Counted from the first letter of the stretch, positions 1-64,000 are shown. The stretch is DNA of 64,000 bases from Sorangium aterium (GCF_028368935.1 NZ_JAQNDK010000007.1:496001-560000), one strand, 5' to 3'. Program-made: numbers and translations. Notes: generated by a model not told the origin, from the sequence alone.

Positions 1-1
1 C

Positions 2-136
2 GTGTACGGAGCTCGGGCCGTGGCCTGCGACGTCCTGGCCGGCTGCGTGGCATTGCCTCGCCAGCGCCTGGCCGCTCCCGCGGCAGCCGTGGCCGCCAGC
101 GTGTATAATCATGGGGTTTCGCCGATGATCTCTTGA
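2..136 (+). CDS. Possible C-terminal end of an upstream gene (partial)
   Basis: A reading frame enters from the left edge and stops with TGA at 134-136. The 44 residues are Ala/Val-rich and read like the end of a globular bacterial protein (for example VYGARAVACDVLAG). The other frames in this stretch look less natural. No family can be named from so short a piece, and it may be noncoding. Confidence 0.3.
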   Translation: MYGARAVACDVLAGCVALPRQRLAAPAAAVAASVYNHGVSPMIS

Positions 137-180
137 TCAGGGCAGAATCCGCGCGAGGCATTCCTGCAAGTGGGGTACAT

Positions 181-744
181 ATGGCCGTCGGGCAGCAACA
201 AGCGGGTCAGCAAAGCCTGTTCACCGATGATTTTTTCTACTTCATCCTGAGGCTTCGAAAATCCCGTATCCAGTCCGTGGTGGCCCGCGTGCGGCGCATG
301 TATCCAGACGAGTCGCCGGAGCAGCAGGCGCGCCGGCTGATCGCATCGACCAAGGCGATCTCTTTGGCCGCGGGCGGCGTCGTCCATGTGCCCTCCATCA
401 TCCCTGGGTTCGGCATCGTGTACGAAGGCGTGGGGTTCGTCGCAGGCACATCCATCCTTACCAGGATGCACCTTTACCTGGTCCTCGAGATAGCCCTGCT
501 CTTCGGGAAGGACATCGACGAATCCGAGCGCGTGAAGGAGCTCGCGGCCGTGGTGGCGGCTTGTGCCGCCAGCGCCGCCGCGCCGGTGGCCGTCCTCGCG
601 GTGAGCTTGAACCCGGCCTTCGCCGTGGCGACGGGGGCGCTCGCCGCGGCGGCCGTCTCCCGGGCGATCGGGGAATCGGCGATCCGCCGCTACCAGCGCT
701 CGACGGCGCCCGAGGCGGCGGTCCCCGCGCCCGCGAAGGGATAG
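181..744 (+). CDS. Hypothetical membrane-associated protein, 187 aa
   Basis: I do not recognise this family. The frame is open from 133, but I chose the ATG at 181 because a purine-rich stretch (aagtgggg) lies just upstream and the protein then begins MAVGQQQAGQ. The first third is charged and helical. Two hydrophobic stretches follow, one around VVHVPSIIPGFGIVYEG and one long Ala/Val-rich segment near residues 125-165, so membrane association is likely. The glycine-rich amphipathic middle is loosely like EcsC-type proteins, which is only an impression. A perfect hairpin follows 40 bp after the stop, so the gene is probably monocistronic. Confidence 0.6.
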   Translation: MAVGQQQAGQQSLFTDDFFYFILRLRKSRIQSVVARVRRMYPDESPEQQARRLIASTKAISLAAGGVVHVPSIIPGFGIVYEGVGFVAGTSILTRMHLYLVLEIALLFGKDIDESERVKELAAVVAACAASAAAPVAVLAVSLNPAFAVATGALAAAAVSRAIGESAIRRYQRSTAPEAAVPAPAKG

Positions 745-784
745 CGCCCCCGGTGGGGAGCCCGGGCTCGGGTGCAGCTGGACC

Positions 785-810
785 GGCCGGCATCGACGGC
801 GATGCCGGCC
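785..810 (+). terminator. Terminator-like hairpin
   Basis: Perfect 11-bp stem (GGCCGGCATCG pairing with CGATGCCGGCC) with a 4-nt loop, 40 bp downstream of the stop at 744. There is no U-run, as is common for GC-rich genomes. Confidence 0.45.
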
Positions 811-995
811 GCCATCGGAAACCCCGGGTAGGAGCCATGTTTGCAGCACAAGGGCGTTGGTCGCCACACCTCCGGCGGAGCGCGAGCTCACCGGCGGCCG
901 TCACGCTCCTGTGGACCCTGTGTTTCCTCGACCGTGGTAGCACTGTGCTCGGCGCCGCCTCCGTCTGCGGCGCCTCCGCGCATCCAGGAGGGTCC

Positions 996-3494
996 ATGGC
1001 CGTCGCCGACTCGCACGCTGCTCGTCCCCAGAAGACCGATCACCTGCCCGAGGCCGTCGAACGGCGGGTGGCGGACGCCCTCGCCGCGCTGTCGCTGGAG
1101 CAGAAGGTCCGCCTGCTCACCGGCGCCGACTTCTGGAGCACGCACCCCGAGCCCGCGATCGGCCTGCGCCGCGTGGTCGTCTCGGATGGCCCGGTCGGCG
1201 TGCGCGGCGAGCGCTGGGACGAGCGCGATCCCTCGGTGTGCCTCCCTTCCTCCACCGCCCTCGCGGCCACATGGGACGAGGGCTTGCTGGAGCGCGTCGG
1301 CGCCGCGCTGGCGTCGGAGGCGCGGCGCAAGGGCGTCGACGTCGTCCTGGGGCCGACCGTCAACCTGCACCGCAGCCCGCTCGGCGGCAGGCACTTCGAG
1401 TGCTTCTCGGAAGATCCCCTGCTGACCGGCCGGCTCGGCGCCGCCTACGTCCGAGGGCTGCAGGCCCACGGCGTCGGCGCCACGCCCAAGCACTACGTCG
1501 CCAACGACTCGGAGACCGAGCGGTTCACGGTCGACGTCCGGGTCGATGAGCGCACGCTGCGCGAGCTCTACCTCGCGCCCTTCGAGCGGATGATCACCGG
1601 CGCGGGCGCGTGGCTCGTGATGGCCTCGTACAACGCCGTCAACGGGGTGACCCTGACCGAGAGCGCGCTGCTCGCGTCGCCGCTCGAGGACGAGTGGGGC
1701 TTCGACGGCGTCGTGGTCTCCGACTGGACCGCGACCCGCTCCACCGAGGCCGCGGCGCGCGCGGCGCTGGACCTCGCCATGCCGGGCCCGGGAGGGCCGT
1801 GGGGCGCGGCGCTCGTCGCCGCCGTCCGCCGCGGCGCGGTGCCCGAGAAGGCCATCGACGACAAGGTCCGCCGCCTGCTGCGCCTCGCCGCCCGGGTCGG
1901 CGCCCTCGAGGGCGTCGCGCCGGCCGCCCCCGTCCCGGCCCCGCTCTCGGGCGCCGAGGCCGGGGCGCTCGCTCGCGAGGCCGCCGCGGCCGGCATGGTG
2001 CTCGTGCGCAACCAGGGCGACGCGCTCCCCCTCGACGCGGCCAGCTTGCGGCGCATCGCCGTGATCGGCCCCAACGCCGCGGCCGGGCGGATCCAGGGCG
2101 GCGGCAGCGCCAGCGTCCACCCGCACTACGCGGTCTCGCCGCTCGACGGGCTGCGCGCCGCGCTCGGCCGGCGCGCCGACGTGCTCCACGCCGTCGGCAC
2201 CCGCATCCACGAAGGGCTCGTGCCGGTGTCCGGAGACCAGGTCGTCGACCCCGTGAGCGGCCAGCACGGCGTCCACGTGCGGCTCCTCGACGCGAAGGGC
2301 GCCGTCCTGCACGAGGAGCACCGCGACGTCGGGCGCCTCACGTTCATCGGGGATCAGCGCGCGAACGAGGCCGCGACGATCGAGGTGACGGCGCGGTTCC
2401 GCGCCGCCGAGGCGGGGCTCCACCGGATCGGCGTGGCCGGCGTGGGCGTCTACCGCCTCACCGCCGGCGGGCAGGTCCTCTTCGACGAGGCCATCTTGCC
2501 GGACAAGGAAGACATCGCCGCGGCCCTGCTCGCCCCGCCGCAGCGGGCGGCAGAGCTGTCCCTGGCCGCCGGCCAGGAGGTCGATCTCGCCCTGACGCAC
2601 ACCGTCCCCGTGGGCACGCTGGCGGTGGCGTTCTCCCTGGGCGCCGAGGTGCCCGCGCTGTCCGACGAGGACGAGCTGGCGCGCGCCGTGGAACTCGCGC
2701 GCTCCGCCGACGTCGCGATCGTGGTCGTCGGCACCACCGAGGCGATCGAGAGCGAGGGCTTCGACCGGACCACGCTCGGGCTCCCCGGCCGCCAGGACGA
2801 GCTGATCAGCGCCGTCGCGGCCGTGAATCCCCGGACGATCGTGCTGGTGAACTCCGGCGGGCCGGTGACCATGCCCTGGCGCGACGAGGTGGCCGCTGTG
2901 CTCCTCACGTGGTTCCCGGGCCAGGAGTTCGGCGCCGCCGTCGCCGACGTGCTGCTCGGCGCCGTGGAGCCCGGCGGTCGCCTGCCCACGACCTGGCCCG
3001 CGCGCGTGGAGGACGTGCCCGTGCTCTCGACGAAGCCCGAGAACGGCAAGCTGGTCTATGCCGAGGGCCTGCACATCGGGTACCGCGCCTGGGCGCGCGC
3101 CGGCGTCGCCCCGGCCTACCCGTTCGGGCACGGCCTGGGCTACACGCGCTGGGAGATCCTCGACGTGGAAGCGCCGAGCGTCGCCGCCGGCGCGGCGGTC
3201 GAGGCGCGGGTGCGCGTGCGCAACGCCGGGGCGCGCCGCGGGCGCCACGTGGTCCAGCTCTACCTGTCGCGGCCGGACTCCGGGGTCGAGCGCCCCGCGC
3301 TCTGGCTGGCCGGCTTCGCGTCCGTCGAGGCCGAGCCCGATCAGTCCGTCGACGTCGCCGTCACCGTCGAGCCGCGGGCCTTCGCGCACTGGGCGGCGGG
3401 CCGATGGCAGGTGGAGGCCGGCGCGTACACGCTGCATGCGGGACACTCGGCCGCCGTCCTGACGAGACAGACCGCGGTGCACCTGCACGAGTGA
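996..3494 (+). CDS. GH3 family beta-glucosidase with PA14 insert
   Basis: Predicted glycoside hydrolase family 3 enzyme of 832 aa that would remove beta-linked glucosyl or related residues from oligosaccharides. The frame is open much further upstream, but the ATG at 996 follows a good ribosome site (CCAGGAGG) and the downstream protein has normal family length. The N-terminal TIM-barrel domain carries the nucleophile motif VVVSDW (Asp near residue 243). The C-terminal sandwich carries ESEGFDR, holding the likely acid/base Glu (residues 585-587). A PA14-like region lies near residues 420-510, and a fibronectin III-like domain ends the protein. There is no signal peptide, so it is probably cytoplasmic and acts on imported oligosaccharides. 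Exact substrate cannot be read from sequence. Confidence 0.93.
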   Translation: MAVADSHAARPQKTDHLPEAVERRVADALAALSLEQKVRLLTGADFWSTHPEPAIGLRRVVVSDGPVGVRGERWDERDPSVCLPSSTALAATWDEGLLERVGAALASEARRKGVDVVLGPTVNLHRSPLGGRHFECFSEDPLLTGRLGAAYVRGLQAHGVGATPKHYVANDSETERFTVDVRVDERTLRELYLAPFERMITGAGAWLVMASYNAVNGVTLTESALLASPLEDEWGFDGVVVSDWTATRSTEAAARAALDLAMPGPGGPWGAALVAAVRRGAVPEKAIDDKVRRLLRLAARVGALEGVAPAAPVPAPLSGAEAGALAREAAAAGMVLVRNQGDALPLDAASLRRIAVIGPNAAAGRIQGGGSASVHPHYAVSPLDGLRAALGRRADVLHAVGTRIHEGLVPVSGDQVVDPVSGQHGVHVRLLDAKGAVLHEEHRDVGRLTFIGDQRANEAATIEVTARFRAAEAGLHRIGVAGVGVYRLTAGGQVLFDEAILPDKEDIAAALLAPPQRAAELSLAAGQEVDLALTHTVPVGTLAVAFSLGAEVPALSDEDELARAVELARSADVAIVVVGTTEAIESEGFDRTTLGLPGRQDELISAVAAVNPRTIVLVNSGGPVTMPWRDEVAAVLLTWFPGQEFGAAVADVLLGAVEPGGRLPTTWPARVEDVPVLSTKPENGKLVYAEGLHIGYRAWARAGVAPAYPFGHGLGYTRWEILDVEAPSVAAGAAVEARVRVRNAGARRGRHVVQLYLSRPDSGVERPALWLAGFASVEAEPDQSVDVAVTVEPRAFAHWAAGRWQVEAGAYTLHAGHSAAVLTRQTAVHLHE

Positions 3495-3847
3495 GAGCGC
3501 AGCTGCGCGGCCCCGGGCGCTGCGCGCGCTCGCTGCGATCGATCCGACGATCCCCGGATCGAATCGATGAGCCCGGAGCGAGGCTTTGCCAAGGATCATG
3601 GCGGGCGCCTCGCCCCCCTCGTCATGCCTTGGTGCAAATTGCCTCAGCGTGACCGATGCGCGCGGCCGATTCCCCGCCGAAAAGGGGAGTCCGTGCTGGT
3701 CTTGTCGTGAGGGCGCGCGGGTGAGCGTCGAGCTCGCCGGCGTTTGCGCGCGCGACAGGACGTGGGCTCTGTGTTTCGCCGCGCAGGCGCCGGCGGAGGT
3801 GAGGAGACGGCTCCTGGTTCGCCGCTTGCTTTCCTGGAGGGCGACCC
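3495..3847. other. Intergenic region without a supported gene
   Basis: 353 bp between two plus-strand genes. A partial inverted repeat around 3537-3572 (GATCGATCCG against CGGATCGAATCGAT) could be a weak terminator for the GH3 gene. The last 15 bp hold the ribosome site of the kinase gene (CTGGAGGG). I see no convincing small gene or promoter. Confidence 0.5.
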
Positions 3848-5611
3848 ATGATGGACGAGCACCATGTCCCCGGCCAGAGCGGATGGCTCGCGCTCGCCGG
3901 GAGAGGCGATGAGAGCACGGGCGGCGTTTCGTCGAGCGTCCGTGGATCGCAGCGGGAGCGCGCCGTGGGCGAGGTCCTCGCGGGCAAGTACCAGATCGTG
4001 GGTCGGCTGGGCGCCGGGGGCATGGGCACGGTGTGGCGGGCGCGCAGCCTTTGGCTCGACGTCGACGTGGCGATCAAGGTGCTCCACGAGGAGCAGCTCG
4101 ACGCCCACGCCGCCGAGCGGTTGCTCCGGGAGGCGCGCGCGACGGCGAAGCTCGGCCATCCGGCGATCGTGCGCGTGTTCGATTTCGGCGAGACCGACGC
4201 GGGCGAGCCGTTCCTGGTGATGGAGCTGCTCGAGGGCACGCCGCTCTCGAGCTGGATCGAGGCGAGGGGCCGGGTGCCGGCGGAGCAGGCAGTCCAGATG
4301 CTCTTGCCGGTCGCGTGTGCGCTCGCGACGGCCCACGCGCAGCGCATCGTCCATCGCGACATCAAGCCTGCCAACATCCTCATCGTGCCCGACGGCGCGG
4401 GCGGCCACGTCCCGAAGGTCGTCGACTTCGGCATCGCCAAGCTCGCCAACGCGGCGAGCCCTGCGATCACGCAGCGAGGGATGATCGTCGGCAGCCCGGA
4501 GTACATGTCGCCGGAGCAGGCCGACGGTCAGCTGGACGTCGGGGAGCAGACCGACGTCTGGGCGTTCAGCGTGGTGATGTACGAGCTCATCACCGGGCGG
4601 CGGCCGTTCAGCGGGGAGACGCTCAGCGCCGTGATCGTGTCGATCTTCAGCAAGGAGCCGGTGCCGACGACGGAGCTCGGCGCCGGCGACGAGGCGCTGT
4701 GGGCGATCCTCCGGCGCGGGCTGGCCAAGTCGCCGGCCGATCGATGGCCCAGCATGCGCGCGCTCGGCCGCGCCCTGGCCGCCTGGGCGATCGAGCGCGG
4801 GGTCACCGCGGACGTGGCGGGCACGTCGCTCGCTCACCAGTGGCTCGCGCGAGGGGCCGAGCCGCCGCTGGCGGCGGAGACGGCGGCCACGATCGCCGCG
4901 CCTGCGGGCGCGACCTCCGGGGCGGAGGCGGCGGCGCGGCGCCCGGCCGTCGCGCGGGAGGCGCCGGGCGCGCTGCCGACGCCGGCGGCCACGCCCATCG
5001 CGCGCCGGGGCAGCACCATCGAGATGCCCAAGGCATGGCGCGGAGCTCCGCTCGGGCTCACGCCCCCGCCGTGGCTCCAGAAGGCCCTCGTCGCCGGGGT
5101 CCTCGCCTTCGCCGCGCCTCTGGTCGTCGTCCTGGGGCTGGACGCGCGGGGTGGAAGGGCGAGCGCGGGCACCGCTCGAACGGCGGTCGTTGCGGCTGCT
5201 CCTGCCGTCGGCCTGGGCGCGTCGGAAGCGGTGCGGGGGACGGCGTCGGCTGCCTCCGCCATCGGCGTCGCGCCCCCCGATGCCGGCGCGCGGCGCGCGG
5301 CTGCTTCCGGGACGGCCGTGAGGGGCGCGCCGACGGACAGCGCGCCTCCCGAGCGGGACGAGCAGAGCGATCCTTGGGAGGGGCCGAGCGACCCATGGGA
5401 CGAGCTGTTGCCGGCCCCGGTGGAGCCGCACGCCCAGGTGGCCGAGCCGCCTGGCCAGCGGATCGCTCCGCGCGCCCAGGTGGCCGAGCCGCGCGCTCAG
5501 GTGACCGAGCCGCGCGCTCGGGTGGCCGAGCCGCGCGCTCCGCGAGCTGCGTCCCCGCGTCCGCGGCCTGTCTCCACGTCCATGCCGCTGCCGGCGGCGC
5601 CCGACTTCTGA
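3848..5611 (+). CDS. Transmembrane Ser/Thr protein kinase
   Basis: Hanks-type kinase of 587 aa that should phosphorylate Ser/Thr on proteins. All catalytic elements are present: Gly-loop GAGGMG near residue 57, VAIK Lys77, HRDIKPAN with Asp171, DFG Asp193 and the SPEYMSPEQ activation segment. After the kinase domain come an Ala/Pro-rich linker, one transmembrane segment (about residues 413-431) and a Pro/Ala-rich C-terminal tail. The tail contains four near-copies of AEPRAQV near residues 540-570. The ATG at 3848 follows CTGGAGGG. It is the first gene of a three-gene set with the lipoprotein at 5619 and the TPR protein at 6704, with almost no spacing, so co-transcription is likely. Substrates are unknown. 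Confidence 0.93.
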   Translation: MMDEHHVPGQSGWLALAGRGDESTGGVSSSVRGSQRERAVGEVLAGKYQIVGRLGAGGMGTVWRARSLWLDVDVAIKVLHEEQLDAHAAERLLREARATAKLGHPAIVRVFDFGETDAGEPFLVMELLEGTPLSSWIEARGRVPAEQAVQMLLPVACALATAHAQRIVHRDIKPANILIVPDGAGGHVPKVVDFGIAKLANAASPAITQRGMIVGSPEYMSPEQADGQLDVGEQTDVWAFSVVMYELITGRRPFSGETLSAVIVSIFSKEPVPTTELGAGDEALWAILRRGLAKSPADRWPSMRALGRALAAWAIERGVTADVAGTSLAHQWLARGAEPPLAAETAATIAAPAGATSGAEAAARRPAVAREAPGALPTPAATPIARRGSTIEMPKAWRGAPLGLTPPPWLQKALVAGVLAFAAPLVVVLGLDARGGRASAGTARTAVVAAAPAVGLGASEAVRGTASAASAIGVAPPDAGARRAAASGTAVRGAPTDSAPPERDEQSDPWEGPSDPWDELLPAPVEPHAQVAEPPGQRIAPRAQVAEPRAQVTEPRARVAEPRAPRAASPRPRPVSTSMPLPAAPDF

Positions 5612-5618
5612 GGTGGTC

Positions 5619-6707
5619 ATGCGCACTCCCGGGGTGAAGCTCCGTTGCCTTCGTGGTTCTGGCGATCTGCTGCTCCTCCTGGTCACGCTCGCCGCGGGGG
5701 CGCTCGGGCCGGGAGGCTGCTCCGTTCTCATCAGCGACGAGCTGTCCGACAAGGCCGACGAAACAGAGGGCGCCGGAGGGCTCGAGGACCAGACCGGCGA
5801 CGGGCGTGGTGGGGGCGACGTCAACGGCAGCAGCGGCGAGGGCACGAGCCGCACCGCCGCGAGCAATGGAGGCAGCGGGAGCGCGAGCAGCGGAAGCGGC
5901 GCTGACCCGAGCAGCGGGAGCGGCGCTGGCCCGAGCAGCGGAAGCGGCGCTGGCGCGAGTGGTGCTGGCCCGAGCAGCGGAAGTAGTGCTGGCCCGAGCA
6001 GCGGAAGCGGCGCTGACCCGAGCAGCGGGAGCGGCGCTGACCCGAGCAGCGGGAGCGGCGCTGACCCGAGCAGCGGGAGCGGCGCTGGCGCGAGTGGTGC
6101 TGGCCCGAGCAGCGGAAGTGGCGCTGGCCCGAGCAGCGGAAGTGGGGCTGGCCCGAGCAGCGGAAGTGGGGCTGGCCCGAGCAGCGGGAGCGGCGCTGAC
6201 CCGAGCAGCGGGAGCGGCGCTGGCCCGAGTGGCGCTGGGCCGAGCAGCGGGAGCGGCGCTGGCCCGAGTGGCGCTGGTCCGAGCAGCGGGAGTGGCGCTG
6301 GCCCGAGCAGCGGGAGCGGCGTTAGCCTGAGCAGCGGTGGAGGCGAGAGCGGAAGCGGCGTTGCCACGAGCAGCGGGAGCGGCGAGGGAGGCGAAGGTAG
6401 CGGGAGCGCCGAGGGCAGCGGAGGGGGCGCTGGCGCGAGCGGCGAGGGAGGCGAGGGCAGCGGAGGCGGTGCTGGCGCGAGCGGCGAGGGAAGCGCGAGC
6501 AGCGGGAGCGGCGCCGGAGGCGCCGGAGGCGCCGGACCGAGCAGCGGCCCAGGCAGCGAGGCGACCTGCAATGGCCATTTCGCCGATTGCGACGGGGACC
6601 CGGCGCACCATTGCGAGACCAACCTGTGGAACAACGACGCTCATTGCGGCGCCTGTGACAACAGATGCCCGGCCCGCACGAAGTGCCGGCAAGGAGAGTG
6701 CTTATGA
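5619..6707 (+). CDS. Ser/Gly-repeat lipoprotein with Cys-rich C-terminus
   Basis: Secreted lipoprotein of 362 aa, function unknown. Residues 1-34 form a signal peptide ending in a lipobox-like GPGGC. Residues of roughly 85-310 are an octapeptide array of SSGSGAGP and SSGSGADP type, probably a flexible surface spacer. The last 45 residues hold eight cysteines in an arrangement (CDGD, CETNL, CGACDNRC, CRQGECL) often seen at the ends of myxobacterial surface proteins. The ATG at 5619 is 7 bp after the kinase stop, with GAGG just before it; a GTG lies two codons earlier. Its stop overlaps the next start (ATGA), which suggests translational coupling to the TPR-PEGA gene. Confidence 0.8.
   Translation: MRTPGVKLRCLRGSGDLLLLLVTLAAGALGPGGCSVLISDELSDKADETEGAGGLEDQTGDGRGGGDVNGSSGEGTSRTAASNGGSGSASSGSGADPSSGSGAGPSSGSGAGASGAGPSSGSSAGPSSGSGADPSSGSGADPSSGSGADPSSGSGAGASGAGPSSGSGAGPSSGSGAGPSSGSGAGPSSGSGADPSSGSGAGPSGAGPSSGSGAGPSGAGPSSGSGAGPSSGSGVSLSSGGGESGSGVATSSGSGEGGEGSGSAEGSGGGAGASGEGGEGSGGGAGASGEGSASSGSGAGGAGGAGPSSGPGSEATCNGHFADCDGDPAHHCETNLWNNDAHCGACDNRCPARTKCRQGECL
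5868..6545 (+). repeat. In-frame 24-bp Ser/Gly repeat array
   Basis: More than 20 units built on AGCAGCGGGAGCGGCGCTGG, encoding SSGSGAGP or SSGSGADP, with occasional 12- to 15-bp shortened units. Units are close to identical in DNA, so the array could gain or lose copies by slippage or recombination without breaking the frame. Confidence 0.85.
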
Positions 6708-7669
6708 GCGCGCGCCCTGCAGCGCGATCCGCACGGCTCGGCGTCGCGCTCGCCGCGGCCTTGCTCATGGCCGCGGTCCCGCTCCCCGCGTCCGCGCAGG
6801 ACGCGGGCGATGTGGAGTCCGCGCGCGCGCTGTTCGTCCAGGGGGCCAAGCTGGCGAAGCAGGGGCGCTGGGAGGAGGCGCGCGCGCTGTACGCAAGATC
6901 GCTCCAGATCAAGGCGGCTCCCCTCACGCGCTACAGCCTCGGCGTCGCGCAGAGGGAGACCGGGCACCTCGTCGAGGCGCTCGCCAGCTTTCGCACCTTC
7001 CTGGCCGAGCCGCCGACGCCGACGACCACGCCCTACGTCGGGCCGGCGCGCGAGGCGGTCGCGGCGCTCGAAGGGCGCATCGGCCGAGCGACGATCGCCG
7101 TCAAGCCTGCCGAGATCGACGGGCTTGCGCTGGCCGTGGATGGGCGGCCGCTTCGCGCGGCGCCTGGGCAGGTCATCGAGCTGGACCCGGGCGCTCACGA
7201 GATCTCCGCGAGCGCCCCAGGGTTCCGCGCTGCGGTCGCCCGGTTCAGCGTCGGCGCGGGCAGCTCGGTCGAGGTCCCGATCGCCCTGGCGCGAGCCACG
7301 ACCGAGACGAGGCACGCCTCGGCTGCCGGGGGCGCTCTGCCTCCTGTGGCCGGCGCTGCCGATGCATCGTCGAGCCGGACGCTCCCGTTCGTCGTTCTGG
7401 GCGCGGGCGGCGCGCTCTTCGCCGGCGGAGCCATCCTCGGGCTCTCGGGCGTGAGGCAGGCGAGCGATGCCCGCTCGAGCTCGGGCGCGGACGCGGGCGC
7501 CGCGCGGGCCAAGGGGATCGCCGGCGACGTCCTCGGCGTCGCCGGTGTCGCGACCGTGGGCGTCGGGCTCTACCTGCTGCTGAAGGAGCCCGCGCCGAGC
7601 ACGCCCAAGGCGGGCTCCGTGACGCCATGGCTGAGCGCGTCCGGCGCGGGCATCGAGGTGCGGCTCTGA
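6704..7669 (+). CDS. TPR and PEGA domain membrane protein
   Basis: Exported membrane protein of 321 aa. A signal peptide covers residues 1-31 (ending ASAQDAG). TPR-like helices follow at about 38-105 (AKQGRWEEARALY, then YSLGVAQRETG). A PEGA-like beta domain spans about 130-200 (VDGRPLRAAPGQ, then LDPGAHEISA). Two hydrophobic segments near 225-245 and 270-290 precede a short tail. Start and previous stop overlap as ATGA. The same architecture recurs at 31483 beside the pseudokinase. TPR-PEGA proteins next to kinases are common in myxobacteria; a role as envelope sensor or scaffold for the kinase is inference. Confidence 0.75.
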   Translation: MSARPAARSARLGVALAAALLMAAVPLPASAQDAGDVESARALFVQGAKLAKQGRWEEARALYARSLQIKAAPLTRYSLGVAQRETGHLVEALASFRTFLAEPPTPTTTPYVGPAREAVAALEGRIGRATIAVKPAEIDGLALAVDGRPLRAAPGQVIELDPGAHEISASAPGFRAAVARFSVGAGSSVEVPIALARATTETRHASAAGGALPPVAGAADASSSRTLPFVVLGAGGALFAGGAILGLSGVRQASDARSSSGADAGAARAKGIAGDVLGVAGVATVGVGLYLLLKEPAPSTPKAGSVTPWLSASGAGIEVRL

Positions 7670-7794
7670 GGCCGCGCGGCCCGCGCCGAGCCCACCGCGG
7701 CGGCGAGCGCTCGACGCCAGGACGGGGAAAAGACGCAAAATAGAGGCGGCGAGGGAACTTCCCGGCGGAAGCGAGGACATGGTACTGCGCGCCC

Positions 7795-8724
7795 ATGCGC
7801 TCGCTCGTGACGGTGCTGTCCCTGGCCGCGCTCCTGGCCGCGGGCGCATCCGCCTCGGCCAACGGCGACGGGACCAGCCCGCCCCCTGCGGCCGCGCCCG
7901 CGGCGAGCGCTCCTCCTGCGGCCGCGCCCGCGGCGAGCGCTCCTCCTGCGGCAGCGCCCACGGCGAGCGCGCCCGCGTCCCCGCAGGACGCGGCGGCGGC
8001 GCGCTGGTGTGCGCCGGAGCTCGCGTCGCTGCCCGGTGAGGTCTGCGCGTTCCTGCCGGCCAGGGAGGCGCCTGGCCCCCGGGTGCTCGTGATCTTCCTG
8101 CACGGCGTCGTTCAGCCCGATTCTGGGTGGCAGTGGGCGCAGCAGCGGGGCGCGGCGCGGGCCGGCGCCCGGCACGGGGTCGCCGTGATGATGCCCCGCG
8201 GCCGGCGCGGGATCGGTCCGAAGACCATGGAAGACTGGTGGTGCTGGCCCACCGCCTCCGCCGCGCAGACGGCCCACGAGGACGCCCTGATCGCCGAGTG
8301 GGACGCGGCGCGCGCGGAGCTCGAGCGGCGCGCGGGCGGGCGCTTCGAGCGGGTGCTCGTGTTCGGCTTCTCGAACGGGGCGTACTACGCGACGTCGCTG
8401 GCGATGCGCGGGCGGCTGCCGGTCGACGGCTACGCGGCGTTCGCGGGCGGATCGGGCGCGCGCTACCTGCAGCGGGCGGGCGCGCAGACGAAGCTGCGCG
8501 CGCCGGTCTTCGTCGGCTGGGGAGGGAAGGACCCGGCGCACCAGGACCAGGTGGCGCTCGCGAAGATGCTCCGCAGGCTCAAGTGGCCCTCGAGGTCGCT
8601 CGGCAAGCCGCGCGCGGGGCACGCGATGACCGACGAGCAGGTCGACCAGGCGTTCGCGTTCCTGAGCGGCAGGCGAGGCGGCGACAAGGCGCCCGGCAGA
8701 GGGCGCGGAGCTGGATCGCGATGA
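7795..8724 (+). CDS. Secreted alpha/beta-hydrolase (esterase-like)
   Basis: Predicted alpha/beta-hydrolase of 309 aa, probably an esterase of the phospholipase/carboxylesterase or dienelactone hydrolase group. A signal peptide covers about residues 1-23. An Ala/Pro linker follows, encoded by three near-identical 30-bp repeats (about 7888-7975). The oxyanion motif is FLHG, the nucleophile elbow GFSNGAY (Ser193), and the likely acid and base are Asp246 (GGKDP) and His276 (GHAM). The stop overlaps the start of the PLP decarboxylase as ATGA, so the two genes are probably translated together. Substrate is unknown. Confidence 0.78.
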   Translation: MRSLVTVLSLAALLAAGASASANGDGTSPPPAAAPAASAPPAAAPAASAPPAAAPTASAPASPQDAAAARWCAPELASLPGEVCAFLPAREAPGPRVLVIFLHGVVQPDSGWQWAQQRGAARAGARHGVAVMMPRGRRGIGPKTMEDWWCWPTASAAQTAHEDALIAEWDAARAELERRAGGRFERVLVFGFSNGAYYATSLAMRGRLPVDGYAAFAGGSGARYLQRAGAQTKLRAPVFVGWGGKDPAHQDQVALAKMLRRLKWPSRSLGKPRAGHAMTDEQVDQAFAFLSGRRGGDKAPGRGRGAGSR

Positions 8725-10139
8725 AGGACGCGCTGACGACCGCGCTCTCCCCCGATTTCCTCGAGCGCGAGGCGGCCCGCCTGGGCGCGCTGCTCGCGGA
8801 TCACGTGCGCAGGGCGCAGCGCCGGGAAGGGCCGGTGCTGGTGCAGCGATCGATCGAGGAGATCCTCGCCGCGCTCGACTTCGATCGCACGGTCGCGCAC
8901 GGCGGCGCGGATCTCGCCGCCCTCGTCGCCACCGTCCTCGACAACAGCAACCGGCTGCACCATCCCCGCTACTTCGGTCACCAGGTGGCCGTGCCGATGC
9001 TGTCGTCGTCGCTCGCCGACCTCGTGCACGGCGTCCTCAACAACGGCATGGCCGTCTACGAGATGGGGCCGGCCGGGACCGCGATCGAGCGCGGGCTCCT
9101 CCGCTGGATGCGGGGCAAGATCGGTTGGGGCGCCGAGGGGGACGGCGTCATCACCCACGGCGGGAGCCTGGGCAACCTGAGCGCGCTGCTCGCGTGCAGG
9201 GAGCGCGTCGCCCCGGGGAGCTTCAAGGCGGGCGTCCCGCCCGGCCTCGTCCTGCTCGCCTCCGAGGCGGCGCATTATTCCGTCGCGCGCGCCGCCGCCA
9301 TCATGGGCCTCGGCGGCGATGCCGTCGTGAAGGTCGCCGTGGACGACGCGCTGCGGATCGTCCCGGGGGCGCTCTCGCGGGCGTACGAGGAGGTGAAGCG
9401 GGCGGGCAAGCGGGTGCTCGCCGTGGTGGCCAACGCGGGCGCGACGCCGAACGGGGCCTTCGACCCGCTGCGGGAGATCGGCGCGTTCTGCCGGCGGGAG
9501 GGGCTCTGGCTCCACGTCGACGGCGCCCACGGCGCGGCGGCGCGCTTCACCGAACGCTACCGGGACCTCCTCGACGGCGTCGAGCTCGCCGACTCGCTGG
9601 TCTGCGACATGCACAAGATGCTCGGCACATCGACGCTGGCCTGCGCGGTCCTCGTCAAGGATCCCGCCGCGCTCGCCGGCACCTACGAGCAGTACGCGCC
9701 GTACCTGCACGGCGAGGACGAGCGGCAGGGCGTCGATCTGTCCAAGCTCACGTTCGAGTGCACGAAGGCGCAGCTGTCGCTCAAGCTGTTCTTCAACCTC
9801 GCCCTCGTCGGCGAGGCGGGCATGTCCGCGCACGTCGAGCGCCTCTTCGACGCCGCCCGGCGCTTCCACGGCCTCCTCGCGCGCCGGCCGGCGTTCGAGT
9901 GCTTCGGCGCCCCGCAGGCCAACATCCTCTGCTTCCGTGTCGGCCGCGACTCGGCCGTACAGGATCGCGTCCGGCGGCAGATCGTGGAGGAGGGGAGCTT
10001 CTACATCACGCGCACCACGCTGCGCGGCGAGTCGTGGCTGCGCCTCGTCATCATGAACCCGCAGACGACGGACGGGGACATCGAGGCGCTCGCGGCGCGC
10101 ATCGAGGCGCTCGTCATCGACCGCGCGCCGCCGCCCTGA
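8721..10139 (+). CDS. PLP-dependent group II amino acid decarboxylase
   Basis: Decarboxylase of 472 aa in the group that includes aromatic L-amino acid, glutamate and diaminobutyrate decarboxylases. It uses pyridoxal phosphate to remove CO2 from an amino acid. Visible motifs are HPRYFGH near residue 85, THGGSLGNLSA (usually TSGGSxAN), HVDGAHG with the PLP-contacting Asp267, and DMHKMLG with the Schiff-base Lys299. Length and motif order are normal. It is coupled to the upstream hydrolase by an ATGA overlap. The amine product cannot be predicted from sequence alone. Confidence 0.88.
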   Translation: MKDALTTALSPDFLEREAARLGALLADHVRRAQRREGPVLVQRSIEEILAALDFDRTVAHGGADLAALVATVLDNSNRLHHPRYFGHQVAVPMLSSSLADLVHGVLNNGMAVYEMGPAGTAIERGLLRWMRGKIGWGAEGDGVITHGGSLGNLSALLACRERVAPGSFKAGVPPGLVLLASEAAHYSVARAAAIMGLGGDAVVKVAVDDALRIVPGALSRAYEEVKRAGKRVLAVVANAGATPNGAFDPLREIGAFCRREGLWLHVDGAHGAAARFTERYRDLLDGVELADSLVCDMHKMLGTSTLACAVLVKDPAALAGTYEQYAPYLHGEDERQGVDLSKLTFECTKAQLSLKLFFNLALVGEAGMSAHVERLFDAARRFHGLLARRPAFECFGAPQANILCFRVGRDSAVQDRVRRQIVEEGSFYITRTTLRGESWLRLVIMNPQTTDGDIEALAARIEALVIDRAPPP

Positions 10140-10154
10140 CGACCACGCGCCGGG

Positions 10155-10176
10155 CCGCGTCCGCGGGCGGACGCGG
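10155..10176. terminator. Hairpin between convergent genes
   Basis: CCGCGTCCG pairs perfectly with CGGACGCGG around a CGGG loop, between the decarboxylase stop (10139) and the PDZ gene stop (10182) on the other strand. It is positioned to act as a bidirectional terminator; no U-run is present. Confidence 0.5.
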
Positions 10177-10181
10177 GGCGG

Positions 10182-10772
10182 TCAGCCGCCGCCTCTGGCC
10201 CCGGTCGCCGCGGCCGACGGGGGCACCGGAGGGTCGCCGGCCGGCACCTGGAGCATCGCATAGTTGATCGTTGTCTCGTTGCGCAGCACGGTGAGCACCA
10301 CCATGTCGCCGGGCACGCGGGCGCGCAGGTAGCTCTCCAGGCCTGCCAGCGAGTGGACTGGCTGCCCATCGACCGCGAGGATGACGTCGCCCGGCTCCAG
10401 CAGCGGGGATGTGAAGCTGCGGATATCCATGCTCGCGATCCTCGCGCCCTCCCCGGTGGTCGGCTGGATGGTGAGCAGCCAGGGCGCCGGCACGGAGGTG
10501 GCCGTCGGCGCGTGGCTCGACCGCTTGTCGCGCTTCTCTGGCCTTGCGATCGCCGCCGGGCTCGCCGGCGCGCCGGTGCGCTGCTGCGCGTCCTCGGTGC
10601 GCTGCTGCATGTCCTCGGCGCGCTGCTGCGAGGCCTCGACGCGCGGGCAGTCGCCGCGGCACGCGCTGACCGCCAGCGGGACGAGCGGCGTGAGCACCCC
10701 TGAGAGGCGTCGAACCCACCCGTACGCGCCGCGCGTCCGGAGGGGCTGATCCCGCTGTTGACTGCCATGCAT
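10182..10772 (-). CDS. PDZ-domain lipoprotein
   Basis: Lipoprotein of 196 aa with a lipobox LAVSAC near residue 38, a short coiled-coil-prone stretch (repeats of QQRTED type) and a C-terminal PDZ domain (about residues 110-180). The PDZ hallmarks are LEPGDVILAVDGQPV and LRARVPGDMVVLTVLR. PDZ domains bind C-terminal or unfolded peptides, often to steer proteases, but no protease domain is present here. It may act as an adaptor in the envelope. It stands alone, converging on the decarboxylase. An unusual array of CACGT words lies upstream (10820-10871). Confidence 0.72.
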   Translation of the reverse strand: MHGSQQRDQPLRTRGAYGWVRRLSGVLTPLVPLAVSACRGDCPRVEASQQRAEDMQQRTEDAQQRTGAPASPAAIARPEKRDKRSSHAPTATSVPAPWLLTIQPTTGEGARIASMDIRSFTSPLLEPGDVILAVDGQPVHSLAGLESYLRARVPGDMVVLTVLRNETTINYAMLQVPAGDPPVPPSAAATGARGGG

Positions 10773-10819
10773 GGCCCCGGCGTCCTCCGCGTGTCCTCTG
10801 CGCGTTCGCCACGCGTGCT

Positions 10820-10871
10820 CACGTGGCTCACGTCAGTTCACGTCGCTACACGTCGCTCACGTCGCCCACGT
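10820..10871. repeat. Six CACGT words at 9-10 bp spacing
   Basis: CACGT begins at 10820, 10829, 10839, 10849, 10858 and 10867, giving spacings of 9, 10, 10, 9 and 9 bp. The array lies in the 312-bp gap 10773-11084, 48-99 bp upstream of the PDZ gene start on the minus strand. I see no gene in the rest of that gap. Confidence 0.7.
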
Positions 10872-11084
10872 CGAGAACTGCAAGATCCCAACCACCGATT
10901 CCCCGCCGCTGTCCGGGCCGTTGTTCGGCGCGCGGCGAAGACCGGGGCGAGGCGGGCCCGGAGGGCGTTCTTCTCTCTATCTCGCTGCGCCCTCGCAATT
11001 CCGTCTCTCGCGAGCCCGAGCGGCGTCCTCGCGCCTTGAACTCACCGGAAAGCAGGGAGGGTGTCCGTCCCCGGCGCGCCGCGC

Positions 11085-12689
11085 TCATGGGCTGGCGGGC
11101 CGTGGCGCCGGGCCGAAGTGCGCGGGGAACACCCGCTCGAGGAACTCGTTGCGCAGGAGCCCGTCGGGATCGACGAGCCGCTTCAGGCGGACGAACTCCG
11201 GGAGCGCGTGCGCGTACATCGCCTGGAGGTGCTCCGCTGTCGCGTGGACGTTCTTCACCAGGTAGACGCGGCCGCCGAGCTCGAGCGCGCGCGCGCTGAG
11301 CTCGCTGAGGCGGAGGCGGAGCCGGTGGGCGCTCTCTTCCTCCGAGACCTCGAACGCGAGCGTCACCGCGAACCCGTCGGTCCCGTGGTTCGCCGAGAGG
11401 AGGAACTGGTCGCCCTGGATGTGGAGCACGTCGAGGAGGAGCGGCGGTATTCCGTCTCGGGTAGCGATCTCATCCACCTTGCCCAGGAAATCGACGAGCC
11501 GGCGCAGGCTGTCCTCCGGGGCGCGCGGGTCGTAAGGGATCATGAACGCTTGCTGCAGCGTGAGCATGGGCATCCCGAAGGTCTGCGCGATGCGCTTCGC
11601 GCGGACGTTGCCGTCCATGAAGAACAGGTAGCCCATGAGCTCATCGACGTACGGGCGTGAGACATCGAAGAGGAAGCGGTCGATGAGGGTCCAGAGGCCC
11701 CGGCTCACCACGGACGCGCGCATCAGCCACTCGATCGGGACGCGGAGCACGTGCCGGGGGCGATGGATCAGCAGCGGGCGGAGCTCGTGCGAGGTCCCCG
11801 GGACGTACCGCGACCGGAGGACCATGCCCTTGGTCCCCTCCAGGGTATGGAAGGCGATGGAGAAGAGCGCCTCCGGGATCCACCCGTCCTCGAGCGCGGT
11901 GCCTCCCTCGGACGGCAGGAGCTGCTCCGGGCGTGGGAGGAGCGCCGTCGCGAGCTCCTCGAGCGAGGTGCAGCGCGTCGCCTGGGTGACGACCCGGATC
12001 GGCGTCCCTGCCGGGGCGACGCGCGCGATGCGGTACGTGACATCGATCACCGCGCCGAGGTAGCCGAGCCCGCCGATCACCGCGTGGAACAGCGCGCTCG
12101 TCGCGTCATCGGGGCTGAGGGAGAGCAGCTGTCCGTCGAGGCGGAGGAGGGAGAGCCGCTCGACGTAGTGTCCCTCTTTGCTGGCGATGCCCGAGAAGCG
12201 CGAGAGGCAGTCCCCCGAGACCGTGCCTCCCGCGGTGGCGTGGCTCGTCGAGACGACCGTGTAGGGCACGAAGCCGCGGGCGGCGAGCTCGCGGGCGATG
12301 GCTCCCCAGGTGGCGCCGGCGCCCACGGTCATCCGCGCTCGTTGCGTGTCGATCTCGATGGATCTGAAGTGGTGCATCGAGATCACGATGTCGTCGTTCA
12401 GCGCCTGGCCGTCGAACGACTGGCCTCCGGCGCGGAACGTGATCCTGCGCCCTGTCCGCTTCGCCATGCGGAAGAGCACCCTGAGCTCCTCGACCGACGC
12501 CGGGAAGTACACGTCTCCGCACGATCGTTGCAGCCCGCTGTAGCCCTGGAGCGAGAAGAGCGGTCTCCGTCGGATCTCGTCGATCCGTGGCGCCAGCGGC
12601 GCTTCCCCGACGTGGGCGAGCCCGGCGCTGCCGCGTTCGTCTTCGCGAGGGGAGCCCGAGGGCGCCCCGCCGATGAATCGAGCGACCAT
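11085..12689 (-). CDS. FAD-binding oxidoreductase (FAD_binding_4 type)
   Basis: Oxidoreductase of 534 aa in the vanillyl-alcohol oxidase/GlcD superfamily. The N-terminal FAD domain shows RAGGQSFDGQAL, then MTVGAGATWGAI, then TSHATAGGTVSGDC, typical of the PP-loop and flavin-contact region. The C-terminal half has a substrate-binding fold ending in YAHALPEFVRLKRLVDPDGLLRN-like residues, common to sugar and lactone oxidases of this superfamily. I chose the ATG at 12689; a TTG at 12740 in the same frame would add 17 residues. There is no signal peptide. It stands alone. Substrate unknown; a sugar-1,4-lactone or alcohol oxidase role is possible. Confidence 0.82.
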   Translation of the reverse strand: MVARFIGGAPSGSPREDERGSAGLAHVGEAPLAPRIDEIRRRPLFSLQGYSGLQRSCGDVYFPASVEELRVLFRMAKRTGRRITFRAGGQSFDGQALNDDIVISMHHFRSIEIDTQRARMTVGAGATWGAIARELAARGFVPYTVVSTSHATAGGTVSGDCLSRFSGIASKEGHYVERLSLLRLDGQLLSLSPDDATSALFHAVIGGLGYLGAVIDVTYRIARVAPAGTPIRVVTQATRCTSLEELATALLPRPEQLLPSEGGTALEDGWIPEALFSIAFHTLEGTKGMVLRSRYVPGTSHELRPLLIHRPRHVLRVPIEWLMRASVVSRGLWTLIDRFLFDVSRPYVDELMGYLFFMDGNVRAKRIAQTFGMPMLTLQQAFMIPYDPRAPEDSLRRLVDFLGKVDEIATRDGIPPLLLDVLHIQGDQFLLSANHGTDGFAVTLAFEVSEEESAHRLRLRLSELSARALELGGRVYLVKNVHATAEHLQAMYAHALPEFVRLKRLVDPDGLLRNEFLERVFPAHFGPAPRPASP

Positions 12690-12862
12690 GTTCAACCCGA
12701 CGGCTGGCAGCAATGAACCTCGCCCGTCGTCCTGGCCCAATCGGGAGCAGCGCGCATCCCACCAGCTTCGCTCGAGCCGCCCCGGCCGGCCAAATTAGCC
12801 GCTGTTTTCGCGTTTCAGCGGTAGCTCCCCGGGCCCGAGGCGCTAACCAAGCTCGTACCAAC

Positions 12863-13056
<194 letters not shown>

Positions 13057-13095
13057 GTTGAGAGGTGGGAGAACGCGGCGCGAAGCGTTGGTTAA

Positions 13096-13130
13096 CGCGT
13101 AAGAGCCCCCGGGGAGGGGGCTCTTACGCG
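13096..13130 (-). terminator. Strong terminator-like hairpin after the SulP gene
   Basis: Perfect 15-bp stem (CGCGTAAGAGCCCCC with its complement) and a 5-nt GGGGA loop. It lies 32-66 bp beyond the SulP stop on the minus strand and so probably ends the carbonic anhydrase-SulP transcript. It also separates that operon from the hexamer array. Confidence 0.75.
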
Positions 13131-13161
13131 GGGCGCCGACGGGCAGGTATCCGAGTGTCGC

Positions 13162-14775
13162 TCAGAACCCGCGGAGCTCGACGTGGATGTTGCGCCGGTG
13201 CGCCGACTGCTGGAAGCGCCGGAGGAGCTCTGCGACGTCATGGTCGATGTAGGAAACCCCCTGGGCGTCCACGACCACGTGGGTGTCGCTCGGCAGCCGC
13301 TCGAGCAGCGTGACGAGCTTGCCCTGGGTGAAGAAGTAGGCCGCCTTGTTGAACCGGATGGTCACCCGGGCCCCCTCGTGGATCACGTCGAAGACCCGGG
13401 ACATCTGGGTCCTCAGCACGAAGAGGACGCCGACCGCCAGGCCGATCGCGATGCCCTTCAGGAGATCGGTCAGCACGATGGCCACGATCGTCACCACGAA
13501 CGGGATGAAGTGGTTCCAGCCGAGCTGGCGCATCTCGGCGAAGATCTTGGGCTTGGCCAGCTTGTAGCCGGTCACGAGCAGGATCGTCGCGAGGCACGCG
13601 AGCGGGATGCGCGAGAGCAGCCCCGCGGCGAAGACCACCGCGAGCAGCAGGAGCGCGCCGTGCGTGAAGGCGGAGAGCCGCGTCCGCGCGCCGGCGTTCG
13701 TGTTGGCGCTGCTGCGGACGATGACCGACGTGACCGGGAGACCGCCGGCGAACCCGGAGAGCATGTTGGCGAGCCCCTGCGCGACGAGCTCCCGGTTCGG
13801 CGGCGACTTGCGGTGCCACGGATCGATCCGATCCACCGCCTCCAGGTTGAGCAGCGTCTCGAGGCTCGCCACGATCGCGAGCGTCACGCCCAGCACCCAC
13901 ACCTCGGGCCGCAGCATCGCCGATAAGTCCGGGAGCTGGAGCGCGCTGACCAGGTCGCCCGTGGGCAGCGTCACGAGGTGCTTCTGCTCGAGGGCGAGGG
14001 ACGGGATCGCCGCCTTGAACAGCTCGTTGCCGAGCGTCGCGACGAGCACGGCCACGAGGGGCGCGGGGAGCCAGGAGATCTTCGCGAGGCGCGACTTCTC
14101 CCACCCGACCAGGATGGCGAGGCAGACGGCGCTGAGGAGGAACGCGCCCCACTCGATGGCCTGCGCCGCCTGGCCGATCATCGTGAAGGTGTTGCCGCCG
14201 TCGGCCTTGAACGACTCGGAGGCGAAGTTGTCCTTGTCGAAGCCGACGGCGTGGGGGAGCTGCTTCAGGATGAGCAGGACGCCGATGGCCGCGAGCATCC
14301 CCTTGATGACCGAGGAGGGGAAGAAATGGCTGATCGCGCCCGCCCTCAGCAGGCCGAGCCCGAGCTGAAGGACGCCGCCGATCACCACGGCCATCGCGAA
14401 CGCCTGGAAGCTCTGCAGGCTGGTGATGCCCGCGAGCACGATGGCGGCGAGCCCCGCCGCCGGGCCGCTCACGCTGAGCTGAGCGCGGCTCACGAGCGGG
14501 ATGACGAGCCCGCCCACGATGCCGGCCACGATGCCGGAGAGGAGCGGGGCCCCCGACGCGAGCGCGATGCCCAGGCAGAGCGGCAGGGCGACGAGGAAGA
14601 CGACGAGGCCGGCCGGGATGTCGTACTTGAGGTTCGCGATGAGGCGCGGATCGAGCGGCGGCGCGCTCTCCGCGGGCGGTGATTCCCGGCTCGCACCCGG
14701 GCTCTCGGAGCTAAGCGCCACGGCGCCGGCGGGATTCACCCCCGCGCCTGCATGGATAGGATTCGGAAGCTGCAT
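13162..14775 (-). CDS. SulP family anion transporter with STAS domain
   Basis: Inner membrane transporter of 537 aa. After a hydrophilic N-terminus (about 45 residues) there are ten or more transmembrane segments, starting at YDIPAGLVVFLVALPLCLGI, which fits the SulP signature region. A C-terminal STAS domain (about residues 450-537) contains VVVDAQGVSYIDHD. SulP proteins carry sulfate, bicarbonate or other anions. The gene directly follows a beta-carbonic anhydrase with a 53-bp gap, which argues for bicarbonate, as in other CA-SulP pairs. The start has a GAGAGGG ribosome site, and a strong hairpin follows the stop. Confidence 0.88.
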   Translation of the reverse strand: MQLPNPIHAGAGVNPAGAVALSSESPGASRESPPAESAPPLDPRLIANLKYDIPAGLVVFLVALPLCLGIALASGAPLLSGIVAGIVGGLVIPLVSRAQLSVSGPAAGLAAIVLAGITSLQSFQAFAMAVVIGGVLQLGLGLLRAGAISHFFPSSVIKGMLAAIGVLLILKQLPHAVGFDKDNFASESFKADGGNTFTMIGQAAQAIEWGAFLLSAVCLAILVGWEKSRLAKISWLPAPLVAVLVATLGNELFKAAIPSLALEQKHLVTLPTGDLVSALQLPDLSAMLRPEVWVLGVTLAIVASLETLLNLEAVDRIDPWHRKSPPNRELVAQGLANMLSGFAGGLPVTSVIVRSSANTNAGARTRLSAFTHGALLLLAVVFAAGLLSRIPLACLATILLVTGYKLAKPKIFAEMRQLGWNHFIPFVVTIVAIVLTDLLKGIAIGLAVGVLFVLRTQMSRVFDVIHEGARVTIRFNKAAYFFTQGKLVTLLERLPSDTHVVVDAQGVSYIDHDVAELLRRFQQSAHRRNIHVELRGF

Positions 14776-14828
14776 CGAACGGGCCCTCTCAATTCGAGTT
14801 AAGACGTGGATCGGTGTCGAACAGGCGC

Positions 14829-15497
14829 TCAGATGGCCCGCCGGTAGACCGCTGTCTCCGGCAGCGCCGACGGGGGCGCCGCGTCACCGATCGGCCCGAA
14901 CTGGCCGGTCGAAGCCTCGAATTGAAAGACCTGTCCGGTCTCGATCTTGAAGACCCAGGCGTAGAGAGAGAGCTCGCCGCGCGCGAGCCGCGCGCGGATC
15001 GTCGGGTGCGTCCGGAGGTTCTCGATCTGGGCGAGCACGTTCTCCTCCACCGTGATCGTCAGCCGATCCTCCCCCTCGATGTGCGGGTAGTTCTCCTGCA
15101 CCAGGCGGCGCGTCAGCTCCGCGTGCTGGAGCCACGATTTGACCGCCGGCAGCTCGTCGAGGCCCGAGGGATCGAGCAGCCCGCGCATCGCGCCGCAGAG
15201 CGTGTGACCGCAGACGATGATGTGCTTGACCCCGAGGTGCGCGGCCGCGAACTCGATCGCGGCGGCCTCGCTGCCGTTGCTGGCGCCGTACGGCGGCACG
15301 ATGTTGCCGACGTTGCGCACGATGAAGATGTCGCCAGGCTGGGTCTGCGTGATGAGGTTCGGGTTGATGCGGCTGTCCGAGCACGTGATGAACAGCGCCT
15401 CGGGCCGCTGACCCCTCGCCAGGTGGCGGAAGAGGTCCTGATGTGTACCGCACACCTCGGCATGGAACTTGTGCAACCCGTCAGCGAGCTTCTGCAT
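14829..15497 (-). CDS. Beta-class carbonic anhydrase
   Basis: Zinc enzyme of 222 aa interconverting CO2 and bicarbonate. Zinc ligands are visible: Cys39 and Asp41 in CSDSR, and His98 and Cys101 in CGHTLCG. The frame is open 34 codons further upstream, but the ATG at 15497 follows GAGAGGG and gives the normal family start. It is first in a two-gene operon with the SulP transporter. Together they would supply bicarbonate for carboxylation reactions or help with pH control. A carboxysome or DAB-type system is not indicated. Confidence 0.92.
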   Translation of the reverse strand: MQKLADGLHKFHAEVCGTHQDLFRHLARGQRPEALFITCSDSRINPNLITQTQPGDIFIVRNVGNIVPPYGASNGSEAAAIEFAAAHLGVKHIIVCGHTLCGAMRGLLDPSGLDELPAVKSWLQHAELTRRLVQENYPHIEGEDRLTITVEENVLAQIENLRTHPTIRARLARGELSLYAWVFKIETGQVFQFEASTGQFGPIGDAAPPSALPETAVYRRAI

Positions 15498-16152
15498 GGA
15501 ATAAACCCTCTCGTTGGCCGCGCCGATCCGGCGCGGCAGCCGTCGTGAACACCTCCGATTCCAGCGACTCCGAGCCGGACCGCGAGCGGCCTCGGCCACG
15601 GAGCTAGCCTATCAGTTCAGGAAGCGTGGTGGAGGACGACGGAGGGGAGGGTGGGGGACGGGGGACGGGACGCGGACGGGCCGGAGATCGGCGACGAGGA
15701 CGGCGCGCGGCGGCGCCGCGCCGGCGCGCGGCGCCGATCGGGAGGCGACGGAACGACGGGCCCCGTCGCGGACCGGCGGCTGCAAGGCCTCGAGCACACC
15801 GTCGTTCTCGCTGGCCCCGGTACGAAACGATCCCGAAACATCGGAGTTGCCGGCTTCGATGATGCTGATATTCGCCCGTCCCAGCGCAGTGGGGGCGAGG
15901 ATCAGCAGGAAGAGCAGCGCGATCCGAGGGAAAAATGACCGGAGGGCCAGCATCGTTCGAGGAGTGACAGGCTGTCGGCCGCGGGAACCAGGGAGGCGCC
16001 CTGTCTATTCCCTAACCTGGCAGCGGTCTCGGTTCGTCGCAAGACGCAACGAGGTGCAGATCGTGTGGGGCAGAATGTCCCGCGCTGGGGCGGACGTCTC
16101 GCGCCTGAGCCAGCACGGCGCCACGTCCAAATACCCGTACCAGCGACAGAAT
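15498..16152. other. Intergenic region, one doubtful ORF
   Basis: About 650 bp between two minus-strand genes. It should contain the promoter of the carbonic anhydrase operon, but I cannot pick out convincing -35 and -10 boxes. One possible small secreted ORF (15612-15953) is listed separately. Otherwise I see only unstructured GC-rich sequence. Confidence 0.5.
15612..15953 (-). CDS. Doubtful small secreted protein, 113 aa
   Basis: The first 28 residues look like a signal peptide (basic start, then a hydrophobic core such as IALLFLLILAPTALG). The next 30 residues are plausible protein. The last half is Arg/Pro-rich and looks like translated noncoding GC-rich DNA, so the frame may be spurious or a decayed gene. 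There is no strong ribosome site before the ATG. Confidence 0.25.
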   Translation of the reverse strand: MLALRSFFPRIALLFLLILAPTALGRANISIIEAGNSDVSGSFRTGASENDGVLEALQPPVRDGARRSVASRSAPRAGAAPPRAVLVADLRPVRVPSPVPHPPLRRPPPRFLN

Positions 16153-16578
16153 TCAACCCGCCGTCAATGCCGTCACGATGGCGTCGCGGAAGGCGCGCAT
16201 CTCGTGCTCACCCGCATATTTATAACGAGGCCAGAAGAAGCCCTTGAGACCGTCCCGCTGACGGCGCGGGACCACGTGGATGTGCACGTGGGGGACGCTC
16301 TGACTGACGCGGTTGTTGATGGCGACGAAGGAGCCGTCTGCGGAGCATGCGGACTCGACGGCGCACGCGAGGCGCTGGGCGGTCGCGAAGAGCGGACCGA
16401 CGAGCGACGCCGGAATATCGGTGAGCACCTCGTGATGGGCGCGCGGGATGAGCAGGCAGTGGCCGGGGAAGAGCGGGCGGTGATCCAGGAACGCCAGGAC
16501 CTCCGGCTCGTCGAGCACGACGTGGGCCGGCGTTTCGCCCCGGGCGATGCTGCAGAACACGCAGGGGCGGGACGGCAT
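16153..16578 (-). CDS. HIT family nucleotide-binding protein
   Basis: Histidine-triad protein of 141 aa. It starts with the CVFCSI zinc-type CxxC motif, continues with DHRPLFPGHCLLIP, and carries the HVHIHVVP catalytic triad motif near residues 97-104. HIT proteins hydrolyse or transfer nucleotidyl groups (AMP-lysine, Ap4A and similar). The exact substrate is not predictable. It has its own ATG at 16578 and no obvious operon partner; the S51-like peptidase ends 153 bp upstream. A second HIT protein lies at 20362. Confidence 0.9.
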   Translation of the reverse strand: MPSRPCVFCSIARGETPAHVVLDEPEVLAFLDHRPLFPGHCLLIPRAHHEVLTDIPASLVGPLFATAQRLACAVESACSADGSFVAINNRVSQSVPHVHIHVVPRRQRDGLKGFFWPRYKYAGEHEMRAFRDAIVTALTAG

Positions 16579-16730
16579 GGTGAGCCTCGCGCTCTTCGAT
16601 GCCGCGCGGCCTGCCTGGCGTCAATGCCGGCCGCGCGGGCAGCGGCGCGCGGCCGCGGTCACGGCGACGCTGGGCGCGCGCGGCCGTGGCCACGCTGGGC
16701 ACGCGCGGCTGCGCAGGGCGCGCGCGGTCG

Positions 16731-17684
16731 TCAGTGGCTCGCCAGGATGGCGTCGATCGAGCCGTAGGTGGCAGGCTCGCGCGTCCAGTAGTCCAGGAGA
16801 AGGCCGCCGGCCGTCATCCAGGCCCTGTCGAAGCCGCCGTCCTGCGACGTGACGCGCACGACGTGATCGCCGCCGTGGAACGCCCAGTGGCGGCCCGTGT
16901 GGTCGAAGTGGTCGATGAGCGCGCCCTGCCGCGTCTTGACGTGGAGCGCGTCGGAGGGATCGTCCCACGACGTGTCGACGATGAGCTCGTAGACCTGCCA
17001 GAGGTTGCCGGACGGCAGCACTCCCCAGTCCACCTGGACCCCGGAGTCGTTCGGGAGCCCGAAGACGAAGCAGCGGGGCATGCGCCGCGCCGCGTGCCAG
17101 AGATCGCCGTTGCGGCTCTGCTCGTGGTGGAGCGTCACGAGCGTGTCGCGCGCGAGGCCGAACGCGTCGTTGTCACCGGGGCTGTCCCACACCCGGCGGA
17201 AGAGGTGCTGGCAGAGCTGGTCGGCCCCGGCGGAGAACCCGACGGTGAGCAGGCCCCGCTGCCGGCGCTCGTGCAGGAGGCGCCCGAACTTGCCGGGCTC
17301 TCCGTCGAACATCGCGCCGAGCTGCTTGTAGCGCCAGAGCCCCGTCGTGCTGTAGCCGCCGCCGAGGATCACCACCTCGGACGACGCGAGGTAGTGCCAC
17401 AGGACGTCCACGTCCTCCCTGCGCAGGTTGCTGGTCCAGTAGAACGGCACGTGCTCGAGGCCGAACCGCTCGTAGAACCGGAAGAACCAGCTGAAGTTGC
17501 CGTACGCGAACTCCTGCCGCTCGCGCTCGTTGCCGTCGCGGGGCGCCTCAGACATCGGCAGGAACAGGATGCGCTTGTTGTCCCGCCCCGAGAGCGCCCG
17601 CTGCGCGATGTAGCGGTCGTGGATGAAGTTGCAGCGGTTATGGGAGCTGTAGAGCAGCGCGGTCCCTCTCATGAGGGCGCGCAT
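16731..17684 (-). CDS. Peptidase S51-like protein (cyanophycinase/dipeptidase E fold)
   Basis: Cytoplasmic protein of 317 aa. The fold is suggested by VVILGGGYSTTGLWR (the usual glycine turn that follows the second strand) and by the nucleophile elbow GFSAGADQ near residue 150, the S51 signature. An acidic His-containing region (TLHHEQSR) may complete the site. S51 peptidases cleave aspartyl dipeptides or cyanophycin; the C-terminal 100 residues here diverge, so activity is uncertain. Two start codons are possible (17684 and 17672). It stands alone. Confidence 0.65.
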   Translation of the reverse strand: MRALMRGTALLYSSHNRCNFIHDRYIAQRALSGRDNKRILFLPMSEAPRDGNERERQEFAYGNFSWFFRFYERFGLEHVPFYWTSNLRREDVDVLWHYLASSEVVILGGGYSTTGLWRYKQLGAMFDGEPGKFGRLLHERRQRGLLTVGFSAGADQLCQHLFRRVWDSPGDNDAFGLARDTLVTLHHEQSRNGDLWHAARRMPRCFVFGLPNDSGVQVDWGVLPSGNLWQVYELIVDTSWDDPSDALHVKTRQGALIDHFDHTGRHWAFHGGDHVVRVTSQDGGFDRAWMTAGGLLLDYWTREPATYGSIDAILASH

Positions 17685-17832
17685 CTGAGCCGCTCGCCGC
17701 GCCTCGCGTCAAGGGGCCGCTCTCGGCGGGCGGGCTCGGCGGGCGAGCTCGGCGCGTCGACGGCGAGGCGCGGCGCTGGTCGGCCTCGGCCGCTCGTTGG
17801 TCGACCACGCACCACGCGCCACGCGCCACGCG

Positions 17833-18780
17833 TCAGCCGCGCCGCACCTGCTGCATCTTGCGAGGGATGGCGCCCGAGCGCATCAGCATCTCGAACGCCT
17901 CCTTCTCGAGCATCGGGTGGACGCCGCGCGGCGGCACGCCCATGGGGCTCTTCTTCTTCGTGACGAAGCCGCTCAGGTACTGCGGGTTGAGCGCGCTCAG
18001 GCTCCGCAGCGTGGTCTTCATCTGCTTCGTGTTGTTCGCCCACGCATAGGCGAACGCGCGCGAGCGGAGCAGCTGCGGCTTGAGCTCGGCGAACGCCTCG
18101 TCGTTCGGATCGAAGGTCTCGAGCAGCTCGACCGCCTTCCCGGCCTGGCCGGTCCGGGCCCACGCCTCGCCGACGATGGCGGCCATCATGGCGCGGATCC
18201 TCGGCTCCTTGTGGCGGGTCATGTCGATCTTGTCGACGAGCGCCCGCGCCTCGTCCGTCTCGCTCAGGATGAGGTGGATCATGCCGCGCTGGGCGCGCGC
18301 CTCGTCGGCCATCGGGGCCATCACCTTGTCGAGGTTGATGGTCTCCAGCGTCCGGAGCGCGGCCCGCGGGTCCTCCTGCATCTGGAGCTGCGCCTTCGCG
18401 AACGTCGCGGCCGCGTCGTCCTTCTTGAACTCCGTGTCGAGCTTGGCGATCGCGTCCTTGCGGGCCTCGGCGGAGTCGGCGGTCTGCACGATCTGCGCGA
18501 CGGCGCGCGTCCGGGTCGCGAAGCGCAGCGCCCACACGATGACGCCGCCGACGATGACCGTCAGGACGCCGGCGGCCGCCTTCGGCCAGACCCCCGGGAT
18601 GGCCAGGGCGATGGCCCAGACGATGAGCGCCGGGATGCCGACGCGGATGGCGAGCGAGCGCGGGTTCAGCTGGGAGAGCGGGTCGGCCGGGGGCTTTCCA
18701 CTGCGGAGGGCGGCGATGGCCTGCTCGCGCTGCTGCTTGGGGCTCTGCTTCTTCGGGGTGGGTTTGCCGGGGGTCTTCAT
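17833..18780 (-). CDS. Membrane-anchored TPR-like protein
   Basis: Protein of 315 aa with a basic N-terminus (Lys/Gln/Pro-rich), two adjacent hydrophobic segments at about residues 45-90 (LAIRVGIPALIVWAIALAIPG, then a Val/Ile-rich helix) and a cytoplasmic or periplasmic helical domain. That domain has TPR-like repeats (DDAAATFAKAQLQMQEDPRA, then WARTGQAGKAVELLE). I do not recognise a named family. It is a probable protein-interaction scaffold. The neighbouring permease (20365-18905) is transcribed in the same direction with a 124-bp gap. Confidence 0.6.
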   Translation of the reverse strand: MKTPGKPTPKKQSPKQQREQAIAALRSGKPPADPLSQLNPRSLAIRVGIPALIVWAIALAIPGVWPKAAAGVLTVIVGGVIVWALRFATRTRAVAQIVQTADSAEARKDAIAKLDTEFKKDDAAATFAKAQLQMQEDPRAALRTLETINLDKVMAPMADEARAQRGMIHLILSETDEARALVDKIDMTRHKEPRIRAMMAAIVGEAWARTGQAGKAVELLETFDPNDEAFAELKPQLLRSRAFAYAWANNTKQMKTTLRSLSALNPQYLSGFVTKKKSPMGVPPRGVHPMLEKEAFEMLMRSGAIPRKMQQVRRG

Positions 18781-18904
18781 CGAGGTCGTGGAGCTGATTT
18801 CCTGCGCGGGGCGCGGGGTCTCATAGCCGGCTTGCGGGGGAGCGGCCAGCGGAGGCGGACGGGCGAGCCGATCGGCCCCGGGGAAGGGGCTCGGGCGGTG
18901 GAGG

Positions 18905-20365
18905 CTAGCTCGCGGCCCTGTCGGGGTCGCTGCTGCGGGCGCTGGGCTCGCCCTCGGGCTCGGCGGCGGGGACGGGCGTGGAGGCCGGGCGGGCGGATTC
19001 GAAGCCGCGCAGCGGCGGGAGCGGCTCGATCGTGGGGGCGATGATCGGGACGCCGCGCTGCGGCGGGATCGTGGCCGTCGGATCGGCGAGGCCCAGCGTC
19101 GACTCGCGGAAGTGGAGGAAGATCGTCTGCGCGAGCGAGAGGCAGGGGACCGCGAAGAGCGCGCCGGTGATCTGGAAAAAGTGCTCGCCGACGAGCAGCG
19201 AGAGCACCACGAGGACCGGGTGGATCTTCGCCGAGTCGCCGATGATCTTCGGGTTCAGGAAGTTCGCCTCGAGCTGGTGGATGCCCACGATCCACGCGAG
19301 CACGCCGGCCGCCGTGCCGAACGACTGCGTGAGGCCGATGAGGACCGCCGGGACCGAGCTCAGGATCGAGCCGAAGATCGGGATCAGCGACATCACCGCC
19401 GCGAGGACGGAGAGGATCGGCCAGTACTTGAGGTCGAAGAGCCAGAAGCCGATCGCGGAGAGGACGCCGTTGACGAGGCAGATCAGGAGCTGCCCGCGGA
19501 CGACGCCGGAGAGCCCCCGGTCGAGCCGGCGCAGGAACCGATCGAACGAGTCGCGCGAGGTCGGGTGCCAGAGCTCGCGGAAGAAGCGCAGGATCTTCTC
19601 GTGCGTCAGGATGATGTAGCCGGCGAGCATCAACGTCATGAAGAGGTTGAAGATGCCGCGCGAGATGGCCGTCGCGATGGCCTGCCCGATCCGGAGGACC
19701 GCGAGCGAGTTCTCCTTCAGGTAGGTGGCACCCTTCTCGTAGCCCTCCTGGAGCATGTTCGCGCTGGAGAGCCCGCGGTGCCTCGGGCGCGCCTGCGCGA
19801 TCTGCCAGACGCCGTCGCGCGTCTCGCGGACCTCGACGTCGTCGGCGATCTGCACGTCGAATGAGCCGTCCGGCCCGGGCAAGATGCGGATCGGCGGGCG
19901 CTCGGCGCTCTCCTCTCCTCCAGCAGGGGCCGCGCTGGAGTCGGGCGGCCGCGCGGCCTGATCGGGCTCCTGGGCGGGCGCGTTCGCCGGCGGCGGCGCC
20001 TCGGGCTCGCGGCCCGACCAGCGGTTGAGCCGCGCGTCGAGCGCGGGCAGGTACTCCTCGCGGAGGCGCGCGGCGAGGCGCGGGGCCTCGGCGGTGAGCG
20101 CCTTCCCCTCGGCGATGAGGCGCGGGACGCTGAGGGCGAAGAAGCCCGCGATCCCGGAGAGCACGAGCGCGTAGACGACGAGGATCGCCGCCCACCGCGG
20201 GACGCGCGCGCGCTCGAGCCGGAGGACCGCCGGCGTGAGCACGTAGGCGACCACGAGCGCGAGCACGAACGGGAGCAGCACCGCGTGGGAGACGATGAGC
20301 AGCGCCGCCGTGAGGACGGCGCTGACCGTCAGGAACACGGTGCGCCGCGAGGGGCCTTCGCTCAC
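18905..20365 (-). CDS. AI-2E/PerM family permease
   Basis: Integral membrane protein of 486 aa. Typical features are the N-terminal pair of transmembrane helices (LTAALLIVSHAVLLPFVLAL), a third helix, a long non-membrane loop and a C-terminal cluster of five helices with VRGQLLICLVNGVLSAIG and PIFGSILSSVPAVLIGL. Members export small molecules or ions; some are named for autoinducer-2, but substrate is rarely known. The loop holds a Pro/Ala insertion (PPPANAPAQ) also found in cmk of this window. The start is GTG and overlaps the HIT stop (GTGA), so the pair is translationally coupled. Confidence 0.88.
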   Translation of the reverse strand: MSEGPSRRTVFLTVSAVLTAALLIVSHAVLLPFVLALVVAYVLTPAVLRLERARVPRWAAILVVYALVLSGIAGFFALSVPRLIAEGKALTAEAPRLAARLREEYLPALDARLNRWSGREPEAPPPANAPAQEPDQAARPPDSSAAPAGGEESAERPPIRILPGPDGSFDVQIADDVEVRETRDGVWQIAQARPRHRGLSSANMLQEGYEKGATYLKENSLAVLRIGQAIATAISRGIFNLFMTLMLAGYIILTHEKILRFFRELWHPTSRDSFDRFLRRLDRGLSGVVRGQLLICLVNGVLSAIGFWLFDLKYWPILSVLAAVMSLIPIFGSILSSVPAVLIGLTQSFGTAAGVLAWIVGIHQLEANFLNPKIIGDSAKIHPVLVVLSLLVGEHFFQITGALFAVPCLSLAQTIFLHFRESTLGLADPTATIPPQRGVPIIAPTIEPLPPLRGFESARPASTPVPAAEPEGEPSARSSDPDRAAS

Positions 20366-20913
20366 AGCGCCTCGCCGCGCGCGGCCCGGCCGTGGGTGCC
20401 CTCGTCGACGAGCGACGCGGGGAGGTCGGCGAAGAAGCCGAGCAGGTGGTCACGCGTCGCCTCGAGCGCCTGCGGGACGACGCGGACGTCGGCGAGCACC
20501 GGCATGAAGTTGGTGTCGCCGGGCCAGCGCGGGACGATGTGGACGTGCAGGTGCTCGGCGATCCCGGCGCCCGCCGCGGTGCCCAGGTTGATCCCGACGT
20601 TCATGCCCTCGCACTTGAGCGCGGCGCGCAGGCGGGTCGTCGACTCGCGCACGAGGCGGAAGAGGGCCTCGTGATCGGCTGGCTCGAGCGCGTCGAGCGA
20701 GGCGACGTGCGCGTGCGGGACGATGAGGAGGTGGCCCGACGCGAACGGGTAGCGGTTGAGCATGACGAACGCGCGGCGGGTCGTCGCCACGACCAGCCGG
20801 TCGCGCTGTTCATGCTCGGATGCGCGGGGAATGCCGCAGAAGATGCAGTCGGCCTGGCCCTTCGGCGCAAGGATGTAATCGATGCGCCAGGGCGCCCACA
20901 GGGGGTTGCCCAT
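20362..20913 (-). CDS. HIT family (Ap4A phosphorylase-like) protein
   Basis: Histidine-triad protein of 183 aa. It begins with the LWAPWRIDYI motif that is typical of the Ap4A phosphorylase-like HIT branch, then CIFCGIP, and carries the triad HLHVHIVPRW near residues 121-130. It probably hydrolyses or phosphorolyses dinucleoside polyphosphates. The stop overlaps the GTG start of the permease. The start follows MGNPLWAPW with no upstream in-frame alternative of note. Confidence 0.9.
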   Translation of the reverse strand: MGNPLWAPWRIDYILAPKGQADCIFCGIPRASEHEQRDRLVVATTRRAFVMLNRYPFASGHLLIVPHAHVASLDALEPADHEALFRLVRESTTRLRAALKCEGMNVGINLGTAAGAGIAEHLHVHIVPRWPGDTNFMPVLADVRVVPQALEATRDHLLGFFADLPASLVDEGTHGRAARGEAL

Positions 20914-21051
20914 GTCGCGGAGACGCTAGCACGGCGGCAACGCGCGCGGGACCACCGCTCGCTCGTCGCCGCGTCGTCCTCGCAGTTGCCGCGCAGGCGC
21001 GCCTCACGTTCCGCCGTTCCGCCGCCCCGCCGCAGCGCCGTCGATGGGGGC

Positions 21052-21615
21052 TCAGAACTGGAGCGGCGTGGCCGCGAGATCGAACCAGAGCGAGAGGCCA
21101 AGCCCGGCGGAGGTGCCGAGCGCATCCCAGACGAAGTCGCGGACCGAGGGGGTGCCGTGCCCGGCGGCATCGTAGACCTCCTTCGCCAGCCCAGCGCCGA
21201 GCGCGACCGCGGCGCCCACAGCGAGCCGCTGGCGGAGGTCGCTGGTCGCGAGCGCGCCGAGCGCATAGCCGCCGCCGGCGAGGGCGATTGACGCGCAGAA
21301 ATGGCGCATCTTGTCATCGCCGAACCACGGGTCGGCGGCGCGGAGCGGGGCGTAGGCGCGCCCGAGCGGCTGCGCCTGGAACCCCGCCCAGGGAGCGGCC
21401 GAGGCGCGGGGGCCGTCGGCGCGCGCAGCGGGAGCGGCCGAGGCGCGGGGGACGCCGGCGCGCGCAGCGGGAGCGGCCGAGGCGCGGGGGCCGTCGGCGC
21501 GGGCAGCGGGAGCCGTCGAGGTGCGGGGGCCGTCGGCGCGGGCAGGAAGAGCGCTGAGCGCCAGGGCGGCGAGGACGGGCGCCGCGAGGGCGGAGCGCGC
21601 AAGGAGGCCTCTCAT
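21052..21615 (-). CDS. DUF2279/YfiM-like exported protein
   Basis: Exported protein of 187 aa. A signal peptide covers residues 1-27. A linker made of four near-copies of AARADGPRASAAP follows; the 45-bp DNA repeats lie at about 21400-21545. The C-terminal domain has the DUF2279-type pattern: DDKMRHF, an Ala/Gly hydrophobic helix, GLAKEVYD and DFVWDALG. That pattern places it with small inner membrane proteins of unknown function. It is followed on the same strand by the HIT gene after about 140 bp. Confidence 0.68.
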   Translation of the reverse strand: MRGLLARSALAAPVLAALALSALPARADGPRTSTAPAARADGPRASAAPAARAGVPRASAAPAARADGPRASAAPWAGFQAQPLGRAYAPLRAADPWFGDDKMRHFCASIALAGGGYALGALATSDLRQRLAVGAAVALGAGLAKEVYDAAGHGTPSVRDFVWDALGTSAGLGLSLWFDLAATPLQF

Positions 21616-21648
21616 CGCGGCATCGTCCGCGGCCTCGCGGAAAAAGCA

Positions 21649-21680
21649 AGAGGCGAGGCCCTGGGGAGGGCCTCGCCTCT
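21649..21680 (-). terminator. Intrinsic terminator downstream of rpsA
   Basis: A perfect 14-bp stem (AGAGGCGAGGCCCT with its complement) and a GGGG loop. On the minus strand it is followed by TTGCTTTTT, so it is a classical Rho-independent terminator for the rpsA transcript, about 125 nt after the rpsA stop. Confidence 0.8.
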
Positions 21681-21730
21681 CGTCGACATCGGGTCCACTC
21701 GGCGAGCCGAGGGCACCGGGGCGCCCTCGG

Positions 21731-21755
21731 CCCGCCGCACCTGACGTGCGGCGGG
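21731..21755 (-). terminator. Secondary hairpin after rpsA
   Basis: CCCGCCGCAC pairs with GTGCGGCGGG around a 5-nt loop, 50 nt past the rpsA stop. It may stabilise the 3' end or be a first attenuation point before the stronger terminator at 21649-21680. Confidence 0.45.
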
Positions 21756-21804
21756 TGAGCGCCTGGCGCGCGGCCGCGTCAGCGACGCCGCGCGCCGGGC
21801 AGCG

Positions 21805-23538
<1,734 letters not shown>

Positions 23539-23674
23539 GTTGTTCGTTCTTGTTTCCTTTCCTTCCCTGGGATTCGCCGCGCGGGCGCAGTCGTGGACCC
23601 TAGGTGCCACGCACGAGCGGCGGAGGGGCAGGCACACGCGTACCGATGCACCCGGGCCCCTCGGGAGAGGCGAG

Positions 23675-23703
23675 CCTGTAGTCTGAGGAGGGGCCTCTGT
23701 CAA
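23675..23703 (-). promoter_or_regulatory. Candidate sigma-70 promoter of rpsA
   Basis: On the minus strand a perfect TTGACA (23703-23698), a 17-nt spacer and TACAGG (23680-23675). The -10 box is weak, but the -35 and spacing are ideal. The predicted transcript has a leader of about 130 nt before the rpsA start. Confidence 0.5.
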
Positions 23704-23789
23704 TGCAACGACCGAGCCACTGGAGGTTTTTGTAGGTCCGGTCCGTTTTGGTGGGAAGGATGTGCCCGCCCGCTCAAAGCGGCGCGATC

Positions 23790-24950
23790 TCAGGGCGTGG
23801 CGCCCGCCGCGGCGCCCGGCGCGGCGCCGGCGGCGTCGCGCGCGGCGCGGGCGCGGTGTGCGAGCTCTGCGCAGGCGCGATCGAGGCCCTCGTAGGGCCA
23901 TTTCGTCCGGATCTCGACGAGCTCTCCCTGCGCGAGGGCCTGGGCTCCCTCGAGCGCGGCGCCCGCGCCGACGACGTCGACGGCGCCGGGGAGCACGGCG
24001 AGGGCGAGCTTGAGGCTCCCGAGGAGCGCCTGCGTGTCCGGGGCGAGCGCCGCGGCGGCCTCGCCCGACGCGGGCGCGAGGCGCATCGAGAGCGCGGGCT
24101 CCGCGCCGAGGGCGAGGGTGCCCGAGGCGTGGTTGATGCGGCGGAACAGCGCTCCGGCCCGCGGCAGCACGCGGGAGGCGGCGGTGGCGGCGCCGGACCA
24201 CGCGGCGCTGGTGAGCGCGAAGGTGACGGCGCCCTGCTCGGGCAGATCGAGGCGCCGCCACTCGTCGGACGCCGGCAGCGCGGCCCTCACGATCTCGGCG
24301 TCCGTGCCGAGGACGAGCGTTCCGTCGTCGGCCTGGCCGAGCACGGCGCGCGGCCCGATGAGGAGGAGCTCGCCCTCGCGGCGGACGCCGGCCCAGCCCT
24401 CGTCGCGGGCGACCTTCTCCATGCCGGCGACGAAGCGGCCCTTCGGGATGCGCCCGCCCGCGAGCGCGACCCAGCTCGTGGCGTCGGTCGACGCGACGAC
24501 GATCTCGCGCAGATCCGACGGAAAATCGAGCCCGGTGGCCGCCTCGATGCGCGCCTTCCGCGATGCGGTCTGGGGCGCGTCGTCGAGCAGCGGGAGGAAG
24601 TGCCGGCGCACGGGGCCGAAGAGCGCGAGGTCGGCGGTCTCGAGGCGGACCACGATGTTCGCGTCGCCCGGGATGTGCTGCCGGGCCGTCGGCACATAGC
24701 GCCAGAAGAAGAGGTAGACGCAGAGCGCCGCGCCGGCGAGCAACGCGGCGATCGCGATCGCGAGCACGAGGCACGCGGCTCCGCGGGGGCGGCCCGGGCG
24801 CTGCGGGGCGGCGGGGGCGCCTTCGCCGGGCGGCGCGGGGCGCGCCTCTGCGGGAGCGGCCCCCGGCGCCTCCGCGGGGTCGCCCTCGGGCGCGGCGAGG
24901 TCGTCGGTCACGGTCGGTCGGATCGGTTCTTCGATCAGGGTGTCAGGCAT
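23790..24950 (-). CDS. Hypothetical single-pass membrane protein, 386 aa
   Basis: I do not recognise a named family. Residues 1-58 are an Ala/Pro-rich cytoplasmic tail. A strong transmembrane helix follows (about 60-85, CLVLAIAIAALLAGAALCVYL). The rest is an exported domain with regular alpha/beta texture, for example GDANIVVRLETADLALFGPV. That last phrase and the matching VRVDVARM of the next gene upstream suggest the two exported domains are distant relatives. It is 4 bp after the lipoprotein gene and before rpsA, so it belongs to the aroA-cmk-rpsA transcript. Confidence 0.68.
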   Translation of the reverse strand: MPDTLIEEPIRPTVTDDLAAPEGDPAEAPGAAPAEARPAPPGEGAPAAPQRPGRPRGAACLVLAIAIAALLAGAALCVYLFFWRYVPTARQHIPGDANIVVRLETADLALFGPVRRHFLPLLDDAPQTASRKARIEAATGLDFPSDLREIVVASTDATSWVALAGGRIPKGRFVAGMEKVARDEGWAGVRREGELLLIGPRAVLGQADDGTLVLGTDAEIVRAALPASDEWRRLDLPEQGAVTFALTSAAWSGAATAASRVLPRAGALFRRINHASGTLALGAEPALSMRLAPASGEAAAALAPDTQALLGSLKLALAVLPGAVDVVGAGAALEGAQALAQGELVEIRTKWPYEGLDRACAELAHRARAARDAAGAAPGAAAGATP

Positions 24951-24954
24951 CGGC

Positions 24955-25935
24955 TTAGCCGGGGGAGCGCGCGGACAGCAGGGCGAGCACGAGGGGCGCT
25001 GGGAAGAGCCAGCGGAGCCGCACGGTGCTCTCCACCTGCTCGATCGAGAGCTCCTTCATGAGATCTGCGTAACGTACATCCTCGACGTTGTCGCGGAGCA
25101 CCTCGAGGAACCGGCGGGCGCGCCCCGCGCCGGCCGCGTCGACGCCGACGAGCTCCACGTCGAGGCGCACCCCTTCGTCGTGGAGGGACGCCACGGCGCG
25201 GACGCGCGCGACGCCCGCGACGAGCGCGCCGATCGACGGGAAGCGCCGCGCGAGGTAGGGGGGCAGCCGGCGCGCGCGCAGGTCGAGGCTCACGAGCCCC
25301 TCGGCGGCCGGGTCGCCCCGGCGCGCGTCGGGGCCGTCGCGGAGGACGCGCGCGACGCTGCTCACCTCGACCGCCGACACGAGCGCGACGGCGCGATCGC
25401 CGAGCGCGATGATCCGCGCCGTGTCGGCGCGCGATCCCGCGACGCCGCCGCGGCGGTCGAAGACGGCGATGCGGTCGACCGCGCCGCCGTCCTGCGCCGC
25501 CCGCGCCGGCTCCCAGCGGCCGGGATCGGGCGTGAGCCCGGCCATCCGGCCCTCGAGGACGACCACGCGATCGCCCTCCTCGAGATCGGCGAGCCGCAGG
25601 CCGAGCCAGACGACGTCGGCGCGCTGGAGGGCGCTCTCCAGCGCCTCGTCGGGCACCTCGTCGAGCGCGCGGCGGGCGAGCTCGTCCGAGGCCGCCTGGC
25701 CCAGGCCGTCGCGCATGCGGGCGACGTCGACGCGCACGACGAGATCGAGATCGGCCGGGAGCAGATCGGCCGGCTCGATGCGCCGGACGACGCGCGGGCC
25801 GAGCGGGCTCGCCGCGTCGCGGGCGGGGGGACCTGCGACCTGCGGCGCGGCGTCCCCGCAGGCCGGGAGCCCGAGCGCCATCAGGGCGGAGGCGGCGGCG
25901 ACGGCGGCGGCGCGGACCTCAGCCGCCGCGCGCAC
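24955..25935 (-). CDS. Hypothetical lipoprotein, 326 aa
   Basis: Probable lipoprotein: a signal peptide ends in LGLPAC (Cys near residue 26). The mature part begins with a Pro/Ala stretch, then LPADLDLVVRVDVARM, which resembles the exported domain of the next gene (GDANIVVRLETADL). A hydrophobic C-terminal segment (LFPAPLVLALLSA) could be a second anchor. The gene start overlaps the end of cmk by 17 bp and its stop is 4 bp from the next start, so these genes are one operon. Function unknown. Confidence 0.66.
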   Translation of the reverse strand: MRAAAEVRAAAVAAASALMALGLPACGDAAPQVAGPPARDAASPLGPRVVRRIEPADLLPADLDLVVRVDVARMRDGLGQAASDELARRALDEVPDEALESALQRADVVWLGLRLADLEEGDRVVVLEGRMAGLTPDPGRWEPARAAQDGGAVDRIAVFDRRGGVAGSRADTARIIALGDRAVALVSAVEVSSVARVLRDGPDARRGDPAAEGLVSLDLRARRLPPYLARRFPSIGALVAGVARVRAVASLHDEGVRLDVELVGVDAAGAGRARRFLEVLRDNVEDVRYADLMKELSIEQVESTVRLRWLFPAPLVLALLSARSPG

Positions 25936-26731
25936 GGATCTCCACGAGGGTCGCCATCTCGTCGATGATCTCCTGCGGGCTCCTGTGCCCCGAGTCGACG
26001 AGGATCGCGTCGTCGGCCTTGCGGAGCGGCGCGACGGCGCGCTCGCTGTCCGCCTTGTCGCGGCGGAGCACGTCGGAGAGCGTCGCCTCGAAGCTGACGT
26101 TCATGCCGCGCGCGACGAGCTCGTCGTACCGCCGCTTCGCGCGGATCTCGGCCGGCGCCGTCAGGAAGAACTTCACCTCGGCGTCCGGGAACACCACGGT
26201 GCCGATGTCGCGCCCCTCGAGCACCACGCCGCCGCCCGCGCCGGCCTGCCGCTGCATCGCGAGCAGCGCCTTGCGCACGGCGGGGACGGCCGAGACCCGG
26301 CTCGCCCCGAGGCTGATCTCGGGCGCGCGGATCGCGCTGGAGATGTCCTCGCCGTCGAGCAGCACGCGCATGCCGCTGCCCCCCAGGCTCGACTGGGCCG
26401 GGGCGTTCGCGGGCGGGGGGGCGGAGGAGTCGGGCGGCACGCCGTGCGGGCTCCGCTCCAGCGCGATGCGCCCGCCGCGCGCGAGATCCTCGGCGAGCGC
26501 GCCGATCGCGCCCTCCTCTTCCCACTGGAGGCTCGCGCGGCGGGCCGCGAGCGCGACGGCGCGGTAGATCGCGCCGGTGTCGACGAGGAGGTAGCCGAGC
26601 CGCTCGGCGAGCCCCCGCGCGACCGTGCCCTTGCCGGCGCCGGCCGGTCCGTCGATCGCGACGCGCAGCCGCCGGGGCTCGTCCCGGGCCGGGAGGTGGT
26701 GCGCGTCGTCCTGTCGTTGTCGTTCGGTCAC
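25919..26731 (-). CDS. cmk: Cytidylate kinase
   Basis: Cytidylate kinase of 270 aa that converts CMP or dCMP to the diphosphate with ATP. The P-loop DGPAGAGKGT lies near residues 26-35, followed by LVDTGAIYR, LEGRDIGTVVFPDA and AKRRYDEL (lid region). The start is GTG at 26731, chosen for its strong GGAGGAGGAG ribosome site; the frame itself is open much further upstream. The protein is longer than the usual 220-230 residues because of a Pro/Ala insertion (PPDSSAPPPANAPAQ) in the loop before VLLDGEDIS. It follows aroA by 38 bp. Confidence 0.95.
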   Translation of the reverse strand: MTERQRQDDAHHLPARDEPRRLRVAIDGPAGAGKGTVARGLAERLGYLLVDTGAIYRAVALAARRASLQWEEEGAIGALAEDLARGGRIALERSPHGVPPDSSAPPPANAPAQSSLGGSGMRVLLDGEDISSAIRAPEISLGASRVSAVPAVRKALLAMQRQAGAGGGVVLEGRDIGTVVFPDAEVKFFLTAPAEIRAKRRYDELVARGMNVSFEATLSDVLRRDKADSERAVAPLRKADDAILVDSGHRSPQEIIDEMATLVEIRARGG

Positions 26732-26769
26732 CTGCGCTCCTCCTCCTCTCTCGCTCACCGATCGCGCGC

Positions 26770-28146
26770 TCACGCGGCGCGGGTGCCCTCGACCTCGATG
26801 CGCGCGCCCAGGGCGCGCAGCGTCCCGACGAAGAGGGGAAAGCTGGTCGCGATGCAGCCCGCGTCGCGGACGCGCGTGGGCCCGCCCGCGGCGAGCCCGA
26901 GCACGGCCGCCGTCATCGCGATGCGGTGATCGCCGCGGCTGTCGACGTCGGCCGCGTCGAGCGGCCGGTCGGGCCTGCCCTCGACGAGGAGCCCGTCGGT
27001 GCGCTCCTCGCAGCGCAGGCCGAAGGCGCCGAGCACCGACGCCATCGCCGCGATGCGGTCCGTCTCCTGCGCGCGCAGCTCCCGCGCGTCGAACACCTCG
27101 GTGAGGCCGCGCGCCCGCGCGCCGAGGCCGAGCAGGATCGGCAGCTCGTCGATGGCGCGCGCCGCGAGCTCGCCGCCCGCGCGCCCGGCGCGCAGGCCGG
27201 CGCCGGAGGAGGCGGGCGCGACGTGGATATCGCCGGTGGGCTCGCCGAGGGCCTCTCCCTTGATCTCGACGGCGACGCCGCCATCCATGTCGCGCAGCAC
27301 CTCGAGCAGCCCGGTGCGCGTCGGGTTGAGGCCCACGCGCCGCGCTGTCACGCGGCTCCCCGGGACGATCTGCGCGGCGGCGACGAGGAACGCGGCCGCG
27401 GAGAGGTCGCCGGGCACGTCGAGCTCGAACGCCGGGAGCGCGCCGGAGAAGCGGGTGGCGTCGAGGCAGACCATCGCGCCGACCGAGTCGATCGGCACGC
27501 CGAGCGCGGTGAGCATGCGCTCGGTGTGATCGCGCGAGACGATCGGCTCGCGCACGAACGTGGGGCCGTCGGCGTAGAGGCCGGAGAGGAGGAGGGCGCT
27601 CTTCACCTGGTCGCACGGGATGGGGATCTCGTGCTCGATCGACGAGAGCACGTGCGGCTCGGGGAGCGGCCCGACGTCGAGCGGCGCCGTGATCTCGCCG
27701 ATCTTGCGCGGATCGAGCTGCCCCTCGATGTGCCCGCCGCGGAGCCGGAGCGGCTTCGCGACGCGCTCCATGGGGCGGCGCGAGAGCGACGGGTCGCCGA
27801 CGAGCCGCGCGGCGAAGCGCTGGGCGACGAGGATGCCCGCGAGGAGCCGCATCGTGGTGCCGGAGTTGCCGCAGTCGATGGGGCCGCCGGGGGCGCGGAG
27901 GCCGGAGAGCCCGGCGCCGTGGACGACGAGGTCGCCCGGCGACGGCTCCTCGACGCGGACCCCCATGGCGCGCAGCGCGCCCACGGTCGAGAGGACGTCG
28001 CCGCCGAGCGTCCCGCCCCGGATGCGGCTCTGCCCGGTGGCGAGCCCGGCGAGGAGGAGCGCCCGGTGGGCGATGCTCTTGTCCGCAGGGACCGGAACGC
28101 TCCCGATGAGCGGCCGCTCCGCCGGGTGGACGATGAGGTCGGGCAC
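26770..28146 (-). CDS. aroA: 3-phosphoshikimate 1-carboxyvinyltransferase (EPSP synthase)
   Basis: Sixth enzyme of the shikimate pathway, joining shikimate-3-phosphate and phosphoenolpyruvate. The protein has about 458 aa from the GTG at 28146. Diagnostic motifs are VPADKSIAHRALLLAGLA at the N-terminus, DCGNSGTTMRLLAG in the PEP-binding region, and DNA-level continuity through LRAQETDRIAAM and DSRGDHRIAM near the C-terminus. No clear ribosome site precedes the GTG, so the start is tentative. It leads the aroA-cmk-X-Y-rpsA cluster. The 226 bp upstream (28147-28372) are GC-rich with short repeats of a GCGTGCGGCGGGACGG type and contain no gene. Confidence 0.94.
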   Translation of the reverse strand: MPDLIVHPAERPLIGSVPVPADKSIAHRALLLAGLATGQSRIRGGTLGGDVLSTVGALRAMGVRVEEPSPGDLVVHGAGLSGLRAPGGPIDCGNSGTTMRLLAGILVAQRFAARLVGDPSLSRRPMERVAKPLRLRGGHIEGQLDPRKIGEITAPLDVGPLPEPHVLSSIEHEIPIPCDQVKSALLLSGLYADGPTFVREPIVSRDHTERMLTALGVPIDSVGAMVCLDATRFSGALPAFELDVPGDLSAAAFLVAAAQIVPGSRVTARRVGLNPTRTGLLEVLRDMDGGVAVEIKGEALGEPTGDIHVAPASSGAGLRAGRAGGELAARAIDELPILLGLGARARGLTEVFDARELRAQETDRIAAMASVLGAFGLRCEERTDGLLVEGRPDRPLDAADVDSRGDHRIAMTAAVLGLAAGGPTRVRDAGCIATSFPLFVGTLRALGARIEVEGTRAA

Positions 28147-28372
28147 GGGTTGCCGTGTAGCAGAACGGCGGGCGCAGGCACAGCGGGCGGGGCGCCGAGG
28201 GCGCAGCGCGTGCGGCGGGACGGCGTGGGCGCGGCGGGACGGCGTGGGCGCTGCGCGTGCGGCGGGGCGCCGGGGGCGCTGCGCGTGCGGCGGGACGGCG
28301 CGGGCGCGGTGGGACGGGGCGGGCGCCCCGATGCTAGGGTCGGCGCGTCGCGGCGGGTCGACAGGAGGCGGC

Positions 28373-29275
28373 ATGGACGAGGCAGTGGACGTGGCGGCGC
28401 GCGTGGCGGTTCGGCTCGGGGCGATCCCGGGCGTGGTGGCGGTCGTGCTGGGCGGATCGCGCGCTCGCGGCGCGGGCCACCCGGACTCGGACGTCGATCT
28501 GGGCATCTATTACGAGCCCGAGAGCCCGCCCGACCTCGCGGCGCTGCGCGCGCTCGCGCGGGAGCTCTGCGCGGGCGGCGCCGAGGGCGACGTGGCGCCG
28601 CTCGCGCGGGAGCTCCACACGAGCGCCGCCGAGGACGTCGTCACGCCGCCCGGCGCGTGGGGGCCCTGGATCAACGGCGGCGCGTGGCTCGAGATCGGGG
28701 GGCACCGGGTCGACTGGCTCTACCGGGATCTCGCGCGCGTGCGGCGCGTGATCGCGGAGTGCCGGGCGGGGCAGGTGACGTGCGACTACCAGCCCGGGCA
28801 CCCGCACGGCTTCCTCAGCGCCAACTACGTGGCCGATATCCACGACTGCCGGCCGCTCTTCGATCCGGAGGGCGCGCTGGCTCCGCTGAAGGCGCTCGTG
28901 ACGCCCTATCCGCCGGCCCTGCGGAGGGCGCTCCTCGAGAGGTTCCTGTGGGAGGCCGGCTTCGCCATCGACACCGCGAGGAAGGCCGGGCGGCGCGGCG
29001 ACGTGTTCTACGTGAGCGGCTGCCTTTTCCGCGCAGCGGCCTGCCTGGTGCAGGCGCTGTTCGCGCTGAACGAGCGCTACCTCTCGAACGAGAAGGGAGC
29101 CCTGCCGAGGACGCGGTCGCTCTCGCGGTGCCCCCAGGGCTTCGCCGACAGGGTGGAGGCGACGCTCGCCGCGCCCGGGGAGGGCGCGGAGGCGCTGCTC
29201 GCGAGCCTCGGGCGCATGGAGGCGATCGCGCTCGAGGTGCGCGACCTGTGCCGCCGCGACGGGCCGAGCTGCTAG
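28373..29275 (+). CDS. Nucleotidyltransferase-domain protein
   Basis: Protein of 300 aa with an N-terminal minimal nucleotidyltransferase domain: LGGSRARGAGHPDSDVDLG carries the GGS and DxD metal-binding motif (about residues 23-41). A helical C-terminal domain follows. Related proteins transfer nucleotides to small molecules such as aminoglycosides, or to proteins, and some belong to toxin-antitoxin or maintenance systems. Nothing here proves a target. The start is well supported by AGGAGG 5 bp before the ATG. A cupin gene follows 75 bp later on the same strand, so the two may be co-transcribed. Confidence 0.82.
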   Translation: MDEAVDVAARVAVRLGAIPGVVAVVLGGSRARGAGHPDSDVDLGIYYEPESPPDLAALRALARELCAGGAEGDVAPLARELHTSAAEDVVTPPGAWGPWINGGAWLEIGGHRVDWLYRDLARVRRVIAECRAGQVTCDYQPGHPHGFLSANYVADIHDCRPLFDPEGALAPLKALVTPYPPALRRALLERFLWEAGFAIDTARKAGRRGDVFYVSGCLFRAAACLVQALFALNERYLSNEKGALPRTRSLSRCPQGFADRVEATLAAPGEGAEALLASLGRMEAIALEVRDLCRRDGPSC

Positions 29276-29350
29276 CATCGGCCGCGACGATCGCGGAGGG
29301 CGCCGCGGGGGCGGGCCCGGCGGCGGCGCGTCGAGCGAGGACGAGGAGCC

Positions 29351-29632
29351 ATGGAGTCGATCAAGCTGGAGCACGGTCCGTCGGAGGAGCAGCTGGCGAA
29401 GCTCGGGGCGCGCGGCTGGCCCATCTGGACGAAGGAGGTGTCGACCTTCCCGTGGCACTACGACGAGCGGGAGATCTGCTACCTGCTCGAGGGCGACGTC
29501 ATCGTGACGCCCGCGGAGGGCGGCGGCGCGCCGGTGCGGATCCAGGCGGGGGATCTGGTGACGTTCCCCGCGGGGCTGAGCTGCACCTGGGAGGTGCGCT
29601 CGCCGGTGCGGAAGCACTACCGGTTCGGCTGA
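29351..29632 (+). CDS. Small cupin-domain protein (DUF861/EutQ-like)
   Basis: Single-domain cupin of 93 aa. The pattern WTKEVSTFPWHYDEREICYLLEG, GDLVTFPAGLSCTWEV and a terminal HYRFG is that of the DUF861 group. Few metal ligands are seen (one His, HYDE), so it may bind a ligand without catalysis. The ATG has GAGGAG upstream. It ends just before the 42-bp repeat array. Confidence 0.8.
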   Translation: MESIKLEHGPSEEQLAKLGARGWPIWTKEVSTFPWHYDEREICYLLEGDVIVTPAEGGGAPVRIQAGDLVTFPAGLSCTWEVRSPVRKHYRFG

Positions 29633-29654
29633 GCGGGGGTCGCGGCGCCTCGGG

Positions 29655-30119
29655 GCAAAGCGACTGCCGGCCATCGCCGCGCGGCGGCGTTTGGGGGCGA
29701 GTCCGCCGCCGGTGATCGCTGCGCGGTGGCGCTTCGGGGCAAAGTCCGCTGCCGGTGATCGCCGCTCAGCGGCGCATTGAAGTAAGATGTCTTACGTGAG
29801 ATCGCCGCCCGGCGGCGTTCCGGGCAAGTTCACTGCCGGCGATCGCCGCTCGGCGGCGCATCGAAGTAAGTTATCTTGCATGCAGTCGCCGCTCGGCGGC
29901 GCATCGACGTAAGTCTTCTTACCTGAGATCGCCGGTCGCCAGCGGATCGATGTAAGGCATCTTGCATAGATTGCCGCCTGCCGACCGTTCCGCGCAAGTT
30001 GGCAGCCGTCCACCCGCCGGAAGGCGGCGAAAAATGAAAGACGCCTTACTTTGATGGGCGGAGAGCGGCGGGTTCGAGCAAGATGTCTTGTCTCGCGCGC
30101 CCCGGTGAGGGGATCCGTC
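29655..30119. repeat. Eleven-unit 42/43-bp tandem array
   Basis: Degenerate units begin at 29655, 29697, 29739, 29782, 29824, 29866, 29909, 29952, 29994, 30036 and 30078, with spacings of 42 or 43 bp. A typical unit begins GYAAG, continues in the middle units to an inverted CTTRC (for example GTAAGATGTCTTAC), then ATCGCCGCTCGGCGGCG, which is a GC hairpin, then CATCGA. The mix of 42 and 43 bp breaks any single reading frame, so it is noncoding. It fills the gap between the convergent cupin gene and the gene ending at 30146. Confidence 0.93.
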
Positions 30120-30145
30120 GCGCCGCAAGGTCAGGAGTGCCCGGC

Positions 30146-30970
30146 TCAGGCGCCGTCGAAGGACTCGTCATCGTCGCCGGCAGCGGCCGGCGCGGCGTCG
30201 TCGTCGGTAGGCGCGGGCTCGGCCCCGCCCTCGGCGCCGCCCTTGCGACCGCGCCGGTCGGCCCGGGCGGACTCGCGGCGGAGCCGGCCGAGGAGGCGCT
30301 CGGCGATCTCCCCGGTCGCCGCCTTCTCGAGGGCGAGGTTCGTCTCGACGGCCCGGACCATGCGGATCCAGGCGTTGCGAGCGTTCACTACCTCCCGCGG
30401 CGTGGCGCCGTCGGTGTTCGACGGGGCGTTCAGCGCGAGCTGCTCACGCTGCGCCTCCACCTTCTCGATCTCGAGCGCGGCCGCGACCCAGGCGTCCACC
30501 ACCTGCGCGAGCGGCCCCTCGGGCGTCTTCAGCTTCCTGAGCAGCTTCTCCGACGCGTCGTCGAGCCGCGACCGGAGCAGCTTGGCGTCACCCGCCTGGT
30601 CGCCGTAGCTGCGCGAGACGGCCTTGAGCCCCGCCGGCGCGAGCCGGTCGCGCAGATCGAGGACCGCCGCCGCGAACGCGGGATCGTCGGTCATCTCGGC
30701 GAGCGCGCCGAGGTAATTGTACGCCCCGCGGAGCTTGCGATCGTGCGTGGCGTCGAGCGCGATGGCCTTCTCCATGAGCGCCTTCGCCTGCTGCTGAAGG
30801 CTGGAGCCGAGCCGCTGCGTGGTGAGGATCCGGCCGTGCGCCTCCTCGACCGCGGGCAGGAGCGGCGCGAGCAGCGGCAGCGACGTGAAGACCCTCCGAT
30901 CCTGCTCCGGGTCGAGCCAGGGGCCCGAGATGTTGACCATCGCTTGCGGGGTGAGATTGCGATAACCCAT
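30146..30970 (-). CDS. Hypothetical helical protein, 274 aa
   Basis: No family recognised. Almost entirely alpha-helical by composition. The N-terminal half begins MGYRNLTPQAMVNISGPWL, the middle holds long heptad-like stretches (LDDASEKLLRKLKTPEG, then EKVEAQREQLALNAP) and the C-terminal 35 residues are low-complexity (Arg/Lys, then Ala/Asp/Glu). There is no signal peptide, so it is cytoplasmic. The ATG at 30970 has a textbook AAGGAGGG ribosome site, so it is probably well translated. A structural or DNA-associated role is possible but unproven. Confidence 0.75.
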   Translation of the reverse strand: MGYRNLTPQAMVNISGPWLDPEQDRRVFTSLPLLAPLLPAVEEAHGRILTTQRLGSSLQQQAKALMEKAIALDATHDRKLRGAYNYLGALAEMTDDPAFAAAVLDLRDRLAPAGLKAVSRSYGDQAGDAKLLRSRLDDASEKLLRKLKTPEGPLAQVVDAWVAAALEIEKVEAQREQLALNAPSNTDGATPREVVNARNAWIRMVRAVETNLALEKAATGEIAERLLGRLRRESARADRRGRKGGAEGGAEPAPTDDDAAPAAAGDDDESFDGA

Positions 30971-31482
30971 GAAATCCCTCCTTGGTCAGGGGCGTCCCGA
31001 ATCTCGGTCCGGGTTGGCTGGATGCAACGTCCCGCGCGCTCAGGCAGCCGTCGCGATCTTGCTCCGTGGCCGGAGGACCGCTGGTTGCGCTCGGCCCGCT
31101 TTCTAGTTGCGCTCGCCCCGCCTTGGGGAGCCCGGATGGGCGGCAACGGCATGTGCTCATCTCCTGAGAGAGGCCCTCTCCTTCCAGGAGAGGCCCTGTT
31201 CCTCACCAGAGGCGCGCTCCGTCTCACCAGAGGCGCGCTCCGTGCCGGTGCACTTCGACCGCCCAGGAGGGCGATTTGGTGAGAATTTGGCGGCGCAATT
31301 TGCAATGCGTTCGTGGGGGCAAATTCGGTCTGTGGGGGATTCAAAGCGCAGGCAGACCTATGTTAGTGCACGTCTGCCCGAGGGATGGACGCCGCTCCGG
31401 CCGAGGCTGAGCTGAAAAGGCGGTACCGCGCCGGATTGGGCCGGCGCGGCATCCGGTCTCCTTCGTAGGGCCGAGGTGCGCT
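30971..31482. other. Divergent intergenic region with short repeats
   Basis: 512 bp between divergent genes, so it should carry two promoters. A 21-bp unit (CTCACCAGAGGCGCGCTCCGT) is tandemly duplicated at 31203-31244. Just before it GAGAGGCCCT occurs twice (about 31168 and 31190). A loose 7-bp stem-loop (GGCAGAC with GTCTGCC) spans about 31350-31379. I cannot assign clear promoter boxes. Confidence 0.5.
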
Positions 31483-32439
31483 TTGCTGCGTTCTGCGCTG
31501 GTCATCTGTTGGTCGCACGTGGCGGCCGTCGCGATGTTCCTCCTCGCGATCGAGCCAGCGTTCGCCGCGCAGCCGCCGCCGCGGTCGCCGCGCGTGACAG
31601 CCTTGATCAAGGAGGCTGAGGCCGCCCTGGAGCGGCTCGACGTCGCGCGCGCACGCGACCTGTGGGCGCAGATCTACGATATCGAGCGTTCTACGGTGGG
31701 GATCTGCCAGCTCGGGCAGCTCGACCGCCGACTCGGGCGCTGGGTGGACGCCGTGGTGGAGCTCACGCGCTGTGTGCAGGAGATGCGCCCGCCGGCCACG
31801 CCCAGGGAGCGGCGGCTCCACGAGACGCGGCATGCGGACCTGGCGGCGGCGCGGCTCGAGGTGGCGAGACTCCACGTGTTCGCGCCCGCCGGGGCGGCGC
31901 CCGTGCTCGTGGACGGGCGCCTCGTGGACGAGAGCGGTCAGATCTACGTGGCGCCCGGGCAGCATGAGATCACGACGATGTTGCCGGATGGCCGCAAGGC
32001 ACGCTCCATGGTGCACGTCACCGCGAGAGAATCGCGCGTTGTCCTTTTGAGCGCCGAACCGGCGAGCGTGCGCTCGGTCGCTCCGTTGAAGGCGACGCCG
32101 GCGGGCGCGCCGGTACGGCCAGCGAGCCCCCCGGCCCCGTGGCTGCTTTATACGGGGTCCGCGGCGTCGGGCGTATTCCTCGTGTCGGGGATCGTGCTGC
32201 ACATCTTGGCATCGACCGAGGACAGCGCCTTGAGGGAGGAGATGTGCAAGCCCGGCTCGGCGGAGGATCCGAAGTTGGTCGAGGACTTGCACGCCGTGGA
32301 GGTGCAGCAGCACATCAGCACGGCAGCCCTCGTTGCAGGTACCGCCCTGGGGGCCGCGACGGTCGCAATTGCGGTGCTGCCGCGCGGCGCCCAGATCCGC
32401 GCGAGCGCGGCTGGAGCAGAGGTGCGGTTCTCGTGGTAG
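31483..32439 (+). CDS. Exported TPR/PEGA-like membrane protein
   Basis: Exported protein of 318 aa related in layout to the gene at 6704. A signal peptide runs to about residue 29 (ending EPAFA). TPR-like helices follow (EAEAALERLDVARARDLWAQ, then GICQLGQLDRRLGRWVDA). A PEGA-like region holds VLVDGRLVDESGQIYVAPGQ. Two hydrophobic segments lie near residues 222-242 and 280-300. The start is a TTG at 31483 with CCGAGG upstream; no ATG or GTG fits. The stop overlaps the start of the pseudokinase by 7 nt, so both are in one operon. Confidence 0.72.
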   Translation: MLRSALVICWSHVAAVAMFLLAIEPAFAAQPPPRSPRVTALIKEAEAALERLDVARARDLWAQIYDIERSTVGICQLGQLDRRLGRWVDAVVELTRCVQEMRPPATPRERRLHETRHADLAAARLEVARLHVFAPAGAAPVLVDGRLVDESGQIYVAPGQHEITTMLPDGRKARSMVHVTARESRVVLLSAEPASVRSVAPLKATPAGAPVRPASPPAPWLLYTGSAASGVFLVSGIVLHILASTEDSALREEMCKPGSAEDPKLVEDLHAVEVQQHISTAALVAGTALGAATVAIAVLPRGAQIRASAAGAEVRFSW

Positions 32440-33857
32440 AGCCTGGTACCGTCTGGGAAGGTCACCGGATCCTCAACGAGGTTCACGACGGCATGGTCCG
32501 CACGTTCCTCGCCCAGCAGGTCGGCGATGAGGCCGCGATCGTCTGGTTGCACCTGCGCGAGGGGCAACCGATGGACCGGACGGCCTTCGCATCCGAGCTC
32601 CAGCGTCTGCAGGACATCGCGCGAGCGGTTCCTCAGGTAGAACCCGTTCTCTACGGTGACGCAGGAGGCCTCTCTGCCTGGGTCGCCTACCGGCGGAGCG
32701 ACAAGATTGGCCTCATGGACGCGATCCGCGGGGTGGATCTCGGGGTTACCGCGCTGCACACGGTAATCGAGGTCGCCCACGCCATCCAGCGGTGCCACAC
32801 GCTGGGCGGGTGCCATGGGGCGCTCGGGTCCGACCGCGTGTTCATCACATCGAAGCGGGACTACAGCATCAGCCAGTTCGGTCTGGTCGGGCTATTCCGT
32901 ATCGAGCCGCACGAGGCCGCGCGGGAGCCGCTGGTGGCGTCTCCTGAGCTGCTGCGCGGCGACCGAGTGAGGCCACAGACGGACGTCTATGGCCTCGGGA
33001 CGCTGCTGTACGAGCTCGTTTGCCGTCGGTCGCTCGACGTCGGCCAGCCAGGTATGTTGGGGGTGCGGCGCGGTAGGCCCGCGATCCCCGTCGACACACC
33101 GCCCGCTGTGGCTGCCGCCATCGAGATGGCCTTGGAAGAGGATCCGCGCCGCAGGTACAGAAACGTGGGCCACTTCATCGCGGTGCTCGAGGGCCTTGTG
33201 GACGCCTGGCCCACGCTGGACCGGGCACCGAGCCGGCGCGATAACCACGCGCCCGTCGCCGGCGCGGCGCCGTCGACCTTGCGCAGCTCCCATCTCCAGA
33301 GTCGTCGCTTGTCAGCGCCGGTGACGGAAGCTCCGGACACCCGGACGTCCGAGGTGGCGCCGGTGGCAGCGCCTTCGAGCGACGATGAGCATCAGCTGCC
33401 GCAGATCCCCCCTCTTGACGGACCATCGCCGACCGCTCCCGCTTCGAAAGAGCCGGTGACGCCACCGCCGCCCTCCCTCCGCCGAGAACCTGGAGGAGAG
33501 CCAATGATGGTCCGGAGCGACCCTGTCGCGGCGCCGCCCCACAAGCTGGTGAGGCGCCTTGCTATTCCGCTCGCCGCGACGGCTGCGCTGTGCGCCGGCG
33601 CTCTCTGCCTGACGCCCCCGGCGGGGATCGCGTCCCGCGCGGAGAAGCTTGGGACGATGCTGGTGGAGCGAGCATCGCCGCGGTCTGGGCAGCGGCGTTT
33701 GCCGTCGCCGGAAGGGGCGGCGAGGGCCGACTCGAAGGAAGCGGACAGCCGCCCGCGTGCTGCGTACACGCAACGAACGGGCGTGACGGCGAAGGCCGAG
33801 CTGCGCCGGCCGTACTGCGAGGCCGGCGATTTTAGCTGTGGTCCTGCGATGTACTAG
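32433..33857 (+). CDS. Membrane-anchored pseudokinase
   Basis: Protein of 474 aa with a Ser/Thr kinase fold but no catalytic residues. The beta-3 Lys position is Trp38 (AAIVWLHL), the HRD motif is HGA (residues 128-130, in CHGALGSDRVF) and the DFG motif is QFG (148-150). The APE-like ASPELL and the following TDVYGLGTLLYELV are kept, so the C-lobe fold is maintained. A Pro-rich linker leads to one transmembrane segment (about residues 371-388, AIPLAATAALCAGALCL) and a basic tail. The start is GTG, overlapping the upstream stop. It may act as a ligand-sensing scaffold, a role seen in other bacterial pseudokinases. That role is inference. Confidence 0.85.
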   Translation: MVEPGTVWEGHRILNEVHDGMVRTFLAQQVGDEAAIVWLHLREGQPMDRTAFASELQRLQDIARAVPQVEPVLYGDAGGLSAWVAYRRSDKIGLMDAIRGVDLGVTALHTVIEVAHAIQRCHTLGGCHGALGSDRVFITSKRDYSISQFGLVGLFRIEPHEAAREPLVASPELLRGDRVRPQTDVYGLGTLLYELVCRRSLDVGQPGMLGVRRGRPAIPVDTPPAVAAAIEMALEEDPRRRYRNVGHFIAVLEGLVDAWPTLDRAPSRRDNHAPVAGAAPSTLRSSHLQSRRLSAPVTEAPDTRTSEVAPVAAPSSDDEHQLPQIPPLDGPSPTAPASKEPVTPPPPSLRREPGGEPMMVRSDPVAAPPHKLVRRLAIPLAATAALCAGALCLTPPAGIASRAEKLGTMLVERASPRSGQRRLPSPEGAARADSKEADSRPRAAYTQRTGVTAKAELRRPYCEAGDFSCGPAMY

Positions 33858-33871
33858 GAGGGCTTCTGTCG

Positions 33872-34297
33872 ATGCGATGCGTTCTTCTGCTCATGGGCGC
33901 GAGCGCTGGGCTAGGTTGTGTCTCCGATCGCGGCTGTCCTGCCCCAGGCCCCCACGAGGGAGACCCTGCGGTATGGCTCTGGGATGGCACGCAGAACGAG
34001 GCGCCGGGCTGCGCGGAAGACAGGGATGTTCTCTGGGACGGGTGGTTGAAAGGCTCCTCTACCGCCCCGGAGTCGCCGACGTTCGCACGCGCCTGCGCCG
34101 GCGTCGTTCGAGACGACATCCCGGACGGGTATACACTCTGCGTGATCCCAACCGAGGTGCCGGAGATTTGCTGGGAGGGGTACGAGGACCGTTCCATTTA
34201 CGTGGAAGAAGATGGCGAAGAGCACGTGATGTGCTGCACCCCCGCGGGCAACCCGCCGATGGTGATCCCGCAGAGCTACGGCGCATGCACGACATGA
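33872..34297 (+). CDS. Small Cys-rich lipoprotein, 141 aa
   Basis: Probable lipoprotein: the signal peptide ends ASAGLGC (Cys near residue 16). The mature protein is acidic and rich in Cys and Trp (for example RGCPAPGPHEG, LWDGTQNEAPGC, EICWEGYED, VMCCTPAGNPP). I do not recognise the family. The start has AGGAGGG 12 bp upstream and lies 14 bp after the pseudokinase stop. The stop overlaps the next start as ATGA. It therefore belongs to the TPR-pseudokinase operon and is a candidate extracytoplasmic partner. Confidence 0.72.
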   Translation: MRCVLLLMGASAGLGCVSDRGCPAPGPHEGDPAVWLWDGTQNEAPGCAEDRDVLWDGWLKGSSTAPESPTFARACAGVVRDDIPDGYTLCVIPTEVPEICWEGYEDRSIYVEEDGEEHVMCCTPAGNPPMVIPQSYGACTT

Positions 34298-34785
34298 GCG
34301 ATCCGATGACAAATGCCCTCGCAGTTGCATTCTCATCCCTGCTCTTGGCTGCCGTGTGCGTCTCGTCCGGCGGATGCATCGCCCATCCCGAGATCTCGGG
34401 CAAGGCGGTCGTCACGCGGGATGGCGAAGAACTGGTGATCGACACCGGTGGCAACGGAACGAGGCTCGTGGATGCAAGCGGCGAGGTCGCAGGGGGGTGC
34501 ATCGTACCCAATCAGGGGAAACTCGGGGTAGCGGTGCAGAAGGAGGGCGCTGCCTTCTCGTTCTTTGATATGATGGACGAGTCCGACTCGCCTTATGCGT
34601 CCGTGACGATCGACGGAGAGCGTTACCAGGGCGCGTGCGAGATCATCGTCGAGGATCTGCAAGGTGACCCGTACGAGGCCGACGTGTCGGCGGGGCCGTG
34701 TGACCTCGTCCGGCTCTTCGACGGTGCAACGGTGCGCCTCGAGACGGCGGTATTTCACGTCTCGGACTGCAGCGGAGCCGATTAG
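34294..34785 (+). CDS. Small lipoprotein, 163 aa
   Basis: Probable lipoprotein with lipobox VSSGGC near residue 27. The mature part has beta-strand texture (KAVVTRDGEELVIDTGGNG, then VDASGEVAGGC) and four further cysteines. No family is recognised. I chose the ATG at 34294, which overlaps the previous stop (ATGA); an ATG at 34285 would add three residues. It is the last gene of the four-gene pseudokinase operon and converges on the gene ending at 34806, with a gap of only 20 bp. Confidence 0.7.
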   Translation: MSDPMTNALAVAFSSLLLAAVCVSSGGCIAHPEISGKAVVTRDGEELVIDTGGNGTRLVDASGEVAGGCIVPNQGKLGVAVQKEGAAFSFFDMMDESDSPYASVTIDGERYQGACEIIVEDLQGDPYEADVSAGPCDLVRLFDGATVRLETAVFHVSDCSGAD

Positions 34786-34805
34786 CCGGGCGGCCTCTCC
34801 TGGGG

Positions 34806-35960
34806 CTATCGCGCCCTCTCCGGCGGACCGTCGTCGGCCTGCGCCTTGGCTCGAGCAGCGCGGACCGCTGCGAGCCAGTGCGCCTGGTCGGGGTCGCTGT
34901 TCCACGGCGGGGCCTCCCGGTAGAGCGTGTCCCAGTACTCGCGCGCTGCCGCCTCGGCCGTCTCGATCTCGCTCTCGCCGTCGGGTGCGTCCTCGACGCG
35001 GTCCGCGAAGGCACGCCAGGGTTCAGAGGCGTGGTGGCTCAGATTCGGCCACGGCCGGCCGGGCGCCCCGTCGAAAACCTCACCGCTGCTCTGGAGATAG
35101 CTCTCGTAGGCGCTCTGAGCGATGGCATCGCGCCGGCGGCGGTTGACATGCCTCGTGCAACAATCACGAACCGCTTGGGCCCATTCGCGGTCCTCCTCCG
35201 GCACGTCGTCTCGCCATGCGCTCGCATAAAGATCGCGCATCTCCTGCTGGCGTGTCAGCCACCCATGTCGATCGTCGGGGACCGGCGGTGCTCGGAGGGC
35301 CTGGTCGCGCGCGGCGCGGAGGGCTCGCTCGCGCGCGGCGCTCGGTCCGGGGTACTCCGGCAGCCCGGCGCCCCAGTACCACGGCGGTTCCAGCATCGGA
35401 GGGATGGCCCTCTTCATCGAACTCGGGGTTCCGCGGAGAGCGAGCCGAAAACCCCGCTGGAAAGCGCGGAGCATCCCGGGCCGGTGCTGCTCGGCCGTGT
35501 CGTCGGAAGCAAGGGTCCGCCAGAGGTAGGTACGGTGGAGGCGCGAGGCTGCCGCGGCCGCGGCCTGTTCACTGTCGCTGGCGTGCGCTTCCTCGAACGC
35601 GTCAACGAAGGCGATGAACGCGCTCTCGAGGGCGGCGAGCAGCATTGGCCACGGCGGGGTGAACGCCCGGGGAATGTGCCCCTGGCTGCCCCGGAGAGCG
35701 CTTTCGCTGGCTCCAGGCTCTATGCCGTTCGGTCCCTGATCGTCGACCCACTTCCTGAAGCTCTCGCGGTGGGCCGCCGCCCATGCGCGGTCCCTCTCCG
35801 GCAAATCGTCGTACCACACTTCGGCGCACAGCTTGCCCAGATCCTCCGAGCGCGACCTCCATTGTTCGGGATCCTTGGTCGAGAACAGCGCGTGTCCGAG
35901 CGCCGCTTCGCGCACGACGCGAGGTACGAAGGGCTTCGTCTCCCCCAGCGAAGGGTTCAT
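34806..35960 (-). CDS. Internally duplicated soluble protein, paralog 1 (384 aa)
   Basis: Member of an unrecognised family with three copies in this window (also 36569-37690 and 39657-40793). It has no signal peptide. Two halves of about 130 residues are homologous to each other. The N half starts LCAEVWYDDLPERDRAWA and continues with TPPWPMLLAALESAF. The C half starts LYASAWRDDVPEEDREWA and continues with GRPWPNLSHH, ending DPDQAHWLAAVRAARAKA. The repeated core is A-x-W-x-D-D-(L/V)-P-E-x-D-R-x-W-A. Start ATG 35960, 61 bp after the stop of the gene at 36022. It is the last gene of the leftward operon and, unlike its paralogs, has no lipoprotein gene directly before it. Confidence 0.72.
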   Translation of the reverse strand: MNPSLGETKPFVPRVVREAALGHALFSTKDPEQWRSRSEDLGKLCAEVWYDDLPERDRAWAAAHRESFRKWVDDQGPNGIEPGASESALRGSQGHIPRAFTPPWPMLLAALESAFIAFVDAFEEAHASDSEQAAAAAASRLHRTYLWRTLASDDTAEQHRPGMLRAFQRGFRLALRGTPSSMKRAIPPMLEPPWYWGAGLPEYPGPSAARERALRAARDQALRAPPVPDDRHGWLTRQQEMRDLYASAWRDDVPEEDREWAQAVRDCCTRHVNRRRRDAIAQSAYESYLQSSGEVFDGAPGRPWPNLSHHASEPWRAFADRVEDAPDGESEIETAEAAAREYWDTLYREAPPWNSDPDQAHWLAAVRAARAKAQADDGPPERAR

Positions 35961-36021
35961 GAGCAATCTCCGGGTTGACCGCACGTGGGGTCGGTGGGCT
36001 CTACGCCCGTCAAGGTCATAC

Positions 36022-36594
36022 CTACCAGAAGATTCGGCCCGCCGCTGCGGGCTCGACGCTGACACCCGACCACGCGAGCGTCGTGATGAAGCGGACACCG
36101 CACGTCGCCACGATCGCCACATGCTGCGTCGATAGATAGGCCGCGCCGGCCTCCATGGCCGGGAAGAACCCAAGATAACGCAGGCACAACCCCCATGCGT
36201 TGCATACAGGGATGCGCCCGAAGTCGAGCCGCGCCGCGAGCTCGAACGACAGGGGTGCACGGAACGGCATGCCCCGGACGGCCGCCGTGGGGCCGGTCAG
36301 CACGCCGAGCCAGCGCGCGTCGCCGCCCAGACCGAAGAGGCCCACGTCGGCGCCGATGCCGATGTCCACGGCGTTGCGGACGGGCCATCGGCGCAAGCCG
36401 GTGACCGACGGCATGATGCCGCCCGTCGCGCGCGTGGCACGCGACCCCAGCACGACATAGGTCGCCTTGACGTCGATCTCCCAGCGCGGCGGCGCGCCCT
36501 CTTCTGCCCGCGCGACCGCGGGCAGGAGCGACAGCGCGACGAGCCCGGCGCGCGACCCCGTCCGAGCGCTACCTGCCCATCGCCCGTGGACCAT
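36022..36594 (-). CDS. Exported protein, possible outer membrane barrel, 190 aa
   Basis: Exported protein with a signal peptide of about 30 residues (core AGLVALSLLPAVARA). The mature part alternates hydrophobic and glycine-rich strands (VDIGIGADVGLFGLGGDARW, then LSFELAARLDFGRI), which suggests a small beta-barrel or beta-sandwich. Function unknown. The start at 36594 overlaps the end of the upstream paralog (36569) by 26 bp, so it is co-translated within the leftward operon of the duplicated family. Confidence 0.6.
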   Translation of the reverse strand: MVHGRWAGSARTGSRAGLVALSLLPAVARAEEGAPPRWEIDVKATYVVLGSRATRATGGIMPSVTGLRRWPVRNAVDIGIGADVGLFGLGGDARWLGVLTGPTAAVRGMPFRAPLSFELAARLDFGRIPVCNAWGLCLRYLGFFPAMEAGAAYLSTQHVAIVATCGVRFITTLAWSGVSVEPAAAGRIFW

Positions 36595-37690
36595 CGTCGG
36601 CCTGCGCCTTCCTTCGAGCGGCGCGGACCGCCGCAAGCCAGTGCGCCTGGTCGGGGTCGCTGTCCCACGGCGGGGCATCCCGGTAGAGCGCATCCCAGTA
36701 TTCCCATACTGCTGCTTCGGCCGTCGCCGGCTCGCTCTCGCCCTCGGGGGCGTCCTCGATGCGGTCCACGAGAGAATACCAGGGTTCCTTGGCGAAGGTG
36801 CCCACGCTACGCCACGGTCCAGCAGGCTCGCCGCCGAAGCGCCCATCGCTGCTCTGGAGATAGCCTTCATAGGCGCTCTGCGCCAGGGCAGTTCGCCGGC
36901 GGTTGTTGACCCACAGAATGCACGTGTCACGGTACAGCGCTGCCCAGAGGCGGTCCTCCTTAGGCACGTCATCTCGCCATGCGCTCGCATACAGCGCTCG
37001 CAGCTCATGCTCGCGTGCCGCAAGCTCCTTCGCATCGTCCGGAACCGGCAGCGCCCTGAGGGCCCGCTCGCGCGTGGCGCTCGGACCGGGAAGCGCAGGC
37101 GCCGCAATCTCCCAGATCGCGGGAGGCTCCAGCATCGGGTGGATGGGCCTCGTCAGCGTCCTCGGTCTCCCGCGGCGTCCGATCCGAAAACCCCTTCGGA
37201 AGGCGCGTAGCGCGTCGACTCGGTGTTCCTGGGGCGTGTCGTCGGATGTCAGCGTTTGCCAGAGATAGCTCCTGTGGAGTCGCGACGTTGGATCCTCCGC
37301 CGCACGCTCGCTCGCGCCGGGGCGCACCTGTTTGGCGGCCTCGATCATGGCAAAATAAGCGCTTTTGACGGCCTCCAGCAGCATGGGCCAGGGTGGCGCG
37401 GGCTCTCCGCCGAAGCGGCCATGGCGGCTCTGGAGATCCGCCGCATTCGCCTTGTAGTCGGTGTCAGCGTGTCCGGAATCGTCAATCCACCTGCTGAATT
37501 TCTTGCGGTACGGATCTGCCCATTCGCTGTCTTCCTCGGGCAGGCCATCGTCCCATGCCTCTGCGCACAGCTGGCCGAGATTCTCGAGGTGCCATTTCCA
37601 GAGATCGGGGCTCTTGGTGGTAAACAGGCCGTATCCGTAGCCTGCCTCCTGCACTGCAAGCATTCCAGGGCGCTTCGCCAGCCACCTCAC
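36569..37690 (-). CDS. Internally duplicated soluble protein, paralog 2 (373 aa)
   Basis: Second member of the two-repeat family. The N half carries LCAEAWDDGLPEEDSEWA and the C half LYASAWRDDVPKEDRLWA, followed by AYEGYLQSSDGRFGGEPAG and a terminal DPDQAHWLAAVRAARRKA. The frame is open further upstream, but the GTG at 37690 overlaps the stop of the lipoprotein gene (GTGA) and gives the same N-terminal layout as the copy at 39657. Coupling to a lipoprotein gene is the same in both. No enzymatic motif is visible, and function is unknown. Confidence 0.75.
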   Translation of the reverse strand: MRWLAKRPGMLAVQEAGYGYGLFTTKSPDLWKWHLENLGQLCAEAWDDGLPEEDSEWADPYRKKFSRWIDDSGHADTDYKANAADLQSRHGRFGGEPAPPWPMLLEAVKSAYFAMIEAAKQVRPGASERAAEDPTSRLHRSYLWQTLTSDDTPQEHRVDALRAFRRGFRIGRRGRPRTLTRPIHPMLEPPAIWEIAAPALPGPSATRERALRALPVPDDAKELAAREHELRALYASAWRDDVPKEDRLWAALYRDTCILWVNNRRRTALAQSAYEGYLQSSDGRFGGEPAGPWRSVGTFAKEPWYSLVDRIEDAPEGESEPATAEAAVWEYWDALYRDAPPWDSDPDQAHWLAAVRAARRKAQADDGPRAMGR

Positions 37691-38361
37691 GGCCGATCTC
37701 CCGGCTGTCCGCCCGTCGGGTCCGTGGGCTGTCCGCCTGTCGGGTCCGTGGGCGTGGGCGGGCATCCCCAGCCTGGTCCAGCGCCGAGCGGGCAGAGGAG
37801 AGGGACGAGCCGAGGAAAGGCCCATCCAGGAGGCGGAGCGGGTAGTGCGATCAGGGTATTGATGATGTCGTCTGTGTCGACCGCGTCGGGGTCCGTCAGC
37901 TTGGCCGGTACCTTGTCCGGTTCGTAGCGGAAGTCCCATACGAACCGGCACTCGACGGTCGCTCCGCCCGGGATCGGCAGGCTATTCATGAGGTCGGTTT
38001 TTCTGATTTGACGCTGCAGCGCTTCCCATTCGTCCTTGCACATCAGGTAGGTCACCAAGAAAGGTTCCTCGATGAGACAGGCGCGCATGTCTTGGACAAT
38101 ATAGGACGGCTCCTGGTCGGCCCACTCGGTCCACTGACCGCCAGCTTGGTAGCGGCACTGGAGTTTGCCCATTTGATCTCCCGGTGGCCTGCCCTGAAGC
38201 CAGTCGAGGGCCGCGGCGTTCATGGCTAACCTCGTGAGCCTCGATATTTCTTCGAGTGGCATTGCCGCGATCTGGTGTCTCAGCTCATCGCGATCGCTGG
38301 GATCCACGATGGAGCAGCCGCAGGCAAACACGACGAGCAGAACGCCGCGCCGATGATTCAT
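37687..38361 (-). CDS. Paired lipoprotein, copy A (224 aa)
   Basis: Lipoprotein with a short signal peptide and lipobox FACGC, followed by SIVDPSDRDELRHQIAAM. It is a clear paralog of the protein at 38968: both share CSIVDPSDR, QMGKLQCR or QVGKLQCR, VECRFVWD, RYEPDKVP or RYEPEKVP, and the tail LVPLLCPLGAGPGWGCPP followed by PTDPTGG repeats. Several conserved cysteines suggest disulfides in the periplasm or on the surface. It is first in a leftward operon and overlaps the soluble paralog 2 by GTGA. Function unknown. Confidence 0.78.
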   Translation of the reverse strand: MNHRRGVLLVVFACGCSIVDPSDRDELRHQIAAMPLEEISRLTRLAMNAAALDWLQGRPPGDQMGKLQCRYQAGGQWTEWADQEPSYIVQDMRACLIEEPFLVTYLMCKDEWEALQRQIRKTDLMNSLPIPGGATVECRFVWDFRYEPDKVPAKLTDPDAVDTDDIINTLIALPAPPPGWAFPRLVPLLCPLGAGPGWGCPPTPTDPTGGQPTDPTGGQPGDRP

Positions 38362-38967
38362 CGGTTTCCCCTCCCCTGGTTCGCCGATCCACGTACCCGT
38401 AGACGGTGGCCGACCTTACCAGCGGTCGCCACCGCCGGTCAAGCCGTGACGGGCCACCTGGAGGACGGTGACCGGCGCCCAAGCGCGGCCACTGGCCGGG
38501 GCCTCGCCTTTGAAGAAGTGGCAGTGACGGTGCCGAACCATCTGCCCAACATCGCCGGGTCGAGGAAGCCCGCCCGAACCGCCTTTCACCAGCAGCGCAG
38601 AGTTGCGCCGCTCCTTCGAGCGCGGCTCCGCGAACGCTCGCGCCGCTCGACCTGGGTTGAGAGGGCACCACGCGCTCGGCGCCGTCCACCGCGGAACTCC
38701 GGCTCCATCCGCCCCGGGTCTCGACCGAAATATGACCCCGTGGGCATTTTTTATCGCTCCGGCCTCTGGCGATATCGTCCCAGGCGTAAGCGTCGGGTTT
38801 GGGGCGATGGCGATGCTCTGGCGCAGGCGTGAAGCGCGGTCCTCTCTTGCCCGTGCGAGCTCGCTCAGGAACAGCGACGCCCGCAGGTGCGCATCGGGAG
38901 GCGCGGCGCGGGGACTGGGCGCGCGGATGGCTTGATGCTCACCGCCTCTCCATGGAATCCTACGTGC
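38362..38967. other. Divergent control region between the paired-gene operons
   Basis: 606 bp between two divergent lipoprotein genes, so it should contain both promoters. It holds the left copy of a 70-bp element (38693-38762). Just inside that element a GTG opens a 30-codon frame (38740-38832) matching the start of the lipoprotein gene at 40871 for only a few codons, so it may be a truncated gene start. No other gene is supported. Confidence 0.5.
38693..38762 (+). repeat. 70-bp direct repeat, left copy
   Basis: Aligns without gaps to 40824-40893, with 57 of 70 bases identical by hand count. The best core is CGCCCCGGGTCTCGAC. The two copies bracket the lipoprotein-plus-soluble-protein pair at 38968-40793. 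In both, a start codon (GTG here, ATG at 40871) falls at the same position. Confidence 0.8.
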
Positions 38968-39660
38968 ATGAAGCTGCTCCTGAAGGCCATGGTGGCCGCT
39001 GCGGTCACCGTGATCGCCCTTGGCTGCTCGATCGTGGACCCCAGCGACCGTGAGGAGCTGAGACAACAGATCGCGATGCTGCCGCCCGAGACGCTGTCGT
39101 CCTGGGATAAGTGGAACATGAATGTTAACGCGGTGAAGTGGCTCAAGCTATACAAGGACCCGAATGATCAGGTGGGCAAGCTCCAGTGCCGGTTGAAGGC
39201 CGGCGGCACCTGGAGCGGCTGGAACGACCAGGAGCCGACGTATACCGTCGCCGACTTGCTCGACTGCCTCCTCGAATCAGGAGATATCGCCGTAACCTAC
39301 ACGATGTGTGCCGACAAACTTCAAGCCGTGGACGGCAAAAACAGGGAGAGCAAGATCTTGCGTGAGGAACAGGTGCCGGGGGTGACGAATGTCGAGTGCA
39401 GGTTCGTTTGGGATTCCCGCTACGAGCCGGAGAAAGTGCCGTCCAACCTGACGAACCCCAGATCGATCACAGTCGACGAGCTGATCGACTGGCTGATCTC
39501 GCTCCCGGCGCCGCCTCCGGGATTTGCTGCCCCTCAGCTCGTCCCGCTCCTCTGCCCGCTCGGCGCTGGACCAGGCTGGGGGTGCCCACCTCGGCCGACG
39601 GACCTTCCGGGCGAGCAACCCACCGACCCGACGGGCGGTGAGCCAGGGGATCATCCATGA
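38968..39660 (+). CDS. Paired lipoprotein, copy B (230 aa)
   Basis: Lipoprotein with signal peptide and lipobox VIALGC near residue 20, followed by SIVDPSDREELRQQI. Paralog of copy A on the other strand, with the same Cys positions and the same Pro/Gly tail (PLLCPLGAGPGWGCPP, then PTDPTGGEPGDHP). The ATG at 38968 is chosen because the signal peptide begins there. The stop overlaps the start of the soluble paralog at 39657 as ATGA, so the two proteins are made in step. Role unknown; a partner relation between the lipoprotein and the soluble protein is inferred from the conserved coupling. Confidence 0.78.
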   Translation: MKLLLKAMVAAAVTVIALGCSIVDPSDREELRQQIAMLPPETLSSWDKWNMNVNAVKWLKLYKDPNDQVGKLQCRLKAGGTWSGWNDQEPTYTVADLLDCLLESGDIAVTYTMCADKLQAVDGKNRESKILREEQVPGVTNVECRFVWDSRYEPEKVPSNLTNPRSITVDELIDWLISLPAPPPGFAAPQLVPLLCPLGAGPGWGCPPRPTDLPGEQPTDPTGGEPGDHP

Positions 39661-40793
39661 AGCTGAAAACGTCGCGCGTGTGGTTCCTTATGCGGCGCAA
39701 CGAGGTCGAGGCGGGCACGGCGAGTCACCTATTTTCGCCCCAGGATGCCTTGGGTCGGAACATGGACCTCGAGACCCTGGGCAGGCTGTGCGCCGAAGCA
39801 TGGCACGACGACCTGCCCGAGGCGGACCGCGCATGGGCCGAGGCGCATCGTGAGAAATTCGGGAGGTGGGTCGACGATTCGCGGCCCGAGGCCATCCGCC
39901 CGAGGGTGGACGCGGGCTCTCCCGAGAGCCTCACGGGCAGGTTCGACAAGGAGCCCGCTCCGCCGTGGCCGATGCTGCTCGAAGCCGTCAAGAGCGCGTT
40001 TTTTGCGTTCGTCGTCGACTTCGGGCAGACGGTCGAGGGCGAGGGCGAGGGCGCGACGGGCGATCCGACAGCGCGCCTCCACCGGACGTCCGTCTGGCGG
40101 GCGCTGGCGGTCGACGACGCCCCCGAGGTGGACCGGCCCTCGGCGCTCCGCGCCTTTCGGAGGGGGTTTCGGCGCGGGCGCCGCGGGCTCCCGAGCTCCA
40201 TGACGAGGCCCATCGCCCCGAGGCTGGAGCCTGCGCGGTTCTGGCCGGTGAATACGCTGCTCCATCTCCCTGGGCCGAGCGCGGCGCGCAACCGAGCCCT
40301 CTGGGACGCGTCGAGTCACTGCACGGATACCAAGGAGTACCGGGCGCTCCTGCAGGAACTGCGCGACCTCTACGCGAGCGCCTGGCGAGACGACGTGCCG
40401 GAGGAGGACCGCGAATGGGCCGAGTCCTACCGCCACTCCTGCATGAACGAGGTCAACCGTCGCCGGCGAGACGCCGTGGCCCAGAGCGCTTACGAGGGCT
40501 ATCTCCAGAGCAGCGATGGGCTCTTCGACGGAGAGCCCGCAAGGCCGTGGCCGAACCTGAGAGGCTACGACTCGGACCCATGGCGTGCTCTTGTGGATGC
40601 GGTCGAGGACGCGCCCGAAGGCGAGAGCGAGCTCGCGACCGCCGAGGCGGCAGCGCGCGAATTCTGGGACTCGCTCTACCGGGAGGCCCCGCCGTGGGAC
40701 AGCGACCCGGCCAAGGTGCACTGGCTCGCGGCGGTCCGCGCCGCGCGACGAAAGGGGCTGTCCGGCGATGTTCCGCCGGACGGCGGGGCGTAG
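39657..40793 (+). CDS. Internally duplicated soluble protein, paralog 3 (378 aa)
   Basis: Third member of the two-repeat family, on the plus strand. N half: LCAEAWHDDLPEADRAWA, then PAPPWPMLLEAVKSAFF, then LHRTSVWRALAVDDAPE. C half: LYASAWRDDVPEEDREWA, then ARPWPNLRGY, ending KVHWLAAVRAARRKG. The start (ATG 39657) overlaps the lipoprotein stop. There is no signal peptide or catalytic signature. The sequence is rich in Trp, Arg and acidic residues with regular helix periodicity. It is probably a cytoplasmic binding protein. Confidence 0.76.
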   Translation: MKLKTSRVWFLMRRNEVEAGTASHLFSPQDALGRNMDLETLGRLCAEAWHDDLPEADRAWAEAHREKFGRWVDDSRPEAIRPRVDAGSPESLTGRFDKEPAPPWPMLLEAVKSAFFAFVVDFGQTVEGEGEGATGDPTARLHRTSVWRALAVDDAPEVDRPSALRAFRRGFRRGRRGLPSSMTRPIAPRLEPARFWPVNTLLHLPGPSAARNRALWDASSHCTDTKEYRALLQELRDLYASAWRDDVPEEDREWAESYRHSCMNEVNRRRRDAVAQSAYEGYLQSSDGLFDGEPARPWPNLRGYDSDPWRALVDAVEDAPEGESELATAEAAAREFWDSLYREAPPWDSDPAKVHWLAAVRAARRKGLSGDVPPDGGA

Positions 40794-40823
40794 CGCTCAC
40801 GGGCTTCCATTTGCCTTTGGCAC

Positions 40824-40893
40824 GGAACTGCCGCTCCCTCCGCCCCGGGTCTCGACTAAAATAAGTCCCCATGCGCTTCTTTCGTCGCTCCGG
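40824..40893 (+). repeat. 70-bp direct repeat, right copy
   Basis: Gap-free match to 38693-38762. It covers the last 47 bp before, and the first 23 bp of, the lipoprotein gene starting at 40871, so it probably includes that gene's promoter and leader. Confidence 0.8.
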
Positions 40894-41509
40894 TGGGATC
40901 GTTTTCTCCATGAAGAGCGCTCGCGCGCTTGCGCGCGCCGCCGGGGTGCTCGGCGCCGTGCTCTGCGCCGCGTGCGCTGCAGACCCCGAAGCCCCGCCGC
41001 CCGAGATCTCGGTCGGCACGGTCGACGGCACGGACGCCGTGCTCGCCCTCGTGCGCGGCGAGGGCTCGGTCACGCTCTACGTCCGCGGCGGCGTGAGCAG
41101 CTACGCGACCATGACCCGGTGGTTCGAGGGACCCGAGGAACCGAGCGGCGCGTTCTCGCTCGAGAGCGACGGGTGGACGGCGACCGCCGATGCGGGCGGC
41201 GAATCCGGACGGCTGCGCACGCCCGAGGGCGCGGAGCTCGCCTTTCGCGCGCGCCCGGCGGCGCTCGACCGCATCGAGGGCCTCTACGCGGCGGTCGACG
41301 GCGGCTGCCGCACCGGCGCCGTCGTCTTCACGCCCGATGACACCGACACGCCCGCGCTCCAGGGCACCTGGTGCGGTGCCGGCGATCTCTATGCCCAGGT
41401 GACGCCGATACGCCCGCTGTCGGTGCTCGATCGGCGCGGGATCGAGGTGCAGGTCGAGCTCAGCGGCGCACGGAAGAAGCTGCTCGTGACCCCGCTCGTG
41501 CGGCCCTGA
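40871..41509 (+). CDS. Hypothetical lipoprotein, 212 aa
   Basis: Probable lipoprotein with lipobox VLCAAC near residue 35. From the ATG at 40871 the N-terminus has an extra arginine-rich piece (MRFFRRSGGIVFS); from the ATG at 40910 (MKSARALARAAG) the signal peptide has a more usual length. The mature domain has beta-rich texture (EISVGTVDGTDAVLALVRG, then GSVTLYVRGGVSSY). No family recognised. It follows the duplicated pair by 77 bp and shares its upstream 70 bp with the left repeat copy. Confidence 0.65.
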   Translation: MRFFRRSGGIVFSMKSARALARAAGVLGAVLCAACAADPEAPPPEISVGTVDGTDAVLALVRGEGSVTLYVRGGVSSYATMTRWFEGPEEPSGAFSLESDGWTATADAGGESGRLRTPEGAELAFRARPAALDRIEGLYAAVDGGCRTGAVVFTPDDTDTPALQGTWCGAGDLYAQVTPIRPLSVLDRRGIEVQVELSGARKKLLVTPLVRP

Positions 41510-41655
41510 GCCCCCGCCGCATCTCCGCCGTCGCGCCGCATCCCCGCCGCCCCACCGCGCCTCTGCCGTCGTCCCACCGCGCCCGTCCCGACGCAGCCCC
41601 GTCGTCCGCCCGCTCTGGCGTTGAATCCAGCTCCCGTCCGATCGAAGGTCGGCGC

Positions 41656-44391
41656 ATGGCGGACGCAGCTCGGCCGCGGAGGCGGCACCTTGCCCTGCCC
41701 GCGTCGCGCTTCATCGGCCGGGAGGGCGAGCTCGTCGCGATCGCCGGGCTGCTCCGGGGCGGTGAGCGGCTCGTCACCCTCTGGGGCCCGGCCGGCATGG
41801 GCAAGACGCGGCTCGCCCTGGAGCTCGCCAGCCGCTGGGCCGAGGCGCAGGCCGGCGAGGCCGTGTGGCTCTGCGAGCTCACCGCCTGCCGCGACCTGCG
41901 CGCCGTCTGCGGCGCGGTCGCGCGCGCGATCGGGGCGCAGGTCGCGGCAGGGCGCCGGGAAGCGACGCTCGTCGAGCGGATCGGCCGCGCCCTCGCGACC
42001 GAGGGGCCGGCGCTGCTCGTGCTCGACAACCTGGAGCACGTGCTCGAGCAGACCGCGCCGGCCCTCGATGCGTGGGTGCGCGCGGCGCCCGAGCTCCGCT
42101 TCCTCGCGACGTCGCGCGAGCGCACCCGCCTGGCAGGCGAGATCAGCTACGAGCTCGGCCCCCTCGGCCTCCCCGCGGAGGGCTCGACCGAGCGCAGCGC
42201 GGCCGTGGCGCTCTTCCTCGACCGCGCCGCGGCCCACCGCGCTTCCGCGCCGCCGCCGCCGCCCGGCGACGAGCACCTCGCCGACGTCGCCGCGCTGGTG
42301 CGGCGGCTCGAGGGCATCCCGCTCGCGATCGAGCTCGCGGCGGCGCGCGAGGGCGTGCTCGGCGTGCGCGGCCTGCTCGCGCGGCTCGGGAGCCGGCTCG
42401 ACCTGCTCGCGGGCGCGGCGCGCGGGAGGGAGGCGCGGCAGGCGACGCTGCGCAGCGCGATCGAGTGGTCGTGGGACCTGCTCGACGACCGCGAGCGACG
42501 GGCGCTCGCCTGCTGCTCCGCCTTCCACGGGCCGTTCACGCTCGCGGCGGCCGCCGCCGTGCTCGCGGAGCCCGACGCCGCCGCGATCGATCGGATCGAG
42601 GCGCTGCGCGACAAGTCGCTGCTCCGCGCGGCGCCCCCGAGGAGCGACGGGGCGACGCGCTTCGCGCTCTACGAGGTGGTGCGAGAGCTCGCCGCCGAGA
42701 AGCTCGCCGAGCGCGGGGAGCGCGAGGCCGCGATCGAGCGGCACGCGGCGTTCTACCTGGGCGCCGGCGAGGCGGCGGCCGCGGACTTCGAGCGGCGGGG
42801 CGCGCTCGACGCGCTCAACCGCATCGCCGGCGATCTGGAGGAGCTGCTCGCCGTCGCCGAGGGCGCGCTCGCCCCGGCGACGGCGCCTCGCGCCGGCGCC
42901 GAGGCGGCGGCCGAGCGCGCGCTGCGAGCGCTCTGCGCCATCGAGCCCGTGCTCAGCACCCGCGGGCCGTTCGGGGCGCAGCTCGAGCTGCTCGACCGCG
43001 CGCTCGCGGCCGCCGAGGCGCTCGCGGCAGAGCCGCGCGTGGTGGCCCGCGCGCTCGCGGCGCGGGGGCGCGCGCGGCGGCTACGAGGGCTGGCGGAGGC
43101 CGCGCTCGAGGACCTCGAGCGCGCCCGCGCGCAGGCGGCGGCGCTCGGCGCAGAGGCGCTCCTCTCGGGGATCCTCGCGGACCTCGGCGTGCTCCACCAC
43201 GGCCGGCGCGACATGCAGCGCGCGCGCGACCACTACGCGCAGGCGCTCGCGCTCCACCGCGCCCTCGGCGACCGCCGCGCCGAGGGGCGGGTGCTCGGCA
43301 ACCTCGGGGCGCTCCACCACGACGAGCGCCGGGAGGCCGAGGCCGCCGCCTACTACGAGCAGGCGATCGGGATCGCGGCGGAGATCGGCGACGGCCGGAT
43401 GGAGGGCATCTTCTCGACGAACGCCGGCCTGCTCGAGCAGGAGCGCGGGGCGCCCGCGCAGGCGCGCCGGCGCTACGAGCGCGCCGCCGCGATCCTCGGC
43501 GAGGTGGGCGATCTCCGGCTGCTCGCGATCACGCTCGGCAACCTCGGCGCGCTCCACCACGAGGAGGGGCGCCTCGCCGATGCGCGCGCGTGCCACGGCC
43601 GCGCGGTGGGGCTGCTCCGCGAGGTCGGGGACCGCCGCTCCGAGGGGATCGCCCTCTGCCGCCTCGGGGCGGCGCTCGCGTCGGTCGGCGCGGTGGACGA
43701 GGCGCGGCGCGCGATCGAGCCCGCGGAGCGGCTGCTCGCGCAGCTCGGGGACGAGCCCGACGTGGAGCTCGCGCGGGTGGCGTCCGGCTTCGTCGACCTG
43801 GCGCTCGCCCAGGCGGCGCGCCGCGCGGGGCGGGGCGAGGAGGCGGCGGCGCACGTGGGCGCGGCGCGGCGCAGGAGCGCGCGCGCCAGGGAGGGATCGC
43901 CGTCGAGCGCGAGCCGATCCGACGATGTGCGGCTGCTGCTCCGGATCCTGGAGCGCAGCCTGGCGGCGCTGGGCGGCCTGCCCGAGGCGCGGGCGGAGGG
44001 CGAGCTCCTCCTGACCGAGGGGGCGCGCTTCGTCCGCCCGCCGGGCGGCGGCTGGCACGACCTGCGCGAGCGCCACGCGGCGCGGCGCCTGCTGCACGCG
44101 CTGGCCGAGCAGCAGCGGTCTGCGCCCGGCCGAGGGCTCTCCCTGGCCGCGCTGAAGGAGGTGGGGTGGCCCGGCGAGCGGATCTTGCCGGAGGCGGCGG
44201 CGAACCGGATCTACGTGGCGATGAACCAGCTGCGGAAGCTCGGGATGAAGCCGTGGCTCCGGAGAGACGCAGAGGGGTACTCGCTGGATCCGGCGCTGCC
44301 GGTCCACTACGTCGCGGTGGAGCCGGCCGCGCGGGGAGGGGAGGATTCGCGCGGGGGGGAGACGGGCGAGGGCGGGGGGAAGCGGCGGTAG
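41656..44391 (+). CDS. STAND/NB-ARC ATPase with TPRs and C-terminal winged helix
   Basis: Large regulator of 911 aa of the AfsR/LuxR-like STAND class. The N-terminal NTPase has Walker A GPAGMGKT (Lys50), Walker B LLVLDNLEH (about 118-126), the RFLATSRE sensor region and RLEGIPLAIELAA, the GxP motif of NB-ARC-type domains. A long TPR superhelix follows, with repeats such as GRVLGNLGALHHDE and AITLGNLGALHHEE. The C-terminus (about residues 830-890: GLSLAALKEVGWPGE, then RIYVAMNQLRKLGM) looks like a winged-helix effector domain. Such domains usually sit at the N-terminus. It would integrate a signal through ATP-driven oligomerisation. The ATG at 41656 was chosen as the first start before the conserved SRFIGREGEL. 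Confidence 0.82.
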   Translation: MADAARPRRRHLALPASRFIGREGELVAIAGLLRGGERLVTLWGPAGMGKTRLALELASRWAEAQAGEAVWLCELTACRDLRAVCGAVARAIGAQVAAGRREATLVERIGRALATEGPALLVLDNLEHVLEQTAPALDAWVRAAPELRFLATSRERTRLAGEISYELGPLGLPAEGSTERSAAVALFLDRAAAHRASAPPPPPGDEHLADVAALVRRLEGIPLAIELAAAREGVLGVRGLLARLGSRLDLLAGAARGREARQATLRSAIEWSWDLLDDRERRALACCSAFHGPFTLAAAAAVLAEPDAAAIDRIEALRDKSLLRAAPPRSDGATRFALYEVVRELAAEKLAERGEREAAIERHAAFYLGAGEAAAADFERRGALDALNRIAGDLEELLAVAEGALAPATAPRAGAEAAAERALRALCAIEPVLSTRGPFGAQLELLDRALAAAEALAAEPRVVARALAARGRARRLRGLAEAALEDLERARAQAAALGAEALLSGILADLGVLHHGRRDMQRARDHYAQALALHRALGDRRAEGRVLGNLGALHHDERREAEAAAYYEQAIGIAAEIGDGRMEGIFSTNAGLLEQERGAPAQARRRYERAAAILGEVGDLRLLAITLGNLGALHHEEGRLADARACHGRAVGLLREVGDRRSEGIALCRLGAALASVGAVDEARRAIEPAERLLAQLGDEPDVELARVASGFVDLALAQAARRAGRGEEAAAHVGAARRRSARAREGSPSSASRSDDVRLLLRILERSLAALGGLPEARAEGELLLTEGARFVRPPGGGWHDLRERHAARRLLHALAEQQRSAPGRGLSLAALKEVGWPGERILPEAAANRIYVAMNQLRKLGMKPWLRRDAEGYSLDPALPVHYVAVEPAARGGEDSRGGETGEGGGKRR

Positions 44392-44407
44392 GGGGCTGCT
44401 GCCGGGA

Positions 44408-44531
44408 GCCTGCGGAATGGATGGGGGAGCAAGCGCGATGGCGCCCGGGAGCGAGCGCGCGAATCGCTTTAAGACGGGATTAAGGAGCGGTCCTGTGGCG
44501 GGGACGTAGCCTGTTCGGCGGAGGTCGCGCC
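44408..44531 (+). promoter_or_regulatory. Upstream region shared with the gene at 48362, copy 1
   Basis: Strong match to 48237-48361, continuing into the signal peptide. Conserved words include GCCTGCGGAATGGATGGG, GCGCGCGAATCGCTTTAAGA, GGATTAAGG, GGGGACGTAGCCTG and the GCGGAGGTC ribosome site. A TGG-N10-AGC arrangement at 44496-44510 has sigma-54-like spacing, but its short distance to the ATG makes this weak. It probably contains the promoter. Confidence 0.65.
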
Positions 44532-46142
44532 ATGCGTATCATCGCTTCTGCTCTGCTGCTCCTCGCCCCTGCCATCACCCTCGCCGCATGCGGTGAGATC
44601 CGTGTGCCCGAGCCGGAGGTCAGTTCGAGCAGCGCCCCAAGCGCGGGATCGGGAGGATCCAGCGGCGATGGCGTGGGGGGCGCAGGCGCGGGTGGCGGCG
44701 GGGGCGCCGGTGGCGGCGGGGGCGCTGGTGGCGGCGGAGGCGCCGGTGGCGGTTGGGGCGCCGGTGGCGGCGGAGGCGCGGGTGGGCGCGGAGGCGCGGG
44801 TGGCGGCGGAGGCGCGGGGGGCGGCGGGGGATCGCCGCTAGCGGAGGCCTGGCACCAGCAGATTTCGGGACCCGAGACGGAGGAGGCCGTGGCCCTCGCG
44901 ATCGATGGCGAGGCAAACGTCGTCCTGGCCGGCTGGTCGGGGGGAGCAGCCGACTTCGGCGCCGGCGCCACGCCGCGCGTCGGCTCCGCGGACATCTTCG
45001 TCGCCACGTATGCAGACGACGGCGCCTTGCGCTGGGCCCGGCGCTTCGGCGGCGGCAGCGACGTGATGGCCACGGGGGTCGCGGTCGACGGAAACGACGG
45101 CATCGCCGTCATCGGCCATTACGCGAACGGTCCGCTCCAGGCCGGCGACCTCGTCCTGGAAGAGCTGGAACGAGACGACCCGCGGACCTCCTCGAGCGAC
45201 ATCTTCGTGCTCGCGCTCGATCGGGACGGCGCCCCGCGCTGGATGCACCGCCTGGGCGGCGGCGGCTTCGACTACGGAGGCCGCGTGGCCGTCGGTCCCG
45301 GAAACGACGTCGTTGTCGCCGCTCAAGCCGGGGGCCGCCTTACCCTCGCCAGGTTCGCCGCCGACGGGACGACCCGCTTCGCGACGGACGTGGGAAACCT
45401 GAGCGGATCCGTCACGTACGCGATCAGCGGGATGGCCGTGGATCTCCACGGCGACATCCTCGTCGCAGGGGCCTTCTCGGACAACGCCGACCTCGGCGGG
45501 GGCTCCACCACCGGGCTGAGAGGCGCTCAGGCCTGGGTGGCGAAGTACTCGGGGGAGGACGGCGCCCACCTCTGGTCGAGGCACTTCGGCACCCCCGAAG
45601 ACAGTGGTGAAATCAGCGGCGACGTGGCGAAGGCGCTGATCGTGGACGAGCACGGCGACGTGCTGATCGCCGGTCAGTTCGCGCCGGGCGCTGACCTCGG
45701 GGAGGGGCGAATCGACGGTATACGGGGCAATTTCCTCATGAAGCTCGCCGGCGAGGACGGCGCGATCCGATGGGCGAACGCGCTCCCGGGCGCACAGTAC
45801 TTCGGCTCGACCAGCCTCTCGTTCGCGCCCGACGGCAGGGTCGCGCTCATCATCTCGCTTGCGCCACCCTTCGACTTCTTCGACCTCGGCGGTGGCTCGG
45901 TGGACACGCCGGGAACCTACATCGCCACCTACGAACCAGGCACCGGGGCGTTCGTCTCGCAGCGGCGGATCGTCGAGCTCGGCGAGGCGATCGGGAACAT
46001 CAGCCTCGCCGCCTCCGTGCTCGACGCGAAAGGACACCTGTCGTTCGTAACGAACTTCAGTTTCTCCGTGCCGACCGGCTTCGGCGTCCTCGAGAGCGAG
46101 GGCTGGGCGACCGACATCCTCCTCGCGCACATGCCGCTCTGA
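44532..46142 (+). CDS. Gly-rich lipoprotein with SBBP-type beta-propeller
   Basis: Lipoprotein of 536 aa. The signal peptide ends TLAACG. A linker of (GGGGAG)n type covers about residues 45-105. The rest is built of repeated blades such as DIFVATYADDGALRWARRFGG, DIFVLALDRDGAPRWMHRLGG and AWVAKYSGEDGAHLWSRHFG (quoted as separate repeats), typical of SBBP beta-propeller repeats in myxobacterial surface proteins. The product is probably surface-exposed and binds a ligand. The promoter, signal peptide and linker are shared with the leucine-rich repeat lipoprotein at 48362. Confidence 0.82.
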   Translation: MRIIASALLLLAPAITLAACGEIRVPEPEVSSSSAPSAGSGGSSGDGVGGAGAGGGGGAGGGGGAGGGGGAGGGWGAGGGGGAGGRGGAGGGGGAGGGGGSPLAEAWHQQISGPETEEAVALAIDGEANVVLAGWSGGAADFGAGATPRVGSADIFVATYADDGALRWARRFGGGSDVMATGVAVDGNDGIAVIGHYANGPLQAGDLVLEELERDDPRTSSSDIFVLALDRDGAPRWMHRLGGGGFDYGGRVAVGPGNDVVVAAQAGGRLTLARFAADGTTRFATDVGNLSGSVTYAISGMAVDLHGDILVAGAFSDNADLGGGSTTGLRGAQAWVAKYSGEDGAHLWSRHFGTPEDSGEISGDVAKALIVDEHGDVLIAGQFAPGADLGEGRIDGIRGNFLMKLAGEDGAIRWANALPGAQYFGSTSLSFAPDGRVALIISLAPPFDFFDLGGGSVDTPGTYIATYEPGTGAFVSQRRIVELGEAIGNISLAASVLDAKGHLSFVTNFSFSVPTGFGVLESEGWATDILLAHMPL

Positions 46143-46245
46143 GACGACGTGTCCTGCTGCGCGGCCCCGGCGCTCTGCTGCGCGGGCCAGGCGCCCCCGC
46201 TGCGCGTGCCCGGCGCTTTCCTGCGCGGCCTCCGCACCCATCCTG

Positions 46246-47744
46246 GTACGGACCGGTGGCCTGGGTAACGGTTCAGACCGGGAGCCTGGGTAGCACCCGG
46301 ACGGACCGGGAGCTTAGGTGACACATGTCGTAGAGGACCGGCGACGGAGGAGCGCCGGTGCCCTGGAAAGAGACATGTTCAGTGGACGAGAGGCTTCGAT
46401 TCATCGCGCAGGTCAACGAGTCGGACGAGACGTTCGCGGAGCTGTGCCGGCTGTTCGGCATCAGCCGGAAGACGGGGTACAAGTGGGTGGAGCGCTACGA
46501 GCAGGCCGGACCGAGCGGGCTGGAGGAGCGGCGGCCCGTGGCGCGCTCGTTCCCGCATGCGACGCCAGCGGCGCTCATCGACGCGCTGATCGAGCTGCGG
46601 AAGGAGCGCCCCACGTGGGGGCCGAAGAAGCTGCGTGCGCGGCTGGAGAGCCTGGGCGTCGAGGGGCTGCCAGCAACGAGCACCATCGGCGAGTTGCTCA
46701 AGAAGCACGGGCTGATCCGGCCCCGTCGGCGCCGCGTAGTGACGCCGACGACCGCGATGCCGTCGCCGCTGGCTCCAGCCGAGCAGCCGAATGACACGTG
46801 GTGCGCCGATTTCAAAGGGCACTTCGCGCTCGGCGACAGGACGCGCTGCCACCCGCTGACGTTGACGGACCAGGCGTCGCGGTACCTGCTCAAGTGCGAG
46901 GGCGTGGCGAAGCCGGACGAGGCCTCGGTGCGGCCGCACTTCGAGCGCGCGTTCCGCGAGTTCGGGCTGCCGCACCGCATCCGCTCCGATAACGGGCCGC
47001 CGTTCGCCACGATTGGCATCGGTGGGCTCTCGGCGCTCTCGGTCAGCTGGATCAAGCTCGGCATTCATCCCGAGCGGATCGAGCCCGGTAAGCCGCAGCA
47101 GAACGGCCGCCACGAGCGAATGCACAAGACGTTGAAGGCGGAGGCGACATCGCCGCCAGAAGCCAACTTGGCAGCGCAGCAGCGCGTCTTCGATCGGTTT
47201 CGGCACGAGTACAATGATCAGCGTCCGCACGAGGCGCTCGGCCAGAGGACGCCGGCTTCGCGCTACACGCCCTCGCGCCGCTCGATGCCGAGCAAGCCCT
47301 CGTCGCCGGAGTACCCGGACACGATGGCCATTCGACGCCTTGACGACCAAGGACGGATGCTGTTCGGGGGCGCGCAGACCACCGTCTCCTCACTGCTCGC
47401 CGGCGAGCCCGTGGGGCTGATTCCGAGCGCCGATGACGTCTGGGAGCTGTACTACGGCCCGGTTCTGCTCGCGCAGGTCACCCTGAAGAACAAGGAGCTG
47501 AAGCTGGCCAGGGCGCGGTGACCTGCGCGAACTCACGCCGGATCGTGAGAAGAGGCTCGTGTGTACCGCGACCACGGGGAGCGGTTCGTGTATAGATCCA
47601 GGCGGTCCGAGAAAGCGCGGCGAGCGTGTCGCGCCGACGAGGATCCGGTCCCTGTTTCCAGTCCTCCCGGAGCATGGGCCTGTAGCTCAAGGAAGTGTCA
47701 CCGCAGCTCCCGGTCAGAAGTGTTACCAGGGCTCCGCTCGTACA
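46246..47744 (+). mobile_element. IS481-family insertion sequence, 1,499 bp
   Basis: Complete-looking element. Its ends are matching inverted repeats: left 46260-46296 (CCTGGGTAACGGTTCAGACC, continuing GGGAGCCTGGG) and right 47695-47730, whose reverse complement is CCTGGTAACACTTCTGACC, continuing GGGAGCTGCGG. Weaker similarity extends to the outer ends. The left end has a second inner copy of the GACCGGGAGC motif. CCTG flanks both sides (46242-46245 and 47745-47748), a likely short target duplication. The element splits a unit of the 65-bp repeat array, and removing it restores a normal repeat junction. Confidence 0.8.
46358..47521 (+). CDS. IS481 family transposase
   Basis: Transposase of 387 aa catalysing cut and join of the element. 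The N-terminal helix-turn-helix (ELCRLFGISRKTGYKWV) is followed by an rve-type integrase core with the acidic triad near Asp151 (WCADFKGH), Asp211 (RSDNGPPF) and Glu253 (RHERMHKTLK), then ASRYTPS. The start is GTG at 46358 with a GGAGGAGC ribosome site. The frame is intact, so the element may be active. Confidence 0.92.
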   Translation: MPWKETCSVDERLRFIAQVNESDETFAELCRLFGISRKTGYKWVERYEQAGPSGLEERRPVARSFPHATPAALIDALIELRKERPTWGPKKLRARLESLGVEGLPATSTIGELLKKHGLIRPRRRRVVTPTTAMPSPLAPAEQPNDTWCADFKGHFALGDRTRCHPLTLTDQASRYLLKCEGVAKPDEASVRPHFERAFREFGLPHRIRSDNGPPFATIGIGGLSALSVSWIKLGIHPERIEPGKPQQNGRHERMHKTLKAEATSPPEANLAAQQRVFDRFRHEYNDQRPHEALGQRTPASRYTPSRRSMPSKPSSPEYPDTMAIRRLDDQGRMLFGGAQTTVSSLLAGEPVGLIPSADDVWELYYGPVLLAQVTLKNKELKLARAR

Positions 47745-47930
47745 CCTGCGCGCCCTGTTGTGTGTCCTACGTTACGATCGCGCGGGTCCTGCGCGGCCTC
47801 CGCACCCATCCTGCGCGCCCTGTTGTGTGTCCTACGTTACGATCGCGCGGGTCCTGCGCGGCCTCCGCACCCATCCTGCGCGCCCTGTTGTGTGTCCTAC
47901 GTTACGATCGCGCGGGTCCTGCGCGGCCCG
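47745..47930. repeat. 65-bp tandem repeats beside the IS
   Basis: Units start at 47745, 47810 and 47875 and read CCTGCGCGCCCTGTTGTGTG, then TCCTACGTTACGATCGCGCG, then a piece ending CGCACCCAT. The first two are essentially identical; the third loses the pattern after about 50 bp. A 26-bp piece of the same unit lies left of the IS at 46220-46245. Confidence 0.9.
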
Positions 47931-48236
47931 CTGCCCCTCCTGCGCCGCCTCAGCGCCCTCCCGCGCGTCCGACGTGCCCTCCTGCGCACGCATCAACGTG
48001 AGCTACGCAACGTTTCCCCCTCCTGCGCATGCCTCCGTGGGATCCATGGTGCGCCTCGCGACGGGAGCGCCGCGCTCTCCCCTCTGGCCAGAGAGCGCAG
48101 GGTGGACCGATACGCTTGTCGATCATCCGCCCTTCCGTCCGGAGGGGCGCATATCCCGACAAGGAGGCAACATTTCCGAACGCGACGGAGACATCGGCCC
48201 ATCCCCCACCTCGCCCCGCGAACACCCTCTCTGCGG
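47931..48236. other. Intergenic region without a supported gene
   Basis: About 300 bp of GC-rich sequence after the 65-bp array and before the shared upstream region of the next lipoprotein gene. Short frames exist on both strands, but none shows a signal peptide, recognisable motif or ribosome site. I see no promoter. Confidence 0.5.
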
Positions 48237-48361
48237 GCCTGCGGAATGGATGGGAGGGTAAGGGCGATGGCGCCGCGGGAAGGAGCGCGCGAATCGCTTT
48301 AAGATGGGATTAAGGGGCGATCCTTGGGTGGGGACGTAGCCTGCTGCGCGGAGGTCACGCC
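48237..48361 (+). promoter_or_regulatory. Upstream region shared with the gene at 44532, copy 2
   Basis: Second copy of the shared 5' region, with the same words in the same order as 44408-44531. It leads into an equally similar signal peptide sequence, so duplication with passenger replacement is likely. Confidence 0.65.
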
Positions 48362-49552
48362 ATGCGCATTCTCGCTTCTGTTCTGTTGATCCTTGCCCCT
48401 GCCATCCTCCTCGCCGGATGCGGTGAGAGCCGTGAGACGGAGCGCGTCGTCGGTTCGACCGGAGCCTCAGGTGCGGTGGACCCCTCTGGCTCCACATCAG
48501 GGGACGGCGTGGGCGGGTGGCGGGACCCCGGAGAGGATCCGCAGGCCGGCGGCGGCGGCGGTGCCGGCAGCACAGGTAGCGGTGGCAGCGGCGGCGGTGG
48601 CACTGGCGGCAGCGGCGGCGGTGGCACTGGCGGCAGCGGCGGCGGTGGCACTGGCGGCAGCGGCGGCAGCGGTGGCAGCGGCATCGGTGGCGCCGGAGGC
48701 GGTGGAACAGGCGGCAGCGCCACCGCGGCGTGCGCTGGACCCCTCGAGTTCGCCGACCCGGCGCTCGAGGCGGCGGTGCGCGAGGCCGTGGCGAAGCCGG
48801 AGGGCCCGATCCTCCCGGCTGACGTCGCGTCGCTCGACGCCCTCCGCGCGGACCGCCGCGGGATCGATTCCCTCGCCGGCATCGAGTGCGTCCGCTCCCT
48901 CACGAGCCTGGTCATCGCGAACAATCACGTGGCAGATCTCGCGCCGCTGTCCTCGCTCACGGAGCTGCGCATCCTGGACGCGTCGGGCAACCGGATCGAG
49001 AACGCCGCGCCGCTGTCCTCGCTCCTCCGGCTGGAGAGGCTTGGCTTGCACAACAACCCCATCTCGGACGTCACTGCCCTCGGCTCGCTGACGAACCTGT
49101 CGTACGTGGCGCTCAGCCACACCTCGGTCAGCGACATCGGCCCGCTCGGCTCGCTGATCCGGCTCCGTCAGCTCCATCTCAGCGATTCCCCCATTTCGAC
49201 GCTCGCGCCGCTGTCAGGCCTCCAGGAGCTGTACGAACTGTCGGCGAGAGCCACCGGGATCACCGACCTCTCGCCCCTGTCGACCATGACCGCGCTGAGG
49301 TATGTGGACCTCGGAATCAACCGCATCTCCGACCTCTCTCCGCTCGCGAGCGGTTCATTCCCCCTCCTCCTCAATCTCACCGGCAACTTGGTGTCCGATC
49401 TGACGCCCCTCGTCGCCAACCCGGATTTCGGCGAAGGAAGGGCCGTGACGATGGTAAGAAACCCGATCGACTGCGCCGTTCAGGCGAGCAACATCGCTGC
49501 GCTCCTGGCGCGGGGAGCGGAAATCATCACGGACTGTCGGTCCTTTTGGTGA
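48362..49552 (+). CDS. Gly-rich lipoprotein with internalin-like leucine-rich repeats
   Basis: Lipoprotein of 396 aa. The signal peptide ends ILLAGCG. A Gly/Ser linker covers about residues 38-122 (repeats of GSGGGGTG). Then come about eight leucine-rich repeats of 22 residues of the SDS22/internalin type, for example LTSLVIANNHVADLAPLSS, LRYVDLGINRISDLSPLAS. The C-terminal cap has two cysteines (NPIDCAVQ and TDCRSFW). It is probably displayed on the cell surface to bind another protein. Its 5' region and signal peptide match those of the propeller lipoprotein at 44532. Confidence 0.88.
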   Translation: MRILASVLLILAPAILLAGCGESRETERVVGSTGASGAVDPSGSTSGDGVGGWRDPGEDPQAGGGGGAGSTGSGGSGGGGTGGSGGGGTGGSGGGGTGGSGGSGGSGIGGAGGGGTGGSATAACAGPLEFADPALEAAVREAVAKPEGPILPADVASLDALRADRRGIDSLAGIECVRSLTSLVIANNHVADLAPLSSLTELRILDASGNRIENAAPLSSLLRLERLGLHNNPISDVTALGSLTNLSYVALSHTSVSDIGPLGSLIRLRQLHLSDSPISTLAPLSGLQELYELSARATGITDLSPLSTMTALRYVDLGINRISDLSPLASGSFPLLLNLTGNLVSDLTPLVANPDFGEGRAVTMVRNPIDCAVQASNIAALLARGAEIITDCRSFW

Positions 49553-49856
49553 CGCATCGCACCCCGGGATGCACGAAGCAGAGCGTCGCTGAAGTCGCGT
49601 GAGACGCATCCCACGGCAGCCCTGCCACGGGGCCCGTCCTGGTTGCGCTGTCGTTCCCAAACTGCGCGTCTTCGTGGCCGAAGGCCGCAGGATCAAGGGG
49701 TGGATGTCGTGCGACGAGGCGCCGGTCTGGCCGTCGGATGGGGGGCGATCCGCGTTCGCACGCTGGTTGTGGATCCGTTGCCGCGCCGCCCGCGCGACAT
49801 GCGAAGCCGTCCGGTATCGCGCACCCTCGCCCGGCGGCCGGCCGCCGTCCAGAGCG
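49553..49856. other. Intergenic region between convergent genes
   Basis: 304 bp between the leucine-rich repeat gene and the ligase gene, which converge. I see no gene, strong hairpin or repeat. Small frames here lack any ribosome site or motif. Confidence 0.5.
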
Positions 49857-51458
49857 TTACCCGTCCTCCTCCAACTCCTCTCCTCCGCCCTCCGCCTGCC
49901 CCTTCTCGGCCGCCTCGCGCGCGAGCGCACCCGCATGGATCGCCCGCACCTCAACCATCGTGCTGACGCCCTCTACAGCCTTGTCAGGCCTGTATCTCCT
50001 CACCCGCGCAGACCGCAGCACTACCCCCCCAGGGTACCGCGGACTCGCCTGCACGTCTTCAAAGGCGACCTCGACGACGATCTCCGGCCGCACGTACACC
50101 GTGCCGGCGTCGCGGCCGATCTCGAGCTCCAGCAGCCGCTGGGTCTGCCACGCGAGCACCTCGTCGCTCATGCCCTTGAACGTCTTGCCGAGCAGGACGA
50201 AGCCCCCGGCCGAGGGATCGCGCGCCCCGAGGTGCAGGTTGCTGAGCAGCCCCCGGCGCCGGCCGGTCCCCCACTCGGCCGCGAGCACCACCAGGTCGAG
50301 GGTGCGCGCCCGCTTCACCTTGAGCCACGAGCCGCGGCGCCGCCCCGCCTCGTAGGGCGCGGCGAGCGACTTGGCGATCACGCCCTCATGGCCGCGGGCG
50401 AGCGCGTCGGCGAAGAACGCCTCGGCCTCGGCCGCCGTCGGCAGCTCGATGCGCGGGACGCGCAGCGACCGGTCGAGCACCTGCCGGAGCGCGGCGGTGC
50501 GCTCGCTGCCGGGCCGGTCGAGCAGATCCTCGCCGTCGAGGTGCAGCACGTCGAAGAACAGGGCGCGCAGCGGCAGCTCGGCGCGCAGCGCGGCAGCGTC
50601 GTGCGCGCGGCCGAAGCGGCGCATCGTGACCTGGAACGGGTGCGGCGGGCCCTCCGCGCGAAAGGTGAGCGCCTCGCCGTCGAGCACGACCGAGCGGACC
50701 GGGAGCGCCCGGACGATCTCGACAATCTCGGGGACCGCCTTCGTGACCGGGCCGAGGCCGCGGCTGAAGACGCGCACCTCGTCGCCGGCCTTGTGCGCCT
50801 GCACGCGCACGCCGTCGAGCTTCCACTCCAGCGCCATCGCGCGGAGCTCGCTCAGCGCCGTCGCGACGTCGTCGGCCGACTGCGCCAGCATCGGCTGCAC
50901 CGGGCGGAGCAGCTGCAGCGAGAAGCGCTGGAGGCCGAGCGCCCCCTCGAGGAGCGCGGCCTTGGCCACCTCCGCCGCGTCGCCGGCGAGCATCACCGCG
51001 CGCCGCAGCGAGGTTGGCGGCACCCGCGCCGCGCGCGCCACCGCGTCGATCATGACCGGCTCGATCCGCTCCTGGCGGAGCTCGCCGGCGAGGAGCCGCG
51101 CGAAGAAGTCGCGCTCGCGATCGGTGGCGCGCGCGAACAATCCCCCCAGCGCCGCGCGGCGCGCCCCTGCCGCCCCCGGCCCCGAGGCGCGCGCGATCTC
51201 CGTGAAGACCGCGTCGGCGTCCCCCAGGGTGAGCGCAGGCTGGGCGACGGAAGGAGAGGCCCGGCGGGCCTCGGCGACCACCCCAGGCCCGAGGCCGAGC
51301 CGTCCCTGGCGCAGCCGACCGGCGAGCCAGTCGACGCCGATCTGCACCTCCGCGGGCGAGAGGCGGCGCAGTATCGCGGCGAGCGCGGCGATCTTCTCGA
51401 CACGGCGAGAGAGCGCGGCGACACGCCCGGAGGTGGCGACGAAGTCGGAAACGAGCAC
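49857..51458 (-). CDS. ATP-dependent DNA ligase
   Basis: Ligase of 533 aa that seals nicks using ATP. The N-terminal DNA-binding domain (about residues 1-185) has helical texture. The adenylation motif I is EWKLDGVRV with Lys213. Motif III-like FFDVLHLDGEDL, motif IV-like RGHEGVIAKSL and motif V GSWLKVKRART follow, and the OB domain includes RPEIVVEVAFEDVQ. This is the type found in archaea and as an accessory ligase in many bacteria, not the NAD-dependent replicative LigA. The start is tentatively the GTG at 51458, with an AGGGTAGGG sequence upstream. There is no Ku or primase partner nearby. Confidence 0.92.
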   Translation of the reverse strand: MLVSDFVATSGRVAALSRRVEKIAALAAILRRLSPAEVQIGVDWLAGRLRQGRLGLGPGVVAEARRASPSVAQPALTLGDADAVFTEIARASGPGAAGARRAALGGLFARATDRERDFFARLLAGELRQERIEPVMIDAVARAARVPPTSLRRAVMLAGDAAEVAKAALLEGALGLQRFSLQLLRPVQPMLAQSADDVATALSELRAMALEWKLDGVRVQAHKAGDEVRVFSRGLGPVTKAVPEIVEIVRALPVRSVVLDGEALTFRAEGPPHPFQVTMRRFGRAHDAAALRAELPLRALFFDVLHLDGEDLLDRPGSERTAALRQVLDRSLRVPRIELPTAAEAEAFFADALARGHEGVIAKSLAAPYEAGRRRGSWLKVKRARTLDLVVLAAEWGTGRRRGLLSNLHLGARDPSAGGFVLLGKTFKGMSDEVLAWQTQRLLELEIGRDAGTVYVRPEIVVEVAFEDVQASPRYPGGVVLRSARVRRYRPDKAVEGVSTMVEVRAIHAGALAREAAEKGQAEGGGEELEEDG

Positions 51459-52217
51459 GCGGACAACCCTACCCTGGCACCTCGAGAGCTCACGCTCGAC
51501 GGGTCTCGTGATCAGGCCGCTGCAGGGTGTCCTCCGCAACCGAGCCGGGGAACTCCGCAGGATCGGACCTGGCCCACGGGCGCCAAGTGTTCTCCGCATG
51601 GGCCAAGAGAGCCTACCAAAGGGTGTACGGCGGCGGAGCAGAAAAGCGCTCTCCCGCGCCGGGATCGTGGCCATTCGCGATTGCAACCACTTGCGGGGGG
51701 GAGCGAAGAATTATCACGTCATCTGCAGTCGAATTCCTCGCTCGGCCTCCGCCGGCGCCGCGAGCAGGCAAGAGCGCGATCGCCCATCAGACGATCTCGT
51801 GTGCTGCTCGCCATCGATTCACCAGGTGCGAAGCGCATGACGCGCCTGCGCCGCCGCGCGGGGGGAGAGCGCGCGGAGCTGCCCCGCCGTGGCCGCGGAC
51901 TCCCGAACACGCCGCGAGATGGCCCGAGCCGCGCCGGTCTCCCTCGACGGCGAGATCGCTCCGTTTAGTTGACCTCCGACGCGGGCCTTGATACCGGATT
52001 GGCGGTCGGCACGCCGTGGGCAGGTGAACACGGCGGGCGGGCGCGGTTTTCCTCAACCACAGCTCAGGAATAGCGCCCTCCGCTGACAAGGCCGCCGGTT
52101 TTGGCCTTGGGAGCAGCTGGCTTGGTTTTTGCGCAGCACCTCTCCGGCAGCTGGACTGTACTGGAAGGAGCTGACGTGGTGTTGGTGTCCGCACGGGAAG
52201 GCGACGGAGGTTCTTCG
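51459..52217. other. Intergenic region without a supported gene
   Basis: 759 bp between the divergent ligase and D-Ala-D-Ala ligase genes. Several frames are open, but they show Arg/Pro/Ala composition typical of noncoding high-GC DNA and lack motifs. The last 30 bp carry the ribosome site GGAGG for the gene at 52218. A TTGACC (51970) has a poor -10 partner. It is possibly the remains of a lost gene, but I cannot name one. Confidence 0.5.
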
Positions 52218-53254
<1,037 letters not shown>

Positions 53255-53269
53255 AGCGAAGGCGAGCGC

Positions 53270-53294
53270 GGCTCCGGGGCCCCTGCCCGGAGCC
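53270..53294. terminator. Hairpin between convergent genes
   Basis: GGCTCCGGG pairs perfectly with CCCGGAGCC around a 7-nt loop, 16 bp after the ddl stop and 46 bp from the stop of the opposite gene. Likely a bidirectional terminator. Confidence 0.5.
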
Positions 53295-53339
53295 GGGGCG
53301 CGGCCAGCGAATCCAAGCGTACTCCGAACAGTCAAGCTC

Positions 53340-53981
53340 TCAAGGCACCCGCTTCATCGTGATGAAGTCGGTCGCCATGCCCTCGACGATGGGCTTGAGC
53401 TTGAACACGTCGCCTTCACAGCGGTACTCGAAGACGGTTCCGGGGCGGTCCATGCCAGAAAAGGCGTTGGTCGCGGGAACGGGCATGTCGCGGCCGCCGA
53501 GCGTGGCCTTGGTCTCGACGCGCAGTCCGCTCATGTCGGCGCGCGTCGTCTTCCAGCGGCCAGGGCCCGCGGGCTCGTATTCCGCGCTCGAGCGGCCGTT
53601 CATCTTGAGCGTGATCCTCAGGGCCATCCCCGCCGTGGGCGCCTCGAACACGTTCTCGACGCCGCCCTCGGTCGTCTCGCACACATAGCTGCCACGCTCG
53701 TTGCCGTTGAACGTGCAGATGTACTTCCCGCGCTCGCTGACGACGCGCGCGCCCGACGAATTGCGCGCCAGCGTCTCGAGGAACATATCGGCATAGTCGT
53801 ATTCCCACTTGCCTGCCGGGCAGCTCGCCGCCGGCGCCGCGGCGGACGCGCCGCTCGGGACAGGCGCAGCCGGCGCGGTCGCGCCCGCGGACGCAGGCGC
53901 GCTCGCGGATTCGGAGCGGTCACAGGCTGCGAGCGCAGCGATCGACAGCAGGGTGAACGGGAGCAGGTGCGGACGTGCCAT
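53340..53981 (-). CDS. Hypothetical lipoprotein, 213 aa
   Basis: Probable lipoprotein: signal peptide with lipobox IAALAAC, then an Ala/Pro linker, then a beta-rich domain with KWEYDYADMFLETLARN, YICTFNGNERGSYVCET and MNGRSSAEYEPAG. Four cysteines could form disulfides. No family recognised. The ATG at 53981 gives a good signal peptide; the frame extends 13 codons further up. It converges on ddl and lies next to the broken tssC. Confidence 0.65.
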   Translation of the reverse strand: MARPHLLPFTLLSIAALAACDRSESASAPASAGATAPAAPVPSGASAAAPAASCPAGKWEYDYADMFLETLARNSSGARVVSERGKYICTFNGNERGSYVCETTEGGVENVFEAPTAGMALRITLKMNGRSSAEYEPAGPGRWKTTRADMSGLRVETKATLGGRDMPVPATNAFSGMDRPGTVFEYRCEGDVFKLKPIVEGMATDFITMKRVP

Positions 53982-54069
53982 GCGCCGAGAGTACGCGTCC
54001 AGGCGCGCAGTTGCACGCATTCTTCCCGGCGGGGCGTGTCGCCCTCGATGCCGACCCCGAGCCCGTCGC

Positions 54070-55070
54070 AGAGGGGGCCTCGGCGAGCTGAGACACCCAG
54101 TCGTTCAGCGCTTTCTCGGCTTCCTGCGGCGTCTAAGGCGTGCTGATAAGAGCGGTAGATGACCTTGAAATAATGAACGATACGGGCGAGGACGAAGGTC
54201 CAAGGAAGCTGGTCCCAAGCCTGTAATTCATCTCTTCGGCCCTGCCCTCGTCCGTGTCGCCGAAGGATCGCGGCGCTTGCAGGGAGTTCGCCGAGAAAAA
54301 GCACGCCTGCCCGGGAGCGACAGCGAGGAGCGGGATCAGCCCACGCTCCGCGATCCCGGCTTCTTGGGGCAAGGACAGCGCCACCTCGGTGGGGGCCTCG
54401 ATCATGCCCTCTCCCTCGGGCCGCGGCAGCCCCTCGATCACCCCGCCGCCGCCGGGACCGATGATGTTGGGACACCACCGGTAACGCGCGAAGCTGTCGG
54501 TGAGCCGGGTCGCGAAGGCGAAGCTCGCGTTGCCCCAGCAGTAGCTCTCGTGATCTTCGGTGCTCTCCTCGCAGGCGAAGCTCGCCTCGGCGCGCTCGCC
54601 GCGACCGAACGGCGCGCGCAGCAGAAAACGCGGCAGGACCAGCCCGAGCGCGCGTGAGCACTCCTCCGCGCGCAGCAGTTTCAGTGCGTCGGAGCCCTGG
54701 GCTCGGTCCGCAGCGCCGAGCGCGTGGTGGTTCCCCACCCCGAGGAGGCGCGGCGAGGCCCCCGCCACGAAGGGCGCCTGGGCCAGGAGCGCCACCGTCG
54801 CGCATCGCTGGAGCAGGGTGACGTCCTCCGGCTCTGGGCCGAACTCCAGGTTCGCGAGGATGGCGCCGTACGGCTCGTGCCCGCGCCCGACCGCGCGCGC
54901 ATAGACGACGGCGTGGAGCCCGCTCTTGTCGGTCGCACCTGCGGATGCGAAGTCGTCCCGCAGGTCGTCCTTCGAGCAATTGAGCAGCTCGAGCCGGATG
55001 TTCTCGTCGAAGCTCGTCCTCTCGACGACGAGCCAGAGCCCACGCCAGGCGCGCTCGACCCCGAGGCACC
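54070..55070 (-). pseudogene. tssC: Decayed tssC (type VI secretion sheath subunit)
   Basis: Remains of the large contractile sheath protein (TssC/VipB). The main frame runs from VERAWRGLWLVVERTSFD through YGAILANLEFGPEPEDV, APFVAGASPRLLG, LVLPRFLLRAPFG and YRWCPNIIGPGGGGVIEGLP to an FSANSLQAP piece, in the normal TssC order. Near 54240 the frame shifts to DELQAWDQLPWTFVLARIVH, and near 54150 it returns to the first frame in QEAEKALNDWVSQL after an in-frame TAG. The first third or so of a normal protein is missing (family length about 490-500). No other T6SS gene is seen in the window, so this is an orphan relic. Confidence 0.8.
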
Positions 55071-55219
55071 CAGCGCCTCCTCCTGTACGCAGACTCCGCA
55101 CAACGCCGCCGCGAGTCGGCTGAATTTCAGCGCCCTGATGCACGCAGGAATGAGGAAAGCCCTCGATCGTCGCGTGTGCGTGAGATACTCGTGACCTCGA
55201 CTTGAGGGAAGGAGATCGC

Positions 55220-57154
55220 ATGCGCGCAAGGATGGGGCGTTGGACCTGGAGGATCGTCTCGCTGGGCCTGTTCTCGGGCCTGTCGCCGAGCTCGGCAGGA
55301 TGCGGCGACGGCGGCGACAAGGGCCCCGAAATGTGCGGCGAGGCGGTCTGCGGTCTCCACCAGTCCTGCGATGACAGTCAGGCGCCCGCGGTCTGCATCT
55401 GCAACGAGGGTTACGTGGGCGTGGAGTGCGACGAGTGCGCGCCGGGCTACGTGCCCGAGGGCGAGCGCTGTGTGCCCATGCCCATCGAATGCAGCCAGAA
55501 CCCGTGCGGCGTCTCGGGCACCTGCGTGGAAGGCCCAAACGGGGACCGCTGCGAGTGCGATGCCGGTCATACGGGGCCGACCTGCGCGCAGTGCAAGGAC
55601 GAGACGCTGCAGGACAACGATCTCGACGGCACGTGCACGCCCGCGTGCAGCGCGGCCGCAGGTTGCGCGCCCTGGGAGGCCTGCGACGACTCGAGCGGGA
55701 TCATCACCTGCGGCTGCGCTGCCCACACCACCGGCCGACACTGCGACGAGTGCGAATCCGGCTACTACCGCCTGGCCGACGGGCCCTGCGTCGCGGCGTG
55801 TAGCTACCGCATCGAATGCGAGGAGCCCCAGACCTGCAAGGAGGTCGAAGGGATCGACGCGGCTTGCAGCTGTCCCCTGGGGTTCACCGGGGGGGCATGC
55901 GACGCCTGCGCCGCGGGCTCCTCGATGGAGGGCGGGACCTGCGTGCGGGCGCCGAAGCCGGGCAGCTTCCTCGTGACCCGGAAGGACATGAACTGGAGCG
56001 TGCTCAACGAGCTCGACCTCGCATCGAAGACCTACACCCCACTGAGCAGCCAGGTGCCGTACCTGCTCTCGGTGGATCGTGAAGCGCGCGAGCTCTGGGG
56101 CGGCATCCATGAAGGCTCAGACGGCGTCCGCTTCGGCCGCTACACCCTCTCGACGGGAGAGGTCGAGGCGCTCAGCCCGAGCAGCCCCTTCAACGCGAGC
56201 ACGGTCTTCGACCCGTCGCGGCGTGCCGTGTTCTGGGTGGTGCCCAACACCGCCACGTATCAGAGCGGGCAGCTCATGCGGCTCGACGTCGACACCGGGG
56301 TCGAGGCCCCGGTGGGTAGCGAGATTCCGGTCCGCTCCGGTGACTTCTTGGCCTATGACGCCAAGAAGGACCGCCTGGTGGGCACGGGCTGGAACATGGG
56401 CCTGATGTTGGTGGAGATCGATCCAGAAACCGGCATCTTGACCGAGATCGGCGAGCCCGTGCTTGACTCGAACCTCACCAACCCGCGCCTCGTGGTCGAC
56501 GAGGAAGGGTTCATCTACCTGAGCACGACCCTCCTGCGCTCCCAGGAGCAGATGGTGCGGGAGATGCTGCAGGCCGTCGCGGTGCGGCTCGGTATGCCGA
56601 GCATCCCGGACGACGCACCGGTCGTGCTCGAGCACCGGTATTGGGCCGATCCGACCCTGCCCGTCACGCTCGCGTCCTCCAAGCAGAGCGGCAGCGAGGT
56701 CCTCGCGTACGACAGTCATGGCGACTTCCAGGACAGCGGGATTCCCGAGCCCACCTCCCTCAGCGTCGACGTGCACAACCCGGACGCCTGGCTCTCCGTC
56801 ACCTCGCTGAACGAGAGCTTCCAGGTGCACGTCCCCGCGGATGCGAGCTTCAAGAGCCTGCTCATCTACACGGGCGGCACGGTCGCGCTCGACATCGAGC
56901 AAGGCTTCCAGGCAGAGCCAGGCACCATCCGCATCATCGCCGACGTCAGCCAGGGCGCGCTCGAGGCGCTCTCGCCCGCGGTGCGCACCTACAGCGGAGA
57001 GGCCGTCCAGTCGCGGCGCGCCCCGCTCGACGCCTACTTCGACGAGATGGACAGCTCCCCGCCCGCCTGGCTCGTGCGCGTCGACCCGGACACGCTCGCG
57101 GCGACCCCGCTTTTGCGCCTCGAAGAGCTCGGTTCGGTGCTGGCGTTCTTCTGA
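55220..57154 (+). CDS. EGF-like domain lipoprotein with C-terminal propeller-like region
   Basis: Large exported lipoprotein of 644 aa. The signal peptide ends SSAGCG. Residues about 25-245 hold at least four EGF/laminin-EGF-type modules, each six to eight Cys, with signatures ICNEGYVGVECDECAPGY, CECDAGHTGPTCAQC, CGCAAHTTGRHCDECESGYY and CSCPLGFTGGACDAC. The C-terminal 400 residues have recurring strand patterns (LSVDREARELWGGI, then AYDAKKDRLVGTG) suggesting a beta-propeller. The ATG at 55220 follows AAGGAG. It probably works at the cell surface in adhesion or recognition. It is divergent from the broken tssC. Confidence 0.85.
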   Translation: MRARMGRWTWRIVSLGLFSGLSPSSAGCGDGGDKGPEMCGEAVCGLHQSCDDSQAPAVCICNEGYVGVECDECAPGYVPEGERCVPMPIECSQNPCGVSGTCVEGPNGDRCECDAGHTGPTCAQCKDETLQDNDLDGTCTPACSAAAGCAPWEACDDSSGIITCGCAAHTTGRHCDECESGYYRLADGPCVAACSYRIECEEPQTCKEVEGIDAACSCPLGFTGGACDACAAGSSMEGGTCVRAPKPGSFLVTRKDMNWSVLNELDLASKTYTPLSSQVPYLLSVDREARELWGGIHEGSDGVRFGRYTLSTGEVEALSPSSPFNASTVFDPSRRAVFWVVPNTATYQSGQLMRLDVDTGVEAPVGSEIPVRSGDFLAYDAKKDRLVGTGWNMGLMLVEIDPETGILTEIGEPVLDSNLTNPRLVVDEEGFIYLSTTLLRSQEQMVREMLQAVAVRLGMPSIPDDAPVVLEHRYWADPTLPVTLASSKQSGSEVLAYDSHGDFQDSGIPEPTSLSVDVHNPDAWLSVTSLNESFQVHVPADASFKSLLIYTGGTVALDIEQGFQAEPGTIRIIADVSQGALEALSPAVRTYSGEAVQSRRAPLDAYFDEMDSSPPAWLVRVDPDTLAATPLLRLEELGSVLAFF

Positions 57155-57269
57155 GTCTCGAGGCAGCCCAACAGGCAACGGCGACGGGGAGCACCAGCAG
57201 GGTCGTCGCTTTTCCAGGGCGGGCCGGATCGCATCGAGGTCGCCGCTGGGCCGGGGAGGCCAGCCCTTT

Positions 57270-57818
57270 CAAGGTGACTTTCCCCTGGATTCTGCGAGCA
57301 ATCGAGCAGTCGACACGTGAGTTTCTTTCGCGTATCGGGTCCTCTTCGGCACGGGCTTTTCACGCCGCGCGGATGGCGCTTGAGCTTTCGGAGCTGCACG
57401 TGAGGTGCCCAGCGGAGCATCTCCTTGGCGAGCGCGGTCGGGGTCATCGTCTGAAACGCCTTCCAGGCGATAGGCTCGACGGCGATCGCCATCCCTGATG
57501 CCGTCGCGCGTACTTCGTTCGCGATGTAGTAGCCAGAAACTTCGTCCTGGATCTTCTCGGCTCCGAACTCTGCCCGGAGAGCGGCCTGCACCGTGGACAG
57601 AGCGTTGTATGTGGCAAGGGCGATACCGAACCCGAATAGCGCGGCGCGAGGATAGCCGAGGGTGGCAACCTCGCCCTGGAGCATCGCCGTGAGCGATTGG
57701 AACATCGTCTCCAGTGTCCATCTATTTCGGTACAGTTCCATCACCAACACGGCGTCAGCTGCTTTCTTGGGCAGGGTCGTGAGGAACGCCATCTCGGTGT
57801 CGCCATCTCGCCGCATGT
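57270..57818 (-). mobile_element. IS4-family transposase fragment
   Basis: C-terminal half of an IS4-type transposase. The YxxRWxxE-type motif is visible in LYRNRWTLETMFQSL, followed by GYPRAALFGFGIALATYNAL and LRKLKRHPRG. Near 57355 the frame breaks: the usual ending PKRTRYAKETHVSTARLL continues in another frame. The N-terminal part with the first two catalytic Asp is absent; its place is taken by the PQQ-domain fragment. The remnant is inactive. Confidence 0.8.
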
Positions 57819-57824
57819 CTCGCC

Positions 57825-58327
57825 GTGTTCCATGTCGTCCAGGGCCGCGCGGCCACCGGCGGGGGCGGCGGTCGCTGGACCCTCTACGGCAGGGACCTCG
57901 CCAACACCCACAACGCGGCCGGCGAGAAGGACATCGGGCCCGCGAACGTCGGGTCCCTCGACGTCAAGTGGACCTTCACCACGAGCGGCATCGTCCCCGC
58001 GACGCCGGCGGTCGACAACAGCGCGGTCTACTTCCCGGACGGGGGCGGCACCCTGTACAAGCTCGACGCCGAGACCGGGGCCCCGCTCTGGACGCGCAGC
58101 ATCGCCGCCCTCACGGGCACGGCCGACGCCGTCTCGCGCACGAGCCCCGCGCTCCACGGTCACATGCTGTACGTTGGCACCCAGGCCGGGGCGTACATGC
58201 TCGCCGTGGACAGCCGCACCGGCGCCCTCCTGTGGAAGACGCAGCTCGACCCGCACCCGGCGGCGATCATCACGCAGTCTCCCGTCGTGCACGGCGGCCG
58301 CGTGGACGTGGGCGTCTCCTCGCGCGA
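57825..58327 (+). pseudogene. PQQ-binding beta-propeller fragment
   Basis: Piece of a polyvinyl-alcohol dehydrogenase-type PQQ propeller: WTLYGRDLANTHNAAGEKDI, then VKWTFTTSGIVPATPAVDN, LYKLDAETGAPLWTRS and AIITQSPVVHGGRVDVGVSS. Such proteins have five to eight blades and a signal peptide. Here the N-terminus begins right beside the IS4 remnant, without a signal peptide, and the frame is cut after about three blades, where a DUF3072 fragment begins. It is almost surely nonfunctional. Confidence 0.72.
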
Positions 58328-58330
58328 GGG

Positions 58331-58591
58331 AGCGCAAAGCAACAACAGCAGACTGCCGAGCCCAGCGGCGCGGGCCAGTCGGGCGAGCAGCGGCCGTCGA
58401 ACGCCCAGAAGGATCCGCGAGACTGGAAGACGGGCGACGAGCCGATGACCGGCGCGCAGGCCTCGTATCTCCAGACGCTCTTTCGGGAGGCGGGCGTGGA
58501 GTTCGACCCGAACGTGACGAAGGCGGAGGCGTCGAAGCGCATCGACGAGCTGCAGGCGAAGACCGGTCGCGGGCAGCAGCAGCGGGAGTGA
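58331..58591 (+). pseudogene. DUF3072 protein fragment, start missing
   Basis: Conserved small-protein domain with DPRDWKTGDEPMTGAQASYL, TLFREAGVEFDPN and TKAEASKRIDELQAKTGR, the DUF3072 pattern. The frame has no plausible start codon: the first ATG is inside the domain (58444). The upstream DNA is the cut PQQ gene in a different frame. The 3' end is intact, with stop at 58589-58591. Deletion has probably removed the true start. Function of the family is unknown. Confidence 0.7.
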
Positions 58592-58794
58592 TCGGAGGGG
58601 CGCTCCAGCGCGAGGCTCTCCTCGAGCCGGACCGAGGCTCTTCCACGGCTCCCCGCGAACGGCCCAGCGCTCGCCCGTTCTGTTCGAGGATCCGTCCTGG
58701 GGCGTCCAGCGCGCCAAGCAGAGCCGCGGCGACACTTCCACACGATGCCTGAGCGGCATCGCCGGACCGCAGCGCTGCACATCTCAGCGGACGG

Positions 58795-59454
58795 TTGACG
58801 CGCGAGGGGACCGTGCCATCTCATGAAGGGAGGCCCTGGTGTCATCGCTGTCTCGCGCTCGTCGCTCTGCCCGCCGCGACGGCCGGGCTGAGCGTGGGGT
58901 GCAGCTTCCCCGACGCCGTCTTCACCGGCCAGACGAGCTCTGGCGGCGGAGGTGCGGGCGCCACCACGTCGTCGGACGCGGCGGGCGGCGACAAGGGCGC
59001 GACCTCGTCAGGCGGCGGCGAGGCGACGTCGCGCTCGGGCGGCGGCAGCGGCGGGGCGACGTCCAGCTCGGGCGGCGGCGGCGAGGTGACCTCGGGCTCG
59101 GGCGGCAGCGGCGGCGGGATCCTCGACTGCGACGCGGATGGCGACGGGTATCTGTCGACCGCCTGCGAGGGCGGCACCGATTGCGACGACGGCCAGGCAG
59201 AGGTCCACCCCGACCAGCCCAATACGTTCCATGACACGCCCATCCGCCCCGGAGGCAGCTTCGATTACGACTGCAGCGGCCATGACGAGCCGCAGATCTC
59301 CGCGGTCCATTGCGAGTCTGGCGGGCCCTGCCCGAACGCGTCGAACGTGTACCTGCTCGACGTCGGGTGCGGCGAGCCAGGCCCGTTCGGGAGATGCAAT
59401 ATCCTCTGCCAGCAAGACGTCACGTACAGCGGGCTCAAGCGGGCCTGCCATTGA
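58795..59454 (+). CDS. MopE-like Cys-rich lipoprotein
   Basis: Exported protein of up to 219 aa. A hydrophobic segment ends in AGLSVGC, a likely lipobox. A Gly/Ser linker follows (repeats of SSGGGGEVTSG). The C-terminal part has CDADGDGYLSTACEGGTDCD, a Ca-binding-like motif of MopE-type proteins, and six more cysteines ending CNILCQQDVT. The start is uncertain: TTG at 58795 or GTG at 58813, neither with a strong ribosome site. It is probably surface-exposed. It stands alone on the plus strand. Confidence 0.68.
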   Translation: MTREGTVPSHEGRPWCHRCLALVALPAATAGLSVGCSFPDAVFTGQTSSGGGGAGATTSSDAAGGDKGATSSGGGEATSRSGGGSGGATSSSGGGGEVTSGSGGSGGGILDCDADGDGYLSTACEGGTDCDDGQAEVHPDQPNTFHDTPIRPGGSFDYDCSGHDEPQISAVHCESGGPCPNASNVYLLDVGCGEPGPFGRCNILCQQDVTYSGLKRACH

Positions 59455-59659
59455 GGCTGCCAGCGCACGTGCACATCGTGGGATGTCAGCCCGGCGGGAG
59501 CAGTGCGAGCAGCGCTCTCGCAGCAACCTTCTTGTCGAAGACAAGCACGCTCCGGATCATCTTCGCGCTCCCCGTGAGCTTCTCGCCCAGCGCTTCGGCG
59601 ATGCAGGACGGTTGCGCGTGAGCGTACCGGCACGTGCCGTCGTCACGCTTCTTCGACGT

Positions 59660-60064
59660 TCAACCCAGCACACTCCGAGGAGCAACTCCGCCGCCCGCCC
59701 GCGTGCGCTCCAGCTTGTGATGATAAAGGTAGGAAACGACAAGGATACCGAAGAACGTCCAGTGCGGCAGGATGAGCCAGCGACTGTCGCCGCTGGAGAG
59801 ATGGGCGATATCCGCGGAGACGAAGGTGAGGCCGAAGCCGAAGTAGGCAAAGTCTTTGACCTTGCTCGGTACCACAGGGATCAAGAGGGCCAGCGCGCCC
59901 AGCCCCTTTGCGACGGTCAGCTCCACCCTGAACCAGTCCGGGAGGCCGAGGTGCCGGAAAGCGTCTCTCTGCTCTTCGTTGAAAGCAAAGTTGTACGAGC
60001 TCCACAGCATGAGAGCTGCGATGAGCCCCGTCGTCGCCCAGTAAATGTATCTGTCTTTCTTCAT
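59660..60064 (-). CDS. DoxX-like membrane protein
   Basis: Inner membrane protein of 134 aa with four predicted helices (IYWATTGLIAALMLWSSY, VAKGLGALALLIPV, FAYFGFGLTFVSADIAHLSS, FFGILVVSYLYHH). DoxX-like proteins are thought to take part in oxidoreductase reactions at the membrane, and are recurrent targets of ECF41 sigma factors. Three ATGs are possible (60073, 60070, 60064); 60064 has AAGAGATG upstream. It lies 89 bp after the sigma factor gene on the same strand, so it is probably in its operon. Confidence 0.78.
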   Translation of the reverse strand: MKKDRYIYWATTGLIAALMLWSSYNFAFNEEQRDAFRHLGLPDWFRVELTVAKGLGALALLIPVVPSKVKDFAYFGFGLTFVSADIAHLSSGDSRWLILPHWTFFGILVVSYLYHHKLERTRAGGGVAPRSVLG

Positions 60065-60152
60065 GGCCATCATCTCTTTAAAAAATGAGCGCCGACATCG
60101 GCGCGCTTCCTGGAGAGCACCCGGCGGATCCGTCGGCTGACTCGGCAGCTGG

Positions 60153-61076
60153 TCACCCAGGCGGGCGAGGGCTCGACGTGGCCGACCGCCGCCCGAGGTA
60201 GCGGAGCCGATCGAGGTCGGCGTGGAAGAACACGCGCTGGATCTTCCCGTCGGCCACCGCGAGGAGCAGCGCCGCGAACGGTCGGTCGCCGGTCCAGAAC
60301 ACGATGGCGGGTTGCCCGTTGAGCTCGTGCTCTTCGATCTGGAGCTGGCCGGCATTGCGCGCCGTGGCCGCGACGATGAACGCGGCAATGCGCGCGGCGC
60401 CGTGCAGCGGCTGAGGGAGGTTGCGCTGGCGCTCGACCACGCGGCCTCGGGGCCCCCCGTCGGTGATCATGATCGCGTCGTCGGCGAGGAGATTCACGAG
60501 CACGCGAATGTCGCCCGCCAGGGTGGCGCTCAGGAAGGCCTGGAGCAGGCGGTGATGGTCGTCCGCTCGTGCTACGAGCATACGCCGCTCGACGGCGAGG
60601 TGCTGGCGCGCGCGCTCGAGCAGCTTGCGACACGCAGGCGCGTTGTTGCCGACGAGCTCGGCGATCTCCCGGTGGTCGAAGTCGAAGACGTCGTGGAGCA
60701 GGAGGACCGCTCGCTCCGCGGGCGTCAACCGCTGGAGCACGACGAGGAACGCCATCGAGACTTGCTCGAGCTTCTCGAGGCTGGGCATCCCCCCTTCGTC
60801 GAGATCCACCGGCTCCGGCAGGCGATCGGCGCGGCTCTCCTCGCGGCGCGCCCTGGCGGAGTCGAGCTCGTTGAGGCAAAGGCGCGTGACGATCGTCACC
60901 AGATACGCTTTCGGGGAGTCCGCGTCCCCCGCGTGACTTTCCCAGCGCAGCCACGCCTCTTGCACCATGTCCTCGGCCCGCCCGAGATCACCGAGCATGC
61001 GATACGCCAGAGCGATGAGGTCCTGCCGGCACGACTCGAAGGCAGCCACGCGGCGCGCTGAAGAAGGAGCAGTCAT
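60153..61076 (-). CDS. ECF41-type RNA polymerase sigma factor
   Basis: Sigma factor of 307 aa. Regions 2 and 4 are clear: LIALAYRMLGDLGRAEDMVQ, then EAWLRW, KAYLVTIVTRLCLNELDS, and LTPAERAVLLLHDVFDFDHR with EIAELVG. The linker holds RLPEP, the variant of the WLPEP motif that marks this subgroup. A SnoaL-like C-terminal extension (about residues 190-290) holds ITDGGPRGR, a variant of the DGGGK motif. In this subgroup the extension controls activity in place of an anti-sigma factor. It is flanked by an NAD(P)H-binding protein and a DoxX-like gene, the gene types known to go with ECF41. The target signal is unknown. Confidence 0.86.
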   Translation of the reverse strand: MTAPSSARRVAAFESCRQDLIALAYRMLGDLGRAEDMVQEAWLRWESHAGDADSPKAYLVTIVTRLCLNELDSARARREESRADRLPEPVDLDEGGMPSLEKLEQVSMAFLVVLQRLTPAERAVLLLHDVFDFDHREIAELVGNNAPACRKLLERARQHLAVERRMLVARADDHHRLLQAFLSATLAGDIRVLVNLLADDAIMITDGGPRGRVVERQRNLPQPLHGAARIAAFIVAATARNAGQLQIEEHELNGQPAIVFWTGDRPFAALLLAVADGKIQRVFFHADLDRLRYLGRRSATSSPRPPG

Positions 61077-61152
61077 TGGAAGGGTCTGGCCTCCACGAGC
61101 AAAACGATCACCATCGGAGGGAGCGAGATTGTCGCACGTGCAGGCTCACGTG

Positions 61153-61785
61153 TCATCGCGCCGCGCCGGCGAGCCCGACGATCTCCCGCGAGTGAGTGCC
61201 TTGCTCCACACAATCGAGCAGGAACGTCGCTACCGCACGGAAGGACATTTCCCAGGCGCCTGCGGGGAGCGCATCGCGCTCGCTCCGGTACGTCTCCGCC
61301 GACGTCTTGATCAACCGCGGTGGTCTGGCGATCGTCCAGTCGAAGTTGGTCGCCCGAACCACGGCCTCCATCGCGATGAGGTCACGGATGTGGTGCTGGA
61401 GCAGCCAGCGAAAGACGACGAACCGCAGCGCTTTTTCGGGGAACAGCAGCGCCGCGGAGACGCTGCCGAGCCGCCCCACGCCGGCCGTCTTCATCGCCGC
61501 GACCGTGGTGGCCGCGCACTCGGCGAGCAGGGTGCTCCGCCGGAACGCCTCGCGCCCACTCGGGCCGAGCGCCGAGAGAACGGCGTCGTGTCCCCGAAGC
61601 GCGGGAGCGAGCTTTTCGACACGCAGCGGGTCGCCCTCGATGACGGTGAGCGCTTTGTCCCGGCGGGCAATCTTCCGGGGCGAGCGGACGAACGCCGTCA
61701 CCTGGTGACCTCGCGCCAGGGCGAGATCCACGATCTGCGTTCCGGTGCTGCCGGTCGCGCCGAGCACGAACAATCGCATGGTCAT
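61153..61785 (-). CDS. NAD(P)H-binding epimerase/reductase-like protein
   Basis: Atypical short-chain dehydrogenase of 210 aa. The dinucleotide motif LGATGSTG is at residues 8-15, followed by VTAFVRSPRKI and a Rossmann-like sheet with VLSALGPSG and WTIARPPRLIK. The classic YxxxK pair is not evident, as in other NmrA/NAD(P)H-binding members. It is first in a three-gene minus-strand operon with the ECF41 sigma factor and DoxX-like gene; the gap to the sigma gene is 76 bp. It may be both upstream partner and target of the sigma factor. Confidence 0.8.
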   Translation of the reverse strand: MTMRLFVLGATGSTGTQIVDLALARGHQVTAFVRSPRKIARRDKALTVIEGDPLRVEKLAPALRGHDAVLSALGPSGREAFRRSTLLAECAATTVAAMKTAGVGRLGSVSAALLFPEKALRFVVFRWLLQHHIRDLIAMEAVVRATNFDWTIARPPRLIKTSAETYRSERDALPAGAWEMSFRAVATFLLDCVEQGTHSREIVGLAGAAR

Positions 61786-62225
61786 GACCTGAAGACCGGG
61801 CAGCTCGCGAAAGCGTGACGAGATGCCAGACGAAGCGTCACGAATGCAACATGGCTCACCGGCGCATGATGGATCCGCGGCCTAGGTGCTCGTCGTTTGC
61901 CCGATCGCAGTGAGGCTCAGGCCGAAGCTTGCACCGGTTCTGCCCCCTCCCGCTGCTTCAGCAATTTCTCCGTATTCAAGAGCAAGGCGCATGCCGGTAC
62001 TGGACCGGGTCTCGCTGCCCTCCCGTGCCGTTCTGCAGCGCCCCGTCCGGCTTCGTTCAAGCGCCTGACACGCACGGCGAACTCGGCGCCCCTGAGGACG
62101 GCGGAGCGCTGGGAACGGGTGCGGGTTCGGGGCGGAGCGCTCGCCGGCGTCGAGGAGCTCGGTGCGCGGCCGCCGGCAGCCACGCGGCCGCCATCCAAAG
62201 CCGCCTCGCCAGCGAGGATCGCCTC
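61786..62225. other. Divergent intergenic region without a supported gene
   Basis: 440 bp holding the promoter region of the sigma factor operon. CGTGACGC and CGTCACGC occur in inverted order at about 61817-61843 upstream of the epimerase-like gene and could be a small operator. No gene is supported. Confidence 0.45.
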
Positions 62226-62620
62226 ATGAACGAGAACGTAGGATGCCGTGCAGTCGCCGTGTTCGACCTGGTCCGGCAGATCCCAGTGCCCACGTAACTG
62301 CTCTATCCCACGCACGGCGCCCCGCGACCGGAGCGCTTCGGGCCCTACCCGCTCGAGGTCGCGCGCGACGCGAGCATCTCGGAGGGCCGGTCTCCGCTCG
62401 TCGTCATCTCGCACGGCAACGGCGCCACGCCGCGGGTCCACCGCGGCCTCGCCGCGCACCTCGTGCGCCGGGGCTTCGTTGTCGCCCTGCTCGAGCACCC
62501 GAGCAACAACCGCAAGGACAACAGCCTCCCGGACGCGGCCGGCCTGCCGAGGCTGGCCATCGGCGCGCGCCGGCCCATCGACGCGCGCGTCGCGGATATC
62601 GCGCGCGGCGCGCCTCGGTT
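62226..62620 (+). pseudogene. Alpha/beta-hydrolase pseudogene with in-frame stop
   Basis: From an ATG at 62226 the frame reads NVGCRAVAVFDLVRQIPVPT, then TAA (62295-62297), then continues in the same frame with LLYPTHGAPRPERFGPYPLE, SPLVVISHGNGATP, LVRRGFVVALLEHPSNN and RKDNSLPDAAG. This is the N-terminal half of a predicted dienelactone hydrolase-like family. TAA sits where a Gln codon (CAA) would be natural. The catalytic GxSxG and the rest are missing; the match fades near 62610, about 85 bp before the next gene. Confidence 0.75.
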
Positions 62621-62702
62621 GACAGATTCGGGGCGGCGGGGCATCGAGAGCTCGGGGGCGGGCGCCAGGGCGCTCCGCCCCTCCGACGCAGGCACGGGCG
62701 GC

Positions 62703-64000
62703 GTGGCGGTGACCCGAGAACTCGTTCTTCAGCTCGGCGCGGCGGGTCAGGGGCCGCTCTTTCTGCAGATCGCGCGGGCCATCGTCGAAGACATCGAACG
62801 GGGCCGCCTGCGCCCCGGCGAGCGGCTGCCCTCCAGCCGCAAGCTCGCCATCCAGCTCGGCGTGCACCGCAAGACCGTGATCGCCGCGTTCCTCGAGCTC
62901 GCGCGCCAAGGTTGGATAACGAGCGCGCCCGCCTCCGGCACCTACGTCTCGAGCGACCTGCCCGCCAAGCTGCCCCCCTTCCGCCGACGAGCCCTCGCCG
63001 ACCGGGCCGGGTTCGACCTGCCCGGACGCCCCTTGCCGGCCCCGTCCTCGACCCCGCGCGCCGGCCTGCTCCTGCTCGGCGGGGTGCCCGAGCTCGGCTT
63101 CGTGCCGAGGCTGGAGCTGTGCCGCGCCTACCGCCGCGCGCTGCTCGGCGCCGGGGCGCGCGCGCTGATGGACTACGGCGACCCCCGGGGCGAGCCGCGC
63201 CTGCGCCGGGCGGTGGTCGAGTCGCTGACCCGGGCAAGGGGCGTGCGGGCGAGCGTCGAGTCGGTCAACATCGTGCGCGGCAGCCAACAGGGCCTCTACC
63301 TCGCGGCGCGCGCGCTGCTCGATCCGGGCGACTGCGTGGCGATCGAGGCGTACAGCCACCCCGCCGCCCGCGGCGCGCTCGAGCTCTCGGGCGTGGAGCT
63401 CGTGCCTGTGCCGCTCGACGGCGAGGGGCTCGACGTCGCCGCGCTCGAGGCCCTCTGCGCGGCCAGGCGGGTCAAGGCGGTCTACACGACGCCCCACCAC
63501 CAGCTACCCACGACCGTCACCTTGACCGCGCCGAGGCGCGTGCGCCTGCTCGAGCTGGCGCGGCGCCGGCGCCTGCTCGTGCTCGAAGACGATTACGACC
63601 ACGAGTTCCGCTACGAGGGGCGGCCGGTGCTGCCCCTTTCGTCCGCCGACCGTCATGGGGTGGTCGTCTACCTGGGCACCCTGTCGAAGATCTTGGCGCC
63701 GGGGCTGCGGCTCGGCTTCGTCGTCTCCACCCCCGACGTCGCCGAGCGCATCGCGGCCTACCGGGCCTTCGTCGACCACCAGGGCGACCACGCGATCGAG
63801 CGCGCCGTCGCCGAGCTGCTCGAAGACGGCGAGATCGATCGGCACACGCAGAGGGTCCGGCGCGCCTACCGCGCCCGCCGCGACGCGCTCTGCGAGGCGC
63901 TCGCGCGCCACCTGCCCGGGCTCGAGTTCGACCCCCCCAGCGGGGGCATGGCCCTCTGGGCGCGGGCCCCCGGCGTCGACATCGACGCGTGGGCCCGGCG
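62703..64000 (+). CDS. MocR/PdxR-type transcriptional regulator (partial)
   Basis: Regulator of more than 430 aa that leaves the window still open. The N-terminal GntR-type winged helix reads GPLFLQIARAIVEDIERGRL, LPSSRKLAIQLGVHRKTVIA and GWITSAPASGTYV. The C-terminal domain is a fold-type I aminotransferase-like module: ALMDYGDPRGEPRLRRAV, VRGSQQGLYLAARALLDPGD, LVLEDDYDHEFRY and LGTLSKILAPGLRLGF, with the PLP-binding Lys in the last. MocR proteins sense PLP or amino acid derivatives and control neighbouring or divergent genes such as pdxST or transporters. The start is GTG at 62703 or 62709, with no strong ribosome site. Confidence 0.9.
   Translation, partial: MAVTRELVLQLGAAGQGPLFLQIARAIVEDIERGRLRPGERLPSSRKLAIQLGVHRKTVIAAFLELARQGWITSAPASGTYVSSDLPAKLPPFRRRALADRAGFDLPGRPLPAPSSTPRAGLLLLGGVPELGFVPRLELCRAYRRALLGAGARALMDYGDPRGEPRLRRAVVESLTRARGVRASVESVNIVRGSQQGLYLAARALLDPGDCVAIEAYSHPAARGALELSGVELVPVPLDGEGLDVAALEALCAARRVKAVYTTPHHQLPTTVTLTAPRRVRLLELARRRRLLVLEDDYDHEFRYEGRPVLPLSSADRHGVVVYLGTLSKILAPGLRLGFVVSTPDVAERIAAYRAFVDHQGDHAIERAVAELLEDGEIDRHTQRVRRAYRARRDALCEALARHLPGLEFDPPSGGMALWARAPGVDIDAWAR

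What the first reader, a model, noticed from the sequence alone, without database searches (positions are those of the whole stretch)
34806..40793. Divergent inverted duplication of a lipoprotein plus two-repeat protein pair
Two gene pairs face away from each other. In both, a small lipoprotein (37687-38361 minus, 38968-39660 plus) overlaps by 4 nt the start of a larger soluble protein (36569-37690, 39657-40793). Each lipoprotein is a paralog of the other, and the same holds for the soluble proteins. A third soluble paralog (34806-35960) closes the leftward operon. Strict coupling kept through duplication suggests the two products work together, possibly as envelope partner plus cytoplasmic partner. 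Myxobacterial SitA/SitI lipoprotein toxin and immunity pairs are one known precedent for such a layout, but no toxin domain is visible, so that is only a hypothesis. I recognise neither family.
Basis: partly seen in the sequence, partly recalled or inferred. Interest (0 to 1): 0.7.

Follow-up and report, generated by a model that had tools for sequence, protein, structure and literature searches.

The report
Phage-borne envelope gene pair, domesticated
In a soil myxobacterium, a lipoprotein and a small probable outer-membrane barrel protein, the same pair that temperate phages carry as cargo, occur as chromosomal gene clusters with a third cytoplasmic protein wedged between them, probably to control what gets through the cell surface (phages or rival cells).

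Summary
The genes and paralogies are as described, but the reading needs revision. The window lies in a Sorangium genome. Across Sorangium and a sister genus the cassette is lipoprotein-S-barrel (L-S-B). L and S do not always go together. S survives alone four times, each time beside traces of a deleted L; solC itself follows a 14-codon stub of an L gene. L-B without S, with the same 4-nt overlap, occurs on a complete-looking temperate myophage (beside the integrase), in a related Sorangium prophage, and on a second viral contig. L-B is therefore phage cargo, and chromosomal copies carry S at the L/B junction. No protein matches Pfam, NCBIfam, PHROGs, PADLOC or PDB. SitA membership fails: no escort or toxin domain, and the C-terminus is the most conserved part. 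The SitB/SitA/SitI part list remains a striking analogy, and TraAB is in the genome. Best guess: a phage-derived surface-exclusion pair kept by the host, with S as an added cytoplasmic partner. Anatomy and phage link are well supported; function is inferred.

The parts
37687..38361 (-). lipoA (L, left arm): lipoprotein, 224 aa, six conserved Cys besides the lipid-bearing Cys, Pro-rich conserved C-terminus
   Evidence: AlphaFold2 model of the paralog lipoB pLDDT 82
36569..37690 (-). solA (S, left arm): two-repeat all-alpha protein, GTG start, no signal peptide seen, 4-nt overlap with lipoA
   Evidence: model of paralog solB pLDDT 76
36022..36594 (-).
   Evidence: sub-threshold Pfam matches nearly all to OM barrels
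35957..36001 (-). remnant of an L gene: last 14 codons plus TGA (EPTDPTCGQPGDCS*), overlapping the solC start by 4 nt
   Evidence: best match to the L of G166 10.25 Mb, score 61 vs shuffled maximum 25; sequence
34806..35960 (-). solC (S): orphan S whose own L was deleted; kept under purifying selection (dN/dS 0.39 vs So0157-2)
38968..39660 (+). lipoB (L, right arm); arm absent at this site in So0157-2 and G167
39657..40793 (+). solB (S, right arm), 4-nt overlap with lipoB; no B or trace of B follows
38362..38967 (.). 606-bp divergent intergenic region; the two halves are not homologous; the left half resembles the upstream region at site I of So0157-2

Best explanation
L and B are a two-gene outer-membrane module that temperate phages of myxobacteria carry as lysogenic-conversion cargo, translationally coupled (4-nt overlap) and, in the one well-annotated phage, lying beside the integrase. 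Sorangium and a sister genus keep chromosomal copies in which a cytoplasmic two-repeat helical protein, S, sits between L and B (L-S-B). Probable action: L, a disulfide-rich OM lipoprotein, and B, a small OM barrel, assemble at the outer membrane and block or gate surface access, most likely adsorption or DNA entry of superinfecting phages. S is an added cytoplasmic partner or second line that can persist without its own L. Shown: anatomy, paralogy, the phage and prophage L-B loci, S between L and B in all intact L-S-B cassettes, repeated loss of L with S kept, purifying selection. Inferred: the direction phage to chromosome, the barrel fold of B, the disulfides and OM location, the L-B complex, the exclusion function, and any role of S.
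For: L-B without S: IMG/VR contig G491 (L 4977-5663, B 5660-6184 of L077) carries terminase, portal, head, sheath, baseplate, endolysin and, directly upstream of L, an integrase. Sorangium G167 contig C908 (L048) has L-B with the same 4-nt overlap, and its neighbours match G491's tail-end genes in the same order at 32-82% identity: a prophage relative. A second viral contig, G492 (L078), has L-B with a 4-nt overlap. L-S-B order holds in window, So0157-2, G167 site I, G151, G152 and G153. G491's endolysin lies elsewhere (L085 14873-16348), so L-B is not beside the lysis gene. L and B mostly evolve more slowly than S. Precedent: prophage lipoproteins exclude superinfecting phages in coliphages (PMC11893012).
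Against: No exclusion assay or expression data. No known exclusion family matches (PHROGs and PADLOC empty). The barrel fold of B rests on a signal peptide, a C-terminal aromatic residue and sub-threshold Pfam matches; a crude amphipathic-strand count did not separate B from shuffled sequence. The root of the L and B trees is unresolved, so S could have been lost by phages rather than gained by chromosomes. An all-cytoplasmic S is odd for a pure adsorption block. G492 gave no terminase match.
Confidence: 0.42

Rival explanations
1. A sitBAI-like competition cassette: L is an OM lipoprotein passed between cells by TraAB-dependent outer-membrane exchange, B helps its transfer as SitB does, and S is the cytoplasmic immunity protein.
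For: Same three-part list as SitB/SitA/SitI (PMC5562445), on a prophage as sitBAI is on Mx-alpha. TraA (696 aa, Cys-rich, SCNCCP motif) followed by TraB is in this genome. Orphan S with traces of a lost L arises repeatedly (solC/G164 sol2, own site II, G166 9.45 Mb) while no S-loss with intact L is seen among chromosomal cassettes, as expected for orphan immunity genes. S mostly evolves fastest. L has no Lys at +2 or Ala at +7 (the OM rule quoted in PMC5562445).
Against: L has no toxin or escort domain, is only about 205 aa mature, and its C-terminus is the most conserved part. Phages carry L-B with no S, so a lysogen would lack this immunity. No NCBIfam match and TIGR02269 absent from the genome. 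Outer-membrane exchange was not conclusively detected in S. cellulosum (PMC6372800).
Confidence: 0.23
2. A non-antagonistic envelope module (OM assembly, nutrient or signal uptake) with a cytoplasmic partner, passively picked up by phages.
For: Purifying selection on all three genes; no toxin, defence or phage-function match.
Against: Accessory distribution, repeated decay (L038, L039, L049), and cargo position beside a phage integrase do not suit a housekeeping role.
Confidence: 0.22
3. Reversed roles: S is an effector (leaderless, exported by another system) and L the periplasmic lipoprotein immunity protein, encoded first.
For: Lipoprotein immunity proteins exist for periplasm-acting effectors (general knowledge); L precedes S and they are coupled.
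Against: S stays intact where L is truncated or deleted; in G166 no intact L was found although one S is intact. No secretion adaptor domain found in S.
Confidence: 0.06

Closest known systems
SitB-SitA-SitI (Myxococcus xanthus, outer-membrane-exchange toxins)
   Same: Lipoprotein plus predicted OM barrel plus cytoplasmic protein in one operon with overlapping ORFs; prophage-linked; myxobacteria with TraAB
   Different: Order L-S-B instead of B-A-I; L lacks escort and toxin domains and is not polymorphic at the C-terminus; phage copies lack S; no sequence match to the models held in NCBIfam
Prophage superinfection-exclusion lipoproteins (Cor; Lpp of mEpimmI coliphages, PMC11893012)
   Same: Temperate-phage-encoded lipoprotein
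   Different: L is large (about 205 aa mature), Cys-rich, and in phages always with a B partner; no sequence relation detected; function untested; L lies beside the integrase in G491, whereas the Lpp genes lie among structural genes
Lambda bor/lom lysogenic-conversion genes (from general knowledge)
   Same: A phage lipoprotein and a phage small OM barrel expressed by the lysogen
   Different: bor and lom are separate, not a coupled pair; no sequence match found

Membership tests
SitA (sitBAI) | Lipoprotein with lipobox, sorted to the OM (no Lys +2, no Ala +7) | tested here: met
   Cys conserved in all complete L; +2 is S or T and +7 is not Ala in the aligned complete L proteins; the lipobox deviates from the classical consensus (..ALGC..ACGC..LPSC)
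SitA (sitBAI) | About 375-aa escort domain followed by a polymorphic C-terminal toxin domain (PMC8546572) | tested here: not met
   L is about 205 aa mature; C-terminus is the most conserved region; no toxin domain in Pfam/NCBIfam
SitA (sitBAI) | Present only with traAB | tested here: met
   TraA-like 696 aa with SCNCCP, TraB-like gene overlapping downstream in the window's genome
SitI | Cognate downstream cytoplasmic immunity gene that neutralises the toxin | not testable with these tools
   S lies downstream of L without a signal peptide; neutralisation needs an assay; no SitI/SUKH match
SitB | Type I signal, predicted OM barrel, overlaps sitA | tested here: inconclusive
   B has a signal peptide and barrel-like features and overlaps L by 4 nt in phages, but lies downstream, and no SitB sequence was compared
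Phage superinfection-exclusion / lysogenic-conversion gene | Carried by temperate phages or prophages outside the structural and lysis modules | tested here: met
   Beside the integrase of temperate myophage G491; in a related Sorangium prophage
Phage superinfection-exclusion / lysogenic-conversion gene | Expressed from the prophage and alters phage entry or host phenotype | not testable with these tools
   needs expression and plating assays
OM beta-barrel (B) | Signal peptide, C-terminal aromatic residue, amphipathic strands or barrel profile match | tested here: inconclusive

The most novel reading that the evidence does not exclude
A new class of myxobacterial surface-exclusion system: a phage lysogenic-conversion pair (Cys-rich OM lipoprotein plus small barrel) was domesticated and extended by a cytoplasmic two-repeat protein into an operon acting at two levels, surface block plus intracellular response, against phages or non-kin cells.
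Probability: 0.2. Interest if true: 0.75.

Novelty: new variant of a known kind. Interest (0 to 1): 0.55.

Why it matters
Three protein families without any database name are tied to a temperate-phage cargo module and to its chromosomal relatives. The part list (barrel, lipoprotein, cytoplasmic protein, prophage) repeats that of sitBAI, whose origin its discoverers call unclear (PMC5562445). If L-B is an exclusion module and L-S-B its domesticated form, it gives a testable route from phage lysogenic conversion to bacterial surface immunity or kin competition in Sorangium, whose outer membrane lacks LPS (PMC6372800).

Tried and rejected
DUF7380 (E 0.006, 2 of 13 S proteins) and TagF_N (0.064): below cut-off, small stretch, not found in other members; rejected as chance. 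RNase D-like hit in G009 (5e-4): the protein is an RNase D/HRDC-type protein by inspection and only a short stretch matches; chance. Foldseek found nothing under E 0.9 for either model; VIA-align best Z 6.0 (S) and 4.0 (L), in the range of common arrangements, so no fold assignment. PDB sequence profiles: none. INPHARED phages (L and B) and plasmids (S): none. Viral contigs for S: none. B traces downstream of solB, solC and site II S: none. PA14 search found fibro-slime-like proteins, not TraA; the SCNCCP motif did. Looking up site I in G165 and other Sorangium genomes failed for technical reasons. A recent inverted duplication was rejected by the non-homologous upstream regions.

Full report
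WHAT IS THERE. The window lies in a Sorangium genome of 13.5 Mb (G000:C7:496001-560000); a congeneric genome, G164, has exactly the length of So0157-2 (PMC3696898). The 4-nt overlaps are real. A sixth gene was missed: 36022-36594 minus, here B, 190 aa, with signal peptide and C-terminal Trp, between solA and solC.

CONSERVATION. In 184 genomes of the order, S was found only in Sorangium and in one sister genus of the family, g44; one further hit was judged spurious. L was found in the same two genera, and a profile search of 379 genomes of the phylum added none. B has clear matches only in those genera; three further weak ones (E 1e-5 to 4e-4, in G165, G156 and G050) were not followed up. Gene order in intact cassettes is L-S-B (window left arm, G164, G167 site I, G151, G152, G153), with another S after B in the window and G164. 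Site II cassettes (G164, G167) are L-S without B. In Sorangium the L/S overlap is 4 nt at all pairs with an intact L; in g44 it is a 1-nt gap and the S/B junction overlaps by 4 nt in G151 and G152.

L AND S ARE NOT INSEPARABLE. solC in the window is preceded by the last 14 codons and stop of an L gene (EPTDPTCGQPGDCS*), overlapping the solC ATG by 4 nt, as in true L-S pairs. Its counterpart in G164 has a decayed version of the same stub. The window genome's own site II copy (C2:808558) has lost L except about 11 nt before the S start. In G166 at 9.45 Mb, L is cut to about 35 N-terminal codons and S is intact. So S has outlived L several times, and the orphan solC is still constrained (dN/dS 0.39, against 0.40 for solA). 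No chromosomal cassette shows the opposite, S lost with an intact L; G150 is decayed throughout.

L AND B TRAVEL WITHOUT S IN PHAGES. Sorangium G167 contig C908 has L and B overlapping by 4 nt and no S. A scan of IMG/VR with the L alignment found two viral contigs; both hold L-B with a 4-nt overlap and no S nearby, and scans with L and B alignments including them found the same two loci. The 41.9-kb record G491 is a temperate myophage: terminase (E 2.8e-32), portal, major head protein, tail sheath, baseplate wedge, endolysin and a tyrosine integrase (E 3.5e-35) directly upstream of L. The genes beside L-B in Sorangium C908 match G491's tail-end genes in order at 32-82% identity, so C908 is a related prophage. 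L of C908 and G491 are about 61-65% identical, against about 40% to chromosomal L. The second contig, G492 (128 kb), is more distant; no terminase was found in it. Trees group C908 with G491 (100/100), and the chromosomal copies by genus; the root is not resolved because of long branches.

THE PROTEINS. S has two homologous repeats (HHalign probability 99.5; also within g44), and the model is all-alpha (pLDDT 76). L is alpha+beta (pLDDT 82) with six invariant Cys besides the lipid Cys. B has an invariant CN-x(3)-LC motif, and nearly all of its sub-threshold Pfam matches are OM barrels, but a crude strand count was not discriminating. No significant family or fold match exists for any of them (B was not modelled). 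pN/pS analysis shows constraint on all, mostly weakest on S.

ORIGIN OF THE TWO ARMS. So0157-2 and G167 have only the left-arm cassette at this site. lipoB and solB are about as far from lipoA and solA as from other Sorangium copies and are not placed with support. The upstream regions of the two arms share nothing. The divergent pair is therefore old paralogs side by side, not a fresh inverted duplication.

MECHANISM. Coupled phage genes for an OM lipoprotein and a probable small OM barrel, beside the integrase and away from the endolysin, are best read as lysogenic-conversion cargo. A common role for such surface proteins is to keep out superinfecting phages, for which prophage lipoproteins are a tested precedent (PMC11893012). 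Chromosomal L-S-B would be the domesticated form, with S as a cytoplasmic addition. The main rival is a sitBAI-like competition cassette: same part list, prophage link, TraAB present, and orphan S genes that look like orphan immunity. Against it stand the absent toxin and escort domains, the conserved C-terminus of L, and phage copies without S. I put exclusion at about 0.42, sitBAI-like competition at 0.23, a neutral envelope module at 0.22, and reversed effector/immunity roles at 0.06.

LIMITS. Only five other Sorangium genomes were available in the search; the two viral loci are metagenomic; B has no structure model because both jobs went to L and S; gene calls outside the cassette come from a simple composition-based caller of my own; G166 pseudogenes could include sequencing errors; naming g44 as Polyangium would be a guess.

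Noticed in passing
G000:C3:1023486 (locus L079, 298-2388 and 2385-3017): TraA-like receptor (696 aa, 70 Cys, SCNCCP motif, C-terminal hydrophobic tail) followed by a TraB-like gene with 4-nt overlap: the outer-membrane-exchange locus of this Sorangium.
   Followed up: partly
30146-30970 and L044:7493-8233: The gene directly upstream of the cassette in the sister genus is a homolog (31% identity, E 2e-15) of a gene about 4 kb from the cassette in the window, so the site may be ancestral to both genera. No family match.
   Followed up: partly
34285-34785 and 40910-41509: Two further lipoprotein-like genes of no known family flank the cassette on either side and are conserved at this site in So0157-2, with fairly high dN/dS (0.51, 0.58).
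   Followed up: no
41656-44391: Large STAND/AAA ATPase with tetratricopeptide repeats next to the cassette, 92% identical in So0157-2; missing next to the cassette in G167.
   Followed up: no
46382-47521: Transposase/integrase-core gene (by eye IS481-like) about 5.6 kb from the cassette.
   Followed up: no
32409-33857: Protein kinase-like gene (Pfam Pkinase E 7e-7, slightly under cut-off) with a long Pro-rich tail and probable membrane segment, conserved at the site in So0157-2.
   Followed up: no
L085 and L086 (viral record G491): Complete-looking 42-kb temperate myophage related to a Sorangium prophage; no match to its L or B in the INPHARED phage collection.
   Followed up: partly
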